Shown one piece after another: positions 1 to 64,000 of a DNA stretch of 64,000 nt. A program made the position numbers and the translations under genes. The first letter of the stretch is position 1, and every line of letters starts with the position of its first letter. The notes beneath the pieces are model-generated. The model saw only the letters and a list, made by a program, of their open reading frames with translations. It searched no databases and was not told the DNA's origin. The stretch lies in NCBI GenBank assembly GCA_028287465.1, contig JAQBPO010000082.1, positions 62,001 through 126,000 on the forward strand. The letters are read 5' to 3'. The stretch is from Fibrobacterota bacterium. GTDB taxonomy: Bacteria; Fibrobacterota; Fibrobacteria; UBA11236.

Positions 1-1557
1 GTCCGCATGGATGCCGGGCGCGGGATTTCCCGAGCCGTTGGAACCGATGCGGATGCTGTTGTAAAGGGCCGCGATGCAATCCTTCCTCAGGGAATCGGCG
101 ACGGCGGGCGTAAGGCCATAGCTCGCGGCCGTGCCGGGGGATTCCGTGATGAGCTTGGCCAGGCCGTACAGCACGAAGGCGTGGACGTTCTCGTAGTCCG
201 TGGTCCAGCCGCCATGGTGGAACGGGGAGTTGGCCATGATCCCTGCCGGGAATTCGCCCTGGTTGAAAACGGCGGTGGCGTTCTTCCCGAGCGCCGGGTT
301 CTCCAGGAGATCGAACTTGTACCTGGCGTCCTTGGTCGCGAACCACAAGGCGAGCGCGGCGAGGCCTTCATCATCCTTGGTCTGGCCCGCTCCCGGATAG
401 CAGCATGGCATGGCGGTGGCGGTCGATCGACGCGCCGTCACGATCCTGGCATAGATGTCGGCGGCGGCGGCCAGGCATTCCTTGGCATAGGCGGGATCGA
501 ACGGCTCCCAACCCCATGCGAAAAGGGCCAGGGAGGCCGCATAAAGCCCGGCCACGTTGCTGCCGATGCCGGCGGAGACGGGCCGGGCCGGTCCGCCCTT
601 GCTTACCGGCTGGGCATCCTGCTTTTCCGGTACGTCCCAATAGGAATGATCCATCCCGGGGCCCATGCCGACGCTATGGTACATGTCCCCTTTTTCGAGG
701 AGGCCGTTCGCCTTGGAGGCGCGGTACAGGTTCAGGATATAATCCGCGCCTACCTTCGCCTCATAGAGCACGTCCGGGATCCCGTCCGTCCCGAAAGGGA
801 GGGTGTCGTCATACGAAGTCCCGTAGAAATCCTCGCCCTTCTGCGGCCACAGGGCGTAGGTCAGGGAAAGGGTCACGGCCGCATAGGCTACGGTTTCGCT
901 GTACTTGCCGTGATCGCCGCAGTCATGCCATCCTCCGGTAAGCTTCCCCGCGAAGGAGGCCCCCAGCGCGTCCCCGTCCTTGAGATGGCAGGCTCCGTGC
1001 ATCCAACTGTGGGTGGCCCCGCAGCGGTTGGAACCGAAGAATTTCAGGGAGGTTTCCAGGATCTGGTTATAGACCTTGGGATCGATCCGGAAGGACGCGG
1101 AGGTGTCCTTGCCGCAAGCGATGCGGTATTGCCCGGGCGCCTGGAAGGCGGAGAAGTCGGCGCGGTAGAGGTTTTCCGCGCGGGCGGGGCGGGAGAAGGC
1201 GTAGAGGTCGGTGATGGAATTGTATGCGCCGCGGATGTTCATGGCGCCGCCGGTATAGGAGCCAATCGATTTCAGGGTTCCGCTGAAGACGGCCGCGCGG
1301 GTCCTGGCGTCCAGGACGGTAAAACCCGTTCCGGAAGGATCGGCGATGAGGGCGGTCTTGTTCGGGTCCGCGGGGCGGTATCCGACCTGATTGAGGCGGA
1401 TGTTCCGGACGAGGAGGTTGAGCGAATCGCTTTGGCGGCGGGAGCAGGTGGCGCAGGTCCGGTCGATGGCGACTTGCGCGGTAGAGGCTGCCGCGAAAAG
1501 GAGAACGGCGGAATGGATAAGGAAAAACCAACGGTAAACCGGGGAGAGTGTACGCAT
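1..1557 (-). CDS. GH9 family endoglucanase, secreted (3' end beyond window)
   Basis: I translated this gene directly because it has no stop inside the window. An ATG at 1557 opens a frame that stays open for 519 codons to base 1. Residues 1-28 form a signal peptide ending near STAQ. Residues ~50-150 match the CelD-type Ig-like N-domain that precedes many GH9 catalytic domains (RLNQVGYRPADPNKTALI). The catalytic (alpha/alpha)6 domain starts near residue 160 and holds GGWHDCGDHGKY at ~209-220, the GH9 motif with the two Asp that activate water. The usual Ala of DAGDH is Cys here. The acid-base Glu lies near the C-terminus and falls outside the window. GH9 enzymes cleave beta-1,4-glucans such as cellulose. 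The gene is co-oriented with the sugar-uptake operon upstream but separated from it by a hairpin terminator. The start has no clear Shine-Dalgarno. Family call is firm; exact substrate is inferred. Confidence 0.9.
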   Translation of the reverse strand, partial: MRTLSPVYRWFFLIHSAVLLFAAASTAQVAIDRTCATCSRRQSDSLNLLVRNIRLNQVGYRPADPNKTALIADPSGTGFTVLDARTRAAVFSGTLKSIGSYTGGAMNIRGAYNSITDLYAFSRPARAENLYRADFSAFQAPGQYRIACGKDTSASFRIDPKVYNQILETSLKFFGSNRCGATHSWMHGACHLKDGDALGASFAGKLTGGWHDCGDHGKYSETVAYAAVTLSLTYALWPQKGEDFYGTSYDDTLPFGTDGIPDVLYEAKVGADYILNLYRASKANGLLEKGDMYHSVGMGPGMDHSYWDVPEKQDAQPVSKGGPARPVSAGIGSNVAGLYAASLALFAWGWEPFDPAYAKECLAAAADIYARIVTARRSTATAMPCCYPGAGQTKDDEGLAALALWFATKDARYKFDLLENPALGKNATAVFNQGEFPAGIMANSPFHHGGWTTDYENVHAFVLYGLAKLITESPGTAASYGLTPAVADSLRKDCIAALYNSIRIGSNGSGNPAPGIHAD

Positions 1558-1649
1558 CCCGGGGTTAGTGTGAAGACGCGCCCCCAGGGTTCGGAGGAAC
1601 CCGCGCCTTCAGGCGGGGAATGATGGGTTATCGGCGACCCAAAAGGAAA

Positions 1650-1669
1650 GGGGGAGCTTTCGCTCCCCC
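1650..1669 (-). terminator. Hairpin terminator after the 60-aa membrane protein
   Basis: GGGGGAGC-TTTC-GCTCCCCC is a perfect 8-bp stem with a 4-nt loop. On the minus strand it is followed by CTTTCCTTTT, so it best fits termination of transcripts leaving the small gene at 1733-1915. The plus-strand side is less T-rich. Confidence 0.6.
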
Positions 1670-1732
1670 TGGTTCCTGTCATTTTGGATTCGCAATCCTA
1701 GTGGCGAATGCGATGCGAAGCCCGGCGGGCGG

Positions 1733-1915
1733 TTATTCGCCCTGGACGCTATTCGCCTGGATTTCACGCGGTTGGGCCGCGGCCGCCTTGGCCATGTACT
1801 TCCCGATTTCCGCCGGAACCCGGGCCATGATGGCCAAGCCGAGGAAGAATAGGATCATGACCAGCATTTCCCATAGCGGGCGCTTGGACCGAGAATGATC
1901 AGGTAGGTATCCCAT
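1733..1915 (-). CDS. Small single-pass membrane protein, 60 aa, unknown
   Basis: A short gene with a strong ribosome site (CTGGAGGATTCGC before the ATG at 1915) and a hairpin terminator after it, which is why I take it as real. The protein has a basic, Pro-containing N-terminus, one hydrophobic segment at about residues 15-34 (LVMILFFLGLAIMARVP) and a short polar, Ala-rich tail, so N-in/C-out topology is likely. It lies between the GH-A lipoprotein gene and the GH9 gene, in the same direction. I recognise no family. It could be a small accessory protein of the glucan locus or an unrelated stress-type microprotein. Confidence 0.6.
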   Translation of the reverse strand: MGYLPDHSRSKRPLWEMLVMILFFLGLAIMARVPAEIGKYMAKAAAAQPREIQANSVQGE

Positions 1916-2032
1916 GCGAATCCTCCAGGATGGTTTTTAATCCAATGCAAAAATAAGACGATGTCACCGGATCCGCGTAGGGAAAAATGTCCCCTCAGGG
2001 GCCGGATCGGCCTTAAACCGGGAGGTTTTTTC

Positions 2033-5000
2033 TCATTTTTGAGAAACGGAAACCAAGGAATGGGCAGGAAGTGTCAATTTCATGGTTTCGGAAAGAGCCA
2101 ATGCCTCCCCTTGCCCCGGTCCCGTTTTCGCATTGGACGCATCCAGCCTTTTCAGGATTCCGGCCCCCTTCAGCCCGGGTACCGTCAAGGTTACCGTAGC
2201 CGCGGTCTCCGGATGCTTGTTGATGAGCAGAACGGAATGCGTCCCATCCGGTCTTTGGGTCAGGTAACAGCTCAGATCGCTCTCCGCGTCCGCTCCGGCC
2301 GCCCCGGCGCCCGCCGCCCCGGCGCCCGGGACCGAAACCACCTTGCATCCCAGAAGGCGGCCCCGCAGGCTTTCGCTGGCCAGCTTGAAGGCATGATAGG
2401 AAGGGCGAGGTACGATATCCCCGTCCTGGGCCCCGGTCCGGGAAAGGTAGCCATAGTCCCCTCCCTGCTCGGTGAGGTTGTTGTGGATGTCCCAGTAATC
2501 GGCCTCATCGATATTGTGCCTGGCCAGCATGCCCAGGTAATCCGCCACGAACAATCCGTTCGCCAGGGACAGGGTCTGAGGGCCCGGTTTGAAGTCCACG
2601 GAATTCCATTCGGTAAGCCAGATCCCGTACTCGCGGTCCGGATTCCCGTAGGTCTTGAGCTGCCGGCGAACGCTGGGGATGATTTCGTCGAGGCTTTGCG
2701 GGGCCGCCAACAAGGCCTGGTCATTCTCTTCGCCGGAATGCTGGGGGTAATGGTGGATGATGACGGCGTCGGCCAGGTCCTTGGTGGCCGCGAGCACCTG
2801 CTTGTTCCATTCCCCGTCCAGCACCGCGACCACGGCCACCTGGATGGCGGGGTCGGCCGCCTTCATGGCCTTGATGAAGGCGGCGGCCCGTTTGCCGTAC
2901 TCGTCCCCGGTGGTATGCTGGGGATGCCAATCTCCGTAGAGTTCATTGCCCACCTCCCACAGCCGCACCTTGGCGTTCTTGGTCACGTTCACGTACTTGA
3001 CCCAATCGGCCGCCTCCTGGGGCGTGCCCTTGCCGAAGTTGACGGTGAACATGCCTTCGTTCCCGGTGCGCTTGAGCCATTCCAGGAATTCATCCGTATC
3101 CACCATGCCGTCCTTCTTGTCCAGCACTTGCCGCCAATGATCGTCGTCGGCGCGCAGCCCGCCGGGGTAGCGGACCACCTGGTGGCGCGCGGCTTTGACA
3201 TACGCTTCGGTCTTGCCGTCCAGGAGATCCCCGTCCCAGAGGGCGGCATTGATTCCGAACAGGCCGTCATTGATCTTGGCCGTGATGACCTGGCCGGGCT
3301 GGCCCGACACCTGGAAATCGCGCCGAGCGACCACGGGCCGCTTGGGGGCCTCGCGCAGATTGGTCAGGGTCACGTCATCGACCCGGTAGGATCCGCTGGT
3401 GCCGTCCCCGGCGGGCTTGAAGTCCAATACCCGGACCGATTGCAGATCGAGCTTGCCGTTCTGCACCGCGTCCGGCGGCTGGTAATAGGGGAACTTCACG
3501 AAGTTGCGGAAGGGCACCAGGATATCGTTCCATCCCCGGGTGGCGCCGGTATTGGCCACGAAGACTTCATTGCCCGCGTCATGCACCTGGATGGTCACGC
3601 CCTGGAAGGCCTTGGGCGTATAGATGGAGACCCGGATGCCGTAATGGCCCGTCCAATCGCGCATGCCCCCCGGGCTGCCGTTGACATCGTATCGGTAGAG
3701 GACGTCGCACCAGTCCGCCAGGCGATAGGTCACGCCCAGGGATTTCCCGGGGCGGCCCTTGATCGCGTCCGCTTCGAAGGCCACCTCGGATTTGGGTCCC
3801 TTGCCGGTTTCCCAGCCTTTCCCGCCCGCTTCGAAATCATGCAGGAGCAGATCCGGCGATTTGGAGGAGAAGGCGTTCCAGTATTCGTCCGGATCCACGT
3901 ACCCGGGGATATCCTCCGTGATGACGATATCCTTGGCGTAGAAGGCGATGGGTTGGCCGGGCGGGATCTTGTTCTCGTCCTTGTTCTCGGAAAAGCGGAT
4001 TTCGTTTATCTGATCCCACTTCACTTCGGTCGAGATCTCCGCCGACTTGGCCGCATCCCAATACATGCCGGTGGCGCCGAACCTCTTCAGGGGGATGCGG
4101 AAATAATTCCATGCGGTATCCACCGGGCCGAAATCCCCGAGGACCAATTTGCTCTGGGCCTTGATGCCGTCCGGGCGGCTGTCCAGAAGGCCCAGATAGA
4201 TGCTGCGCACCCCGGGCGCGCCCTTGCCCCAAAAGCAGAGCGCCCCTTTGGCCGCGCGGAGACCGCGCAGGTCCAGGTTTTTGCCTTCGCCCAAGGCCAG
4301 GGTCACGCCGGAATATTCGTTCGGATCCATATAGGCCGCCAGGGTCCCTCCGGCGGGGCTTCCAGGCTGGACCTTCGCGGCCGTCTTGCCACCATAGACA
4401 TAGGTGAAGCCGCCTTGGGGCATGGCGTCCCCGAACAGGGTGTGGAGCACCTTCCCGCCTCCGGCCTGCGCCAGGGGCATGGCGATGGTTTCCTGCTTGT
4501 CCTGCCAATCCTCCGAGGGCTTCTCCTCGACGGCGTCGTATACGTCCCGCAATACGGCGATATCGTCGACCCAGACCCGGAAGGAGGGGTTCTCCGCCTT
4601 CTTGATCTCGATGCGGAATTCCGTGACCGCGTTCCAGTCGAAGGCCATCGGCACTTCGATGCGGTTCTTGGCGTCCCAGAACACGCCCTTGCGGCCGAAC
4701 TTGGTGAGGGGAATGGAAACCTGGCGCCATTCGTTGGTGATCCCGCCATTGTCGTTCAAGGGGATCCGCACCACGGTCTTCTTGCCGTCCCGGTTCTCAT
4801 CGTCCACCAGGGCCACCCAGGCGATTTCCCCGCCGCGCGCGCCCTTGATCCAGAACCGCAAGGCGCCCCGGGAATAGTAGGGCGTGAGGTCGTACATCAG
4901 GTTGTACAGGCATACGGAGCCGCCGGAATAATCCCCGGCCTCCAGATCGAATTGCAGGGAGACTTCGCTTTCATGCCCGGACTCTTCGGGTATGAAGACC

Positions 5001-5227
5001 TTGGCCGCATCGGGATAGGTGTACTGGTACCCGCCGGCCACGAAGTCGTCATCGAAGAAGCGGGCCACCATGCGGGGATCGGATTGGGCCGCGCTTCCGG
5101 CGCCCAGGGTTGCGGCCGGATCCGGAAGCGGTTTGAAATGGAGGGCGCAGCCCCAAAGGCCCAGGGATGCCAGGATGGCCAGGAAACCCATGGGCGCGCG
5201 GTCTCGTTTCGGATTCACAAAAGCCAC
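2033..5227 (-). CDS. Clan GH-A glycoside hydrolase lipoprotein (GH51-like) with N-terminal carbohydrate-binding-like domains
   Basis: 1064 aa. A lipobox (GLWGC, Cys near residue 27) marks it as a lipoprotein. Three beta-sandwich stretches at about residues 45-235, 260-435 and 450-640 resemble CBM11/CBM4-type carbohydrate-binding domains. The catalytic barrel follows. WEVGNELYGDW (about residue 756) supplies the acid-base Glu, and IWLTEWNSVDF (about residue 873) supplies the nucleophile. The spacing of about 117 residues is typical of GH51/GH39 in clan GH-A, and a short beta domain closes the protein as in GH51. Substrate is not settled: arabinofuranosidase and beta-glucanase are both possible; the GH9 and GH1 neighbours favour a beta-glucan or mixed plant cell-wall role. 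The start is GTG with GGGAG upstream; an ATG at residue 13 is a weaker alternative. It lies 16 bp downstream of an outer-membrane protein gene, probably in the same operon. Confidence 0.8.
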   Translation of the reverse strand: MAFVNPKRDRAPMGFLAILASLGLWGCALHFKPLPDPAATLGAGSAAQSDPRMVARFFDDDFVAGGYQYTYPDAAKVFIPEESGHESEVSLQFDLEAGDYSGGSVCLYNLMYDLTPYYSRGALRFWIKGARGGEIAWVALVDDENRDGKKTVVRIPLNDNGGITNEWRQVSIPLTKFGRKGVFWDAKNRIEVPMAFDWNAVTEFRIEIKKAENPSFRVWVDDIAVLRDVYDAVEEKPSEDWQDKQETIAMPLAQAGGGKVLHTLFGDAMPQGGFTYVYGGKTAAKVQPGSPAGGTLAAYMDPNEYSGVTLALGEGKNLDLRGLRAAKGALCFWGKGAPGVRSIYLGLLDSRPDGIKAQSKLVLGDFGPVDTAWNYFRIPLKRFGATGMYWDAAKSAEISTEVKWDQINEIRFSENKDENKIPPGQPIAFYAKDIVITEDIPGYVDPDEYWNAFSSKSPDLLLHDFEAGGKGWETGKGPKSEVAFEADAIKGRPGKSLGVTYRLADWCDVLYRYDVNGSPGGMRDWTGHYGIRVSIYTPKAFQGVTIQVHDAGNEVFVANTGATRGWNDILVPFRNFVKFPYYQPPDAVQNGKLDLQSVRVLDFKPAGDGTSGSYRVDDVTLTNLREAPKRPVVARRDFQVSGQPGQVITAKINDGLFGINAALWDGDLLDGKTEAYVKAARHQVVRYPGGLRADDDHWRQVLDKKDGMVDTDEFLEWLKRTGNEGMFTVNFGKGTPQEAADWVKYVNVTKNAKVRLWEVGNELYGDWHPQHTTGDEYGKRAAAFIKAMKAADPAIQVAVVAVLDGEWNKQVLAATKDLADAVIIHHYPQHSGEENDQALLAAPQSLDEIIPSVRRQLKTYGNPDREYGIWLTEWNSVDFKPGPQTLSLANGLFVADYLGMLARHNIDEADYWDIHNNLTEQGGDYGYLSRTGAQDGDIVPRPSYHAFKLASESLRGRLLGCKVVSVPGAGAAGAGAAGADAESDLSCYLTQRPDGTHSVLLINKHPETAATVTLTVPGLKGAGILKRLDASNAKTGPGQGEALALSETMKLTLPAHSLVSVSQK

Positions 5228-5243
5228 GGCAGCTCCCGGGGGT

Positions 5244-7259
5244 TCAGAAGTGGACGGTCAGGAACAGATCGGTCTGCAATTGGGAGAAGTCGTTGTCCGC
5301 GGCGCCATCGGGATTGTCGACCTTGATCCGCCCCAGGGAGAAGAGCAGATGCGCTCCCGCGGCCACCTTGTAGTCCAGGCCGCCCGCGTAATGGGTCTGC
5401 ACCTGTTCGGTTTCCGCGGCGGGGCGGGAGACCGTATTGACGATGCGCTGATACCCGCCCAGGATGGAGAATCGCTTCCAGAATCCGAATTGCCCGCCGG
5501 CATTGAGGAAGTCGCTCGTCACCTTGGCGGCGGCGTGCAGGGAATCCCCCGCGATGCCGGCATTGTCCGCCGTGGACCGGACCAGGCTGCCGGAAAGGGT
5601 GAAGGGCAAGGCCAAGCCCATCAGGTCCCCGGCTTCTACCTTCAGTCCGCCGCCCATCTGGGAGAATTCCGTATTAGGCATGGCCCGGGAAGAGTCGACC
5701 ATGACTCCGGTGACGTTCTCCAGCCTGGCGAAAACCGCTTGCGCCTCGATGCGATCCTGGAGGAAGGAAAGCGTTAGCTCCGATTGCAGGCCCCCGCGGT
5801 TGGGCGTCGCCGGCCCGAACGGCATGAGCAGTTGCAGGGCCGTGTCCGCGCGCGAGGCGGCGAAGGCGGCCATCTCGCCCTGGGTCATGATGGAGCTCTG
5901 GTAGGAGTTCTTGGAAAAGGGCGCGCGCTGCCAGAGATTGGTCTGCTCGCTGGGGGCGAATTTGAAGACATGTTCGTACATGGCGTCGAAGGTCGAGTAA
6001 TTGCGGGCGCGTACGTCGTTGGTCCTTATCTTCGCGGTGTCGTTCTCGATGTTGAGGATGCGCTCGCCCATGAATACAGGGCTTTGCGCCAGTTCGTTCC
6101 GGAAGCCGGCCTCGTTCCTGATATAACCGAGGTTCATGCGGACGCGGAAGGAATTCGCCGGTTTCCAGGAACCGTAGAGCCGGGCGGACAAGGCCGACCC
6201 GTCGATGGAGTTCCGGGTGACCACGCTATCGGTGGAGGTCGCATAGTAGTTGGTATCGTCCTTGGAGAGCGCGTATTCGGCCGAGACGCCCAGATTGAAA
6301 TCCGGGTTCCCGGTCAAGGTCGCCAGATCGAACCCCGCCCGTCCCGCGACCACGCCGGTATGCTGGGCCGCGGTGTCCGCCTCGCCGGTCCCGGCATAAC
6401 TGCCTTGCTTATCGAAGATGGCCAGGTAGGTCCCTCCCAAAGAGGCGCCCACGGGCGATACGAAGTCGGCATTGGCCGATCCCAGGAACTTCTCCACCGG
6501 GGACCTTTCCACCGCGGCCGTCGCCTTGTTGCCGTTCTGGATGCTGGTTTCGACGTTGCGCAAACGGGAACCCAGAACGTTCAGATGCGCTTCCTTGAGG
6601 AGGCCCTTGGCGCCATGGTCCACCGCCGCGTCGAAGTCCAGGTTCACGCCCTGAAGCAGGCGTTCGCCGGCGCCTACGAAGGCCTCGTCCATGGCCTCCC
6701 GGCGGTCCCCGGCGAACACCGCGGGTTCATACAGGACCCCGAACTCGGGGGCGTACAGGGTGAGGGGGCTGTACTTGCGCTTGAAGTCCCCGACATCGTA
6801 CCCGAACATCCCCTTCACCTTGCCGTCGATGCTGATCCAACGGGTATTGATGGGATTCCCCACGTCCGAAAAGAAGTTGCGCCAATCCTGGTGCATCCGG
6901 ACCATCAGGCGTCCCTGGGTCGCGGTATTCGGCCGGGCGCGGATATCGAAATCGACGGACGTGAATTCGACGGACTCCTCCGATCGGCGGGAACTGATCG
7001 CGGCGGGGCCGCCCAGGGACGAATGGAGGTATTGGGATCGGAACGCGCCTCCCAGGGAGATGCCTTCCTTGGACATGATGCCTTCGAGGGCTTTTCCGTA
7101 TTCGCCCTGGACCGGACGGGCGTCGGGTTCGGCTGTCCCTGCGGCGCCGGGGACGCCGGAGACCTGGGAAAGCGCGGCGTTGGGGAATCCGCACACCAGG
7201 CAAGCCAAGGCGGCCGCAATCGGGCGGAACCGGGCCGCCTGGAGTATTGAAGTCGACAT
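5244..7259 (-). CDS. Outer-membrane beta-barrel protein, probable glycan uptake porin
   Basis: 671 aa from the ATG at 7259, chosen for GAGGAG six bases upstream; a longer open frame adds 19 residues without support. It has a signal peptide (residues 1-32, ending near AALSQ), alternating amphipathic strands throughout, and a C-terminal FLTVHF ending in Phe, the usual BAM recognition signal. No periplasmic enzyme domain is visible. The gene lies 11 bp after another barrel gene of the same kind and upstream of the GH-A lipoprotein, in a line of co-directed genes starting with a sugar ABC transporter. A role in passage or display of oligosaccharides is inferred from this context. I cannot assign a named family. 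Confidence 0.72.
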   Translation of the reverse strand: MSTSILQAARFRPIAAALACLVCGFPNAALSQVSGVPGAAGTAEPDARPVQGEYGKALEGIMSKEGISLGGAFRSQYLHSSLGGPAAISSRRSEESVEFTSVDFDIRARPNTATQGRLMVRMHQDWRNFFSDVGNPINTRWISIDGKVKGMFGYDVGDFKRKYSPLTLYAPEFGVLYEPAVFAGDRREAMDEAFVGAGERLLQGVNLDFDAAVDHGAKGLLKEAHLNVLGSRLRNVETSIQNGNKATAAVERSPVEKFLGSANADFVSPVGASLGGTYLAIFDKQGSYAGTGEADTAAQHTGVVAGRAGFDLATLTGNPDFNLGVSAEYALSKDDTNYYATSTDSVVTRNSIDGSALSARLYGSWKPANSFRVRMNLGYIRNEAGFRNELAQSPVFMGERILNIENDTAKIRTNDVRARNYSTFDAMYEHVFKFAPSEQTNLWQRAPFSKNSYQSSIMTQGEMAAFAASRADTALQLLMPFGPATPNRGGLQSELTLSFLQDRIEAQAVFARLENVTGVMVDSSRAMPNTEFSQMGGGLKVEAGDLMGLALPFTLSGSLVRSTADNAGIAGDSLHAAAKVTSDFLNAGGQFGFWKRFSILGGYQRIVNTVSRPAAETEQVQTHYAGGLDYKVAAGAHLLFSLGRIKVDNPDGAADNDFSQLQTDLFLTVHF

Positions 7260-7270
7260 TTGCGCTCCTC

Positions 7271-9673
7271 TTAAAACCACATCTTGATTTCCGCGGAGAC
7301 CAAGGCGTTGGTCCAATCGTTCGCGGAAAAGAATTCATCCGTATGCTTCATCCACTTGTAACGGCCGTGCAGTCCCGTCCGGGAGGCGAAATCCCAGTCG
7401 AAGCCGCCGCCATAGGCGTAGTCACGGTAGGCGATAGGCACGCGCACCACGGCCCCGGAGGCCGGGTCTTCCATATAGGCCTGGTCGGAACGCCAGTTCT
7501 CGAATCCGGCGAGGCCGAGCAGGTAGAACTTGTCCGTCAGGGCTATGGCGGGCTCGGCCCGGAAATAGGTGCCCCAGAGCATCAGGTCCGCGGGCGAGAA
7601 TGCCAGGGGACGGAACCGCGAGGAGACGCCGTTGAGGGCGAAGTAACCGCTGAGGAATAGATCATGGGCATACCCGATGCGGGGTCCGATGTCCGCCGCG
7701 CCGTCCAGCTCGAAGTTGAAGGCCCACTTCCGATGCTCGGGGACGAAGGGGGAGCGGGTCAAGATGCCGGTGGGGTGGGTGAGGTTGGAATCCGCCTGGG
7801 CGGCGTTATCGTACGGGACGAAGCCTTCGTAGATGGACAGGTAATCGCTGCGCAGGCCGCCGGCCTCGGGGCCGTAGGGGTTCTGGTATTCCGGCGTGCG
7901 GAAGCTTTCGTCGCCCAGGCGGCGCGGATATTTGCCCGTCGTCAGGGAATGGTCCACCAGGTTGTTGCCCCAGCGGTTGTAGGAAGTCTGGAACACGCTG
8001 TTGAAGTCCTGGCCGTTCAAGCGATAGGGGAAGTACAGGACGTCCCGCGCCACGGAAGGCTGGAAATGCTGGCCATAGCCGACGCGGAAGTGGCCGTATC
8101 CCACATTGGGCGAGACCGATAGGTTGAGGCCGGCCATGTTCTGGGAATAGGGCGATCCCTCCCCGCGGCCGATGAATTTGCCGGCGCCCACCATATTAGA
8201 ACCCACGGGGAAAAACGCGTCCACGGGGGTGGCGAAGGAGAAGGGCGAATAGAAGCCCTTGGGGATATAGGCGATGTCCGCCTGGACCGGGATGCCATAC
8301 CGGGAACGGATGCGCGCGAATGCGGCGGGTACGGGGTCGGCGGATGCGGTTCGCGAGGAGGCGATGCCGTTGTAGCTTTTATGGCCGAGGGAATCCGTCC
8401 CCGCGGAATCCACCGAGTAGCGCATCCAGACTGTGTCCAGCAGGCCCAAGGCAAGGTCGAAATGGACGTCGAGGTTCTCGTTGACCGCGCCCTTGAGGTC
8501 CATGGACCAGACCTTGGGCTGCTTGTAGAAGCCCTGTCCGTTCAGGAAGCGGAGTTGCCTGTTGTTGGCGGTATCCGCGATCAGGGCTTCGCGCACGGAG
8601 AAGTTGTTGCGCCAGGCCTGGTTCAAGGCGATCTCGGATTTATAGCGGATGCCCACGGTATTGATGCCCAAGGTCAGTCCGCCCAAGGCCTTCTCCTTGG
8701 CCAGGCGCGCATGGTACATATGGCGGAACGAATCGCCGATGCCCTGCTGCTTGGCGTCATTGGCGAGATCGGCCAGGGCCAGATCGCTGGAGAAGTCGAC
8801 GAATTCCCTTTCGAAATTGTCGTAACGCTCGAAGGTGCCCCAAAGCAGGGCGAGCTGCAGGCCCGCGGGCAGATCGATGCTGCGGAGGTCCACGCCGTTG
8901 AAGGGCTTCTTGTTCCAGGCTGCGCGCCCGGATTTCTCGCCCTTGGCGATATTGTATTCGTAATAGCGTCCTACCGGCTGTTCCACTTCGTAGGGCAGGT
9001 AATCCCAGGCGAAGGTGCGGGGCTGGGCCTTCCAGATGGTCAGGGGCGAAGCCTCGGTCCACAATACGTTCCCCATGCGCACCCAGAATGAGGCCGGAAC
9101 CGTACGTATGGCGAGTCCCGCTGCCATGTCCTCGTGGATGTTGGCGGTCACTTCGCTCTTATCGTGCCGGTTCTGGGCGCGGGTGAATCCGCTCCCGTCG
9201 GCGGCTTCCTTGTTGAGGAAAATCCCCGGCAGGGTGTTCTGGAATCCCAGCTTGGACCAGAGCACGGCATTGCGGCCCGCGCGCACCACCATCGCCAGGC
9301 GCAGCATGCTTTCATTGCCCTCGTAATCGGCCTGGGTCCAGGTCTGATCGCGGATCAGGTAATTGGGATACTCGGAGAAATCGTGCTCGGAGATGCGGAG
9401 GCGCGCTTCGCCCGAAAAGGAAACCGGGCTGGATCCGCCGAAGAGCAGGGTCGAACGCACCTTGGACTCGAGGACGTCCCCGGAGGGCAAGTCCGCCGCG
9501 GCGCTATCCGTCTTCCATGCGACGGCCGCTTCGGCCCCATCCGATCCAGGCGCGGCGACCGGATCGGCCTTGGCCTTCACGTCGCTTCCATCCGCCATGG
9601 CCGGCGAGCCCAGCCCCAACAGGCATGCGCTCAACAGGGCCAGGCAATCATTTCCAGAACGGATTCTTGTCAT
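7271..9673 (-). CDS. Outer-membrane beta-barrel protein, larger partner
   Basis: 800 aa from the ATG at 9673; a TTG four codons upstream is possible but sits too close to its AGGAG. There is a signal peptide (cleavage near PAMADG), a low-complexity Ala/Asp linker to about residue 70, then a long beta-strand-rich region ending in SAEIKMWF with terminal Phe. It resembles the next protein in general architecture rather than in close sequence. Its position between the MalG-type permease gene and the second barrel gene suggests one dedicated outer-membrane route for the sugar imported by the ABC transporter. There is no TonB-box or SusC/SusD signature, so it is not a standard Bacteroidetes polysaccharide utilisation pair. 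Confidence 0.7.
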   Translation of the reverse strand: MTRIRSGNDCLALLSACLLGLGSPAMADGSDVKAKADPVAAPGSDGAEAAVAWKTDSAAADLPSGDVLESKVRSTLLFGGSSPVSFSGEARLRISEHDFSEYPNYLIRDQTWTQADYEGNESMLRLAMVVRAGRNAVLWSKLGFQNTLPGIFLNKEAADGSGFTRAQNRHDKSEVTANIHEDMAAGLAIRTVPASFWVRMGNVLWTEASPLTIWKAQPRTFAWDYLPYEVEQPVGRYYEYNIAKGEKSGRAAWNKKPFNGVDLRSIDLPAGLQLALLWGTFERYDNFEREFVDFSSDLALADLANDAKQQGIGDSFRHMYHARLAKEKALGGLTLGINTVGIRYKSEIALNQAWRNNFSVREALIADTANNRQLRFLNGQGFYKQPKVWSMDLKGAVNENLDVHFDLALGLLDTVWMRYSVDSAGTDSLGHKSYNGIASSRTASADPVPAAFARIRSRYGIPVQADIAYIPKGFYSPFSFATPVDAFFPVGSNMVGAGKFIGRGEGSPYSQNMAGLNLSVSPNVGYGHFRVGYGQHFQPSVARDVLYFPYRLNGQDFNSVFQTSYNRWGNNLVDHSLTTGKYPRRLGDESFRTPEYQNPYGPEAGGLRSDYLSIYEGFVPYDNAAQADSNLTHPTGILTRSPFVPEHRKWAFNFELDGAADIGPRIGYAHDLFLSGYFALNGVSSRFRPLAFSPADLMLWGTYFRAEPAIALTDKFYLLGLAGFENWRSDQAYMEDPASGAVVRVPIAYRDYAYGGGFDWDFASRTGLHGRYKWMKHTDEFFSANDWTNALVSAEIKMWF

Positions 9674-9774
9674 TGCTGTTCCCAAGGCTCCTGCGCGTGA
9701 AAGACCCGCATCCCCGGGCCCGCTTCGGTCCCTACTTGGTATCCGAAAGGGCGGATGCGGTTTGGATCCGGGGA

Positions 9775-11700
9775 TTATTCCTTGACGGCCCCGGCGGTCA
9801 GGCCGGAAACGATATGCTTCTGCATCAGGAAGAAGAGGATCATGACCGGGATGGTCGAGACGGTGGCCGCCGCCATCATCAGGTCATAGCGGTTCTGGAA
9901 GTTCCCCACGAACAGCCGGATGCCCACCGGTATGGTATAGGTCTTTTCGTCCGTCAGCACCCAGGCGAACATCAGTTCGTCCCAGGCCGAGAGGAATACG
10001 TAGACGCCCGTGGCGATGATGCCGGGCAGGGCGGAGGGGATGATGATGCGGAAGAAGGCCTGGATGGGTCCGCAGCCGTCCACCAGGGCCGCTTCCTCGA
10101 GTTCCTTGGGCAGGGAGGCGAAGAAGCCGCGGAGGATCCAGATGGAGAAGGGCACGAAATAGGCCGCATAGGTCAGGATGAGCCCGCCGTACGAGCCCTT
10201 GACCACAAGTCCCGTGGCCCGGCTGAAATTGATGAACATGAGGTAGAGCGGAAGCAGCAGCATGATGCCCGGCACCATCTGGGTCGCGAGCACGGAGTAG
10301 CCGAACAGGTTCTTGCCCGGGAAGTTATAGCGCGCCAGGGCGTACCCGCCCATGGAGGCCAGCACCATGGCCACCAGCATCACGCCGATGCAGACGATGA
10401 AGCTGTTCTTCAGGTACAGGCCGAAATCGATATTCCGCCACAGGTCGACGTAGTTGCGCCAATGGATATAGATGGATGGCTTCGGCGCCAGGGCCGAGGC
10501 GACCGGTTTTCCCGCGGCATCGAGAAGGGAGAGGGCGCCTTTCGGTCCTCCGAGCAAGGCTCCTCCGTCCAATAAAGGCAGGATGGCCGTGATCCGGAGG
10601 GAGGTGATGTCCGCGCCGGCTCCCGCCAGGGAAGGAAATCCGGGAGTGAAGGTCCGCGCCGCGTTCACGGGAAGGCTGTCCGCCCTTCCGGCAATGCCGT
10701 CAACGGAAGGCTTAACGGCTTTCATCGGCATGCCTGCCGGATCCGGCAGGGATGTGGCTCCCCGGGAATCCCCCAGCCAGATGCGGCCGGGAGCGCGGGC
10801 GAATGCGGTGATGTTGCCGCTGCCGGGTTCCCGGTCCAGCCAGGCCAGCACGGTATCGGCCTCGATGTCGAAGATGAAGGCGCGGGAGTCCGCGCTCAGG
10901 AGCATGCGTCTTCCGTCCAGGGCGCATAACCGTTCCGGCAGGGCGGGCAGGGTTCCGGCCGGTACGGCCTTGCCCGGGAGACCGGACCGGGGGGCTTGGA
11001 GGGATATCCCCTGGGTGGTCAGAAGCACGAGTTCGGGATCCGGCCCGGTATCGCCGCGGGCCGGAATCACCATGCGGATTTCCCCTGATTTTTTCGAGGC
11101 GAAGCCCGCCATGGGCGAGAACCGGCCCGAGGCGGGGGAGAAGGACGTAACGCCCGGGTATCCCTTGATCCGGTAGGAAAGGTAGAGGGCGTCCCCGGAG
11201 CGGGCCAGGCTCGAGCCCGCCACCTCGTTCACCCAGAGGGTGCTCCAGGCCGATCCGTATGCCGCGGCGATTTCCTCCACTCCATGGGCCTTAAGGAGGG
11301 TCAGGCCCTCCGCATCCACCTCTTGCAGGCCGCGGTTGCTGGAAAGCACCCAGAGAGTGCTGCCGCCCTTGGACGGGCCCGGCTGATCCCGCTCTCCATC
11401 CAGGAAGAAAGACGTCGCGAAGGTTCCCAGTTCCAGGTGCCGGATTTTCCGTAGCCCCTTCTTTTCGAAAAGGGTCAAGCCCCCGTCCGCCGTACCCGCC
11501 AGGTAACCCCGTCCGGTTTCCCGCAGGAATACGATCTCGTTCTGGCGGCGCCCGGGGAGCACCTTTCCGGAGAGGATTTCCTGGTTGTCCTTCAACCCGC
11601 AGTACACCATCCAGGCGATGGGCACCACGTGCAGGACGATCAGGATCCAGGTGAGTCCGGTCAGGAACCGGCCGAAGGTCTTACGGCTTTTGGGCTGCAT
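9775..11700 (-). CDS. MalG-type sugar ABC permease with inserted seven-bladed propeller
   Basis: 641 aa, more than twice the ~280 aa usual for this family. Residues ~13-35 are TM1. Residues ~400-641 are a normal MalG core with several membrane helices and the EAA loop (KELEEAALVDGCGPIQAFF) that docks on the ATPase. Residues ~45-400, in the periplasmic loop between TM1 and TM2, form an insertion with seven repeats of the pattern hydrophobic strand-G-hydrophobic-D/P-x-x-G, for example TLWVLSSNRGLQEVDAEG and RIWLGDSRGATSL; this is the pattern of two-component-regulator-type beta-propellers. The gene starts 11 bp after malF. An ectodomain placed here could contact the binding protein or a glycan; that is inference. 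It is a single uninterrupted frame, not a fusion caused by a missed stop. Confidence 0.88.
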   Translation of the reverse strand: MQPKSRKTFGRFLTGLTWILIVLHVVPIAWMVYCGLKDNQEILSGKVLPGRRQNEIVFLRETGRGYLAGTADGGLTLFEKKGLRKIRHLELGTFATSFFLDGERDQPGPSKGGSTLWVLSSNRGLQEVDAEGLTLLKAHGVEEIAAAYGSAWSTLWVNEVAGSSLARSGDALYLSYRIKGYPGVTSFSPASGRFSPMAGFASKKSGEIRMVIPARGDTGPDPELVLLTTQGISLQAPRSGLPGKAVPAGTLPALPERLCALDGRRMLLSADSRAFIFDIEADTVLAWLDREPGSGNITAFARAPGRIWLGDSRGATSLPDPAGMPMKAVKPSVDGIAGRADSLPVNAARTFTPGFPSLAGAGADITSLRITAILPLLDGGALLGGPKGALSLLDAAGKPVASALAPKPSIYIHWRNYVDLWRNIDFGLYLKNSFIVCIGVMLVAMVLASMGGYALARYNFPGKNLFGYSVLATQMVPGIMLLLPLYLMFINFSRATGLVVKGSYGGLILTYAAYFVPFSIWILRGFFASLPKELEEAALVDGCGPIQAFFRIIIPSALPGIIATGVYVFLSAWDELMFAWVLTDEKTYTIPVGIRLFVGNFQNRYDLMMAAATVSTIPVMILFFLMQKHIVSGLTAGAVKE

Positions 11701-11711
11701 TGGTTAACCGA

Positions 11712-12773
11712 TCATTTTCCCGTGAGCTGATCCCTGAAGATGCGGTACCACAGGAAGACCAGGGTCATCATGGCCAGCATCAGCAGGGAGGACATGGCTG
11801 CGCCGGTCCCGAAATCCCACATCTGGAAGGAATTGCGGAACAGGGCGGTCATCAACAGATCCCCATGCTTGCCTGGGAAGCCCGCGCCGTTCCCGAACAT
11901 CATGATCACGATATTGAAGGAGTAGACGTTGAAGATCAGCCCGTGCAGGATCAGGATGGCCCAGACCGGTTTGAGCAAAGGCCAGGTGATTCGGCGGAAG
12001 GCCTGCCAGGCGTTCGCGCCGTCGATTTCCGCGGCCTCGTAGACGTCCTTGGGGATTCCCTGGAGCCCGGCCAGCAACATGAGCATCGAGAACGGCCATT
12101 GCCTCCAGATGGTGGGGACGATGATGGCCCACAGGGTGTTGGGGCCGATGAGCCAGGTGGGCTTTTCGGAAAAGAGGTGGAGCCAGTCCACCAGGACGAT
12201 GTTGACCAAGCCGACCTCGCGCTGCCACAGGAAGCCCCACAACAGGCCCACCACATAGGTCGGGACGATCCAGGGGAAGAGCATCAGGGTGCGCGCGGCG
12301 GCGCGGAAGCGGAACTCCCGGTTGACCAGCAAGGCCGCGGCGGTGCCGACCGCCAGGGTCCCGATGGTCACGGCGATCGTATACAACGCCGTGTTCCGCA
12401 CCGCGTCCCACAATCCCGATCGGATTGGGCTGTCCGGATTGAAGAGGATTTCCGCGTAGTTCTCGAACCCGGCCCACGGCGCCGAAAGGTAGTCCAGGAG
12501 CTTGTCCTTGCGGCTGCGCAGGAAACCGAGGTAGAGGCCTTGCAGGATGGGAGCGGCCTGGAGCAGGAGCATGCCGATGATGGTCGGCAGCAGGAAGAAA
12601 TACGGGACTTTGTTCCGCCTTACGGATCGCAGGAGCCTTGACAAGGGACCCGGCGCGGCCGGTTTCCCGATCCGGATTACAGCGGTATCGGCGTCCGGGG
12701 TCGGGTCCTGAATCGCGAGGGTTGATCCGTCAGGATGCACGACCGGCTCGGAGTCGGTGATCGGAGGCTTCAT
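11712..12773 (-). CDS. MalF-type sugar ABC transporter permease
   Basis: 353 aa. The ATG at 12773 shares one base with the stop of the binding-protein gene (TGATG), so translation is probably coupled. A cytoplasmic, Pro/Asp-rich N-terminal tail of about 65 residues precedes TM1 (YFFLLPTIIGMLLLQ). The EAA loop is visible as KDVYEAAEIDGANAWQAF. Six membrane helices are likely, the usual core for MalF/UgpA-type permeases; the large P2 periplasmic domain of enterobacterial MalF is absent. It pairs with the MalG-type subunit encoded just downstream to form the transmembrane channel. The longest open frame starts 77 codons earlier inside the previous gene and was rejected. Confidence 0.93.
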   Translation of the reverse strand: MKPPITDSEPVVHPDGSTLAIQDPTPDADTAVIRIGKPAAPGPLSRLLRSVRRNKVPYFFLLPTIIGMLLLQAAPILQGLYLGFLRSRKDKLLDYLSAPWAGFENYAEILFNPDSPIRSGLWDAVRNTALYTIAVTIGTLAVGTAAALLVNREFRFRAAARTLMLFPWIVPTYVVGLLWGFLWQREVGLVNIVLVDWLHLFSEKPTWLIGPNTLWAIIVPTIWRQWPFSMLMLLAGLQGIPKDVYEAAEIDGANAWQAFRRITWPLLKPVWAILILHGLIFNVYSFNIVIMMFGNGAGFPGKHGDLLMTALFRNSFQMWDFGTGAAMSSLLMLAMMTLVFLWYRIFRDQLTGK

Positions 12774-14311
12774 CAATTCGCCACGGCCAAGGATTTGTGC
12801 AATAGCTCCACATGTTCGGGATGGTTCCTGAAATGGGCCTGGATCTGCCCGTCGATGTCCCGCACGGCCGCGTCCACTTCCGATTTCACGAGCGCCTCGG
12901 AGTAAGGACCGTTCACCTCGGCCGCGATGTCGAACAGGTTGCCCAGGCGCTTCATCAGGATGGCGGTTTCGATCTCCCCCCAATACGGGACGGCGGGATA
13001 GCAACGCCCGTAGGCGACGATGTCCCGGAAGACGCTGCGCTTGGCGTCCGAGGAGAAGTAGGGGCTTGCGAAGGCGGATTTGAGAGCGGGCAGGAAGCCG
13101 GAGATTTCCGCATAAGAGAGCTGGGCCGAACTGTCGGCCGTCATGTACCGGACCAGCATCTTGGCCAGGTCGGGGCGCTTGGAGGATTTGAATACGGCCA
13201 GGTGGGAACCTCCCATGAAGACCGAACGCATGGCGGGACCGGCCGGGGGAACGAGCACGCCGTAATTACCCGCCACATGGCTGTTGGCGGAGCCGCCCTG
13301 CTCCGGCGGGCGCTCGAGGTAGACGTTCTTGATGGTGGATTCGAAGAAGGTGGCCAGGCGGCCTGCGTCGAAATCGGCGGAGACCTGCGCCGTGTTCTTC
13401 TCCATATTGGTCCTGGGGTTGAGGCCCTTGCGCACCATGTCCAGGTAGAAGAGGATCCCCTTCATGGCTTCGGGGCTGTTGAGCACGCATTTGTCGCCCA
13501 TGGGATTGAGGAAGTCGCCTCCCGCGCCCCAGATCCAGGGAGCGAAATTATGCACCACGTTCCAATCGTTCTTGCCGGGGAAGCCGATGGGGGAGACCGT
13601 CTCCCCGTTATGCCTGATGCCCGCCGCCTTGATTTTTTCCAGGGCGGCCAGATACCCCTCCCACGTGCCGAGGCTCTTGGGGTCCACCTTCGCCTGGGCG
13701 AATACGTCCGTGCGGTAGAACATGGGCCTCACGTCGATGAACCACGGCACCGAGGTGATATGCTCCGAGGTGCGGGGCTTGGCGGCGGCCCAGGTGGAGG
13801 GAAGGAAGGAATCCTTCACGTGGATTTCGCCGTCCAGATCGTCCAGGGGCAGGAGGGCGCCGAGATCGGTCAGGAACGGGCACCAGGTGGTCCCGAGTTG
13901 CACCACGTCGGGGCCATCCCCGGAGATGGCCGCGGTGGTGAGCTTGGTCCAGGCGCTGCCCCAGTCGAGGACGGAGATTTTCACCGCGATTTCCGGGTGG
14001 GCCTCCTTGAATGGCTCCAGCAACGCTTCCATGTCCTTTTCCGGGCGCGGGGAATTCGGCATCACCCAGACCAGCAGTTCCCCCGGTCCGTTGGGCACGG
14101 TCGCGTCCGCCGCCTTGGCGGATCCATCCTTACCCGCCTTGTCGCAGGCGGAAAGGGAAAGGACCGATGCGAAGGCCAAGGCGAAGGCCGCGGTCCAGGC
14201 CAGGCAGGATAGGGCGACCATCAGGGCCAGACGGCCCCGTCGGCTCAGGCGTGCCTTGGCTCCAAGATCATCGTCCGTTCCTGCCGTCATCCCGCTTCCG
14301 GAATCGTTCAT
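12773..14311 (-). CDS. Family 1 sugar-binding lipoprotein of an ABC importer
   Basis: 512 aa. A basic N-terminus and long hydrophobic stretch lead to a lipobox LSAC with Cys56, so the protein is anchored on the periplasmic side. The rest matches the bacterial extracellular solute-binding family 1: LLVWVMPNS near the first beta-strand, a [13 protein letters not shown] ligand-side segment and an M-K-G-I-L-F-Y-L-D helix in the second lobe. It overlaps the ATPase gene by four bases (ATGA) and the permease gene by one, a tightly coupled operon. Ligand cannot be read from sequence; neighbouring GH9 and GH1 genes suggest a beta-linked gluco-oligosaccharide. Confidence 0.92.
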
Positions 14312-15408
14312 GAGGGTTCCCCTTCGAAGAAATGCATATGGGCGGCCTCGGGGTACAAGAGCACCTGATCACCCCTTCCCACCGCCAGATCGGGATGGAC
14401 GCGGGCCACGGCGCGGTGCGCGCCGGCGCGGCAATAGACCAGGGTTTCGGCCCCCAGGGGTTCCACCACCTCCACTTCCGCGGCGATGCCCGTCCGGGTC
14501 CCGCCGGTACCGTCGGATGCGCGTTCCAGGCGCAGGTGTTCCGGGCGCACTCCCATCATGGGCTTCGGGGCTTTTCCGTCATCGGCCAAAGTCTTCTGGC
14601 CGGACTGGAAATCCCCTGACCGCAAGCCGGTGGATCCGGCGCCCGGGATCATCAGGGTTTCGCCGAGCCATTCGCAAGGCAGGAAATTCATGGGCGGCAT
14701 GCCGATGAACCCGGCAACGAACCGGTTGGCCGGGCGTTTGTACAGTTCCATCGGCGTGCCGTATTGCTGGATGACGCCGTCCTTCATGCAGACGATGCGG
14801 TGGCCCATGGTCATGGCCTCGGTCTGATCGTGGGTCACGTAGATCATGGTCGTCTGCAACTGGCCCGAAAGGCGCGAGATCTCCACCCGCATCTGGACCC
14901 GCATCTTCGCGTCCAGGTTGGACAGCGGCACGTCGAAAAGGAAGACCTTGGGTTTGCGTACGATGGCGCGGCCGAGGGCCACGCGCTGGCGCTGGCCTCC
15001 GGAGAGGGCCTTGGGCTTGCGGGACAGGTAGGGGGTGATGGCGAGCATTTCCGCCGCCTCGCCCACGCGCCGGCGGATCTCCTCCTTGGGCAGCTTGCGC
15101 AGCTTTAGCCCGAAGGCCAGGTTCTCCTCCACGGTCATGTGCGGATACAGCGCGTAGTTCTGGAACACCATGGCGATGTCCCGATCCTTGGGCGCCATGT
15201 CGTTGCAAAGCCTGCCGTCTATGCGGAGCTCGCCCGAAGAGATTTCCTCCAGGCCCGCGATCATGCGCAAAAGGGTCGATTTGCCGCAGCCGGAAGGGCC
15301 CACCAGCACCAGGAATTCCTTGTCCCGCACGGTGAAGGACAGATCCTTCACTGCCGTGACGCCGCCCTCGTAGACCTTATGGATGTTCTTCAGGATGACT
15401 TCAGCCAC
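14308..15408 (-). CDS. MalK/UgpC-type sugar ABC transporter ATPase with altered Walker B
   Basis: 366 aa, typical for MalK/UgpC/MsmK. It starts with GTG behind GAGGGGATTCC. Visible motifs: Walker A GPSGCGKS (37-44), Q-loop Gln83, signature LSGGQ (135-139), Walker B VFLFD (155-159), D-loop SNLD (163-166) and switch His193 (THDQ). The residue after Walker B, normally the catalytic Glu, is Val160 (codon GTG at 14931-14929). The regulatory TOBE/OB-like domain follows residue ~235. It is the first gene of the minus-strand sugar operon. The family call is certain; whether the protein hydrolyses ATP normally is not. Confidence 0.93.
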
Positions 15409-15737
15409 GGAATCCCCTCATGCGCCATGCGCCTCGTCCGGCCTGCCGGAGAGCGCGCCCAGACCTGGGCCGGCGCAACTGGATTAGTGGGAGATTCCCG
15501 CGGAGGGTTCGCATCGATAGCCGTTTTGTGTTTCTATCGCCGGCGCCGGGGTTTTCCCAAAATCCCGTCTTCGCGATCCATTATCGGGGGCTCTCCTTCC
15601 AATCCGGCGTTTTCGGACGAACCCGGTCCGCTTCCGGGGACACTAATCCGGATGCCACCGCGCCTGAACGCGGGGCAACCTCAAATCAAAAAGACCGGGA
15701 CGTATATTTCCCCGGTACACGGGAAGGGATCCGAACG
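15409..15737. promoter_or_regulatory. Divergent intergenic region between the ABC operon and GH1 gene
   Basis: 329 bp separating two divergent transcripts that probably serve the same sugar. It must hold both promoters. I find no convincing -35/-10 pair, no LacI-type operator and no gene. The last ~60 bases before the GH1 start are relatively AT-rich (AAATCAAAAAGA, GTATATTTCC). Confidence 0.4.
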
Positions 15738-17096
15738 ATGAAGGCCAAACTGGAGAGGAACATGTTCCCGGAGGATTTCATCTGGGGTTCGGCGACCGCC
15801 TCTTTCCAGGTGGAGGGCGCGGCATGGACCGACGGCCGGGGCGAGAGCATCTGGGATCGTTTCTGCCGCATCCCCGGCAAGGTCGCGGGCGGCCATACCG
15901 GCGATTTCGCATGTGATCACTATAACCGTTGGCCGCAGGATATCAAGATGATGAAGGACCTGGGCATGCAGGCCTACCGGTTCAGCACCGCCTGGCCCCG
16001 GGTGATTCCCGGGGGCCGCGGTCCCGTCAACAAGGCCGGCCTGGACTTCTACGATCGCCTGGTCGACGGACTCCTGGAGGCGGGCATCGTCCCCTTCACG
16101 ACCTTGTTCCATTGGGATCTGCCGCAAACCCTCCAGGACCAGGGAGGCTGGGTCAACCGCGATATCATCGAGGCCTTCGGCGTTTACGCCGAGCACGTGG
16201 TCAAGCGCCTGGGCGACCGCGTCAGGAACTGGATGACCCACAATGAGATCCCGTGCTTCGTCGGCATCGGTTACGGGGAGGGCCGGCACGCTCCAGGCCT
16301 GCAGGTATCCCGGAAGGAACTGAACCGCGCCTACCATAACGCCTTCCTGACCCATGGCCTCGCGGTCCGCATCGTGCGCGAATTCGCGCGCAAGGACGCG
16401 GAAGTGGGCCTGGTCAACAACCCGCTCATCCCCGTGCCGCTCGCCGAGACCCCGGCCCATGTGGAAGCCGCACGCAAAGCCTTCATCCGCATCGGCGCCA
16501 ACCTCGCGGAACCCATCTTCAAAGGGGCCTATGCCCCCTGGTGGCTCGAGGAGCAAGGCGCGGACGCGCCGGAAATACGTCCCGGCGACATGGAACTGAT
16601 CTCCTCCCCAACGGACTTCCTGGGCATAAACATCTATTCCGGCGTCTTCGTCGAGCCCTCCGAGGACCCAATCGGGTACCGCCAGTTGCCTTTCCCCAAA
16701 GGCTATCCCCATCTCGCCCTGGATTGGCTGAAGCCCGTACCGCAGGCCCTCTATTGGTGCTGCCGCTACTACCGGGAGGACTACGGCGTCCGCAAGACCT
16801 ATATCTCCGAAACGGGCTGCGCCTGCGACGACGAGAAGGACCCGGCGACTGGCCGCGTCATCGACCTCGATCGGGTCCAATGGCTGCGCAGCCATGTGAA
16901 GGAGGCCCACCGGGCGGTCGGCGAAGGCCTGGGCCTGGCGGGATTCTTCCAATGGAGCCTGATGGACAACTTCGAATGGGCGGAAGGCTATTTCAAGCGC
17001 TTCGGCATCGTCCACGTGGATTACGAAACCCAGGAGCGTACGCCCAAGGAAAGCGCCTACCTGTACCGGGAGATCATCCGATCGGGGTTGGTCTGA
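15738..17096 (+). CDS. GH1 beta-glucosidase, cytoplasmic
   Basis: 452 aa from the ATG at 15738 (GGAAGGGA upstream); the open frame extends 106 codons further without support. No signal peptide. GH1 hallmarks: FIWGSATASFQVEGA near the N-terminus (family N-terminal signature), WMTHNEIPCF with acid-base Glu170, and YISETGC with nucleophile Glu358. The usual Pro after the acid-base Glu (NEP) is Ile here, and the usual ENG of the nucleophile motif is ETG; both catalytic Glu are kept. It releases glucose or a similar sugar from imported beta-linked oligosaccharides. It is divergent from the ABC importer operon. Confidence 0.94.
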   Translation: MKAKLERNMFPEDFIWGSATASFQVEGAAWTDGRGESIWDRFCRIPGKVAGGHTGDFACDHYNRWPQDIKMMKDLGMQAYRFSTAWPRVIPGGRGPVNKAGLDFYDRLVDGLLEAGIVPFTTLFHWDLPQTLQDQGGWVNRDIIEAFGVYAEHVVKRLGDRVRNWMTHNEIPCFVGIGYGEGRHAPGLQVSRKELNRAYHNAFLTHGLAVRIVREFARKDAEVGLVNNPLIPVPLAETPAHVEAARKAFIRIGANLAEPIFKGAYAPWWLEEQGADAPEIRPGDMELISSPTDFLGINIYSGVFVEPSEDPIGYRQLPFPKGYPHLALDWLKPVPQALYWCCRYYREDYGVRKTYISETGCACDDEKDPATGRVIDLDRVQWLRSHVKEAHRAVGEGLGLAGFFQWSLMDNFEWAEGYFKRFGIVHVDYETQERTPKESAYLYREIIRSGLV

Positions 17097-17133
17097 ACGG
17101 GTGGGGCGGGATGGGAGCCGAAATGGAAAATGG

Positions 17134-18153
17134 CTAAGGCCACTGCACCTGACCGGAAACCTGGTAGAGCGAGGTTCCCAGTTCATGGTAGCGGAAGGCA
17201 TAATGCACGGAGATCCATCGCCAGGCGATGGACGCCCCTGCGCTGATATAGTCGTCGTCCAGCCCGGCCCGCACGTATAGCATGTCCTTCAGATCCCATT
17301 CCACGCCGAAGCCCGGGATGGCTCCTCCTTCGGACCTCTGGGTGAATCCGGCCGATAGGGTGCTGGCCAGATCCGGGAAGCCTTCTTCCCAATCCGCGGA
17401 CATGCGCCACCGGTAATCCATGCGTTCGTAGACCTGAACGCCGCCGAATTCGCTTTGCTGGCTGGTCGGCAGGATCTCGAATCCGGAAAACTGGATCTTG
17501 ATGTTCCTGTCCGAGGATTTGGTGACGGGGTTGTAGCCCCAGAGGAACTTCATGCACAGGCCCGCGTCCAGGTTCAGGTTCTGGGCCTCATAATAGTCCG
17601 CGCCGAACAGCTCCTCCCAATAATATTTGGCGGTGAGGCCTCCGCTCAGCTGGATGGGGATGGGCCGGCTGGAAATGTCCAGGCGCGGGAACTCCATATC
17701 GTACTTGCGGGTGAAATTGAGGGCGACCAGGTAGACCGCGTCCGTCATCTGGGCGCAGCCATTGCAGGCGACCGGCCGGAAACCGGGATCGTTCAGACGG
17801 TCCTCGCGGGAGCCGCGGAGCAGGGGAAGCTCGGAAATGTCCGGGGTGGTGACGATCTGGCCGAAGACGCTCATATGGGTCCGCGGGTCCAAGGCATATC
17901 CGAAGGCGCCGTCCCAGGTCTGGCTCAAATCCCCGAACATGGGCAGGCTCGCCATCTCGAGGCGGAAAGTCTTGGCATCCCCGAAGTCCCCTGGGAAATC
18001 CAGGAACTGGGTCGCGGTGTAGATCCGGGAGGGAAGGGCGGCGGAACTGCCGTTATCGGCCACGCTGGAACCCAGGAGGTATTGCTCCCCGGTGAAATCC
18101 TCGCTCTCCGCCCCGATCAAGGCCAGGAGGATGAAGGCTGACGCTACTCGCAC
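17134..18153 (-). CDS. Outer-membrane beta-barrel protein, unknown
   Basis: About 339 aa from a GTG at 18153, chosen because GGAG lies eight bases upstream and because it gives a compact signal peptide (RVASAFILLALIGAES). An ATG at 18192 adds 13 residues but has no ribosome site. The mature part is a series of amphipathic strands rich in Tyr, Trp and Phe with short Asp/Gly turns, typical of a small barrel. A CNGC pair sits near the middle. It faces the GH1 gene tail to tail. No family was recognised; a FadL/PorV-like barrel is possible. Confidence 0.6.
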   Translation of the reverse strand: MRVASAFILLALIGAESEDFTGEQYLLGSSVADNGSSAALPSRIYTATQFLDFPGDFGDAKTFRLEMASLPMFGDLSQTWDGAFGYALDPRTHMSVFGQIVTTPDISELPLLRGSREDRLNDPGFRPVACNGCAQMTDAVYLVALNFTRKYDMEFPRLDISSRPIPIQLSGGLTAKYYWEELFGADYYEAQNLNLDAGLCMKFLWGYNPVTKSSDRNIKIQFSGFEILPTSQQSEFGGVQVYERMDYRWRMSADWEEGFPDLASTLSAGFTQRSEGGAIPGFGVEWDLKDMLYVRAGLDDDYISAGASIAWRWISVHYAFRYHELGTSLYQVSGQVQWP

Positions 18154-18238
18154 CGAACGGGCTCCGTCTGGAAGCGTACCGCAAAATGGCATGCGGCTGC
18201 CGCATGTTCATGCGGCGGGCTAACTTACTACGGAGATT

Positions 18239-19210
18239 TTAATCTACGAGGATGCCCGAAGGCAAAATGTATTTTTCGGGGTTCTGAGGGGCGCCGTCGC
18301 GGTGTACCTCATAATGCAGGTGGATGCCCGTGGCCCGGCCGCTATCGCCCATATAGCCGATCAGGCCGTACCGCTTCACCAGTTGTCCCTTTTCCACCAT
18401 GATCTTGGTCATGTGCCCGAACTTGGTGGTATAGCCGTTCCCATGGTCCAGGACCACGAGGTTCCCGAAGTTCCCGCTCTGATTGCAGGTGGTCACGATC
18501 CCGTCGGCGGTGGCGAAGATGGGCGTCCAGCGGCTGTTCGCGATGTCCAAGCCTTCATGGAAGGCGTTTTCCCCCGTGACGGGATGGAGCCGCAAACCGA
18601 ATCCGCTGGTAATCTGGCCTTTGGCCGGAAGGACGAAAGGCGTATGTTCCCAGAGATTGTGACGGTAACGGACGAATTCCTCGATTTGCTTGAAGCTGCT
18701 GCTGGTAAACGAAATCTTGCTCTGGAGCTGGCGGTTCTTCAGGCTGGAGTTCAGGATCTGGTCCGAAACCGCCGAGCCATAAGGACCGTTAAGGACGGGC
18801 CGGCGGCCGCCCACGCCGAAGGCCATGAAGGCCTTATCGTGGGAGTTCATTCCGTAGAGCGCCCGGATCTTCTCCTCGAGGCGGCCCAGGCTGTCCAGGC
18901 TGGTCTCGACCGACTTCTGGTCCGCGAGGACGGTGCGGAGTTCGGTCTTGAGCGAAGCATTGGTCTTATAATGGTATTGGAGGGAAACCTGCCGGTAGGT
19001 CCATGCGCCGAATTCCCCGATCAGGCAGAAAATCCCCAGGCAGGCGATACCGGCGGCCACGAGGATGGCGTGGCGGACGTTGGAATTCAGGGGGATGAAA
19101 CGCGCGGCGCGAAGGGCGTCCCATTCAACCGAGACCAGGTAATCCTTACCGGCCACGATATTGAAGAGTTTGGCGAATAGTGTTTCGCCGATGCCGGGTT
19201 TTTTGCTCAT
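18239..19210 (-). CDS. M23 family metallopeptidase, membrane anchored
   Basis: About 323 aa from the ATG at 19210 (an ATG at 19231 is also possible; the longer open frame overlaps the opposite gene). A membrane helix at about residues 44-63 anchors it, followed by a coiled-coil-like segment (~75-125). The C-terminal LytM domain shows the M23 zinc ligands: HEGLDIAN (His and Asp) and HLHYEV. Enzymes of this type cut peptidoglycan cross-links, or act as non-enzymatic activators if ligands are lost; here all visible ligands are present. The protein fits a role in cell-wall remodelling or division. It is divergent from the next gene across 150 bp. Confidence 0.88.
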   Translation of the reverse strand: MSKKPGIGETLFAKLFNIVAGKDYLVSVEWDALRAARFIPLNSNVRHAILVAAGIACLGIFCLIGEFGAWTYRQVSLQYHYKTNASLKTELRTVLADQKSVETSLDSLGRLEEKIRALYGMNSHDKAFMAFGVGGRRPVLNGPYGSAVSDQILNSSLKNRQLQSKISFTSSSFKQIEEFVRYRHNLWEHTPFVLPAKGQITSGFGLRLHPVTGENAFHEGLDIANSRWTPIFATADGIVTTCNQSGNFGNLVVLDHGNGYTTKFGHMTKIMVEKGQLVKRYGLIGYMGDSGRATGIHLHYEVHRDGAPQNPEKYILPSGILVD

Positions 19211-19360
19211 TAAATCCAATGACGAAGCCATCGAAAGTTTAATGACAGGGCCCGGTCTAGTCAAGGAGTAATCCTCCCCGTAAGTGACGAAACCCCCTAG
19301 CCTTGGAAAAATGGGCGAAACCCATCGGATCCTTGCCCCGGCTTTTACTTTTTTGGTACC

Positions 19361-20287
19361 ATGGCCATGTCCATGAAAAACCCTCTCATCCTGGCCTGGT
19401 GGCTTTTCCTCTTGACGTCCCTCGAGGTCGCGGCCCTGATCCTCGATCGCTTCCACCACCTGGAATGGGGCCGGATCGGGTTGCACCTGGTAAAAGCCGG
19501 ATACCTGGGGTTCGCTTGCGTCCTCTTCGTCCGGTACCTCTCCTTCAGGTCCCAGAAGAATTTCGAAATGCTCGTCGAGTCCTATAACCGGGTCGCGAAA
19601 AAGACCTTCGAGGCTCCTAAGCAACGTAAAGGATCATGGGTTAACCCCTTCTGGAACCTGGTGTTGGTGGTTCTGACCTCGATCGATTTCTCCCTGGTTT
19701 TCCAATGGAATGAATCCGTATTCAAGGCCTCCGTGGTCCTGGATTTCCTCATCTGGATGCTGCTGCTCCGTTGGCTTTGCCGGACCTATTGGCTCAAGTC
19801 CAAGGGCACCCGTGAGCGCCTGAAGGAGGTTCTCGACGATGCCCGAAGCCGCATGCGGGATGCGATCGATCCGGAGCCGCAGGTCTTGGAAAAACGCGTT
19901 TCCAGGTTCCCCTTCGCTCTGCTCGCCTCCTTGGCCGTCCTGGTCGGCGTTGGCGTCAGTTTCCAACGTTGGACGGAGGTGAGGGACGTGTTCCGGGTGG
20001 ATGACCTCAAGTCCTGCATGGATCGATGCATGCGCTTGGCCGCGGTCCGTTTCTACCATGACGGTGAATTGCAGGTCGGGATGGAAGGGGAACGGTGCGT
20101 CCGGGAAAGGCTCGGCCGCGTGAATATGACCTTGGATCTGCATCAGGGGGAATTGCTTTTGCGCGCCGTAGAGAGCGATTCGGTCGATTATTTCGGGAAC
20201 GGGAAGATGGGGGACGAGGGTCTGGTGCTCGATGCCGGAGGCCGCTTCCGCAAAGCCTGGTCGACGAACTTCACCGAGCCGGAATAA
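19361..20287 (+). CDS. Multi-pass membrane protein, unknown function
   Basis: 308 aa. Five hydrophobic segments are visible at about residues 8-30, 40-62, 97-117, 124-146 and 183-201, with an Arg/Lys-rich cytoplasmic loop around 147-182. A soluble C-terminal part of about 105 residues follows, with Cys in CMDRC and again in GERC, suggesting a disulfide-bonded or metal-binding periplasmic domain. I recognise no family. Three ATG codons cluster at the start and none has a good ribosome site. It converges on the PHP gene with only 16 bp between stops. Confidence 0.7.
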   Translation: MAMSMKNPLILAWWLFLLTSLEVAALILDRFHHLEWGRIGLHLVKAGYLGFACVLFVRYLSFRSQKNFEMLVESYNRVAKKTFEAPKQRKGSWVNPFWNLVLVVLTSIDFSLVFQWNESVFKASVVLDFLIWMLLLRWLCRTYWLKSKGTRERLKEVLDDARSRMRDAIDPEPQVLEKRVSRFPFALLASLAVLVGVGVSFQRWTEVRDVFRVDDLKSCMDRCMRLAAVRFYHDGELQVGMEGERCVRERLGRVNMTLDLHQGELLLRAVESDSVDYFGNGKMGDEGLVLDAGGRFRKAWSTNFTEPE

Positions 20288-20303
20288 ACCGGCAAAATCC
20301 GGA

Positions 20304-21188
20304 TTAGGCTGCCTTCGCCTCTTTGGCTTCCTTCATCGAGCTGAGCACCTTGTACGGGATTCGGAGGCTGCCGGGGCAATTGCGGCCATCGTAGCGCTTG
20401 ACATGGAAGTCCGCGCCGCCGGTGCAGATGAGGTTGTACTTCAAGGCGAAAGTCCGGTACTTCTGGTATGTCGCCTGGGTCTGGCCATGGCAGTAGGTTT
20501 CGATCCCCATCAAGCCGGCTTCCACCATCATTTCCAACAGGTCGTCCCGATTGGTCTTGGAGGGGTGGGCCAGGACCGGCACGCCGCCGGCCTCGAGGAT
20601 CAGACCGATGGCTTCGGCAGGGGTGAGCTTGACGGTATCAAGGTCGGCCATGAGGGAGGAGTCGTTGCCGAGGTATTTCGTGAAGGCGTCCTGGAAGGTG
20701 ACGACGAATTCCTCTTCCACGAGCTGGGCGGCGATATGGGCGCGCCCCACGCTTCCGCCTTGGGCGCGGGCGACCACGCGATCGTAATTGAGACTGATGC
20801 CCTTGCCTTCGAGCCGATCCACGATTTGCCTGGCGCGGTCCACGCGGCGGGCCCGGAGGTCCACCAAGGTGCGGTTCAATTTCAGATGGGTGGGGTCGAA
20901 CAGGTAGCCCAGGATATGGATATCGCTCCCGCCGATGGACGAGCTGATTTCCACCCCGGGAATGTATTCGATGCCCTGATCCTTGGCGTATTCCCGGCCC
21001 TCTTCAAAGGAGTCGATATTGTCGTGGTCGGTGATGGCGATGGCGGATAGGCCTTGGACGCGGCAGAGATCAATCAGGTCCCGGACGTGGAGGGCGCCAT
21101 CGGAAAAGGTGGAATGCATGTGCAAATCCACGAAATCCTTGGTTGCGGCCTGCTCCTTGACCTGGCTGGCGAACTTGCTGGATTTCAT
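20304..21188 (-). CDS. PHP-domain phosphoesterase (RNase AM / nucleoside bisphosphatase type)
   Basis: 294 aa, the normal length for the YciV/RNase AM group. The metal-site motifs are in order: DLHMHSTFSDG, ITDHD, PGVEIS, LAHPS and GADFH. Members hydrolyse nucleoside 3',5'-bisphosphates or trim short RNA 5' ends. The core domain is complete and there is no signal peptide, so it acts in the cytoplasm. It is divergent from manC. Exact substrate is inferred from family. Confidence 0.87.
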   Translation of the reverse strand: MKSSKFASQVKEQAATKDFVDLHMHSTFSDGALHVRDLIDLCRVQGLSAIAITDHDNIDSFEEGREYAKDQGIEYIPGVEISSSIGGSDIHILGYLFDPTHLKLNRTLVDLRARRVDRARQIVDRLEGKGISLNYDRVVARAQGGSVGRAHIAAQLVEEEFVVTFQDAFTKYLGNDSSLMADLDTVKLTPAEAIGLILEAGGVPVLAHPSKTNRDDLLEMMVEAGLMGIETYCHGQTQATYQKYRTFALKYNLICTGGADFHVKRYDGRNCPGSLRIPYKVLSSMKEAKEAKAA

Positions 21189-21397
21189 TGTTTTTTGCCT
21201 GAATTCACCGGAAAACCTGATGCTAAGGGTATACCGTATTATAATACAATCCCCGGGCCAATACTACGCATCTCTTCGCCAAGGGGAGGGGTTCCACCAA
21301 GCCGGTGTCGACGTCCCAGGGTTGGATTTGGACCCGTTCGACAGTACCTTTGTGGGCCAAACCGACCTTTTTCCACCATTTCACACAGAAGAGCCCA

Positions 21398-22477
21398 ATG
21401 ATACACCCTATCGTGATGGCAGGCGGCAAAGGCGAGCGCTTTTGGCCGTACAGCAACGCCGAACACCCCAAGCAGTTGCTTCCCCTGGTCACCCAAAAGA
21501 CCATGCTGGAAGACACCATCGGCAATCTCCGCAAATTCAAGAAGGGGATGAAAGTCCGGCTCATCATCGGCAAGAACCTCGAAAAACCGGTCAAGAAGCT
21601 CCTGGGCAAGGCGCCCGGGATTGAAGTGGTGGCCGAACCCATAGGGCGCAATACCGCCGCGGCCGTGGCCTTGGCCTGCCGCCTTATCCAACGCGAGGAT
21701 CCCCAGGGGGTCATGCTGGTCCTGACGGCGGACCATGCCATCGCCCCGCCCGCCAAGTTCGCCCAGGCCATGAAGGCCGCCGCCTCCGTAGCCGCGGAGG
21801 GTAACTCCCTGGTTACCTTCGGCATCAAGCCGGATCGCCCCGAGGTGGGTTTCGGTTATATCGAGACGGACGGAGACCAGCGCAAGGCGGAAGGCCTGGA
21901 TACCTTCGCGGTGAAGCGCTTCGTGGAGAAGCCGGATCGCGCCACCGCCCAGGGTTACGTGGACTCCGGCCGGTTCTTCTGGAACAGCGGCATGTTCGCC
22001 TGGCGCGTGGATTACCTATGGAAACAGTTCCGCAGGCACCAGCCGGAAATCGCCGGGATTTTCGAGAAGGCGGGAGACCTCAATCCGAAGAGTCCCGCGT
22101 TCGCGGCCAAGCTGGCGAAGATCTACAAGACCGTGCCTGAAATCTCGATCGACAACGGGATCATGGAAAAAGCGGATCGCATCCGCGTCGTGGTGCCGGA
22201 ATTCAGCTGGGACGATATCGGATCCTGGTCCGCCCTCGATCGCCTGCACAAGCCCGATGCGGGAGGGAACCGGATGGTGGGGGATTGCCTGGCCCTGGAG
22301 GCTTCCAACAATACGCTCTTCGCCGAGAATGGCCTGGTGGCCGCTTTCGGGGTATCCGATCTGCTGATCGTCCAGACCGGCGGGGTCACCCTGGTGCTGC
22401 CCAAGGCCATGGCACCGCGCCTCAAGGAAATGGTGAAGTTGGCGCAAAAGAACGCGAAGTTGAAGAAGTATTTGTGA
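21398..22477 (+). CDS. manC: Mannose-1-phosphate guanylyltransferase
   Basis: 359 aa from the ATG at 21398; 31 upstream codons in the open frame have no ribosome site or homology. GGKGERFWP is the nucleotide-binding signature, followed by HPKQLLPL, and ADHAI and FVEKPD match the sugar nucleotidyltransferase core. FWNSGMF and WDDIGSW are ManC signatures. The C-terminal phosphomannose isomerase half found in long ManC/AlgA proteins is absent, so this is the monofunctional form. It makes GDP-mannose for envelope or exopolysaccharide glycans. Confidence 0.93.
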   Translation: MIHPIVMAGGKGERFWPYSNAEHPKQLLPLVTQKTMLEDTIGNLRKFKKGMKVRLIIGKNLEKPVKKLLGKAPGIEVVAEPIGRNTAAAVALACRLIQREDPQGVMLVLTADHAIAPPAKFAQAMKAAASVAAEGNSLVTFGIKPDRPEVGFGYIETDGDQRKAEGLDTFAVKRFVEKPDRATAQGYVDSGRFFWNSGMFAWRVDYLWKQFRRHQPEIAGIFEKAGDLNPKSPAFAAKLAKIYKTVPEISIDNGIMEKADRIRVVVPEFSWDDIGSWSALDRLHKPDAGGNRMVGDCLALEASNNTLFAENGLVAAFGVSDLLIVQTGGVTLVLPKAMAPRLKEMVKLAQKNAKLKKYL

Positions 22478-22491
22478 GGAGGTAAAGAACG

Positions 22492-22590
22492 TCTTGGGTC
22501 TGGAGCGGGGAAAAACCCTGGAGTCCTTTTAAGTGGGGCAAAGCGGTATGCCCTTCTTTCTTCTCTTAGCTCCAGAATCCAGACTCAAGA
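22492..22590. terminator. Long imperfect inverted repeat between convergent genes
   Basis: TCTTGGGTCTGGAGC (22492-22506) is repeated in inverse as GCTCCAGAATCCAGACTCAAGA (22569-22590), with a 7-nt insertion in the right arm. The arms flank ~62 nt and lie between the converging manC and GT9-like genes, so a bidirectional terminator or mRNA-end structure is plausible. Confidence 0.35.
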
Positions 22591-23679
22591 CTGCTTCGGC
22601 TTCTCGGCCCTCTCCTCATACCTGACCTTCAGCCGCGGGTTCAGGAACGAGGTGTCCCACACGGACTCTCCCGCCTCGAACCGGGCTTCCACGTCCGTAT
22701 CGGCCATGCCGGCCAGTTGCACCAGGGGCCCGTTGAGGCCGATGCTGCGCGACGTATTCGCGAACAATCCCAAAAGCAGGCCGGTGGAGTCGACTTCCAG
22801 GGCGGGGGTTGTCAAAATCAGGTCCTGGGGCGGGGGAGAGCTCCCGTAGAGGGAACCGGAACCGTTCACCACCACGAGGGATTGGGCCGAGCCTTGTTCC
22901 GCCCGCTCCGAAACCGCTTCCCGGAACAGTTCACGCTGACGCCCGGGATCCCGATCCTGCCATAGGAACAATCGCGTGCTTTCCGGCCGGACCCCTTTGG
23001 AGGCGAGCCGCGCGGCCGCCTCCTTCCGGTTTTCCGGGCTCGCGGCCAGGCGACTCCATTTGGGAACGATGGGCCGTTCGGAAAAATCCCACAAACGCAG
23101 GGTCTGGAGGAAGCGGCGAAGATGATTGGCCGGCTCCGCAGGCTGGAGGATGACATTCGAAAAAGGACGCGGGGAATCCCCCATGACCCGGACACGGATG
23201 GGCGCCAGGGTGGAACGGATCAGGAAATGGAGCAGGGGAGGGGTTTCCTCCCGAAGGTCCATGGTAAGTTCCGGCCTGAAGGCGGCGGCAGCCCTCGTCA
23301 GCTCCTGGAAATGGGCTTCGCCCCAATGGAAATCGCCCCAATGGATCCCCAAGGCGCTGTCCGGACCGTACAAGGCGGAAATGAATCCCGCCGAGCCCTC
23401 GTCGACCAGGAAACGGAATTCGGCGCCCGGAAGACCCTGGACCAGGCTTTGGATCACCGGAAAGGCGACCAGGATCTCCTGAAAGCCATCCGGAAGGGCG
23501 ATCAGGATCCGGTTTATCGCGGAAAGGGATTTGCCGAGCTCGAAGGGCGCCTCAGGAAGGCTTCCACCGGATTTCCAAGCGAGGTACTTCCATAGTTGCC
23601 TGGGCGGCAGGTAATTAAGGGCTTTATATGGCCATCGCTTCCCTATAAACGGGCCGCGGCCTAGATTTCTGCGGGGCAT
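22585..23679 (-). CDS. GT9/heptosyltransferase-like protein
   Basis: 364 aa from the ATG at 23679 (an ATG 20 codons upstream overlaps the divergent gene). Residues ~55-85 (ILIALPDGFQEILVAFPVIQ) and the following LPGAEFRFLV match the first beta-alpha-beta unit of the GT9 heptosyltransferase fold. The C-terminal half has VVVNGSGSL and an ANTSRSIGLNGPLVQLAG stretch in place of the usual nucleotide-sugar-binding DSG/GP-H loop, so it is a divergent member and may not be an active heptosyltransferase. Its role in lipopolysaccharide or another glycan is inferred, supported by manC beside it and an ADP-heptose epimerase gene elsewhere in the window. Confidence 0.6.
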   Translation of the reverse strand: MPRRNLGRGPFIGKRWPYKALNYLPPRQLWKYLAWKSGGSLPEAPFELGKSLSAINRILIALPDGFQEILVAFPVIQSLVQGLPGAEFRFLVDEGSAGFISALYGPDSALGIHWGDFHWGEAHFQELTRAAAAFRPELTMDLREETPPLLHFLIRSTLAPIRVRVMGDSPRPFSNVILQPAEPANHLRRFLQTLRLWDFSERPIVPKWSRLAASPENRKEAAARLASKGVRPESTRLFLWQDRDPGRQRELFREAVSERAEQGSAQSLVVVNGSGSLYGSSPPPQDLILTTPALEVDSTGLLLGLFANTSRSIGLNGPLVQLAGMADTDVEARFEAGESVWDTSFLNPRLKVRYEERAEKPKQS

Positions 23680-25956
23680 ATGTCTTATACTAGGAAAGAT
23701 AATTCGAGAAGGATTGAAAATCAGGCTCGCCATCCCCAATATGAACCTCGAAACCGACCCATCATGGCCATTCTAAACGCATTGCAAATCGTTCCGGCCC
23801 TGCTCCTGGTCCTGGTGGGGGCGCCCATGCTTCCCGTGCTGCCGGCGGAGCATTATGAGGCGACCCTAATGGGGGTCCTGGTGGCGGAAGCCCTCCTGCT
23901 CCTGTTCCTGACCCGGGCGGCGGATACCCAATACCGTATCGCAAGCTTCGCCCAGGCCGTCTGGCTCTTCGCCTTCGCCTGGGCCTCCATCCATATGCTG
24001 GGCGGCATCCAGTTCCGCATGAACCTGACCATCGCTTTCGCGACCGCTGCCTTGATCGGCACCCAGGCCCATCCGGTCCATTCGGTCTATATCATCCTGC
24101 TCACCATCGCCGGGGCCATTTCCGTCGTGACCAACCGTTTGTACGGATTCCTGCCCGGCACCCCGCCTTCCACCATCCAGAACATCCCCGAATTCGTCTT
24201 CTCCGTCTTCTTTCCCGTGGTCAGCGTGACCCTTTTCCAAATCGTATTGCTGGGCTTCAAACGGGGAAAGCCCGTTGTCCGGCAGGCGCAGGCCGCCGAA
24301 GTTCCGGTTCAGGCCCCGCCTTCCAACGACAGGCCCACGCCCAAGGAGTCCGTGATCATGACCGCGGAGCATGAGATCGCGGATCCGAACCAGACCAGCC
24401 AGCATTTCAACCGCGTCTACCTCGCGAACCAGGGGGACCAGGCCCTCAAGGACATGAAGGACATCCTGAATACCGTCGTGTACTTCATGAGCCGTAACTT
24501 CAAGGCCTACACCTCCCTGGGATTCCTGGTCTCGGAACTGGGGGACAAACTCACCCTGAACGCCGTGGTCACCAAAAGCCGCAACCTCAATTACGAATGC
24601 GTGATCGAATTCGGCAAGGGCGTGATCGGGTCGGCGGTCAACAAGCCCGCGGGTTTCATCACCGGCAACCTCCGTTCCTACACGGGCGACCTGGAATACT
24701 ACAGTCAGCCGGAAAACATCAACTCCATGATGATCATGCGGGTGATGGACAACCAGAGCAAGCGCATCCAGGGCCTTTTGGTGGTCGATTCCGAGAACAT
24801 GCGCGCCTTCACGGACGAGCATAAGGAGCTGATGTACCGGTTCACCCAGATCGCCTCGGCCATGATCACGAGCGCCAAGCTGACCTACCAGATGAACAAG
24901 GTTGCCATCCAGGCGGATCTGCAATACGAGATAGCCAAGAAGCTTTCCGAATCCCTCAAGGTCGAGGAAGTCATCGACGTGCTCACCCAGTCCCTGATGC
25001 GGACCTTCGAGCACGACCGCCTGATCATCGTCGCCTACAACTCCGCCACCGCCAAGGGCGCGGTCTGGCGCATCATCGGCGACCCCGGGAACATCACCGA
25101 AGGGATGGAATTCGACATCCACGACAACCGCAGCCTCTACGGAAGCGTCTTCCGGAACCGCCGTTCGGTGGTGAGCCAGGGGTTCCGGGTGGAGCAGCGC
25201 TTCGTACGGTTCGACCGGGAGGAGCCGGCGGAAATGAAACCGCAGGACATCCTCATCGCCCCCATCCATGACGATCGCCAGGCGGTATGGGCCGTCGTGG
25301 GCCTGGAATCGAACCGGGGCGGGGTGTATTCCCAATCCGAATTGCAGCTGCTCAAGACCATCATGGCCAACGTGACCACGGCCCTGACCAAGGCGCGCAT
25401 GTACACGGAGATGGAGAAGCTGGCCACGATCGACGGCCTGACCCAGATCGCCAACCACCGTAAGTTCCAGGACATCATGACCATGGAGCTGGAGCGGTCC
25501 CAACGGTACAATACGCCGATGACCCTGCTCTTGATGGACATCGACCACTTCAAGAAGTTCAACGATACCTACGGGCATCCCGTGGGGGATCTGGTCCTGC
25601 AGATGGTCGCCAAGGCCCTGCAAGGCTCCATCCGCAACACGGACTATTGCGCCCGTTACGGCGGCGAGGAATTCGTCGTGGTCCTGATCCAGGCGGACGA
25701 GGCGCAATCCCGCATCCTGGCCGAGCGGATCCGCAAGGCGGTGGAATCCCTGCAGATCCAGAACGACGACAAGATCCTCCGGGTCACCGTCAGCATCGGC
25801 AGCGCCACCTTCCCCTTCGACGGGTCCACCAAGCAGGAGCTGATCGACAATTCGGACAAGTCCATGTACGCTTCCAAGCAGGGCGGACGGAACCGGGTTT
25901 CCTTCTTTTCCGAGGTGAAGCATACTCCCGCGGGAATAGCCCCGGCGCCCCATTAG
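23680..25956 (+). CDS. Membrane diguanylate cyclase, GAF-GAF-GGDEF
   Basis: Up to 758 aa; the start is ambiguous between ATG 23680 and ATG 23764, the latter closer to the first membrane helix. Six or seven membrane segments occupy residues ~30-205. Two GAF-like domains follow (about 250-400 and 410-565), then a GGDEF domain from ~585. The active-site loop is RYGGEEFVVVL, fully consistent with cyclase activity, and an RxxD inhibitory site (RNTD) lies five residues before GGEEF, so product feedback is expected. It makes cyclic di-GMP in response to a membrane or small-molecule cue, possibly tuning the flagellar genes 3 kb downstream. It ends in a hairpin terminator. Confidence 0.92.
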   Translation: MSYTRKDNSRRIENQARHPQYEPRNRPIMAILNALQIVPALLLVLVGAPMLPVLPAEHYEATLMGVLVAEALLLLFLTRAADTQYRIASFAQAVWLFAFAWASIHMLGGIQFRMNLTIAFATAALIGTQAHPVHSVYIILLTIAGAISVVTNRLYGFLPGTPPSTIQNIPEFVFSVFFPVVSVTLFQIVLLGFKRGKPVVRQAQAAEVPVQAPPSNDRPTPKESVIMTAEHEIADPNQTSQHFNRVYLANQGDQALKDMKDILNTVVYFMSRNFKAYTSLGFLVSELGDKLTLNAVVTKSRNLNYECVIEFGKGVIGSAVNKPAGFITGNLRSYTGDLEYYSQPENINSMMIMRVMDNQSKRIQGLLVVDSENMRAFTDEHKELMYRFTQIASAMITSAKLTYQMNKVAIQADLQYEIAKKLSESLKVEEVIDVLTQSLMRTFEHDRLIIVAYNSATAKGAVWRIIGDPGNITEGMEFDIHDNRSLYGSVFRNRRSVVSQGFRVEQRFVRFDREEPAEMKPQDILIAPIHDDRQAVWAVVGLESNRGGVYSQSELQLLKTIMANVTTALTKARMYTEMEKLATIDGLTQIANHRKFQDIMTMELERSQRYNTPMTLLLMDIDHFKKFNDTYGHPVGDLVLQMVAKALQGSIRNTDYCARYGGEEFVVVLIQADEAQSRILAERIRKAVESLQIQNDDKILRVTVSIGSATFPFDGSTKQELIDNSDKSMYASKQGGRNRVSFFSEVKHTPAGIAPAPH

Positions 25957-25974
25957 GGCCCTACGGGCCTTTTT
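25957..25974 (+). terminator. Rho-independent terminator after the diguanylate cyclase gene
   Basis: GGCCC-TAC-GGGCC followed by TTTTT begins immediately after the TAG stop. Short but GC-rich stem with a U-tract. Confidence 0.65.
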
Positions 25975-26058
25975 ATCCGAAGAAACCCGCCCGAACGCTC
26001 CGGGACCGGCACCACCGGTTCCATAGCCCTCTTCCGCTTCTCTTAATACATTTTCCGC

Positions 26059-27021
26059 ATGGCCAAAATCCTCGTCGTCGGATTGAATCCAGCCTGGCAA
26101 AAGGTCCTGGAATTCGCTGATTTCACCCTCGGCGAAGTCAATCGCGCCAAAAACCTGTCCTCCCTTGCCTCGGGCAAAGGGATCAATGCGGCCAAGGTCC
26201 TGCGCCGCCTGGGCCATGAAGTCTGGGTCCTCCAGATCCTGGGAGGTGAGAACGGGAAGCTCTGCCTGGAGGCTTGCGAGGATCTGGGCATCCGCAGCCT
26301 CTACTCCTGGGTGGAGACGGAGACCCGCCAATGCCTCACCCTTTTGCACGGACCGGGCGGGTCCCAGGGTAATCCCGCCGCTACGGGATCCCGCGGCGGC
26401 CAGGCGGATCCGGCCTCCAGGAAGCCGGGCGGGACCACGGAAATCATCGAGCCGTTCCGGGTCAAGGAGCCGGGAATCGCCGATGCCCTGCTCGGCGTCC
26501 TTCCCGAGGATGCCGAATTCTTCGACGCTGTGGTCATTTCCGGAACCGTGCCCTCCGGCGTGGACGACCGCATTTATGACGCGATCCTGGAGCGGTTCGA
26601 TCCCATCATCTCCGTAATCGATGCCTGGCAAGGCCTGAGTCCCGGATCCCTGGCGCGCGCCACCTGCGTGAAGATGAACCACGAGGAATTCCGGGCCCTG
26701 ACCGAGCGGCTGGGTCCGGGCGGGATCGGGGAGACCCTGTACCTGCTCACTTCCGGCGGAGGGGAAGCTTCGATGTTACGGTCCGGGAGCACTCTCGCGC
26801 GGCTCCTCCCGCCTCGGCTTTCGGAAGTCCTGAATCCCATCGGGGCGGGGGATACCGTCACCGCTGGCCTCACGCATTTCCTGCTCGCGGGACTTAAGGC
26901 TTCCGAAGCCTTCCGCCACGGCCTGGCCATGGGATCCGCCAGTTGCCTGCATCCGCTTCCGGCGGAATTCACGGACGAGGATTACCAGGCCCTGCTTCCC
27001 ATGGTGGAACTGCGCCGATGA
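26059..27021 (+). CDS. PfkB-family sugar kinase (1-phosphofructokinase/tagatose-6-P kinase type)
   Basis: 320 aa. The N-terminus ILVVGLNPAWQKVLEF is typical of the 1-phosphofructokinase/LacC branch, SGKGINAAKVLRRLG is PfkB signature 1, and NPIGAGDTVTAG near the C-terminus holds the catalytic Asp and anion hole of signature 2. A Gly/Pro-rich insertion (about residues 97-125) is unusual. The stop overlaps the start of mqnB by four bases (ATGA), so it is translated with the menaquinone genes, a pairing with no obvious metabolic reason. Sugar substrate unknown. Confidence 0.88.
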   Translation: MAKILVVGLNPAWQKVLEFADFTLGEVNRAKNLSSLASGKGINAAKVLRRLGHEVWVLQILGGENGKLCLEACEDLGIRSLYSWVETETRQCLTLLHGPGGSQGNPAATGSRGGQADPASRKPGGTTEIIEPFRVKEPGIADALLGVLPEDAEFFDAVVISGTVPSGVDDRIYDAILERFDPIISVIDAWQGLSPGSLARATCVKMNHEEFRALTERLGPGGIGETLYLLTSGGGEASMLRSGSTLARLLPPRLSEVLNPIGAGDTVTAGLTHFLLAGLKASEAFRHGLAMGSASCLHPLPAEFTDEDYQALLPMVELRR

Positions 27022-27794
27022 TCCTGGTCTGCGCGGCCACCGCAAGGGAGCTGGGCGCCTGCCTGGAACCGCGGGGGATATGGTTCGAAGGGATCGCGGC
27101 CCGGACCGGGCGTTCCTGGGCACGCCCCAGCGGAGGCAACCTGTACGCCGTTACCGGCGTCGGCATTCCATTGACCTTGACCCGCTTGCTTCCATTGGCC
27201 GCATCGTTGAAACCGGACCTGATCCTGAATGTGGGGATCGCGGGGGCCTACCCGGATTCGGGCTTCTCGATAGGCGATCTGGCGGCGGCGGAATCCGAAA
27301 GCTTCGGCGATCTGGGGATGGAAACGCCGGGCGCGGAGGCCTTCCTGCCCTTGGCCTCCTTCCCCTGGGCGGACGACGACTATCGCCGGCCCCTTCCGCT
27401 CACCCTGGAGCCTTTGCAGGCGGCCCTCCCGACGCATCCGGACGGGAATGGGGCCCGGTTCCGGCCCAGGCCCGCCCGCGGCTGCACCGTGAACCAATGC
27501 ACCGGCAGGGAGGAAACGGGCCGGAAGCGCAGGGACCTCTTCGGAGCGGGTTTCGAGACCATGGAAGGGGCCGCCGTCGCTTTGGCGGGCCGTGAACTGG
27601 GCATCCCGGTCTGCCAGGTCAGGGCCATCAGCAATTTCGCCTCCGCACGGGACATGCGGCCCGAGAACGTTACCCTGGCCCTGGGTAACCTGGGCGTTTA
27701 CATGGCGGGGTTGCTGGGGCGCCTGGAGGCCGTGCAGGATGCCAAAGCCGCAGTCGATGGGAAGCCGGCCGGAGCGGGGAAGGGGGAGGCTTGA
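27018..27794 (+). CDS. mqnB: Futalosine hydrolase
   Basis: 258 aa, starting at the ATG inside the pfkB stop (ATGA). It is a nucleosidase of the MTA/SAH nucleosidase fold: NVGIAGAY after the second strand, FETMEGAAVALAG with the substrate-binding Met-Glu, and AISNFA near the end. MqnB releases hypoxanthine from futalosine to give dehypoxanthinyl futalosine in the alternative menaquinone pathway. Its overlap with mqnD supports the assignment over a generic nucleosidase. Confidence 0.9.
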   Translation: MILVCAATARELGACLEPRGIWFEGIAARTGRSWARPSGGNLYAVTGVGIPLTLTRLLPLAASLKPDLILNVGIAGAYPDSGFSIGDLAAAESESFGDLGMETPGAEAFLPLASFPWADDDYRRPLPLTLEPLQAALPTHPDGNGARFRPRPARGCTVNQCTGREETGRKRRDLFGAGFETMEGAAVALAGRELGIPVCQVRAISNFASARDMRPENVTLALGNLGVYMAGLLGRLEAVQDAKAAVDGKPAGAGKGEA

Positions 27795-28705
27795 AGATCC
27801 GGGCGGCCATCTCCCCATGCCCCAACGATGTCTTCATCTTCGCCGGGCTCATCCTGGAACGGATCCGCGTTGCCGGCCTGGAATTCGAATTCGCCTACCA
27901 TGAGCTGGAAACCCTGAACCGTGAGGCCAACGAGTCCCGCTGGGACCTGGCCAAGATCAGCTATGCGAACCATGTTTCTTGCGCGGCGGATTATTCCCTG
28001 CTCCGCTGCGGGGGCGCCCTGGGCCGGGGCTGCGGGCCACTGCTGCTTTCCAATCGTCCCTCGCCCGGTCCGGCCGGGGTCAAAACCGGTACCTGGGATC
28101 CGGCCGCGGAGGTTCTCGCGCCCGGACGGCATACCACGGCCAACTTCCTCCTGGATTTCTTCGCCCGCGATGGCGGCCGCCACGGCGACGGTGACGGCGG
28201 CGCACGGCCGCCGCGGCCTCTCCGCAAGACCTTCCTGCCCTTCGACGAATTGTACCGGCGCCTGCTGGGGCCGGATCCTTGCCAGGGGGTGGTCATCCAC
28301 GAAATGCGTTTCACCTACGCCGCCGACGGTCTCTACCTGATTGGCGATCTCGGGGCCTTCTGGGAGGCACGGACCGGTTTCCCCATCCCCTTGGGTGCGG
28401 TCGCGTTGAACAGGCGCCTTGAGGCGGCCCAGCCCGGCCTTGCCGGAATCGTGGAAGCGGCCATCCGGGAGAGCCTGGATTGGTCCTACGCGCATCCCGC
28501 CGAGGCCTTGGCGCTGTGCCGCGCCCATTCCCAATCCATGGCCGAAGACGTGCTGAGATCCCATATCGACCTTTACGTGAATGCCTTCTCCCGGGACATC
28601 GGGCCGGAGGGCGAGGCCGCCGTGGCCTTTTTCCTATCGCGGCAGACCGAAACCGAAACCGGAAGCCAATCCGGAACCGGACCCGATTCCCGAAGTCAGA
28701 TTTAA
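27791..28705 (+). CDS. mqnD: 1,4-dihydroxy-6-naphthoate synthase
   Basis: 304 aa. It opens with IRAAISPCPNDVFIF, the strong MqnD signature, from a TTG start that overlaps the mqnB stop (TTGA) with GGGGGAGG just upstream. A periplasmic-binding-protein-like fold follows, with EMRFTYAADGLYLIGDLGAFWE around the active-site cleft. The tail (after about residue 280) is a low-complexity Thr/Glu/Gly run. MqnD makes the naphthoate ring in the futalosine pathway, so this organism respires with menaquinone made by that route; mqnA, mqnC and mqnE must lie elsewhere. Confidence 0.92.
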   Translation: MKIRAAISPCPNDVFIFAGLILERIRVAGLEFEFAYHELETLNREANESRWDLAKISYANHVSCAADYSLLRCGGALGRGCGPLLLSNRPSPGPAGVKTGTWDPAAEVLAPGRHTTANFLLDFFARDGGRHGDGDGGARPPRPLRKTFLPFDELYRRLLGPDPCQGVVIHEMRFTYAADGLYLIGDLGAFWEARTGFPIPLGAVALNRRLEAAQPGLAGIVEAAIRESLDWSYAHPAEALALCRAHSQSMAEDVLRSHIDLYVNAFSRDIGPEGEAAVAFFLSRQTETETGSQSGTGPDSRSQI

Positions 28706-28812
28706 AGGGAAACCTCCAGGGAAGTTTTTTCCCAACCTCCCCAAATCCGGGCATATTTTTCCAGGATCCAGGATCCGGGCCCCCAAACCCGCAGCGATAG
28801 CCCTATCCCGGA

Positions 28813-28828
28813 TTGGTCTGGTATTTGC
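28813..28828 (+). promoter_or_regulatory. Sigma-54-type promoter before flgF
   Basis: TTGGTCTGGTATTTGC keeps the GG (28815-28816) and GC (28827-28828) of the -24/-12 elements exactly 10 nt apart, with TTGG and TTGC contexts close to consensus. Transcription would start near 28840, ahead of a GGAGG ribosome site and the flgF ATG. Sigma-54 control of rod and ring genes is common in polarly flagellated bacteria. Confidence 0.6.
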
Positions 28829-28857
28829 TTTCTGCTACCCTGTCGGAGGCAGAACAA

Positions 28858-29592
28858 ATGGTAAACGGACTTTATACGGCATCGCGGGCCATGACCCATA
28901 TCCTCTCCAAGCAGGACGTGCATGCCCAGAACCTGGCCAACACCAGCACCAACGGCTTCAAGATGGCGCGTCTCGTCAGCAAGTCGGAAGTGTCCATCGG
29001 CCGCAATGAGGACGGCGAGCTGAAGCAGAAGGAAAACCAGGAGTTGAGCGAGGTTTTCACCAGCTTCCAGCAGGGTCCCATGGTCCTTACCGGCAACAAA
29101 TTCGACCTGGCCCTCAGCGGTCCCGGGTTCCTGACCGTAGAAGCCGAAGACGGCACCCGTTATACCCGGAATGGCGGGCTCAGCCTGAATTCCTTCGGCG
29201 AACTGGTGACCCTTTCGGGAAAGCGCCTTCTGGACGATGGCGGAGCGCCCATCATCCTCAAAGGCGACGATGTGCAATTCGGGGCGGACGGCTCGATTTT
29301 CATGGACGGGAAAAAAACCGCCACCTTGGGCGTCGCGGATTTCGCGGACACGAGAAAACTGCAATACGGCGCCGACGGCCTTTTCAGCAATTCGGATCCC
29401 GAAAACAATCCTGCGCATGCGCCGGAAGGGGTCGAAATCAAGGCGGGGTACCTGGAAGGATCCAATGCTGATCCCATTTCCACCATGGTCAGCATGATCG
29501 TGGACTACCGCAGCTATGAAGCCGACCAGAAGGCCCTGAAGGCGGTGGACGATACCCTTCGGCAGGCCGTCACGGAAGTGGGCAAGGTCTGA
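28858..29592 (+). CDS. flgF: Flagellar proximal rod protein FlgF
   Basis: 244 aa, ATG 28858 behind CGGAGGC. The N-terminal flagellar rod signature (QDVHAQNLANTSTNGFK) and the C-terminal rod/hook motif (MVSMIVDYRSYEADQKALK) bracket a central domain with GPGFLTVEAEDGTRYTRNG. It sits directly before flgG, as in most genomes, and is shorter than that gene product, which is why I call it FlgF rather than a second FlgG. It is exported through the flagellar type III apparatus and forms the proximal rod. Confidence 0.9.
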   Translation: MVNGLYTASRAMTHILSKQDVHAQNLANTSTNGFKMARLVSKSEVSIGRNEDGELKQKENQELSEVFTSFQQGPMVLTGNKFDLALSGPGFLTVEAEDGTRYTRNGGLSLNSFGELVTLSGKRLLDDGGAPIILKGDDVQFGADGSIFMDGKKTATLGVADFADTRKLQYGADGLFSNSDPENNPAHAPEGVEIKAGYLEGSNADPISTMVSMIVDYRSYEADQKALKAVDDTLRQAVTEVGKV

Positions 29593-29647
29593 TGATTATC
29601 CCGGCTCGGTTCGGTAATGGCCCCATAGGCGGGCAGCGAGGAATGAA

Positions 29648-30436
29648 ATGATACGCAGTCTGTATACATCGGCGACGGGGATGAAGGCCAACCAGCTTTA
29701 CATCGACAACATCTCCAACAATCTGGCCAACGTGAACACCACCGGTTTCAAGAAATCGAAGCTGGAGTTCCAGGAACTGCTCTATCAGACCCTGACCGAT
29801 CCCGGTTCCGGCAACTCGGAGGGGGCCAAGTCCCCCGCGGGCCTGCAGCTGGGCCTGGGCGTGCGCAGCATTTCCAATCAGAAGATTTTCGCCCAGGGAA
29901 ACATGCAGGAAACCAAGAATCCCTTCGACATGGCCGTTACCGGCCCCGGCTTCCTGCAGGTGCAGCTTCCCAGCGGCGAGATCGCCTATACCCGGGACGG
30001 GTCCTTCAAGATTTCCAACGACGGCACCTTGGTGACGTCGTCGGGTTTCCCCCTCGAACCCCAGATCAACGTTCCGGACGGCGCCCATGACATCATGATC
30101 GACCCGACCGGTCGCGTATCCGTGCAGATGGACGATACCGGGACCGCCGAGGAGATCGGCCAGATCGAAACGGCCAAGTTCCTGAACGAAGGCGGGCTCA
30201 AGTCCATGGGCGGAAACCTGTACCAGGTTTCGCCGGCCAGCGGCCAGCCCGAGACCGGCGCTCCCGGAACCAACGGTCTGGGCACGGTCGCGCAAGGATT
30301 CCTGGAAGCCTCCAACGTGGAACTCGTGGAGGAGATGGTGAACATGATCGTGGCGCAACGCGCGTACGAAGTCTCGGCGAAGGCCATCCAGACCTCGGAC
30401 AGCATGCTCCAATTGGCGAATCAACTGAGGGGATGA
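29648..30436 (+). CDS. flgG: Flagellar distal rod protein FlgG
   Basis: 262 aa, the standard FlgG length. MIRSLYTSATGMKANQ and the ISNNLANVNTTGFKKSK signature are diagnostic, and the C-terminal EMVNMIVAQRAYEVSAKAI closes the D0 domain. A GAGG box lies seven bases before the ATG. Its stop overlaps the start of flgA (ATGATGA). Confidence 0.96.
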   Translation: MIRSLYTSATGMKANQLYIDNISNNLANVNTTGFKKSKLEFQELLYQTLTDPGSGNSEGAKSPAGLQLGLGVRSISNQKIFAQGNMQETKNPFDMAVTGPGFLQVQLPSGEIAYTRDGSFKISNDGTLVTSSGFPLEPQINVPDGAHDIMIDPTGRVSVQMDDTGTAEEIGQIETAKFLNEGGLKSMGGNLYQVSPASGQPETGAPGTNGLGTVAQGFLEASNVELVEEMVNMIVAQRAYEVSAKAIQTSDSMLQLANQLRG

Positions 30437-31419
30437 TGAATACCATGCTTGCCATGCTCCTGTCGCTCTGCGCGGCCCTCGCCGCGGAAGCGGGAACGTC
30501 CGGGGGCGCGAAAACGCGCGCTCCGGTATCGATCCGTTTCAGCGATCAGTCCACGGTGGCGGGGGAGACGATACGGTTGGGCGATATCGCCCGCATCATC
30601 GCGGGAGAAGCGCCCGCCGTCGCCGAACTGGAGACCTTGGAAGTGGCCAAGAGCGCCGGCTTCGGGCTTTCCCGCATGGTGGATACGGAAGTCCTCTACG
30701 CCCGCGTCCTGCAGGCTTATTCCGGCCGATTCGAGTTCGACTTCGATCGGAAGGTCATCCGCGTCACAACCCGGGCCGAAAAGCTGCCCATGGATTCCCT
30801 TTCCAGGATCATCGATGCCTTCGTGGCGCAGATGCCCAAGCGTTCCGGTGAGGCGCGCCGTTGGGAAATCGTCCGCGCCCCCGCCGAAATAATGGTTCCC
30901 GCCGGTCCTTACGGCCTGGAGCTTTCCTTTTCCGGCGCCAAGCGCAAAGGCAAGGTCGACATGACCCTGGCCGTCCGCTCCGAGGCCCGCGTTCTCCGCA
31001 ATATCCCCATTACCCTGAACCTGCGCGTCGAGGAACCCGTTCTGGTGGCCAAGGTGCGCATCGATCGGGATACCCCCCTGGACGCTTCCAATGCATCCAT
31101 CGAGATCCGGGAAACCACGGACATGAACGAAATCGCCGTGGGGAACCCCCGCAAGCTCCTGGGTTACCTGGCCAAGGTGACCATCAATCCCGGCCGCATC
31201 ATCACCCCCAGGGTGGTGGCCATGCCGCCCACCGTTAAACGGGGCCAGGAGGCCCAAATCGTCTACCGTAACGGCGGAGTGAGCGTAAGCGCGGGAGCCG
31301 TATGCCGCCAGGACGGCCTGCCGGGACAGATCATCACGGCCAAGAGCCTTGTGAGCCAGCGCCTGGTGCGGGTACGAGTGACCGAAGACGGATGGTTGGA
31401 GCCGGTTCCGGGCGGGTAG
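30433..31419 (+). CDS. flgA: Flagellar P-ring chaperone FlgA
   Basis: 328 aa with a signal peptide (MLAMLLSLCAALAAEAG). The C-terminal SAF domain is clear: VLVAKVRIDRDTPLDASN, then the GYLAKVTINPGRIITPR stretch that ends in a beta-hairpin typical of FlgA, and GLPGQIITAKSLVSQR. FlgA is the periplasmic chaperone that helps FlgI assemble into the P ring. Two ATG codons, 30433 and 30436, both overlap the flgG stop. The N-terminal extension of about 190 residues makes it longer than the enterobacterial protein (about 219 aa). Confidence 0.9.
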   Translation: MMNTMLAMLLSLCAALAAEAGTSGGAKTRAPVSIRFSDQSTVAGETIRLGDIARIIAGEAPAVAELETLEVAKSAGFGLSRMVDTEVLYARVLQAYSGRFEFDFDRKVIRVTTRAEKLPMDSLSRIIDAFVAQMPKRSGEARRWEIVRAPAEIMVPAGPYGLELSFSGAKRKGKVDMTLAVRSEARVLRNIPITLNLRVEEPVLVAKVRIDRDTPLDASNASIEIRETTDMNEIAVGNPRKLLGYLAKVTINPGRIITPRVVAMPPTVKRGQEAQIVYRNGGVSVSAGAVCRQDGLPGQIITAKSLVSQRLVRVRVTEDGWLEPVPGG

Positions 31420-31457
31420 GAATCCGGGCGGATAGAAATCCGGGCGGATAGAAATCC
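31410..31457. repeat. Three tandem 16-bp repeats across the flgA stop
   Basis: GGGCGGGTAGGAATCC (31410-31425) is followed by two identical GGGCGGATAGAAATCC units (31426-31441, 31442-31457). The flgA stop TAG lies in the first copy; each unit carries an in-frame-like TAG. Slippage here would lengthen the flgA-flgH spacer. Confidence 0.85.
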
Positions 31458-31499
31458 GCATCGGACAAGATTCCGCTTCGGCGGAGAGCAGGAGTAAGT

Positions 31500-32099
31500 A
31501 TGGGATACAGCAGCTTCATGAAATCGATGGCGACCCTGGGGGCCTGCGCCTCGCTCGCCGCGGCCCAGGCCATGCCGCACAACTATTCCCTGTATACGGA
31601 CAAGAAGGCCAAGCGCGCCGAGGACGTCATCACCGTGCTGATCATGGAGAACGCCAAGGCCAGCAACGACACCAAGAGCGCCACGGACAAATCCCAGGAT
31701 GCCGGTATCGACATCAAGCCCTTCAACGTGGCCTGGAATGGGCAGGCCGCGACGGAATACACCCCCAAGGTCGGCTTCGGCGGGGCCGTGCACCAGAAAT
31801 ACAACGGCAAAGGCGCCACCTCGCGCGAAGGCGAGGTCAAGGCCACCCTCTCGGCCCGCATCGTGGCCGTATACGACAACGGGAACCTGCTGATCGAAGG
31901 CAATAAGGAAGTGGAAGTGAACAACGAGAAGGAAATCCTCCGCGTCTCGGGCATCGTTCGTCCGGAGGATATCTCCCCGGACAATACCGTGATGTCCGAG
32001 AAGATCGCGGATGCCCGGATCCAATATACCGGGACCGGCGACAACCATCAGGCCGCGCGGCCCGGTTTGCTGGCGCGATTCTTCAACTGGGTCTTTTGA
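31500..32099 (+). CDS. flgH: Flagellar L-ring protein FlgH
   Basis: 199 aa, ATG 31500 behind AGGAG. The N-terminal signal carries a Cys at position 16 in the context TLGACASL, an imperfect lipobox; FlgH is normally an outer-membrane lipoprotein. The core matches FlgH: ASREGEVKATLSARIVAVYDNGNLLIEG and the VSGIVRPEDISPDNTV motif. It forms the L ring around the flagellar rod, confirming an outer membrane. It lies between flgA and flgI. Confidence 0.93.
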   Translation: MGYSSFMKSMATLGACASLAAAQAMPHNYSLYTDKKAKRAEDVITVLIMENAKASNDTKSATDKSQDAGIDIKPFNVAWNGQAATEYTPKVGFGGAVHQKYNGKGATSREGEVKATLSARIVAVYDNGNLLIEGNKEVEVNNEKEILRVSGIVRPEDISPDNTVMSEKIADARIQYTGTGDNHQAARPGLLARFFNWVF

Positions 32100-32111
32100 A
32101 CGAGGCGGATC

Positions 32112-33236
32112 ATGGGTAAAACGAACGTAAGCACCAATCTCATCTGCGGCCTCGCCCTTTCCCTGGCCGCGGCCGCTCAGGCGTCCCGCATCAAGGACGT
32201 GGCCAAGCTGGAAGGCCTATCGGACACCCAGATCATCGGCTACGGCCTGGTGGTAGGCCTCAAGGGCACCGGCGACGGGGCCCGCACCCAGTTCACCACA
32301 CAAAGCGTGGTCAATATGCTCCGCAATACCGGCATCGAGGTCCCGCGCGAACGCATCCAGGTCCGCAACGTGGCGGCGGTCATGGTGACCTCCAAGCTCA
32401 GCCCTTACATGAAACGCGGCTCGACCCTGGACGTGACGGTATCGAGCATCGGCGACGCCAAGAGCCTGGAGGGCGGCACCCTGCTGATGTCCCCGTTGCA
32501 GGCCACGGACGGCGAGATTTACGCCTTGGCGCAGGGCGCCCTCAGCGTAGGCGGCATCAACAAGGAAGGCCCCCAGGGCAAGTCATCCTTCACCAAGAAT
32601 CATACCCTGGTGGGGGAAATCCCCAATGGCGCCATCATCCAGAAGGAGGCTCCGGGCGGGCTCATCAGCTCGGAGGATTTGCGCATTTCACTGGCCAATC
32701 CCGACTTCAGCTCGGCCGTGGCCATGGCCAAGTCCATCAACGCCAATTTCAAGAAGCCGGTCGCCGAGGCCAAGGATCCCGTCACCGTGAACGTCAGCGT
32801 GCCCGAGGAATACAAGGCCAAGCGCATGGAATTCATCGCCGAGGTTGAGAACCTGGATTTCCTGGTTTCCACCATCGCACGGGTGGTGCTTAACGAAAAG
32901 ACGGGCACCGTGATCGCCGGTGGAAACGTCAGCATCTCCGAGGTCGCCGTTTCCCAGGGAAGCATCACCATCCAGGTCAAGGACAACCAACAGGCCCAGG
33001 TATCCAATACCGCGGTGCCCAATGGCGGCACCACCACCAATACGGCGAGCAGCCAGAACGAGGATCTCAAGGTGGACGAGCCCAAGGCGGAGATGAAGGT
33101 CATGCCTTCCAGCTCGAACGTGGCGGATCTGGCGAAGTCGCTCAATTCCCTGGGCGTCAGCCCGCGCGACATCATCTCCATCTTCCAGGCCATCAAGCGC
33201 GCCGGGGCGTTGAACGCGGAGCTGGTGGTGATGTAA
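32112..33236 (+). CDS. flgI: Flagellar P-ring protein FlgI
   Basis: 374 aa, 12 bp after flgH with GAGG before the ATG. Signal peptide ends at AQA/SRIKD. Family features: DVAKLEGLSDTQIIGYGLVVGLKGTGD, PYMKRGSTLDVTVSSIGDAKSLEGGTLL and a C-terminal LNSLGVSPRDIISIFQAIKRAGAL helix. It polymerises in the periplasm into the P ring with FlgA as chaperone. A short Asn/Thr/Gly stretch at ~295-315 is the usual flexible loop. No flgJ follows; the next gene is convergent. Confidence 0.96.
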   Translation: MGKTNVSTNLICGLALSLAAAAQASRIKDVAKLEGLSDTQIIGYGLVVGLKGTGDGARTQFTTQSVVNMLRNTGIEVPRERIQVRNVAAVMVTSKLSPYMKRGSTLDVTVSSIGDAKSLEGGTLLMSPLQATDGEIYALAQGALSVGGINKEGPQGKSSFTKNHTLVGEIPNGAIIQKEAPGGLISSEDLRISLANPDFSSAVAMAKSINANFKKPVAEAKDPVTVNVSVPEEYKAKRMEFIAEVENLDFLVSTIARVVLNEKTGTVIAGGNVSISEVAVSQGSITIQVKDNQQAQVSNTAVPNGGTTTNTASSQNEDLKVDEPKAEMKVMPSSSNVADLAKSLNSLGVSPRDIISIFQAIKRAGALNAELVVM

Positions 33237-33259
33237 CGCGGCCTGCGGCGGAGCGGCGG

Positions 33260-33769
33260 CTACTTGGCCGTCAATACGCCCTGCATCACCGCGAAATGAC
33301 CGGGAAAGGTGCACAGGTAGGGGTATTCTCCAGCCGGGAGGGTAACCTTCAAGGTATCGCTTTCCCCGGGACCCAAGAGACGGGTGTGGGTCACTACCGA
33401 GGCCGCTTCCGACGCGGGTTGATAATCCGTATCCTTGGCCGCCATGGCCTTGGTGGCGTAACCGGGCAAATCGGTTCCCGGATTGAGTATGGTCAGATTG
33501 TGCCCCATCGCTTCCTTGGCCATGGTTCCGACGTTTTTCATGATGATGACGGTTTCCTTGCCGGCCGGGACTTCCAGGGTCTTGGTGCTGAACTGCATCT
33601 GGTCGTTCGCCGTTATTTCGATGGCTGCCGCCGCAGGGGCCGCGGCCTGGGGCGGTTCCGACTTGGTCTCTTCCTTCTTATTGCAGGCGGCCAGAAGCAG
33701 GCCTCCCATCAGGACGGGAAGCAGGGCATTCCGTAAAGAGAGGATACCGGGATTCTTGCTGATGTTCAT
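33260..33769 (-). CDS. Azurin-like blue copper lipoprotein
   Basis: 169 aa. Lipobox LAAC gives a periplasm-facing lipoprotein, followed by an Ala/Pro linker and a ~125-aa cupredoxin domain. The copper ligands are visible: His in MGHNLTI and the C-terminal loop YLCTFPGHFAVMQG with Cys, His and Met, the azurin arrangement. It shuttles electrons, for example to a terminal oxidase or denitrification enzyme. The ribosome site AAGGAAG precedes the ATG. It converges on flgI. Confidence 0.93.
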   Translation of the reverse strand: MNISKNPGILSLRNALLPVLMGGLLLAACNKKEETKSEPPQAAAPAAAAIEITANDQMQFSTKTLEVPAGKETVIIMKNVGTMAKEAMGHNLTILNPGTDLPGYATKAMAAKDTDYQPASEAASVVTHTRLLGPGESDTLKVTLPAGEYPYLCTFPGHFAVMQGVLTAK

Positions 33770-33808
33770 GATCGACTTCCTTCGTTTGTGAGTGATGCGT
33801 AACAGGAA

Positions 33809-33836
33809 GAGGATCCACCTTGGAAATGGGATCCTC
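33809..33836 (-). terminator. Hairpin after the UDP-glucose dehydrogenase gene
   Basis: GAGGATCC and GGATCCTC form an 8-bp stem around a 12-nt loop right behind the stop at 33838. The downstream strand reads TTCCTGTT, only weakly U-rich, so strength is uncertain. Confidence 0.4.
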
Positions 33837-33837
33837 C

Positions 33838-35214
33838 TCAGAAATGCTTGAGCGGCGACTTTCCGATGGCGAATACGTTGAAGCCCAATTTGAACAACTT
33901 CCGGTGGTCAAGGATATTGCGGCCGTCGAACAGGAAGGCGGGCTGGCACATGGACGCCAGGATGCGCTCGTAATCCAGATCCTTATACTGGTTCCACTCC
34001 GTCATGACGGCGATGGCGTGGGCGCCCTTCGCGGCCTTATAGGGATCCGGCTCGAAAGTGACCCCGGTCTTGACGTCCTTGAGATCGTCCTTGGCATGGT
34101 CCAGGGCCTTGGGATCGGTGATGATGACTTCCGCTCGCTCTTCCAGGAGGCCGCGAGTGATGGCGAGGGCGGGGGATTCCCGCGTGTCGCCGGTATTCGC
34201 CTTGAATGCGAAGCCGAACAAGGCGATGCGCTTGCCCGCGACGGTGTTGAACATGCTGCCGAGCATGGTCTGGATGAACCGCTTCTGCTGCCACTGGTTG
34301 ATCTTGACCACGGATTCCCAGTATTCCGCCACTTCGTGCAGGCCGTAGCTGTGGCAGATATAGACCAGGTTAAGGATGTCCTTCTGGAAGCAGGAACCGC
34401 CGAACCCCACGCTGGCCTTGAGGAAGCGGGGGCCTATGCGCGTATCCGTGCCTATGGCGTAGGCCACTTCGTCCACGTCCGCTTCCGTCTTTTCGCAGAG
34501 GGCCGAGATGGAATTGATGGACGAGATGCGCTGCGCCAGGAAGGCGTTGGCGGTGAGTTTGGACAGCTCCGCGCTCCAGACGTTGGATTCGATGATATTG
34601 CCCTTGGCCACCCAGTTGGCGTAGATGTCGACGACTTCCTGGCGGGCCTTGGTGCCGTCCGGGGTTTCGCGGGAACCGATCAGGACCCGATCCGGTTTCT
34701 CCAGATCGGCCATGGCGCTTCCTTCGGCCAGGAATTCCGGATTGGACAGCACTTCGAAATGGATGCCCTTGGTATTGGCGTTGAGAATGCGTTCCATGGC
34801 TTCCGCCGTGCGCACGGGCAGGGTGGATTTTTCGATGATGATCTTGTTCGAGTCGGAGTTGGCCAGGATCTGGCGCGCGGTCTTCTCCCAATACTGCAGG
34901 TCGGCGGCCATGCCGGCGCCCTGTCCGAAGGTCTTGGTCGGGGTGTTCACGGAAACGAAGATGATGTCCGCTTCGCGGATCCCGCGATCCGTTTCCGTCG
35001 AGAAAAACAGGTTCTTGCCCCGGGTCTTGGCGACCAGTTCGTCCAACCCGGGTTCGTAGATGGGGCAGGTACCGCTGTTCCAGGCATCGATTCGATCCTT
35101 GTTGAGGTCCACCACGGTGACCTTGTACTGAGGGCACTTGTGGGCGATCATGCTCATGGTCGGGCCGCCGACGTAGCCGGCGCCGATGCAAAGGATGTTT
35201 TTTTCGAATTTCAT
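33838..35214 (-). CDS. ugd: UDP-glucose 6-dehydrogenase, animal-type
   Basis: 458 aa. NAD-binding [11 protein letters not shown], then [43 protein letters not shown] and FGGSCFQKD with the catalytic Cys. The TPTKTxGxGAGxAADL and GGSCFQKD forms are those of the animal/plant-type UGDH branch rather than the shorter typical bacterial Ugd. It oxidises UDP-glucose to UDP-glucuronate for polysaccharide synthesis. Ribosome site GGAGC. Family certain; branch assignment by eye. Confidence 0.93.
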
Positions 35215-35318
35215 CGATGCTCCGTTGGTGACCGGGTTCCCGGAGCGCGTCAGCCCGGGACCGGAAGCCCTTAGAAATACCTTAAATCCGGCTGGAATTC
35301 AAGATTATGCGCCGAAAG

Positions 35319-35636
35319 TCAGGACAGGAAAACCAGGCTCGAGCCTGGATTCCCGAACTCCTGGCGGAAGGTCCGCACCTTGCCCTTCCAAACCGTTTCC
35401 AGGTTGTGCAGCAACATGCCTTTGATGGATTCCCTGGTTCCCGAGCTCTTCCCATGGATGACGCGGATGCAGGCTCCGGAGCGGTTACGCCATCGGGCCA
35501 GGGCCAATTCCACCTGGACCATGGCCTCGTCGATGGCCAGGCCATGCAGATCGATTTCCTCTTCGACGGCCGCTTCCGCCCGGATGGGGAATTTGGGTTC
35601 GCCGGGTTCGCGCCTTTTTTTCCCCTTATGGCCCAT
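35319..35636 (-). CDS. Smr-domain protein
   Basis: 105 aa from the ATG at 35636, inside the end of the previous gene (11-bp overlap). Longer frames starting upstream are shadow sequence. The Smr motifs are EIDLHGLAIDEA and IRVIHGKSSGTRE. Stand-alone Smr proteins of this size bind or nick nucleic acids, or rescue stalled ribosomes; no other domain is present. The N-terminus is Lys/Arg-rich. Confidence 0.87.
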   Translation of the reverse strand: MGHKGKKRREPGEPKFPIRAEAAVEEEIDLHGLAIDEAMVQVELALARWRNRSGACIRVIHGKSSGTRESIKGMLLHNLETVWKGKVRTFRQEFGNPGSSLVFLS

Positions 35637-36648
35637 CGTCGGTCTTTCCGGCGAACCGGGAAAGCAGTCCGGCGATGGTGGCGTAGAAGGGATGATCCGG
35701 ATTCCAGTTTTCCGATCCTTCGCGGCTTCCGTATTTGGTCCCGGAATTCTGGAGACCGAGACGGGTCGCGATCTTCCTGACGGCGCGCACGACGGACTGG
35801 CGTTTTTCCACGCGCTCGAGGCTGTCCCTGCTGGCCCGGATTTCCGCGCGGAGGAATTCCGGATAATGCAACCGTTCCCCCGACTTGCGGAGGAACATGA
35901 TATCCCCCAACATGCGGTAGCGCGGATCCGGCGAACCGCTGAGGGCCAATTGGGTGAGGATCTCCGCATCCATTTCCCGCGTGAATCCCTTGGCATGGGC
36001 GGCCTCGTGGCAGATTCCGATCAGGCGCCAATAGCGCGGCGCCGGATGATCCTCCTGACGGATCATGGCCATCTCCCCGAAGAACGGATCATGGAAGGCC
36101 GGTCCGCCGTAGCTGAGGCCCAGCACCGTCGTCAGCGGACCCATGGGTTTCATTTTCCCCACGGGCCGGCCAGGGAGCAGATGCAGGGAATCGAGCACGC
36201 CATCCAGGGCGCGATCGCATCCTGCCAGGATCTCCTCTTCCCCAAGGGATTGGTAATAATCCGGGGAGAAGGAGACGAGCAGCCGGTTTTCCCTGCGATG
36301 GAGCTCCTTAAGGAAATCGGCATAGGGCAGGGGAGGCCCCGCGAAGGTTTCCGCCAGAGGCGTACGCCAGGCGGTCGGGGCCAGGCTATATGGAAACGCG
36401 CCCTGGCCCATGCCCATGAAGGTAAGGAGAATCGGGCCGGACACGAGAACGGTGAAAACCTTCCGTTGCCGCCTCACATGCCGCCAGCTGCCTGTTATCA
36501 GGCCTATGAGCAGTATGAGGCCGCAAGCCAATCCGATCCAGATCATGGCCTCGACCAGGGAAAATGGTACCTGGTCCACGACCAGGCCCTTGATCCTCGA
36601 AATCGGGAGGCCCAAAAACCGCCAGTAGATTGGAAATAGCGACGCCAC
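35626..36648 (-). CDS. DUF3810-like membrane protein with HExxH-type zinc motif
   Basis: About 340 aa. The start is uncertain: GTG 36648 and TTG 36672 are candidates, and no ribosome site is clear. Two hydrophobic segments (SLVEAMIWIGLACGLILLIGL and VLVSGPILLTFMGM) are followed by a soluble domain with GPLTTVLGLSYGGPAFHDP and ICHEAAHAKGFTREMDAEI, a metal-binding HEAAH helix with a downstream Glu, as in the DUF3810 family of the Bacteroidetes group. It is probably a membrane-bound metallopeptidase; substrate unknown. The open frame runs much further upstream only as a shadow of the ZIP gene. Confidence 0.7.
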   Translation of the reverse strand: MASLFPIYWRFLGLPISRIKGLVVDQVPFSLVEAMIWIGLACGLILLIGLITGSWRHVRRQRKVFTVLVSGPILLTFMGMGQGAFPYSLAPTAWRTPLAETFAGPPLPYADFLKELHRRENRLLVSFSPDYYQSLGEEEILAGCDRALDGVLDSLHLLPGRPVGKMKPMGPLTTVLGLSYGGPAFHDPFFGEMAMIRQEDHPAPRYWRLIGICHEAAHAKGFTREMDAEILTQLALSGSPDPRYRMLGDIMFLRKSGERLHYPEFLRAEIRASRDSLERVEKRQSVVRAVRKIATRLGLQNSGTKYGSREGSENWNPDHPFYATIAGLLSRFAGKTDDGP

Positions 36649-36680
36649 GGTGGAAAAGTAGCAAAGTGGCAAGGGGGGAA

Positions 36681-36698
36681 TGCTTGCAAATGCAAGCA
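36681..36698. promoter_or_regulatory. Palindromic operator, candidate zinc-regulator (Zur) box
   Basis: TGCTTGCA-AA-TGCAAGCA is a perfect 8-bp inverted repeat with a 2-bp spacer, in the 88-bp gap between the DUF3810-like gene and the ZIP-Fur pair. An overlapping TGCAA/TTGCA half-site pair extends it to 36705. Fur-family proteins bind AT/GC-mixed palindromes of this size, and the operon encodes one. Confidence 0.55.
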
Positions 36699-36700
36699 GG

Positions 36701-36729
36701 TTGCATTTGGATCGCGGTAAAACTATCTT
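36701..36729 (+). promoter_or_regulatory. Sigma-70-type promoter of the ZIP-Fur operon
   Basis: TTGCAT (36701-36706), 17-bp spacer, TATCTT (36724-36729). The -35 abuts the palindrome, a position where a bound repressor would block polymerase. Start would be within a few bases of the ATG at 36736, so the mRNA may be leaderless. Confidence 0.5.
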
Positions 36730-36735
36730 CGGGGC

Positions 36736-37620
36736 ATGTCCGGAACCATTCTCGCCCTGGGACTCCTCATCAGCGGCTCCATCGGGTTTTCCCTGGGCGC
36801 CCGGCCAGCGCAATTGATCAAGGTCGTCCGATTCTTCCGCGGAACGAAGGGGAAAATCGCATTCCGCGCGAAGGGCGCGCCTGGAAGCGCCGCTTCGGAA
36901 GCCCAGGACGTCATCGATTTCCTGTATCCGCTCGCGGTCGCGTTCTTCGCCGGATTCGTCTTTTCGACCCTGGTACCGGACGCCCTGACCCATTCCCGGG
37001 GATCCTTCGCGGCCTTCGCGGGCGGGGCGGCGGTCATGGGGCTGCTTTCCAAGTTCGTGTTCAAACGCGATCCCTGTTGCGAAGCCGGCCACGACCACCG
37101 CGGGTTCGGAGCCATGTCCCTGGTGGCCATGGCCATCTGCTCCCTCAACGACGGCATCCTCATCGGGCTGCTGGATCCGGCCTGGTTCTCCGGGCTCAAC
37201 ATCGGGATGTTGATCCACAAAATCACGTCTTCCTTCGCCATCGCCCAGGTGCTCCGGCAAACCCGCTTCCAGGGAAGGGGTCTGGCGGCTTTCGGCATCG
37301 TCTATACCCTCATCAGTCCCGTCGCCTTCCTTTTCGCCCACGGTCCGGTCGCGCATGCCCTCCCCGATCCTGAACCGGTCCTCGCATTCAGCGCCGGCCT
37401 GCTCGCTTACGTGACCCTGACCAGCCTGGTGCCCCATGCGCGCGCCATCATCAAACGCAGGCCCCGCACCGCCTATGGATTCGTCTTCGCCTTCCTGATT
37501 TCCGTCTCCCTGGGAATCTGGCATACCGCCCTGCATAAACGCATGGAAGCGACCGGAACCGCTCCTGCCCTGGCGACGCCGGATCTGGCCGGACGACCTG
37601 AACCGGGTAAGCCGCCATGA
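36736..37620 (+). CDS. ZIP-family divalent metal transporter
   Basis: 294 aa, about seven membrane segments. A CCEAGHDHRG loop looks metal-binding. Two core helices carry AICSLNDGILIGLL and LIHKITSSFAIAQV, where classic ZIPs have H-N/S-x-P-E-G and H-K-x-P-E-x. The Pro-Glu of the first motif is Asn-Asp and the second has only His-Lys, so it is a divergent member. The adjacent Fur-family gene overlaps its stop (ATGA) and a palindrome lies just upstream, which supports a zinc or other divalent cation role. Confidence 0.75.
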   Translation: MSGTILALGLLISGSIGFSLGARPAQLIKVVRFFRGTKGKIAFRAKGAPGSAASEAQDVIDFLYPLAVAFFAGFVFSTLVPDALTHSRGSFAAFAGGAAVMGLLSKFVFKRDPCCEAGHDHRGFGAMSLVAMAICSLNDGILIGLLDPAWFSGLNIGMLIHKITSSFAIAQVLRQTRFQGRGLAAFGIVYTLISPVAFLFAHGPVAHALPDPEPVLAFSAGLLAYVTLTSLVPHARAIIKRRPRTAYGFVFAFLISVSLGIWHTALHKRMEATGTAPALATPDLAGRPEPGKPP

Positions 37621-38126
37621 AGCGCCCCGATGCGACGGACCCGGCCGCTCCCTTCCTGGACCGGCTCCGCCAAGGCAAGGTAAAGGTCACGCCGAACCGC
37701 CGGAAGGTGCTCGGCCGATTCCTGGAAGGGGACAAGCCTTGGACCCTGCAAAGCCTCCATCGCAGCCTAAGCGAGGGGGAGGATTGCGATCTGAGTTCGG
37801 TCTACCGCGCGCTTTCCGCCTTGCACGTCGCCGGTTTGCTGGAAGAGTTCCGCCTTCCCGGAGAGAAGCAGACCTTCTATTCCCTCATCAGGCATTCCGA
37901 ACCGCCACGGACCCCTGGCACGCGGGCCTTATCGCCCCGTTCCAAGGGCCAGACCCAATCGAATGCGCATCACCACCACCATATCGTCTGCCAGGATTGC
38001 GGCAAGGTCTCCCATTTGGACATTTGCCTTCCGGCGGGAGTCATGGGAAAGGTGGAGGATGCTTCGGGGTTCCGCATCACGGAACATCATCTCGAGTTCA
38101 GGGGAATCTGCGGCAAATGTAAGTAG
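37617..38126 (+). CDS. Fur-family metal-responsive regulator (Zur-like)
   Basis: 169 aa. The winged helix is at residues ~15-75 (TPNRRKVLGRFLE, SSVYRALSALHVAGLLEEFRL). The dimerisation domain has structural zinc Cys pairs CQDC and CGKC, and a HHHHHIVC metal-ligand run. A ~25-aa Pro/Ser-rich linker after the helix is longer than in typical Fur. It is coupled to the ZIP transporter by ATGA overlap, so a zinc uptake repressor is the best guess; Fur, PerR or Mur cannot be excluded. The stop lies at the first copy of the 63-bp repeat array. Confidence 0.88.
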   Translation: MKRPDATDPAAPFLDRLRQGKVKVTPNRRKVLGRFLEGDKPWTLQSLHRSLSEGEDCDLSSVYRALSALHVAGLLEEFRLPGEKQTFYSLIRHSEPPRTPGTRALSPRSKGQTQSNAHHHHHIVCQDCGKVSHLDICLPAGVMGKVEDASGFRITEHHLEFRGICGKCK

Positions 38127-38355
38127 GCTCGCCGCTCCGGAGTTTGCTTAAGCAAACTCCACGCGGCTCGCATAATGGCCAATTGGTAGGCTCGCCGCTC
38201 TGGAGTTTGTCTTTGCGAACTCCACGCGGCTCGCATAATGGCCAATTGGTAGGCTCGCCGCTCTGGAGTTTGCCTTTGCGAACTCCACGCGGCTCGCATT
38301 ATAGAATTGGTAAGCTCGCCGTTCAGGAGTTCCTTAGGGCGATCTCCTTGGCTTA
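38124..38355. repeat. Array of 63-bp palindromic tandem repeats
   Basis: Three near-identical copies begin at 38124, 38187 and 38250, with a degenerate fourth at 38311. Each unit is TAGGCTCGCCGCT-hairpin-ACGCGGCTCGCATAATGGCCAATTGG. In copy 1 the core is a perfect 22-bp palindrome (38139-38160, GGAGTTTGCTT/AAGCAAACTCC), flanked by GCCGC/GCGGC arms; copies 2 and 3 keep GGAGTT/AACTCC. The array fills the gap between convergent fur and hldD genes. Short reading frames on both strands are only translations of the 21-codon period. Confidence 0.92.
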
Positions 38356-38359
38356 GCCA

Positions 38360-39358
38360 TCAAGCCCAACCCAGATTCTTGAAACCGCCTTCGAGGTACG
38401 GTACGTAATCCTGGATACCCTCTTCGAGCGACAGGATCGGCGCGTCGTAGCCTATCGCCCGGATCTTGGACAGCTCCGCCTTGGTTTGGTACTGGTATTT
38501 GTCCCGGATGGACTCAGGCATGGGGATGAAGTCCACCTTGGGTTCGCGTCCCAGGGTGCGGAACAGGGCGGTCGCCAGGTCCATCCAACTGCGCGTCTGG
38601 CCCGTCCCTACGTTATAGATGCCGCCCGGACGGGATGGGTCGAGGAAAAAGAGGGTCATGTCGATGGCATCCTTGACGTACAGGAAGTCACGCAACTGCT
38701 GCCCGTCCCGATAATCGGTCCGATGGGATTTGAAAAGCTTCACGCGACCCGAATCCTTGATCTGCTCGAAGGCCTTCACCACCATGCTGCGCATGTCCTC
38801 TTTGTGGTATTCATTGGGCCCGAAAACGTTGAAGAATTTCAGGCCCACCACCCGGTCGAGATGGCCTCGTTTCAGGTTCCACAAGTCGAACATATGCTTG
38901 GAATACCCGTAAGGATTGAGGGGGCGCAAAGCCGGCAACAGAACATGGTCGTCCCGGTAACCTTGTTTGCCATCGCCATAGGTCGCGGCCGAAGAGGCGT
39001 AGACGAAGCGGATGGAACGGCGCAGGCACCAGTCCGCCAGGATCTTGCTGTATTCGAAATTGTTCTTGGCCAGGTAGGCGGCGTCCGTTTCCGTCGTGGA
39101 TGAGCACGCGCCCATGTGGAGCACGGCCCGGATTTCCATGGTGTCCAGCCGTCCGCCCGAAACGGCCGCGATGAAATCGGCCTTGTCCATGTAATCGTGG
39201 TAGGCGATGGGGACGAGGTTCTTCCATTTGGAGGACTTGCCGAGTTCATCCACCAGCAGGAGGTTGTTTTCGCCTTGCTGGTTCAACCGCCAGGCCAAGG
39301 CGCTGCCTATGAATCCGGCCGCTCCCGTGATGATGATGATTGGTTTCTGCATGCCCAT
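38360..39358 (-). CDS. hldD: ADP-L-glycero-D-manno-heptose 6-epimerase
   Basis: 332 aa from the ATG at 39358 (39352 also possible). NAD-binding TGAAGFIGS, then GACSSTTETD, SSAATYGDG and YGYSKHMFD with the YxxxK catalytic pair; FNVFGPNEYHK is diagnostic of HldD/RfaD. It makes the L,D-heptose donor for the inner core of lipopolysaccharide. Standard length. Converges on the repeat array and fur. Confidence 0.95.
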   Translation of the reverse strand: MGMQKPIIIITGAAGFIGSALAWRLNQQGENNLLLVDELGKSSKWKNLVPIAYHDYMDKADFIAAVSGGRLDTMEIRAVLHMGACSSTTETDAAYLAKNNFEYSKILADWCLRRSIRFVYASSAATYGDGKQGYRDDHVLLPALRPLNPYGYSKHMFDLWNLKRGHLDRVVGLKFFNVFGPNEYHKEDMRSMVVKAFEQIKDSGRVKLFKSHRTDYRDGQQLRDFLYVKDAIDMTLFFLDPSRPGGIYNVGTGQTRSWMDLATALFRTLGREPKVDFIPMPESIRDKYQYQTKAELSKIRAIGYDAPILSLEEGIQDYVPYLEGGFKNLGWA

Positions 39359-39401
39359 AGTATTGTTATTTTCCGGTCCGGGAACAAGTGGGAGGTCCCT
39401 T

Positions 39402-40112
39402 ATGACCAAGAAGGAAAAGGCGGCGGGAATACTCGAAATCCTGGAACGGCTTTATCCGGATCCGCCCATACCCCTTTACCATACGAATGCGTACACCATG
39501 TGCATCGCGGTCCTGCTTTCGGCCCATACCACGGACAAATCCGTGAATGGCGCCACCCCGACCCTGTTCAAGCTCGCGGACAATCCGGCGGCCATGGTCA
39601 AGCTGTCTCCGGAACGGATCCAGGAAATCATCAGGTCGGTCGGTCTCTCCGCGACCAAAAGCCGCAATGTCTGGAATCTCTCCCGGATCCTGCTGGAAAA
39701 GCACGGCGGCAAGCTGCCCAGGACCATGGAGGACCTCGAGGAACTGCCCGGGGTGGGGCATAAGACGGCTTCCGTCGTGATGTGCCAGGCTTATGGCGTC
39801 CCCGCTTTTCCCGTGGACACCCATATCCACCGCCTGGCCGAACGGTGGGGCCTCTCCACCGGTAAGAACGTGGAAAAGACGGAGGAGGATCTGAAAGCCG
39901 TCTTCCCCAGGGAAAAGTGGATCAAGCTGCATCTCCAGCTCATCTACTATGGCCGCGAGCACTGCCCGGCGCGGAACCATGACCTGTCGCGTTGTGAGAT
40001 TTGCAGCAGGTTCGGGACGGCTGAGGTCAGGAAGGCCTCCCGGTCCAAGGCCGTCCTGGACAAGGCTGCCAAGGATTCCCTGGTGTCTGCCCGACGGAAG
40101 AAAGGGAAATAA
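39402..40112 (+). CDS. nth: Endonuclease III
   Basis: 236 aa, ATG 39402 behind GGGAGG. The helix-hairpin-helix LEELPGVGHKTASVV carries the catalytic Lys and VDTHIHRLAERWGL the catalytic Asp. The C-terminal cluster region reads HCPARNHDLSRCEIC, giving three Cys spaced 9 and 2 residues apart; the canonical C-x6-C-x2-C-x5-C has four and the tail after it has none. It excises oxidised pyrimidines in base excision repair. A basic tail of ~20 residues follows. Confidence 0.93.
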   Translation: MTKKEKAAGILEILERLYPDPPIPLYHTNAYTMCIAVLLSAHTTDKSVNGATPTLFKLADNPAAMVKLSPERIQEIIRSVGLSATKSRNVWNLSRILLEKHGGKLPRTMEDLEELPGVGHKTASVVMCQAYGVPAFPVDTHIHRLAERWGLSTGKNVEKTEEDLKAVFPREKWIKLHLQLIYYGREHCPARNHDLSRCEICSRFGTAEVRKASRSKAVLDKAAKDSLVSARRKKGK

Positions 40113-40284
40113 CCGGGGATTTGGCCTCCGTGGCTTTCGCAATTTGAGGACGGCCTCCCGGACACCCGTCATCCGTATGGTTTATTTCGCGTGGAACCAT
40201 CCCGTTAGATTGCAAATTACCCGGAATTGAGGCATTTTTGGTGGGGTTCCCAGGGGTGGGAAACCAGTATTGGAGACAAACCCT

Positions 40285-43200
40285 TTGCCGCTACCATCTT
40301 TCAAGCCATTCGCGGCGGTTGCGTGCCTTGTCGCCGCGCTTCTACTTCCGGCCCATTCCGAGTACGAACATAAGGTCAGGGCCGCCGGCGATCTCGAAAA
40401 GCTCGCTTCTGAAATCCAATCGAGCCAGGACCGGGGCGGGCATACCGTCAATTTCGATTACTACGGTTCGGTCGGGACATTCAAGGTGGACGCCCCCTCG
40501 GACAAGGTCGAGTCCCTTACCTTCAAGCGCAATTCGCCGGACTCGGAAGCCGTCATCCGCGTGGACAATACCTTCCTGGATATCAAACGGATGCCCGTAT
40601 TGGTAACGCTGAAGGGCCTGGCATTCCAACTCATGCCCAAATCGGTGCTTATCGCCGGAGCGGATGGATCCAAATTGAACGGCAGCCTGCTGATCGATTC
40701 CTGTTTCATTTTCGCGGACGACCTGGACAATACCTTCCTTAGCTGGTGGGCGGATAATGCGAGCTCGATCGAAATCCGCAACAGTTTCATCGTCATCAAG
40801 GGAAGCAAGGCGGCGACCACGCGGATTGCGCTGACCGCGGGCAACATCCGTTTCACCAATGACCTTATCAACTTCTCAGGGGCGATTTCCGGGACGGGCA
40901 TCACGAAGAAGTTCGACTTCCTCTCCAATACCGTGAACAAGACCCAGATCGAATTGGGAGGAAAGCTGGACGCGGGCCTTCTTCCCACCTTCGAATTCAA
41001 CCAGAACCTGTTCACCCACCATGGCGCAAACGATGCCTTCGGGGGCCAGAATTTTTTCGTCCTCAGCTACGGATCGTTCAATGAGGCCCGTTCCTATGTC
41101 CAGAACAACAAGGTATACAAGACCTGGAGCGGTTTCGATTTCCCCGCGAGCGCTCGCTTCAAGGCGGGGCCGAACGACTTGATCGATACCCTCGTGGGCA
41201 AACGTTCCACCGAGCTTTGGAATTGGTATACGGAAAACCTGGACTCCAACAAGACCGGCCTGTTGAGCGGGGAGTTGAAGCTGGAGAAGTACAATGTCAT
41301 GCCCCAGGATTCCGTCTACTCCTGGAACTTGGCCAAGGGCAATCTCAAAGTCTCCTTCCAACCGGAAGCCTATCCAAGGATGATCAAGCTGGATACGCCC
41401 GCGACCAAGGTGGTCCTACCGGCCGATTCCGCCCTAAGGCGTATTTTCCCTTCGGCGGGATATGCCCACTTCGGTCCTTTCCGCGTCGGCAGGATTACCT
41501 TGGGCGCCGAAGCCATCCACGGGAGTCCGGTCCTACTCGCAAACGACGCCGCGCTGCCGGCGCAATACCAGGCCCAACCGGGAACCTCCCAGGTCAATTC
41601 GAACCCGAGCTTCTTCGAAAATGCGCAACCCACGGCCCGCAATTTCATCCTTGCGAACGCGGGGAATACGCCCGCCGGGGTCTCCGTGATTCCCCAGGTG
41701 GATGGGCAGCTCGGAACCATGGACAAGCTGGTTTTTTCAAAGGTCGATTCCGCGGGTTATACCGTGGTCCGCGCCCCTGCGGCGCAGAACCTTCCGCCCA
41801 ACCTCCGCAGCCTGGAAACGAGCTTCCGGGTCACCACCACGGCCGTGATCAATTCCCGGGTCGATCTCGGCTCGAAGGAAAATGTTTCTCCTTACTCTTC
41901 CGACAAGGTCTTCTGGTTTTTCAGGAATCCGGATACCCTGATCCAGGCCACCAAGGCGCTTAAAGGCCGTGACTCGCTCAAATACACCGCGTCCAAGTTT
42001 TACTCGTCCGCCAAGGGCGACCTCGAGGCGTATCTGGTCGAAAAACTGAGCGTGCCGGCGGGCGGAATCACCATACCTGTCGCGGACGGCTCCATCCGGG
42101 TGCAATCGGTCGGCGGATTCCAGCTCACGATAGATAGCGCCCAGGTCCTGGACTCGTCCGCATATGGTCTTCTCTCCGTCCATGGATACTCCTTCGCCTG
42201 GCCGTTCAAGACCGCCAAGGACTCGATATCCGTTTCCTTCAAGGCCAATCCGGATCAGGACCTTTTCGTGAAAGTGGGTACTGCCTCTCCCGTGCCTTCC
42301 GGGTTCCTCCGTGACTCCACGGGAAACAACATCAAGGGCGTTATCAAGGAAGAGGACAAGGGCAAAACCTTCTTCCTGGGGATCGAATACAATATCCTGA
42401 AGGGCAACGCTTATAACGGCAGCTACGGGAATAACGTCACCCTTTCCGGATTTGAATCCACGACGTCGGGAAAGCTCGCTTATGATTCCCTCTCTTCCGG
42501 ATTGAGGGCGGGCCTGGTGGGGGTCGTCAAGGATTTCCGCTACCTCGGCGGAAGGGAGATGAAGGCCATTTCCGTTTCCACCATCACTCCCAAGGTGGCT
42601 TACGGAATGCAATTCCCCGTCAAGGCCTCCCAGAATTCAGCCATGATCGAAGCGTATATCCATGACGGTCAAGCCTGGCTTCCCGTGCCCTTGACCGGAT
42701 CCATTTCGGGCGGGAAATTCGTACTCTCCAACCTTCCCCCCAGCGCCCGCGCGGTCGCCGTGGTGGAACGCCTCATGTCCGCCGAAACCTATGTCGGGGG
42801 CAAGCCCGTCGTAACCGGCACGACCCTGACCTTGACTCCGCAATATATCTTTACAGATTCCCTGCATCATATCACCCATTATTGCCTGGAGTTGATGTCA
42901 GTGGATCCGAGCGGGACGGTGGATACGGACACGTGCAAGGACTCGGACAAGAAACCGATAGGCCAGGAAACCTCGGTCCCCCTGGTACCGAACTGGGCCT
43001 ATCAATACCGGATCCAGTATTACATGACGGACGAGAAAATCGACGGGAGGAAATTCGAGATCCTCGTCGGAAGCACGTTCAATCTGAAATCGGCCGCGCA
43101 ACCGCCCGACATCGCATCCAAGGCGAGCAAACGATGGCATCTGGTCGGGTTTCCGATGGAGGGCCTTTTCTCCAACATTCTCCGAAAGCAGCCCGAGACC

Positions 43201-44382
43201 GTTCCGGATTCCATCAAGGACACCACCTTCGTCTTGCGGTTCCATAAGGACAAACCGACCGACAAGGTCAAGGTGGCTTTCGATACCCTGGCTGGTTGGG
43301 ACACCCTCACGGTGAAACGCGGGCAGGGATATCTCATGGCTTCGGCCCACCCGTTCAAGACGGTCGTTGAGGACTCCGACAAGGCCCTGGCCCTCCAGCC
43401 GGATACTCTCAAGCTTGATACGGGATGGAACTTCATCGCCAACCCCTTTCCGATCAACATGCTCGTGACCAAGATCCGATGCCTGCCGAACCGCCCACTG
43501 AAATTCTGGCGTCTGGACACGGCCGTAACCGGTTCCGCTAAGCGCAAATACCTTTGGACCCGGGAAACCACCTTGCGGCCGTTCTTCGGATATGCCTTCC
43601 ATGCGGAATCCGGGGACCGGTTGGTTTTCGATCCACTGGCCAATCCGGCAACGGACCTGGCCAAGACCGCCGCGGGGACCTCCGGGACGGAACTGGAAGC
43701 CCGCATCGATGCCCCCTGGGGTTCGTCCGCCATGACCCTTTCGACCATGCCCAGGCAGTCCAGCATCCCCTTCCTGCCCTTGCCTTTCGCGGGTCCGCAA
43801 CTCCTGGTTGGAGGCGGGGGAGGGTATATGATCAAGGCCATCGCCAATGAGGCCAACATCGATGAACCCGTCGTGATCCTTTCTCCCCAGGCCGGCATCG
43901 CCACTTTCTCCCTGACCCGGCCTTTCCGGACCGGCATGGCCATGCGCCTCATCGACCTCGAATCCGGTACGGTTTACGATGAGGCCGGCGCGCGTGCCCT
44001 CCCGGTTACGGAAGGCCGCCAATCCTATCGTCTCCTCGCCGGGGATCCGGCCTTCGTGGAAGCGGGCACCCGAGCCTTCCTCGCCTCCGCGCCCGCCGAA
44101 ATCGGGATCTCCCAGAACTATCCGAACCCCTTCCGGGGAAGGACCCAGGTGGAATTGCGCTGGCCCTCCTGGCAAGGCGGCTCCCGCACCGCGATACTGG
44201 ATGTCATCGACATGCAAGGCCGTACCGCAACCCATATCGACCTCGGGGAAATCCGGGTCGGCAAACAGGTCCTGACCCTCGATGGCGCGGCCTGGACAAC
44301 GGGCGTTTACCTCTATCGCCTCACCGTTGCCGCCGGCAATCGCCGGATCCACCTCCAGAAGAGAATGTTGGTGTCGCCATGA
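40285..44382 (+). CDS. Secreted beta-helix protein with C-terminal T9SS/FlgD-type sorting domain
   Basis: About 1365 aa from TTG 40285 (GGAGA eight bases upstream; TTG 40270 is possible). The signal peptide covers FAAVACLVAALLLPAHS. An N-terminal half to about residue 300 has the repeated V/I-rich strand pattern of a right-handed beta-helix. The middle is beta-rich without a clear family. Near the end, ISQNYPNPFRGRTQVELRWP, a Gly/Asp-rich strand region and VYLYRLTVAAGNRRIHLQKRMLV form the FlgD-Ig-like/Por-type C-terminal domain used for outer-membrane secretion by T9SS and related routes. The stop overlaps the next gene (ATGA). Surface-exposed adhesin or glycan-binding role is inferred only. 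Confidence 0.78.
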   Translation: MPLPSFKPFAAVACLVAALLLPAHSEYEHKVRAAGDLEKLASEIQSSQDRGGHTVNFDYYGSVGTFKVDAPSDKVESLTFKRNSPDSEAVIRVDNTFLDIKRMPVLVTLKGLAFQLMPKSVLIAGADGSKLNGSLLIDSCFIFADDLDNTFLSWWADNASSIEIRNSFIVIKGSKAATTRIALTAGNIRFTNDLINFSGAISGTGITKKFDFLSNTVNKTQIELGGKLDAGLLPTFEFNQNLFTHHGANDAFGGQNFFVLSYGSFNEARSYVQNNKVYKTWSGFDFPASARFKAGPNDLIDTLVGKRSTELWNWYTENLDSNKTGLLSGELKLEKYNVMPQDSVYSWNLAKGNLKVSFQPEAYPRMIKLDTPATKVVLPADSALRRIFPSAGYAHFGPFRVGRITLGAEAIHGSPVLLANDAALPAQYQAQPGTSQVNSNPSFFENAQPTARNFILANAGNTPAGVSVIPQVDGQLGTMDKLVFSKVDSAGYTVVRAPAAQNLPPNLRSLETSFRVTTTAVINSRVDLGSKENVSPYSSDKVFWFFRNPDTLIQATKALKGRDSLKYTASKFYSSAKGDLEAYLVEKLSVPAGGITIPVADGSIRVQSVGGFQLTIDSAQVLDSSAYGLLSVHGYSFAWPFKTAKDSISVSFKANPDQDLFVKVGTASPVPSGFLRDSTGNNIKGVIKEEDKGKTFFLGIEYNILKGNAYNGSYGNNVTLSGFESTTSGKLAYDSLSSGLRAGLVGVVKDFRYLGGREMKAISVSTITPKVAYGMQFPVKASQNSAMIEAYIHDGQAWLPVPLTGSISGGKFVLSNLPPSARAVAVVERLMSAETYVGGKPVVTGTTLTLTPQYIFTDSLHHITHYCLELMSVDPSGTVDTDTCKDSDKKPIGQETSVPLVPNWAYQYRIQYYMTDEKIDGRKFEILVGSTFNLKSAAQPPDIASKASKRWHLVGFPMEGLFSNILRKQPETVPDSIKDTTFVLRFHKDKPTDKVKVAFDTLAGWDTLTVKRGQGYLMASAHPFKTVVEDSDKALALQPDTLKLDTGWNFIANPFPINMLVTKIRCLPNRPLKFWRLDTAVTGSAKRKYLWTRETTLRPFFGYAFHAESGDRLVFDPLANPATDLAKTAAGTSGTELEARIDAPWGSSAMTLSTMPRQSSIPFLPLPFAGPQLLVGGGGGYMIKAIANEANIDEPVVILSPQAGIATFSLTRPFRTGMAMRLIDLESGTVYDEAGARALPVTEGRQSYRLLAGDPAFVEAGTRAFLASAPAEIGISQNYPNPFRGRTQVELRWPSWQGGSRTAILDVIDMQGRTATHIDLGEIRVGKQVLTLDGAAWTTGVYLYRLTVAAGNRRIHLQKRMLVSP

Positions 44383-45221
44383 GCCGAATCCTCCCCAACC
44401 CCAAGACCGTCATTGCCGGCTTAGCCTTATGGCTCGGCTCCGCCTGCCTCGCGCCCGTCCTGGCCTCGAGTTGCCTGGACAACCGCGACTTCGACCAGAG
44501 TCTTCCGACCGTGATCGGCAAGGAGGACCAGGTCGGCAAATTCCCCTTCGCCTTGAATTGCGATACCGTATTCGTGCGCAAGGGCGTGACGACCACGGTC
44601 CATCCCGGCACCATGCTCTATTTCTCCCGGCCTTCCCTGAACAGCGTCATCAAGGTCGAAGGAACCCTGATCATCAAGGGAACCAAGAACTCCTACGTAT
44701 CCCTCAGCGGATCCCTGGACACCACCCGGAACGGAATCGAGACCGGCAACCGGCCCTGGGGCGGCATCGAGGTCGCGGAGGGCGGAAAGCTTGTTATGGA
44801 ATATGCCGGGGTCATGCGCGCGCCTACGCCCATTACCGCATTCTCCTTCCAGGTTAAAATCCTGAACAGCTGGTTCAAGGGGAGTTCCGGCATGATCCTT
44901 CCCGACGGAACCCTGTTCGCCATGGAATCCAAATGGCAAGCCGTGAACAGCATGGATTTGACCAAGGGAAATACCGATCAGCGGGCGAATGAATCCGAGC
45001 GTCCCAAGGACGCGATCAGCCAGAAAGAGAAGAACGAGTTGCTGGCTAAGGATTCAGGTTTCTGGACCTGGAAGAAGGCCGCCATGGGCGCCGGAGCCCT
45101 TGCCGTAGTGGGCGTGGGATTCGCCGTCCTCCTGGCCCCGGACGAGGACGGTACCCCTGGTCCTGCCGTTAAGACCGCGAAGTCCAACATCGACGAATTC
45201 AATGCGGGTTACCCCGAATAG
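44379..45221 (+). CDS. Secreted beta-helix-like protein with C-terminal membrane segment
   Basis: 280 aa, overlapping the preceding gene by ATGA, so both are probably made together. Signal peptide ends near VLASS. A repeat region resembling the start of the previous protein follows (VHPGTMLYFSRPSLN, IIKGTKNSYVSLSG, WGGIEVAEGGKLVMEY), typical of a right-handed beta-helix. A linker with many charged residues leads to a hydrophobic Ala/Gly-rich helix (MGAGALAVVGVGFAVLLA, about residues 236-253) and a short Pro/Asp tail. It lacks the sorting domain of its partner and may stay membrane bound. Confidence 0.7.
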   Translation: MSRILPNPKTVIAGLALWLGSACLAPVLASSCLDNRDFDQSLPTVIGKEDQVGKFPFALNCDTVFVRKGVTTTVHPGTMLYFSRPSLNSVIKVEGTLIIKGTKNSYVSLSGSLDTTRNGIETGNRPWGGIEVAEGGKLVMEYAGVMRAPTPITAFSFQVKILNSWFKGSSGMILPDGTLFAMESKWQAVNSMDLTKGNTDQRANESERPKDAISQKEKNELLAKDSGFWTWKKAAMGAGALAVVGVGFAVLLAPDEDGTPGPAVKTAKSNIDEFNAGYPE

Positions 45222-45249
45222 ATTGTGGAAGAGGTAACCGGTAAGCCCT

Positions 45250-45876
45250 TCAGTTGCCGGACTCGAACCGCTTCAACTCATCCCGGATCTTCGCCGCTTC
45301 CTCATAATGTTCGGCCGCCAGGGCCCTGCGCAAATTGTCCTTCAAGCGCTCGACCTGGGAGATATGGGTCTCGGGTTCCGCTTCTTCCCCTGATTCGACC
45401 TCGGAGAGCACGCCTTCGCCTTCCCCGGTTTCCTTGACGACGATGGCCGCGCTCTCGTACACGTCCTTATGCACGAAGATTGGCGCCTTATAGCGCAAGG
45501 CCAAGGCGATGGCGTCCGAAGGCCGCGCGTCGATGTCCAGGTCCTCGATGCCTTCCCGCTTGAAATAGACCCGGCCGAAGAAGGTGTTTTCGGTAAGGGA
45601 GGTGACCTGGACCTTGGTGACTTCCACGTCCAGCATGCCCAGGACGTTCTTCATCAAATCGTGGGTCAGGGGCCTGGGGGGCACCTGGTTGTTGTAGGCG
45701 ATGGCGATGGACTGGGCTTCGTTGGCGCCGATGAAGATGGGGAGGACCCGGTTGTCCCCGTCCGCCTTCAGGAAGACGATGAAGCCTAGATTGCTTACGG
45801 AAATGTTGTCGATGCCGGCTTCGAGGAAATCCTCCTCGTTCAGGTCGAAACGTTCTTCCGGTTCCTCATCCATCAT
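45250..45876 (-). CDS. Bifunctional nuclease (BFN) domain protein with UVR motif
   Basis: 208 aa from ATG 45876 (AAGGACGG upstream); the longer open frame overlaps YchF. The BFN core (DUF151) is clear: DNRVLPIFIGANEAQSIA, RPLTHDLM, VTSLTENTFFGRVYF and DARPSDAIALALR. A Glu-rich linker leads to a C-terminal UvrB/UvrC helical motif (LRRALAAEHYEEAAKIRDEL). This domain pair is common in Bacteroidota-related genomes. Nuclease activity is known for plant and mycobacterial relatives; the cellular role here is unknown. Confidence 0.92.
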   Translation of the reverse strand: MMDEEPEERFDLNEEDFLEAGIDNISVSNLGFIVFLKADGDNRVLPIFIGANEAQSIAIAYNNQVPPRPLTHDLMKNVLGMLDVEVTKVQVTSLTENTFFGRVYFKREGIEDLDIDARPSDAIALALRYKAPIFVHKDVYESAAIVVKETGEGEGVLSEVESGEEAEPETHISQVERLKDNLRRALAAEHYEEAAKIRDELKRFESGN

Positions 45877-45971
45877 TCCGTCCTTGGCCGCGGTTGTTCC
45901 ATTCCAAAATAACCTGCCTGCTTCCCGGATGCACGGAAATTGAGGCCCAGGCGAGCCGGGACCCTTCCCGA

Positions 45972-47078
45972 TCAAACGTTGAAGAGGAAGTGCATGATAT
46001 CGCCGTCCTTGACGATATATTCCTTGCCTTCCTTGCGGACCAGGCCTTTCTCCTTGGCGGCCTGCCAAGTCCCGTATTTGAGGAACTCGGGGTAGGCCAG
46101 GGTTTCCGCGCTGATGAAACCACGCTCGAAGTCGCTGTGGATGACGCCCGCGGCGTTCGGGGCCGTCCAGCCCTTGTGGATGGTCCAGGCGCGCACTTCC
46201 TGTTCGCCGGCGGTGAAGTAGGTCTGCAGACCCAGCATGGAGAAGCCCTTGCGGATGACCATGGACAGGCCCGATTCCTTAAGGCCCATCTCTTCGAGGA
46301 AGGCGGCCTTTTCCTCATCGTTCAATTCGGCGATTTCGCTTTCGATCTTGCCGCTGAACACGAGAACGTCGCTTCCCTGGGTCTCCGCATAGGCCACCAT
46401 CTTCTTCACATGGTCGTTGCCGGTATGGATTTCCTCTTCGCGCACGTTGGCGCAATAGAATTGGGGCTTGAGGGTCAAGAGGCCCAGGTCCCGGACCAGG
46501 GCGGCCTCTTCCTCGTTGATGCCGGCCGAGCGGGCGGGGTTGCCTTGGTCGAGGACGGCCTTGAGCTTTTCCAGCACGTCCACGCGCGCCTTCGCCTCTT
46601 TGGCTTCCTTGGTGGCCAGGACGGACATCTTCTTGTCCTTGTTCAGCTTCTTGTCCACGGTATCCATATCGCGGAGGGCCAGTTCCATGTTGACCACGTC
46701 CGCGTCCCGGACCGGATCGATGGAGCCGTCCACGTGGGTGATGTCTATGTCCTCGAAGCAACGGACCACGTGCATGATCGCGTCGGTTTCCCGGATATGC
46801 GAGAGGAACTGGTTTCCCAGGCCTTCACCCTTCGAGGCGCCCTTGACTAGGCCGGCGATGTCGACGAACTGCATGACCGCGGGAATGGTTCCCTTCTTGG
46901 GCTTATAGACCTTGGCCAGCTCTTTGAGGCGCGAATCCGGGATGCCGACCATGCCCACATTGGGTTCTTTGGTGCAAAATGGGAAATTGGCCGCTTCCGC
47001 GCCCGCGCTGGTCAGGGCGTTGAAAATGGTCGATTTTCCCACGTTTGGAAGACCGACGATGCCGCATTTGAAACCCAT
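45972..47078 (-). CDS. ychF: YchF/Obg-like ATPase
   Basis: 368 aa, normal length. G1 GLPNVGKST, DIAGLVKGASKGEGLGN (G3), and NxxE in place of the GTP-type NKxD motif, as in ATP-preferring YchF. The C-terminal TGS domain ends MHFLFNV. It binds ribosomes and is a conserved housekeeping protein. The upstream 234-bp gap to the next gene is AT-rich and holds GAGG before its ATG. The start is unambiguous. Confidence 0.97.
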   Translation of the reverse strand: MGFKCGIVGLPNVGKSTIFNALTSAGAEAANFPFCTKEPNVGMVGIPDSRLKELAKVYKPKKGTIPAVMQFVDIAGLVKGASKGEGLGNQFLSHIRETDAIMHVVRCFEDIDITHVDGSIDPVRDADVVNMELALRDMDTVDKKLNKDKKMSVLATKEAKEAKARVDVLEKLKAVLDQGNPARSAGINEEEAALVRDLGLLTLKPQFYCANVREEEIHTGNDHVKKMVAYAETQGSDVLVFSGKIESEIAELNDEEKAAFLEEMGLKESGLSMVIRKGFSMLGLQTYFTAGEQEVRAWTIHKGWTAPNAAGVIHSDFERGFISAETLAYPEFLKYGTWQAAKEKGLVRKEGKEYIVKDGDIMHFLFNV

Positions 47079-47336
47079 TGAAGAATACCTCGTTTTAACC
47101 GTTTTTCACGGTTTTGCTTTGAAATCGAGAAAAAGTACGATTTTATAGGGAAGGCTTGGGAATTTATTTTGTGGGAGTCCATCGGGAATGGTACTTCCTC
47201 CATGGGGTATCCCGAACTAAGGGATTTCCGGATCCGATGCAATATGGGATAATATAGCAGGTCCAACCGATGTGCGTCCAACTCTTCCAGAATCAGGGAC
47301 TTAGGTCATCCCATGCAGGACGATCGGAGGCGTCCC

Positions 47337-49046
47337 ATGTCTAGGCTGCGGGCCCAGCTTCTCCGGATCCAACGGGAGAATTATGAGAAGAACCTGCGTC
47401 AGGTCAAGCGCAGCCTGGGATCCAATTCCTTCGTCGCCAAGTATGGCCGCGAATACCATCGCTACCTGAAGTCCTATCAGGATATTTCCAATAAGAACGA
47501 ACTGCTCCGCCGGGCTTTGGCCAGTGACGTGGTATATCATGGTGACTATCACACCTTGCGTCATTCCCAACGTTCCATCCTGGCCATGCTCCAGGAATTG
47601 GCGGGGAAGCGGGATATCATCCTCTGCCTGGAGATGTTCCATGGCAAGGATCAGAAATGGGTCGACCTCTACATGGCAGGCGGCATCGAGGAAAAGGCCT
47701 TTCTCAACAAAATCCATTATGCCCGCAAGTGGGCTTACAATTGGAATCCCTGGAGGCATATCCTGGACTTCTGCAAGGAGCGGAAAATCCCGGTCCTGGG
47801 CATCAACACCCAGGTCGAGGATCCGGAGAAATCCCTTCAGGCCCGGGACGTATTCTCCGCCCAGGTGATCGGCCAGGCCCTGATCCGCCATCCGGGATCC
47901 TTGGTCTATGTCGTGGATGGCGACTATCACATCTCGCCGAACCACCTTCCCAGGGAGGTGGACGCCAGGCTCTTGCCCTTGGGGATAACCCCTCAGCGTA
48001 CCATCGTCTACCAGAATGCCGAGAACCTGTACTGGCGCCTGGCGGAGGAACGCAAGGAGGAGGCCGAGGTCCTGCAAATCGGTTCCGACAGCTTCTGCCT
48101 GATGAACACGGTACCGGCCACCAAGCTCCAGTCCTACCTCGATTGGCTCGAATACGCGGAGGAGGGTTATTTCCCGGTGCGCGGGAATTGGGCCGAGCTT
48201 TCCGGCGAGAATTATTTCTCCCAGCTTCAAAGCATCATCCAGAATCTGGACTCGCTCTTCCAATTCCGGTTCCCGATGGAAAGCTTGGAAAGGCTGACGG
48301 TCTATTCCTCGCGGAACCTCGACTTCACCGAGGTCATCCAGGGCACTCCGGAGCTGCGGGGGCAGATCCGGCGCATAAACGAGAAGATCCGCAGGGGAGA
48401 GGGGTTCCTGCTGGAGTACAAAGAGGGTCGGATGGATACCTATCTGATCTACCTCCCCAATTCCAGCATCAACCAGGCCGCCGAGGAAGCGACCCATTTC
48501 ATGAACGTGGTGCTGCGGGGCCCCCTGGAGGCCGTGCCCGTGGGGCAGGACTATTTCTACGCCAACGTGCTCACCGAGGCCTTGGGTTTTTTCGGATCGA
48601 AGATGATCAACGAGAAGCGCAAGGCGCCTACGGAATCCTCCTTGCGGCTTTTCCTCGGCAAGGTCAAGCAGGGGCTGGACTCGCCCAATCAGGCGGAAAC
48701 GGTGAAGGTCTCCCGGCTGATCCTGCAACACCTGCACCTGGAAAAACGCAGTTCCCGGGAAATGGATTTCCGGCGGAAGTTCGCCCCCGTTTTCTCGGAC
48801 CGGACCTCCATGCCGCAAATCTTCAGCACCCAATTGGGATACATGCTTGGAAACCGCCTCTATTATGCGGTGAAGAAGGGGCTTATCCCGTTGAAGGATA
48901 TCCGCGCCCTGTTCTACGAGAACCTCTCCCATCCCGGACTGGCCTTTGCGGCCTATGCCCGGTTCGTCCAGCAGCTCAAGCGCATCCGGCCCCCCATGCC
49001 CGGCGCCCGGGAAGAGAATTCCCGCCCCTTCGCCGCCTCGGCCTGA
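47337..49046 (+). CDS. ChaN-like (EreA/ChaN) domain protein, oversized
   Basis: 569 aa from the ATG at 47337, preferred over 47313 because GGAGG sits six bases upstream. Residues ~65-240 match the ChaN-like fold (PF04187): VVYHGDYHTLRHSQ, CLEMFHGKDQKWVDLY and VYVVDGDYHISPNHL with the conserved His, Glu and Asp/His positions. The remaining ~330 residues, largely helical, are much longer than the ~280 aa of typical ChaN and have no family I recognise. There is no signal peptide, so it is cytosolic. Cofactor binding such as heme is known for the family; substrate here is unknown. Confidence 0.75.
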   Translation: MSRLRAQLLRIQRENYEKNLRQVKRSLGSNSFVAKYGREYHRYLKSYQDISNKNELLRRALASDVVYHGDYHTLRHSQRSILAMLQELAGKRDIILCLEMFHGKDQKWVDLYMAGGIEEKAFLNKIHYARKWAYNWNPWRHILDFCKERKIPVLGINTQVEDPEKSLQARDVFSAQVIGQALIRHPGSLVYVVDGDYHISPNHLPREVDARLLPLGITPQRTIVYQNAENLYWRLAEERKEEAEVLQIGSDSFCLMNTVPATKLQSYLDWLEYAEEGYFPVRGNWAELSGENYFSQLQSIIQNLDSLFQFRFPMESLERLTVYSSRNLDFTEVIQGTPELRGQIRRINEKIRRGEGFLLEYKEGRMDTYLIYLPNSSINQAAEEATHFMNVVLRGPLEAVPVGQDYFYANVLTEALGFFGSKMINEKRKAPTESSLRLFLGKVKQGLDSPNQAETVKVSRLILQHLHLEKRSSREMDFRRKFAPVFSDRTSMPQIFSTQLGYMLGNRLYYAVKKGLIPLKDIRALFYENLSHPGLAFAAYARFVQQLKRIRPPMPGAREENSRPFAASA

Positions 49047-49061
49047 CGGGCCATTGCGGCT

Positions 49062-49108
49062 TCGGCCTTCGGAATATTCCTCCGCGTCGGCCTTCGGCCT
49101 ATTCCTCC
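49062..49108. repeat. Two imperfect 22-bp direct repeats
   Basis: TCGGCCTTCGGAATATTCCT(CC) at 49062-49083 recurs with two changes at 49087-49108, in the gap after the ChaN-like gene. Function unknown. Confidence 0.7.
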
Positions 49109-49164
49109 AGCCCCGGAATCCGCTCCGGGTAGTCCTTCCGGCCCGGCTTGAGTAGTTTTCTCCT

Positions 49165-50007
49165 ATGCTTCGCCCTTCCCCGATCCTTCCCGTCCTGCTC
49201 GCCCTCCTTTCCGGCTTTTCCATGGCGCTGGCCGAACTCCCCAACGCGCGCGTGCGCAAAGCGGTCTTCTCGGACCAGCAACTGTTCTGGCCCCAATTAC
49301 AGGGCAAGGCGAAGCCGGAAGGGAAATCAAAACCGACCGGGACCAAATCCACGGCCGGGTCGAAAGCGCATCAGGCCGGTGGGGAAGGGGCACCGGTCCA
49401 TATCGCCGTCCTTCCCGTCCAGTTGAAGGATTACCGGGAATCGCTCCCCTGCGACTCCTGCCACCGGCTATCCGCGAACGGCATGGAATTCTTCCTGGAG
49501 AATTACCTCAAGGACAAGATCCATGACCGGTTCCCCAACCTTGCGGTCGAGCTGGTCGCGCCGAATCAACCCTTGCTGGAAACCAAGGTCAATCTCCTTT
49601 CCTATATGGACAGCCTTGAGTTCCCCTGGAGCCGTTGGCTCCCGGATTCGGAGGAACAGGTGGTCTACCGTCCCCATGACCGTTTCACCAAGGCGGCCAC
49701 GCGCAAACGCCTGGACAGGCTGGGGGGGATGTTGGGGGCGACCCATCTCCTCGTGCCCGGGCGCATGAAGGTGAGCGTAACGCCCCGTTCCTCGATCACC
49801 CATGAGGGCGGCTTGGATTGGGGCTTCTCCCTGGTCCTGTGGAACGTCGCCGAAGGCGCGCCGGAATGGGCGCTGCAATTTTCGGAGGAAAACACCCATA
49901 TGAACCTGGATGAATCCCTGGACGGCCACCTGGACAAGGCTCTGGGAGCGGCCTGGGACGGCCTTCCCGGTGAACTCGGCTCCCTTTGGAACGCCGAGCC
50001 GCATTGA
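49165..50007 (+). CDS. Secreted protein of unknown function with CxxC-H motif
   Basis: 280 aa. Signal peptide (LPVLLALLSGFSMALAE), then a Lys/Gly-rich disordered stretch (~50-75). The soluble part contains LPCDSCHRLS, a CxxCH triad of c-type heme attachment form, but a single one in a 280-aa protein with no axial Met obvious, so metal or heme binding is open. HLLVPGRMKVSVT and WNVAEGAPEWALQF suggest a beta-rich domain later. No family recognised. It is 118 bp after the ChaN-like gene and has no visible ribosome site. Confidence 0.65.
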   Translation: MLRPSPILPVLLALLSGFSMALAELPNARVRKAVFSDQQLFWPQLQGKAKPEGKSKPTGTKSTAGSKAHQAGGEGAPVHIAVLPVQLKDYRESLPCDSCHRLSANGMEFFLENYLKDKIHDRFPNLAVELVAPNQPLLETKVNLLSYMDSLEFPWSRWLPDSEEQVVYRPHDRFTKAATRKRLDRLGGMLGATHLLVPGRMKVSVTPRSSITHEGGLDWGFSLVLWNVAEGAPEWALQFSEENTHMNLDESLDGHLDKALGAAWDGLPGELGSLWNAEPH

Positions 50008-50121
50008 GGGCGGGGCGGGCCAGCTTCCGCCATTCCGGCGCTCGCCCGGCCAAAATGGCATGAATCCTTTAGGTATTGTGGTTTCTTTGAATATTCCCAG
50101 GCGGGGGATCCGTAAGGCAGC

Positions 50122-50150
50122 TTGATTAAAGGGAGCGATATAACGATAAG
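50122..50150 (+). promoter_or_regulatory. Sigma-70-type promoter candidate
   Basis: TTGATT (50122-50127), 17-bp spacer, GATAAG (50145-50150), just ahead of the AGGAGG ribosome site of the 50174 gene. Only the context and spacing support it. Confidence 0.4.
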
Positions 50151-50173
50151 ATAGACAGGAGGTCCGCCCAACC

Positions 50174-50920
50174 ATGAAGGTCATCCGCCCCAATTGCCGT
50201 ACCCAGTTCACCCCGGCGGACTACGATTTCATCGCATCGGTCCTCCCTTCCCTGGATGCGCCGACCTCCGGAATCATACGCCTGGTGCGGGATCCCGAAA
50301 TCCTGGACCTGGTCCTGGACCAACCCTCCCTGTTCCGCGCCGTCCTCGACCTGCGCAGCTGCCTGAGGGTCTCCCTTCGGTTTTACTTCTACGTACTGGT
50401 GCGCCATGTCCTCCTGCGCGAGGAGATCCACGATCGGGATGTCGCGGACTACGTGGCCGAGGTGCTCGCCGAATTCTCCCTGCTGCAACGGATGCGGAAC
50501 CCCGATCCCGAGGACGGCCGCCACCTCGATTACCTGCATGAGATGCTCGAGGCCCTGGAACGCATGGAAGAAGAGGAACGCTTCGCCATGCAGACCCATA
50601 TCGGCAATTACGCCCTGGTCATGGCGGGGATTTTCCCCGGTCGCCTGCAGCGCAGGGTGGAGAGGCGGGCGGCTCCGGGCTTCCGTTTCTACGAGGAGTT
50701 GGGGGCGGCCCATTTCCGCATGGCCGGCAACCATTACCTGGCCCGGCGCATGGATATGGTATCGGTCCTGATGACCCTGGGCCAGGCTTTCCATGTCACG
50801 CGCCTGGCGCTGAACCATCTTTCCGAAAAACTGGTGTTCATGGAGACGGATCGCGCGGTGCGGGATTTGTTCCAGGAGCTGGAAAGGCCCGATGAGCGGA
50901 AGAATGGCGAAGTCGATTAA
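50174..50920 (+). CDS. Helical protein of unknown function, 248 aa
   Basis: ATG 50174 follows AGGAGG at 11-nt spacing. The sequence is almost wholly alpha-helical with heptad-like Leu/Val/Met and many Arg/Glu, for example RFYFYVLVRHVLLREEIHD and EMLEALERMEEEERF, and no signal peptide or long membrane segment. A HFRMAGNHYLA motif near residue 180 has several His. I recognise no family. It converges with the Yip1 gene, which starts beyond it on the other strand. Confidence 0.7.
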   Translation: MKVIRPNCRTQFTPADYDFIASVLPSLDAPTSGIIRLVRDPEILDLVLDQPSLFRAVLDLRSCLRVSLRFYFYVLVRHVLLREEIHDRDVADYVAEVLAEFSLLQRMRNPDPEDGRHLDYLHEMLEALERMEEEERFAMQTHIGNYALVMAGIFPGRLQRRVERRAAPGFRFYEELGAAHFRMAGNHYLARRMDMVSVLMTLGQAFHVTRLALNHLSEKLVFMETDRAVRDLFQELERPDERKNGEVD

Positions 50921-50977
50921 AAGGTCAGGCGGCCGCGGCGTTCCCAAGCGGGAGCGGCTTCACAAGGTGAAGGCGAT

Positions 50978-51508
50978 TCACAAGGTGAAGCGGCCCAGGG
51001 ACATGATGAAAAGGATCACGTTCAGGGCCATCAAGATAGCCCACCCTATGACGCATACCCCCAAGGCGCGATAGGTGCTGGTATAGTCCAGCGCCTGCCT
51101 GACCGCGATCACGAAGGCGGCCAACATCCAAACCGCCACTCCCAGCCGGATGAATCCCCCCAGCCCGGGAAGGAATCCGAAAACCTGCAATAGTCCCGGC
51201 GCGCTGGAAAAACCCGTGCAACGGAGGAGTTCGCCCATGTCGGCTTGGGTCTGCTTTTCTGGAAGCAGTTTGCTTCCTATGAAGAAGCTCAGGAAGGCCC
51301 AGACCAACCATCCCACCAGGGCCACGACCGTGTGGAGGAGAAGACCGTACCAACCACCGCTCAAGGCGCCGCCCACGCCTGCGGCGAGGCTGGAAAGCAG
51401 GACGGTCAGAACGGCCTGACCGTTGGCCGTATGATCGGCTTCCACCTCTTCGTACAATTCCGGATCCAGCTTGATGGCCCGGACGAGACGGTCGCGATAC
51501 GCGGTCAT
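50978..51508 (-). CDS. Yip1-domain membrane protein
   Basis: 176 aa, five hydrophobic segments from residue ~35 onward, matching the bacterial YIP1/Yip1-like family. An N-terminal amphipathic stretch (YRDRLVRAIKLDPELYEEVE) and a conserved GxLLPEKQT loop are typical. Start ATG 51508 has GGAGGAATGCC upstream, and a stem-loop lies just before that ribosome site. Function in bacteria is unknown. Confidence 0.82.
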   Translation of the reverse strand: MTAYRDRLVRAIKLDPELYEEVEADHTANGQAVLTVLLSSLAAGVGGALSGGWYGLLLHTVVALVGWLVWAFLSFFIGSKLLPEKQTQADMGELLRCTGFSSAPGLLQVFGFLPGLGGFIRLGVAVWMLAAFVIAVRQALDYTSTYRALGVCVIGWAILMALNVILFIMSLGRFTL

Positions 51509-51519
51509 GGCATTCCTCC

Positions 51520-51555
51520 ATGGAGCCCTTACCCGGGGGAAACCGGGTACTCCAT
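51520..51555 (-). promoter_or_regulatory. 5'-leader stem-loop before the Yip1 gene
   Basis: Two nested stems, ATGGAG/CTCCAT and ACCCGG/CCGGGT, fold bases 51520-51555 right upstream of the GGAGG ribosome site of the 51508 start. The 3' arm directly abuts the Shine-Dalgarno, so it could modulate initiation. Confidence 0.4.
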
Positions 51556-51615
51556 CGGCTTAAAGCTAAATTTATTGGTGTAGGACGGGAATCCGCCGCG
51601 GTTGGCGCCCTTTCC

Positions 51616-51644
51616 TTGACAACGGGATTCTTTTAGGCTATCTT
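51616..51644 (+). promoter_or_regulatory. Promoter of the initiator tRNA gene
   Basis: TTGACA (51616-51621), 17-bp spacer, TATCTT (51639-51644): near-consensus and 18 bp before the tRNA. Confidence 0.85.
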
Positions 51645-51662
51645 CATCCCACACCAATTCGG

Positions 51663-51739
<77 letters not shown>

Positions 51740-51744
51740 ACATT

Positions 51745-51774
51745 AAGGCACCTGGGGCAACCCAGGTGCCTTTT
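51745..51774 (+). terminator. Strong Rho-independent terminator after tRNA-fMet
   Basis: AAGGCACCTGGG-GCAA-CCCAGGTGCCTT is a perfect 12-bp stem with a 4-nt loop, running into TTTTT. Confidence 0.95.
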
Positions 51775-52209
51775 TCGTTTCCTGGCTTTCCAATCCTCTC
51801 CATGCGAACCTTCCCGCCGCTCCGTGATTCCCGGGATCCGCCATCCCGCCATCCCGCTGCTGCCATGTCGACCGCCAAGAACCCAATCCCTTCCTCACAA
51901 TTTTCCGTACCGTCCGCGACATTTCCAATCCCATTCCACTCCTGTTTTCTCACCTGTGAATGCGCACCGGATAACGTGAAACTCGTGGCGCGGATTGCGC
52001 CACCTGCATCCGGATCCGTGTAAGGCCTTATCCGGTCTCCAATTGCCGGGGAATATCGGATGGGTTGTAAATATTACCGGCATCACCAATAGAAATGGTG
52101 CTGATTTTGTTTATCGGTTTTCCAAATCAAATGTTACTCTTTTGACGCTGAAATAGAGTTTTGTCCCGCTCCACGCGCCTTTACAACCTTCCCGTTCCCG
52201 GAGACCTAC
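51775..52209. other. Gene-free gap before the Ig-repeat gene
   Basis: 435 bp with lower GC than the rest of the window. I see no supported coding frame, RNA fold or promoter in it; open frames here are shadows or run into the tRNA. Confidence 0.55.
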
Positions 52210-54960
52210 ATGAATCCCATTCGCATGCTCTTGTCCTCTTCGCATTCCATGGGAATCCGGAGAGCGGGCCGAATCATGTTGTTGCTGTTATTGATCGCGA
52301 TCCCGGCCAAGGCTTCGAACATTCTGTTTCTCGTGGCGAACCTCACCCTATTGCCGGGCGATGCCGCGGCCAAAGCCACCATGGAAAGCATGGGGCACGT
52401 GGTGACGGTAAAGCTCGGAAGCGCGTCCGTGACCGCCGATGCCGCGGGCACCAATCTCGTTGTGGTTTCCTCCACCATCGCCTCCGGAGATGTGGGCGCC
52501 AAATTCAAGACCGTGACCCAACCGGTCATTGTTTGGGAGAACGCGATTTTCGACGATATGGGCCTTACCGGCACCTTGGCTGGAACCGATTACGGGACCA
52601 CGGCCGCCCTGTCCCAGGTCGTCATCCAGACGACCGGACACCAGCTTTCGGCCGGACTGACCGGAACGCCCAGTGTGACCACGGGAACCCGCACGCAGAA
52701 TTTCGGCAAGCCGGGTACGGGTGCGATCAAGATCGCCAATCAGGTGGGAGACGCGACCAAGCTGGCGTTGTTTGCTTACGACGTGGGTGGAGCCATGGTC
52801 GGCCTCAATGCCCCCGGCCGTCGGGTGGCCATTTTTTTCGCGGACGATTCCCCCAATGCCCTCACGCCCGAAGGCCTTAGCCTTTTCAAGGCTTCCGTCA
52901 GCTGGTCCCTGGGCATAGTGCCGCCCACCATCACCACCCAACCCGCCAATGCCAGCGTGACCGCGCCGTCCACGGCGACGTTCAGCGTGGTGGCTGCCGG
53001 TTCGGCTCCGACCTACCAATGGCGCAAGGGAGGCGTCGATATAGCCGGAGCCACCGCAGCCTCCTATACCACCCCCGCGACTTCGACCGCGGACAATGGC
53101 GCTTTGTACTCGGTAGTCGTAACCAATTCGGCCGGCACGGTCACGAGCGCGAACGCGGCCCTGACCGTGAATACTGCGCCCTCGATCACGACCCAGCCCG
53201 CCAATCAGACCGTGACCGCGGGGCAGACCGCGACCTTTTCCGTAGTGGCCTCAGGCAGCGCCACCTTGACCTACCAGTGGCGCAAGGCCGGCGTGAATAT
53301 CGCGGGCGCCACGGCGGCAACCTATACCACTCCCGCGACCGTCACGGGCGACAACGGCTCGCTGTACTCGGTGGTTGTGACCAACGGTTTCGGCAATGTC
53401 ACCAGCGCGAATGCGACCTTGACCGTGAACGCCGGTGGAATTGCGCCCGCGATTACCACCCAGCCCGCCAACCAGTCCGTGACCGTGGGCCAGACCGCGA
53501 CCTTTTCCGTGGTGGCCACGGGAACCGCGACGCTCACCTACCAATGGCGCAAGGCCGGCGTGAATATCGCCGGAGCCACGGCCGCAAGCTATATCACTCC
53601 CGCGACCGTGATCGGCGACAATAACGCCGCGTTCTCGGTGGTGGTGACGAACGGTTTCGGCACCGCGACCAGCAATAATGCGATCCTGACCGTGAACGCC
53701 GCCGCCACGGCTCCCGCCATTACCGGCCAGCCCGCAGGACAGACGGTGGTGCTGGGCCAGACCGCGACTTTCACCGTTACGGCTACCGGCACCGCTCCCT
53801 TGACCTACCAATGGCGGAAGGGCGGCGTGAACATCGCCGGCGCGACCTCGGCCAGTTACATAACCCCGGCAACCGTTGGGACCGATGACGGCGCGCTCTT
53901 TTCCGTGGTCGTGTCCAACTCCGCGGGCACCGCGACCAGCAACAACGCCACCCTCACCGTCGCTTCGCCTCCCGGCATCACCTCCCAACCGGCCAACCAG
54001 ACCGTGACCGCACCGGCCACCGCCACCTTCAGCGTTACGGCCACGGGAACCGCGACGCTCACTTACCAATGGCGCAAAGGCGGCGCGATCATCGCCGGAG
54101 CGACCGCAGCCAGCTATACCACGCCCCCGACCACGGCCGCGGATAATGGCACGGTGTTCTCCGTGGTAATCGCCAATGCGGCGGGAAACCTCACAAGCGG
54201 CAACGCCACCCTGACCGTGAATTACCTGCCCATCATAACCGCCCAGCCGCAGTCGCAAACCGTGTCATCGGGTCAACCGGCAACCTTCACCGTGGCCGCA
54301 AACGCCAATCCCACCGCCACCTACCAATGGAAGCGCAATGGGGCGAACATCTCCGGGGCGACCACGGCGAACTATACCCTGGCCGCTGCGGCATCGGCGG
54401 ACAATGGCGTCTCCTTTTCGGTCACCGTGACCAATTCCGTGGGACCGACCAACAGTTCCGGAGCGGTTCTCACGGTAGGGGCAAAACCCACCTCTCAGAC
54501 CGTCAACCTTTCCGGTGAACTCTTCGACAACGCGAACAATCCAATCGGCGCCGGAACCGCGGTCAATCGCGACGTGACGGTGAACCTGTATGCTGCGGTG
54601 ACCGGGGGTTCGGCCTTGTATACGGAAACCTTTCTTGCCGCCAATGGCCAGGCGGTTTCCGTGCAGGACGGTTTGTTCACGGTGCGTCTGGGCATGGGCG
54701 CCGCCAGCCAGGATCTGCAATCGGTCGTTTCCGCCAATGCGGACCTTTACGCCGACTTCCTGATCGGGACTCCCGGCGCGCAAGAGCTGATCCAGCCTCG
54801 CCTTCCGGTGTCGGCACCGCTTCTCTCCGGCATCCCGCGAGTGCTGTCCGGCACGGTGGTCCCGACGGCCGCGGCGCCCCTTGGCGCGTATTACAGGAAT
54901 ACCACGGACAACAGTTTGTGGGTCCGCATGTCGGACGCCTGGATCAAGATTTCGCCCTGA
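52210..54960 (+). CDS. Secreted protein with N-terminal GATase-like domain and six Ig-like repeats
   Basis: 916 aa. Signal peptide residues 1-36 (MLLLLLIAIPAKAS). Residues ~37-235 resemble a ThuA/class I glutamine amidotransferase-like fold (ILFLVANLTLLPGD, AGTNLVVVSSTIASGDVG). Residues ~238-755 are six Ig-like (I-set/BIG) repeats of ~85 aa, each containing [15 protein letters not shown]-type and DNGALYSVVVTNSAGT-type strands. A C-terminal ~150-aa domain (about 760-916) has LSGELFDNANNPIG, NVQ-type repeats and LGAYYRNTTDNSLWVRMSDAW, a fibre-tip-like end. No enzymatic motif stands out. It is 52 bp before the giant gene and shares its Ig module type. Confidence 0.82.
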   Translation: MNPIRMLLSSSHSMGIRRAGRIMLLLLLIAIPAKASNILFLVANLTLLPGDAAAKATMESMGHVVTVKLGSASVTADAAGTNLVVVSSTIASGDVGAKFKTVTQPVIVWENAIFDDMGLTGTLAGTDYGTTAALSQVVIQTTGHQLSAGLTGTPSVTTGTRTQNFGKPGTGAIKIANQVGDATKLALFAYDVGGAMVGLNAPGRRVAIFFADDSPNALTPEGLSLFKASVSWSLGIVPPTITTQPANASVTAPSTATFSVVAAGSAPTYQWRKGGVDIAGATAASYTTPATSTADNGALYSVVVTNSAGTVTSANAALTVNTAPSITTQPANQTVTAGQTATFSVVASGSATLTYQWRKAGVNIAGATAATYTTPATVTGDNGSLYSVVVTNGFGNVTSANATLTVNAGGIAPAITTQPANQSVTVGQTATFSVVATGTATLTYQWRKAGVNIAGATAASYITPATVIGDNNAAFSVVVTNGFGTATSNNAILTVNAAATAPAITGQPAGQTVVLGQTATFTVTATGTAPLTYQWRKGGVNIAGATSASYITPATVGTDDGALFSVVVSNSAGTATSNNATLTVASPPGITSQPANQTVTAPATATFSVTATGTATLTYQWRKGGAIIAGATAASYTTPPTTAADNGTVFSVVIANAAGNLTSGNATLTVNYLPIITAQPQSQTVSSGQPATFTVAANANPTATYQWKRNGANISGATTANYTLAAAASADNGVSFSVTVTNSVGPTNSSGAVLTVGAKPTSQTVNLSGELFDNANNPIGAGTAVNRDVTVNLYAAVTGGSALYTETFLAANGQAVSVQDGLFTVRLGMGAASQDLQSVVSANADLYADFLIGTPGAQELIQPRLPVSAPLLSGIPRVLSGTVVPTAAAPLGAYYRNTTDNSLWVRMSDAWIKISP
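52921..54480 (+). repeat. Tandem DNA repeats encoding the six Ig modules
   Basis: Units start at about 52921, 53176, 53443, 53710, 53968 and 54226, with period 255-267 bp. Parts are almost identical, for example the ACCTACCAATGGCGCAAG block, indicating recent duplication. Confidence 0.85.
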
Positions 54961-55012
54961 CCTTCTGAGCCTAAGCACACGGTAAACGCAGCAACGCTCA
55001 GGAGCCCAAGAG

Positions 55013-58000
55013 ATGAAGACCATGAAATCGACCCGCTTCGCCTTCGCCCTCGCGATTTCGATTGCCGGATTCCTGGGAACGGCCCGGGCCCAAGCCAGCG
55101 CCAACTACAAGGTCAAGAACCTTAAGGTGGACGGTTCGCTTGGAAGAGGCGGGACCTCGGCCCAATACAAGGTCCCGCTCTACTATCTGGGAACGCCCTC
55201 GGGCGGCGCCGGTTCCAGCGCCGGTTATTTCCTGCGGATTCCCGCGACGCCGCGCCATCGTACCGGAGCCGTTTCCCAAGGCCCGAGCGTGGTCATCACG
55301 CGTCCGGCAGGGGATACCGTAGTGCTGGTCAACTCGCTCACCGTACTGTATACCGTCAACGGCACCCCGGGCAGCCAGGCCTTTTCCCTTGTTGAAGGCC
55401 TCAATACGCTCATCGTCACCGCGTCGGACGGCTTGGGACATACCGGCGCCGATACCGCCTACGTTACCTACGCGATAGTCCCTTCGATCACCTCGCAGCC
55501 GCCGGCCCGCACCATCCTGGAAGGCCAGACGGCCACGTTCACGATGGCGGCCACCGGCACGGCTCCGCTGGCTTACCAGTGGCGCTTGGACGGATTCGAC
55601 ATCGCCGGGGCGACCTCGGCTTCGCTCACGACCCCGATCGCCGGCCTCTCCGACAACGGCAGGCTGTATAGCTGCGCCGTTTCCAACGCCGGCGGCCAGG
55701 TCGTCAGCAATAACGGCCAGTTGATCGTCAATCCGGTGGCGCCGAGCCTGACCCGCCAACCCGCTTCCGTTTCCGTGCTGGATGGCGATGCGGCCTCTTT
55801 CAGCGTTACGGCAGCCGGTTCCCTTAGCCTGACCTATCAATGGCGCCGTAATGGGACCAATATCGCGGGAGCCACCGGGTTCGCGTATACCACCCCGGCC
55901 CTGAACCTTTCCAACAACGGCAATGCCTATTCCGTGGTCGTCACGAATGCGGCGGGAAGCGCGACCAGTTCGAATGCCGTGCTTACCGTAGCGGCCCGCC
56001 CCGCCGGCTTCACCGTGCATCCTGCCCCGATTTCCATTTTCGAAGGCCAGTCCGCGGTCTACTCGGTAGTAGCGGTGGGAACCGCCCCCCTGACCCTGCA
56101 ATGGCGGCGCAACGGCGTGAACATCGCAGGGGCGACGGGCTCGAGTTATACCACCCCGCCTGCATCCTTGACCGACAGCGGAGCCAATTTCAGTTGCGTG
56201 GCGACGAATGCCTCGGGCACCGTGCCCAGCTTCAACGCCTTGCTGGCCGTGAAAACCATCCCGCCGGCGATCACGAGCTTCCTCTCCAACGACGTCTTTT
56301 TCGATTCCTATGGGCGGATTACCCTATCCGCCACCGCCAGCGGCAGCCAGCCCATGACCCTGACCTTCGTCAAGCGCGGGTTGACCGATCCGACCTGGTC
56401 CGGAGTCAACCTGCCATCGCCCACGCCGGGGACGGGCATCGCCGACAACCTGCAGCAGTCCGATTCCGGATCCTACCTGCGCTGTATCGCCGCGAACGCG
56501 GCCGGCTCCATTACAAGTTCGGAGATCCAGATCCACTACAAGCCCAATTCGCCCCGTGTACTGGTGCAGCCCCAGCCCGCTTCGGTCGTGGTCGGCGACG
56601 CGGCGAGTTTTAGCGTCGTGGCCAATGGCGGCCTGAGCCTCACCTACAAGTGGACTCGCAACGCGGTTGATATTCCCGGAGCCACGGGCGCGAGTTATAC
56701 CACGCCCGCAACGACCATGGCGGACGATGGCTCCCATTTCCAGTGCGTGATCCAGAACGAAACAGGGTATACTTTTTCCACGATAGTGAACCTTACCGTC
56801 CTGGCCGTTGCTCCGGCCATCACGCAGCAACCCCAGCCGACGACCGTCACCTTCGGGCAACCCGCTTCGTTCACGGTTGCCACGAGCGGTACCCCGCCCT
56901 TCGCGTACAAATGGCGGCGCGACGGGATAATCATTCCGGGCGCCACCACGGCGACCTATACCATTCCCGCCACCGTCATGGCCGACAGCGGACGCCTTTT
57001 CAGCGCCGAGATCACGAATTCCGGGGCCACCGTGACAAGTGCCACCGCTATCCTGGAAGTCATGCGTATCGCGCCCGTCATCACCGTCCAACCTCCCAAC
57101 CGCGTCATCAATTGGGGGCAATCCGCCGCCTTCCCGGTTTCCGTTTCGGGTACCGCGCCTTTTTCCTACCAATGGCTGCGCGATGGAAGCCCCGTCGCCG
57201 GGGCGGTCTCGGCTTCCTATACGCTCGTGAACGCGAATGAAAGCGACAACGGGGCGCAATTCTCCTGTATGGTGAGCAATACGACCGGCTCGGTATACAG
57301 CAATACGGGATTGCTGACCGTGAATCCCGTTGCCCCCGCAATTACCGCCCAGCCCGGTTCCCCCGCCATATTCGAGGGCGAAAGCGCGGTTTTTACCGTC
57401 GCGGCAACCGGAACTCCATACCTGAATTACCAGTGGCGCCGCGCTGGCGTGGATATCCTGGGGGCCACCTCGCCCAGCTTCGCATACGGTCCTGCCGCGC
57501 TCGCCGATAACGGCGTGCATTTCCAATGCAGGATCACCAACGCCACGGGCGGCGTTACCAGCGCCGATGGAATCCTGACCGTGAATCCCATCGCGCCCGT
57601 AGTGACGCTTCAGCCGGTTTCCAAAACCGCGATGGCGGGGCATGTTTCAGCCTTCACCGTGGCGGCGTCGGGATCGGCGACCTTGGCGTACCAATGGCGA
57701 AAGAATGGCGTGGATATTACCGGCGCCGCCTCGGCTTCCTATACGACCCCTGCCGCGGTGGCGGGGGACAACGGCGCTGCCTTCGCCTGCCGCGTTTCCA
57801 ATGCGGGCGGGAACGTCCTCAGCGCCAGTGCGGTCCTGACCATTGCCGCCACCGCCCCGGTCGCCCGCATTTCCGCCGGCAGCGATCACGCGGCCGCCGT
57901 GGCCGCCGATGGCCGTGTCTGGACCTGGGGGACCAATTCGGCCGGCCAATTGGGCCAGGGCTCCGCTCCCCAGGCCTATTTCCCGGACGTGGTTCCAGGC

Positions 58001-61000
58001 CTGGCCAATGTCTCCAAGCTTTCCGTGGGTCAGCAGTTCAACCTCGCCGTCCGCGCCGATAACACCATCTGGAGCTGGGGAGTGAACGCCGCCAGCCAAC
58101 TCGGCCGATCCGTCGCCGTCATTCCCGCAGGCACCCCCGGCCAAATCACCGTGGCCGCTTCGACCAATGCGTCCGCAGGCGGTTCCCATGGCCTGGCCTT
58201 GCTTTCCGACGGCACCGTCCAGGGTTGGGGCTCGAACAGCAACGGCCAAGTGGGGGACAATACCTCCGGAAACATGCGCGCTACCCCGGTGGCGGTCTCC
58301 GGCCTGACCGGAGCTTCCCAGGTCTCCGCGGGTGGGCAGCATAGCCTGGCCCTCAAGTCCAACGGGACCGTGATGGCATGGGGTTCGAACGGCGCGGCCC
58401 AGCTCGGCGACAACAGCTTTACCGATAGACCGGCCCCGGTCGCAGTGGCCACCCTGACGAATATCACCTCGGTTTCGGCCGGCGGTTTCCATTCGTTGGC
58501 GCTCAAGTCCGATGGATCGGTATGGGCCTGGGGTTGGAACCAATATGGGCAGATCGGCAATGGCACCAGCGGCAATTGGTTGCAGGTTCCGGTCCAGGTT
58601 CCGGGCCTTTCCGGAATCACCGCCATCGCGGCGGGCGCGGGACATTCCCTCGCCTTGAAATCCGATGGTACGGTGTGGGCCTGGGGATACAATCAGTTCG
58701 GCCAGCTCGGCGACGGCTCCACCACGAACCGCTCCGTTCCCGTCAAGATTACCGGACTCGAAGGGGTGGTTTCCCTTGCGGCAGGCGGCAATGCCGGCTA
58801 TGCCGTTCGGGCGGACGGCACTTATTGGGCCTGGGGGGAAGGCCAGTATTTCCAGACCGCTTCCGGCGGCTTGGCCGATTTGAGCACCCCCTCGGCATTC
58901 ACAGGAATCGAAGCGGGCCCCAAGGTCGCTACCCCGGTCCTCAGCATCGAGGGTGGCAACCTGGCCGCTCCGGCGTCGATCATCGTCACTTGCGCCACGC
59001 CATCGGCCACGCTCCGTTTTACGACCGACGGGAGCGAGCCGAACGCGGCCAGCACCCTCCTGGCCAATGGCGGTTCCGTGGCGGCGTCCGCCGGCCTAAC
59101 CACCCTCAAGGTCAAGGCTTTCCTTACGGGATCGGTCGCCAGCGCCACCAAGACCGGCAATTATTCGGTCGGCCCTTCTTTCGCCGCGGGTTCCGGGCAT
59201 ACGGCCATCCTGGAACCGGATGGACGCGTCTGGACCGTGGGCCAGAATGCCTCCGGACAACTCGGCCTGGGAACGTTCCAGACGGGTTACCTCCCGGAGA
59301 ACGTCACGGGCTTCGCGGCCGCGGTCCAGGTCGGCGCCGGCTTGCAGCAGACCTATGCCTCCATGTCCGACGGAACCGTATGGAGCTGGGGCGCATCCGG
59401 CAATGGGGAACTGGGCCGGGTACCCGGAGGCATTCCCCAGGAAACAGCGGGCCCGATACCTGGACTGGCGAACGTTAAGCGATTCTCCGCCGGGGCCAGC
59501 CATGTCTTGTCCTTGCTGGGCGACGGCACCGTAAAAGCCTGGGGCCTGAACACCTATGGACAGGTGGGAGACGGGACCTCAGGCAATTCGATCAGCGTTC
59601 CTGCGGCGGTATCGGGGCTTTCCGGCGTGATGGCGGTGGCGGCAGGCGGCGCGCATAGCCTCGCCCTCAGGTCCGACGGTCGCGTTTGGGCCTGGGGATC
59701 GAACTCCAGCTACCAATTGGGAATTACCCAGGTGGGCCAGCGCGCCAATGCGATGCCGGTGCCGCAACTCGAAGATGTGACCGGGATATCGGCGGGCTCG
59801 GTGCATTCGCTGGCGTTGAAATCCGATGGTACCGTCTGGGCCTGGGGCGCTAGTTATGAAGGCCAAGCCGGAGACGGCCAACCGGCCGGTTTCCGGACGG
59901 CGCCGGTCAAGGTCCTGGGCCTCGCCAACGTTGCGGCAATCGTCTCCGGTTACGGCCATAACCTGGCCTTGAAGCGGGATGGAACGGTGTGGACCTGGGG
60001 CCTGAACGATTTCGGGCAATTGGGCGACGGCAACCTCGTGAACAGCTCCCGCAATACGCCCCAACAAGTTCCCGGCCTCACGGGCGTGATTTCCATCGGG
60101 GCCGGCCAGCGGCATAGCTTCGCGGTCAAGGCCGATGGTTCGATCTGGGCCTGGGGCGCCGGAACCGCCGGACAGCTCGGGGACGGATTCGCGATGGATC
60201 GTTCCTCTCCGACGCAAATCCCTTCCGTGGATGCCATGCCGCGCGTGGCCTTGCCGGTGCTTAGCCGGGAAGGCGGTCCCGCATCGGCGGCGTTCACGCT
60301 CACCGTCTCGAACCCGACTCCGGGTACCGACATGCATTACACCCTCAACGGAACGGACCCGACCCAGGCCAGCACCACCATCGCATCGGGCGGCACCGTG
60401 TCCATCGGGGCGGGTCCCACCAATTTCCGCGTCAAGGCCTTCAAAACGGGCATGCTGGCCAGCTTCACCAAGAGCGCCATGTTCCAGGTAGGCGCTTCCA
60501 TGGCGGCGGGCGGCGACCATAGCGCCACCCTCGCTCCCGATGGGCGCGTATGGACCTTCGGCCGAAATGACCAAGGGCAATTGGGGGATGGGACCCTGTT
60601 CCAGGGCTTCTACGCCAAGTCCGTTCCTGGCTTGACCGGAATCGTCCAGGCAGCTGCCGGCCTGGCGCATACCGTCGCCCTGAAATCGGACGGCACGGTT
60701 TGGACCTGGGGCGCGAATGCGAACAATGAATTAGGGCGATCCCTCGCGACCGTTCCGGCTCCTCAGCCCGGGCAGATCGCCGGCTTTACCTCCGTATCCT
60801 TCGTTGCCGCCGGTTACAATCATAGCCTTGCCGTCAAGACTGATGGCACCCTTTGGACATGGGGATCCAACAGCAACAGCCAACTCGGGCTCGGAAATAC
60901 CAACCCCGTTTCGGTTCCGACGCGCGTGCCCCGTTTCACCAATGTCGTGGCCGCAGCAGGCGGCGAAGGCCATTCGCTTGCCCTTACCGGCGAAGGCCGC

Positions 61001-64000
61001 GTTTGGTCTTGGGGCCTGGGTACCAACGGCCAAATCGGAAACGGCAGCAATGCGGGCTCGTCCGACCCCGTTCTCGTCGCCGGCGTTTCCGGAATAGCCG
61101 CCCTGGCGGCGGGCGGAGCCCATAGCCTCGTGCTCAAGGCCGACGGGACGGTCTGGTCCTGGGGTTCCAACAATCATGGCCAATTGGGAACGGGTCCGGG
61201 CGCGGATCGTTCCTTCCCCGCGCAGGTCCCGGGTCTTTCCGGTATCGTCGCCATCGCCGCCGGTTCCGAACACTCGCTGGCCCTGAAATCCGACGGAACG
61301 ATTTGGGCCTGGGGTTTCGGCAACTACGGGCAATTGGGCGACGGCTTACAAGCGGATCGCAACACGCCGGCCCAACTCGCGGGCGTCTCGGGAGCGGTCG
61401 CCATTTCCGCCGGGCGATTCCATAGCCTCGTCGCCAAGTCCGATGGAAGCTACCTCGGATGGGGCAACGACGGCTATTCCCAGTTAGGGGATGCGGGTTT
61501 CAACTATTCGTTGACGCCGATCGCCATCGGGGGCATCGAAGCGATCGCACCAGTCGCCATGCCCACGGTCAGCGAGGAAGGTGGGAAATACCCCGTGGCC
61601 TTACCGGTCACCATCGCATGCGCGACCAGCGGCGCCACCATCCGCTACACTTTGGACGGAAGCGATCCCACCTCGGCTTCGGCCACCATCGCCAGCGGCG
61701 CGACCTTGCCGATCCCGAGCGGTCTAACCATGCTTCGGCTCAAGGGTTTCAAGAGCGGCCTTACCGCGAGCGCGACCAAGAGCGCCGTATACAGCGTGGC
61801 TACGGGATTCGACGGCGGAAGGAGCCATAGCGGCGCGGTGAATTCCGAAAAAAGGTTGTGGTCCTGGGGCGGCAATTCCGACGGCCAGCTCGGGGACGGT
61901 TCCGCGATCCAGTCCGCATTGCCGAAGCTCCTCGCCAATCCCGCCAATGCCTTCCGCTACGCAGGCGGGGGCCGTTTTTCCCTTACGGTCAAGGGCGACG
62001 GGACCGTATGGTCCTGGGGCCTGAACGCCAAAGGTCAGCTCGGCCGTACGGGAACCGCCAACTTTCCCGGTCAGATCGCCGGCATCACCACCGCCAAATC
62101 GGTCGCGGCGGGCGCGGAATTCGGTTTGGCCCTGCTGGCCGACGGCACCGTACGGGCCTGGGGCGACAATACTTTCGCCCAACTGGGCGATGGCAGCACC
62201 GCCCAGCATAACACTCCGGTTCCGGTTTCCGGCCTGACCCGCATCGTGGGGATATACGCGGGCGAATCCCATGCCTTGGCGGTCGATCAGGATGGCCGGG
62301 TCTGGGTCTGGGGCTCGAACGGCTATGGCCAACTAGGAGATGGCCGTGCCTCCTCCAACGCCTTTTTGCCTACGTCGCTCGGTTCCCTTTCAGGGGTGAT
62401 CGCGGTGGCCGCCGGCTCGGATTTCTCCGCGGCCCTCAAGGCCGACGGTACGGTGTATACCTGGGGTAACAATGGCGCCGGCCAACTCGGCGACGGAACC
62501 AATTCGATGCGGACCTTGCCCGCCTCCGTTCCTGGCCTTACCGGCGTGCGGGCCATCGAAGCGGGAGCCCAGCATATGCTGGCCCTCAAGTCCGACGGAA
62601 CGATCTGGGCCTGGGGTTCCAATAACTCCGGGGACCTGGGCGATGGGAGCCTCATCAACCGGAATGCGCCTGTGAAGGTGTCCGGGCTCGTCTCCATGGT
62701 TTCCATCGGCGCGGGCGACTACCATTCCTTCGGCACGCAATCCGACGGCACGGGATGGGCCTGGGGCTTGAACGACAGCGCCCAGGCGGGCGACGGAGGG
62801 CGCGGATTCCGTACCCTTCCGGTCGCGCTCCTCGACTTCCAGGCAGGCGCCAAGGTCGCCACCCCGGACGTGAGCCTGCCCGGCGGAAGTTATCCAATCG
62901 CTTTTTCCGTCACCGCAACCTGCGCGACCGTTGGAGCGGACATCCACTATACCCTGGACGGCAGCGAACCCACCGTCGCCTCGACCCTCATCTCCACGGG
63001 GGGGGCCATCGCGATTCCCGCCGGCGTCACAACCCTTCACGTCAAGGCCTTCCTGGCCGGGTCCATAGCCAGTTCAACCCGCGCGGCCAATTACGCCGTG
63101 GGAGTGGGTCTTGCGGGCGGAGGTAATCATACCGCGGGAGTCTCGGTCGATCAGCGCGTCTGGACCTGGGGTACCAATGCATCCGGCCAGATCGGTAACG
63201 GGGGAACGGTCACCGGATTTCTCCCGGAAGCCCTTTCGCTTTCCGGCATCACCCGCGTCGCGTCCGGAACCGGGTTCACCCTGGCCCTGAAATCCGACGG
63301 CACGGCCTGGAGCTGGGGCGATAACGCAGCCGGCCAATTGGGCCGCATTACCGCCACTCCACGCGCGCCCGGCCAAATCACCGGCCTCGCCAACGCCAAG
63401 GACCTGGCTGCCGGTTTCGGCCATGGCCTGGCCGCCACCTCCTCCGGTGCCGTCTACGCCTGGGGGAACAACACCGACGGTCAGATCGGCGACGGGACCG
63501 TAGGCAATGTGCGCACTACCCCGGTGGCCGTTCCCCTGGCCGCCGGAGCCGTAATGGTATCCGCGGGCAAGATCCACAGCCTGTCCCTCAAGGCGGATGG
63601 AACCGTATACGCCTGGGGCGGCAACGCCCACGGCCAACTGGGCTCGGGCGACAACAACCCGCTCATTACGCCTTCGCCGGTTCCCGGCATCGCCAAGGTC
63701 GCAGGCATCGCCGCCGGTTGGGAACATACCCTCGCTCTGAAGGCGGACGGCACGGTTTGGAGCTGGGGATATGGCGGCTACGGGCAGCTCGGTCTCGGCG
63801 ACTTCCTGGATCGCAACCTGCCCTCGGCCATTCCCGGCCTTTCCAACGTGGTCGCGGTAGCGGCGGGCTCGCTTCATTCCCTCGCCCTCAAGCGCGACGG
63901 AACGGTGTGGGCCTGGGGCGCGAACTCCTCGGGCCAATTGGGCGATCCAGCGACCACCTACAGCTTCGTACCCTTCCAGGTGCCCGGCATATCGGGTATC
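55013..64000 (+). CDS. Giant secreted protein with Ig-like, RCC1 and chitobiase-C-like repeats (3' end beyond window)
   Basis: Translated directly: ATG 55013 (GGAG eight bases upstream) opens 2996 codons to the window end with no stop. Signal peptide residues 1-26 ([13 protein letters not shown]). A ~125-aa head follows, then nine Ig-like modules (about residues 155-948; the fourth is degenerate). The rest is RCC1-type beta-propeller repeats with the pattern [19 protein letters not shown] and NxxGQLGDG. I count 34: four groups of seven plus six, each group separated by a ~80-aa chitobiase C-terminal-like domain ([13 protein letters not shown]). In each group the second repeat ends in LGR and PGQI, so groups, not single repeats, were duplicated. 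No transmembrane helix seen. Adhesion or polysaccharide binding is inferred. Confidence 0.88.
57862..64000 (+). repeat. Higher-order ~1.31-kb tandem repeat in the RCC1 region
   Basis: Units begin at about 57862, 59174, 60493, 61801 and 63105, so periods are about 1312, 1319, 1308 and 1304 bp. Each encodes seven RCC1 repeats and one chitobiase C-terminal-like domain; the fifth unit is cut by the window edge. Confidence 0.88.

Follow-up and report, generated by a model that had tools for sequence, protein, structure and literature searches.

Few ABC transporters have been studied as thoroughly as the CUT1 sugar importers, whose known MalG and SugB subunits (about 274–296 aa) lack any large insertion between TM1 and TM2. 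In the 64,000-nucleotide stretch of Fibrobacterota DNA analysed here (the window; class Fibrobacteria), a gene of this type forms a single uninterrupted open reading frame of 641 aa (9775–11700, minus strand), and the original prediction placed a seven-bladed propeller in the middle of its product. The locus therefore raises the question of whether such a build is real and, if so, what a propeller might do inside a permease.

The identity of the permease core, TM2 to TM6 (aa 412–641; 9778–10467, minus strand), is clear from Pfam and from its SugB and MalG matches. BPD_transp_1 spans only aa 450–633 (E 2.5e-18; 66.9 bits against a cutoff of 26.4), and aa 50–405 have no Pfam match. The best PDB relatives of the core are SugB (8ja7, 4e-53) and MalG (2r6g, 1e-37), and Foldseek likewise matched it to SugB/MalG. 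The EAA loop, in the region ELEEAALVDGCGP (about aa 532–545; 10066–10107, minus strand), is presumably the ATPase contact site, as established for EAA motifs, and its residues E535, A538, D541, and G542 are invariant among 25 proteins. The protein does not reach the cutoff of the NCBIfam MalG equivalog for E. coli-type maltose permeases (120.6 versus 261 bits), so it is a MalG-type permease and not MalG sensu stricto. It shares with MalG and SugB the six-TM core, the EAA loop, and an operon with a MalF-type permease, a solute-binding protein (SBP), and a MalK-type ATPase, and is the MalG subunit of a CUT1-type importer; the MalG-type core originally read from the letters is thus borne out.

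The long form differs from MalG and SugB in about 355 extra residues in the loop that joins TM1 to TM2, the first on the periplasmic side. TM1 itself (about aa 14–35; 11596–11661, minus strand) follows a positively charged N-terminus. Among relatives without the insert, the nearest are betaproteobacterial MalGs of approximately 280–282 aa from Solimicrobium, Sapientia, and Albitalea (L077–L087), whose cores are 48–55% identical to that of the long form. Because these homologues align across the loop, the insertion site is fixed: the insert-free form reads ...LRNYSDIADGDQLDAGLPLQWQNY... and the long form ...LKDNQEILSGK-[355 aa]-YIHWRNY..., such that the propeller stands in for the linker of about eight residues that otherwise leads from TM1 to the conserved W-x-N-Y motif. 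The positively charged N-terminus and the EAA loop on the opposite side place the insert in the periplasm, and since it is built into this loop, both linkers exit from one propeller face.

For the insert (about aa 50–405; 10486–11553, minus strand), an AlphaFold2 model of the 641-aa permease, built on a 25-sequence alignment, predicts a seven-bladed beta-propeller (mean pLDDT 80.1, pTM 0.73). The TM1 helix at residues 4–35 is followed by the propeller at 56–404 and the permease core from 415. Of the 28 strands expected for a 7 × 4 propeller, the model shows 27, arranged as seven blades of four antiparallel strands in a common A-B-C-D phase; the blade regions mostly have a pLDDT of 80–94, and loops 331–339 and 360–363 fall below 50. 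A second model, of the Fibrobacter intestinalis MalG (723 aa, pLDDT 81.7), again has seven blades; a predicted all-helical subdomain at 122–240 separates blades 2 and 3 and is located on the top side. An insert-only profile searched against the PDB matched HTCS propellers (4a2l, 4e-19; 3v9f, 2e-12; 3ott, 1e-9), a whole-protein profile matched the same propellers and BamB, and the Foldseek matches of the insert were propellers of the WD40, designed, and HTCS types, with BT4673 among the HTCS proteins. Pfam detected no Reg_prop repeats at E ≤ 1 in the 641-aa permease and none at E ≤ 5 in its relatives; the blades are too divergent for detection by Pfam repeat models. Because the AlphaFold2 prediction and the sequence profile agree, the seven-bladed fold is well supported, and modelling of the protein alone recovered the periplasmic propeller of some 350 residues that had been proposed.

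Like the Reg_prop domains of HTCS sensors (4a2l, 3v9f, 3ott), the insert is a seven-bladed propeller in the periplasm, and the two can be linked by sequence profile. In HTCS sensors, a histidine kinase bears two propellers and a YYY domain (PMC3243724), whereas here a single propeller lies inside a permease; the YYY and histidine kinase domains of Pfam are absent from the propeller permeases, in which the chain runs on into the permease core. No PDB match covers both the propeller and the permease parts. The likeness to HTCS is one of fold and is silent on the ligand.

Full-length orthologues with 67–80% identity are present in four of five congeneric genomes. A class-wide profile search matched 29 of 126 Fibrobacteria genomes, nearly all with MalG reading frames of 603–809 aa; one genome has a short paralogue only (G002), and one frame, in G063, reads 461 aa. 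Other Fibrobacterota classes yielded almost only ordinary MalGs, matched just in the core. A scan of GTDB contigs with two core peptide patterns, which would not have detected distant MalGs that acquired a propeller independently, recovered the long form from Fibrobacterota (among them the isolate F. intestinalis ATCC 43854) and from two MAGs of Ca. Marinamargulisbacteria. The insert of the latter is recognisably homologous (43–51 bits against the insert profile) and sits at the same place. In a tree of the MalG core and MalF, the base was not resolved and a single origin of the long MalGs was not rejected (AU p 0.46). In Fibrimonadaceae-type MalGs of about 680 aa (L110–L118, e.g., L113:4142-6178), the blade-6 region is seemingly missing from the alignment, so the blade number may vary, and these propellers may be six-bladed. 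The open-access literature searched yielded nothing relevant on a propeller in an ABC permease, in keeping with the earlier statement that no importer of this build had been described. The family is thus a known one, that of MalG-type permeases, and its propeller-bearing build is real, conserved, and apparently undescribed.

The insert is constrained by purifying selection, yet far more loosely than the core. Compared with its congeners, the window protein has 47–67% identity in the propeller and 94–98% in the core, with dN/dS of approximately 0.2–0.28 and 0.02–0.03, respectively, ratios that are rough because synonymous sites are near saturation. Conservation is also one-sided. With faces assigned from the strand order of the AlphaFold2 models and the usual propeller convention, the top-face loops (D-A and B-C, the linker side) of the window genus are invariant at 48 of 104 gap-free columns (46%) versus 13 of 63 (21%) for the bottom face (p 9e-4). 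The corresponding counts in Fibrobacteraceae are 52/69 (75%) and 22/65 (34%; p 2e-6), or 45/69 (65%) and 13/65 (20%; p 1e-7) when two more sequences are added, and in this family the linker face matches the permease core in conservation. From the models we infer that the conserved face is turned to the membrane, that is, to MalF/MalG and a docked binding protein; part of the top-face conservation may reflect general propeller construction.

The operon runs malK-SBP-malF-malG, with genes that touch or overlap. Upstream of malG on the minus strand are genes for the MalF-type partner permease (353 aa; 11712–12773), identified by Pfam and alignment; the SBP (512 aa; 12773–14311; Pfam SBP_bac_1, 5e-35), with an LSAC lipobox at its N-terminus and a gene whose stop is overlapped by the malF start; and a MalK/UgpC-type ATPase (366 aa; 14308–15408) with ABC_tran and TOBE_2 domains and an NCBIfam UgpC subfamily match above cutoff. 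A divergent gene (15420–17096, plus strand) encodes a GH1 beta-glucosidase (TIGR03356, 532 bits against a cutoff of 478; Pfam, 3e-143); the domain starts at aa 114, and the true start may lie downstream of 15420. On the other side of the operon, Pfam and NCBIfam identify a 1064-aa carbohydrate-active protein (2033–5227, minus strand) with CBM30, CBM11, and a distant arabinofuranosidase/GH79-like region. The plus-strand reading frame over this gene (1961–5326) looks like its antisense. Elsewhere, the locus of the insert-free sister Solimicrobium has its own TonB receptor, a PAS histidine kinase with a response regulator, and a GH9 enzyme, and in a Marinamargulisbacteria MAG a 2017-aa protein with a GH8 match lies directly behind the propeller-malG (L068:11753-17806). 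Because of GH1 and CBM30/CBM11 in the window, GH9 in the betaproteobacterial sister, and GH8 in Marinamargulisbacteria, the importer substrate is probably beta-gluco-oligosaccharides. The system also bears on oligosaccharide uptake by cellulose-degrading Fibrobacteria, which is poorly known; in the F. succinogenes genome paper, a cellodextrin ABC transporter was only inferred, from an SBP (PMC3079729).

As to the role of the propeller, our tentative preference, held at somewhat less than an even chance, is a platform in the periplasm, carried by the permease, on which the tethered SBP is docked or gated, by analogy with the P2 domain of MalF. The propeller would lie over MalF/MalG in the periplasm, its conserved face directed at the membrane, where this face would contact the membrane-tethered lipoprotein SBP, neighbouring permease loops, or both. 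It would thereby help to hold or position the SBP and gate sugar delivery, much as P2 does in the enterobacterial maltose importer, from an unrelated fold in another subunit. Both are folded periplasmic inserts in a CUT1 permease subunit, plausibly near the binding protein; P2 (residues 91–271, PMC3150292) differs in being smaller, of another fold, and in MalF and not MalG, and the MalF of the window system has no P2. The SBP of the E. coli importer touches MalG as well as MalF, on which the contacts include the P2 region (PMC3150292). If the propeller docks or gates the SBP, it would be a second, independent solution to the task of P2.

Several observations are consistent with such a platform: the placement of a seven-bladed fold, seen in two models, in the TM1-TM2 loop; the conservation of linker-side loops in two separate genome sets; the top-side location of the helical subdomain in Fibrobacteraceae; the tight operon with SBP and MalF; and an insert dN/dS of about 0.25. 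In addition, the SBPs of the long-MalG systems whose N-terminus was readable have a lipobox-type cysteine, whereas those of the insert-free sisters are soluble and secreted, an association that follows phylogeny and amounts to one contrast only. Docking of the binding lipoprotein, one of the roles originally proposed, is therefore plausible on the basis of the conserved membrane-facing side and the lipoprotein SBP. Against it, the SBP is 83–87% identical in the two closest genomes and the propeller only 59–67%, so tight co-evolution is not suggested, and the face pattern may owe something to propeller architecture in general. Moreover, the insert-free betaproteobacterial system shares the SBP-MalF-MalG-MalK set, with SBP, MalF, and MalK from the same families, which means that transport itself does not need the propeller. 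With a cultured carrier (F. intestinalis) and insert-free sisters, a direct comparison with and without the propeller is possible.

HTCS regulators are believed to bind oligosaccharides through their Reg_prop propellers. By analogy with this fold, glycan sensing by the insert, also suggested originally, is possible: its funnel would bind oligosaccharides, and the transport cycle or a kinase would thereby be informed of external substrate, making the protein a transporter-receptor. We regard this, the main rival to docking, as rather unlikely, even though HTCS propellers are the closest PDB matches to the insert profile and such propellers occur in HTCS that recognise complex oligosaccharides (PMC3243724), since a likeness in fold says nothing on the ligand. 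The signalling genes near the operon point both ways. In one lineage, a hybrid histidine kinase (HisKA plus receiver) with no sensor domain follows the propeller-malG at a distance of 4 bases (L070:12224-13387), and the insert-free sister operon has a kinase of its own, both in line with a sensory permease; but a kinase behind malG occurs at that one locus only, which led us to reject the kinase as a general partner, and no kinase lies beside the operon in the window. A small receiver-like protein is encoded directly upstream of malK in Fibrobacteraceae (L070:5918-6397, L078:6130-6621, L084:600-1025), with an invariant D in VVD, acidic ends, and weak response-regulator similarity (E 0.004–0.007); another copy is at G000:C55:11658-12098. 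Its gene is single-copy in 118 of 126 genomes of the class, including genomes without the transporter, and is thus not a specific partner; we rejected it as a dedicated signalling component, which also counts against sensing. A narrower version, in which the MalG propeller binds cello-oligosaccharides and signals through the transporter to the ATPase or a kinase (e.g., that at L070), we consider unlikely, and equally so its corollary that an ABC-importer transceptor arose from a sensor domain moved into the transmembrane subunit.

The propeller might instead only raise the local sugar concentration or stabilise MalG, with neither docking nor signalling. The fast divergence of the insert (dN/dS of about 0.25 against 0.02 for the core) and the sister family with the same partner genes and no insert fit this simpler role; the strong conservation of one face and the retention of the insert over two phyla suggest a defined contact, and we hold the role to be quite improbable.

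Coupling to the outer membrane, the third role proposed originally, would have the propeller extend to outer-membrane barrels or peptidoglycan and so give sugars a direct path from porin to importer. Two predicted outer-membrane barrels are encoded after malG on the minus strand, one of 804 aa (7271–9685; weak OMP_b-brl match) and one of 690 aa (5244–7316; weak Autotransporter match). The pair also follows malG in the other operon-bearing members of the genus, and the sole member without the transporter lacks barrel orthologues as well. This adjacency is confined to the window genus, and no barrel relative lies by the operon in Fibrobacteraceae, Fibrimonadaceae, or Marinamargulisbacteria; the barrels were accordingly rejected as a general partner, and their coupling to the propeller, specific to this genus, is weakly supported there and finds no support as a general function. 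The propeller face towards the outer membrane is the variable one, and a single propeller, about 4–5 nm across, is smaller than the typical periplasm is wide. We therefore consider such a bridge very doubtful. Fusion of a separate propeller gene to malG by annotation or assembly error, finally, has a negligible chance of being correct and was rejected, as intact full-length frames recur in congeners and in many other independent assemblies across two phyla, including F. intestinalis ATCC 43854 and a one-contig genome, with the homologous insert at the same position in the second phylum.

Relatives of the 804- and 690-aa barrels are clustered again in the same genome, on contig 100 (G000:C100:51000-57728), and the 804-aa barrel family is present in 116 of the 126 genomes of the class. 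Farther along the window, a 1370-aa reading frame (40270–44382, plus strand) has a strong coding signal.
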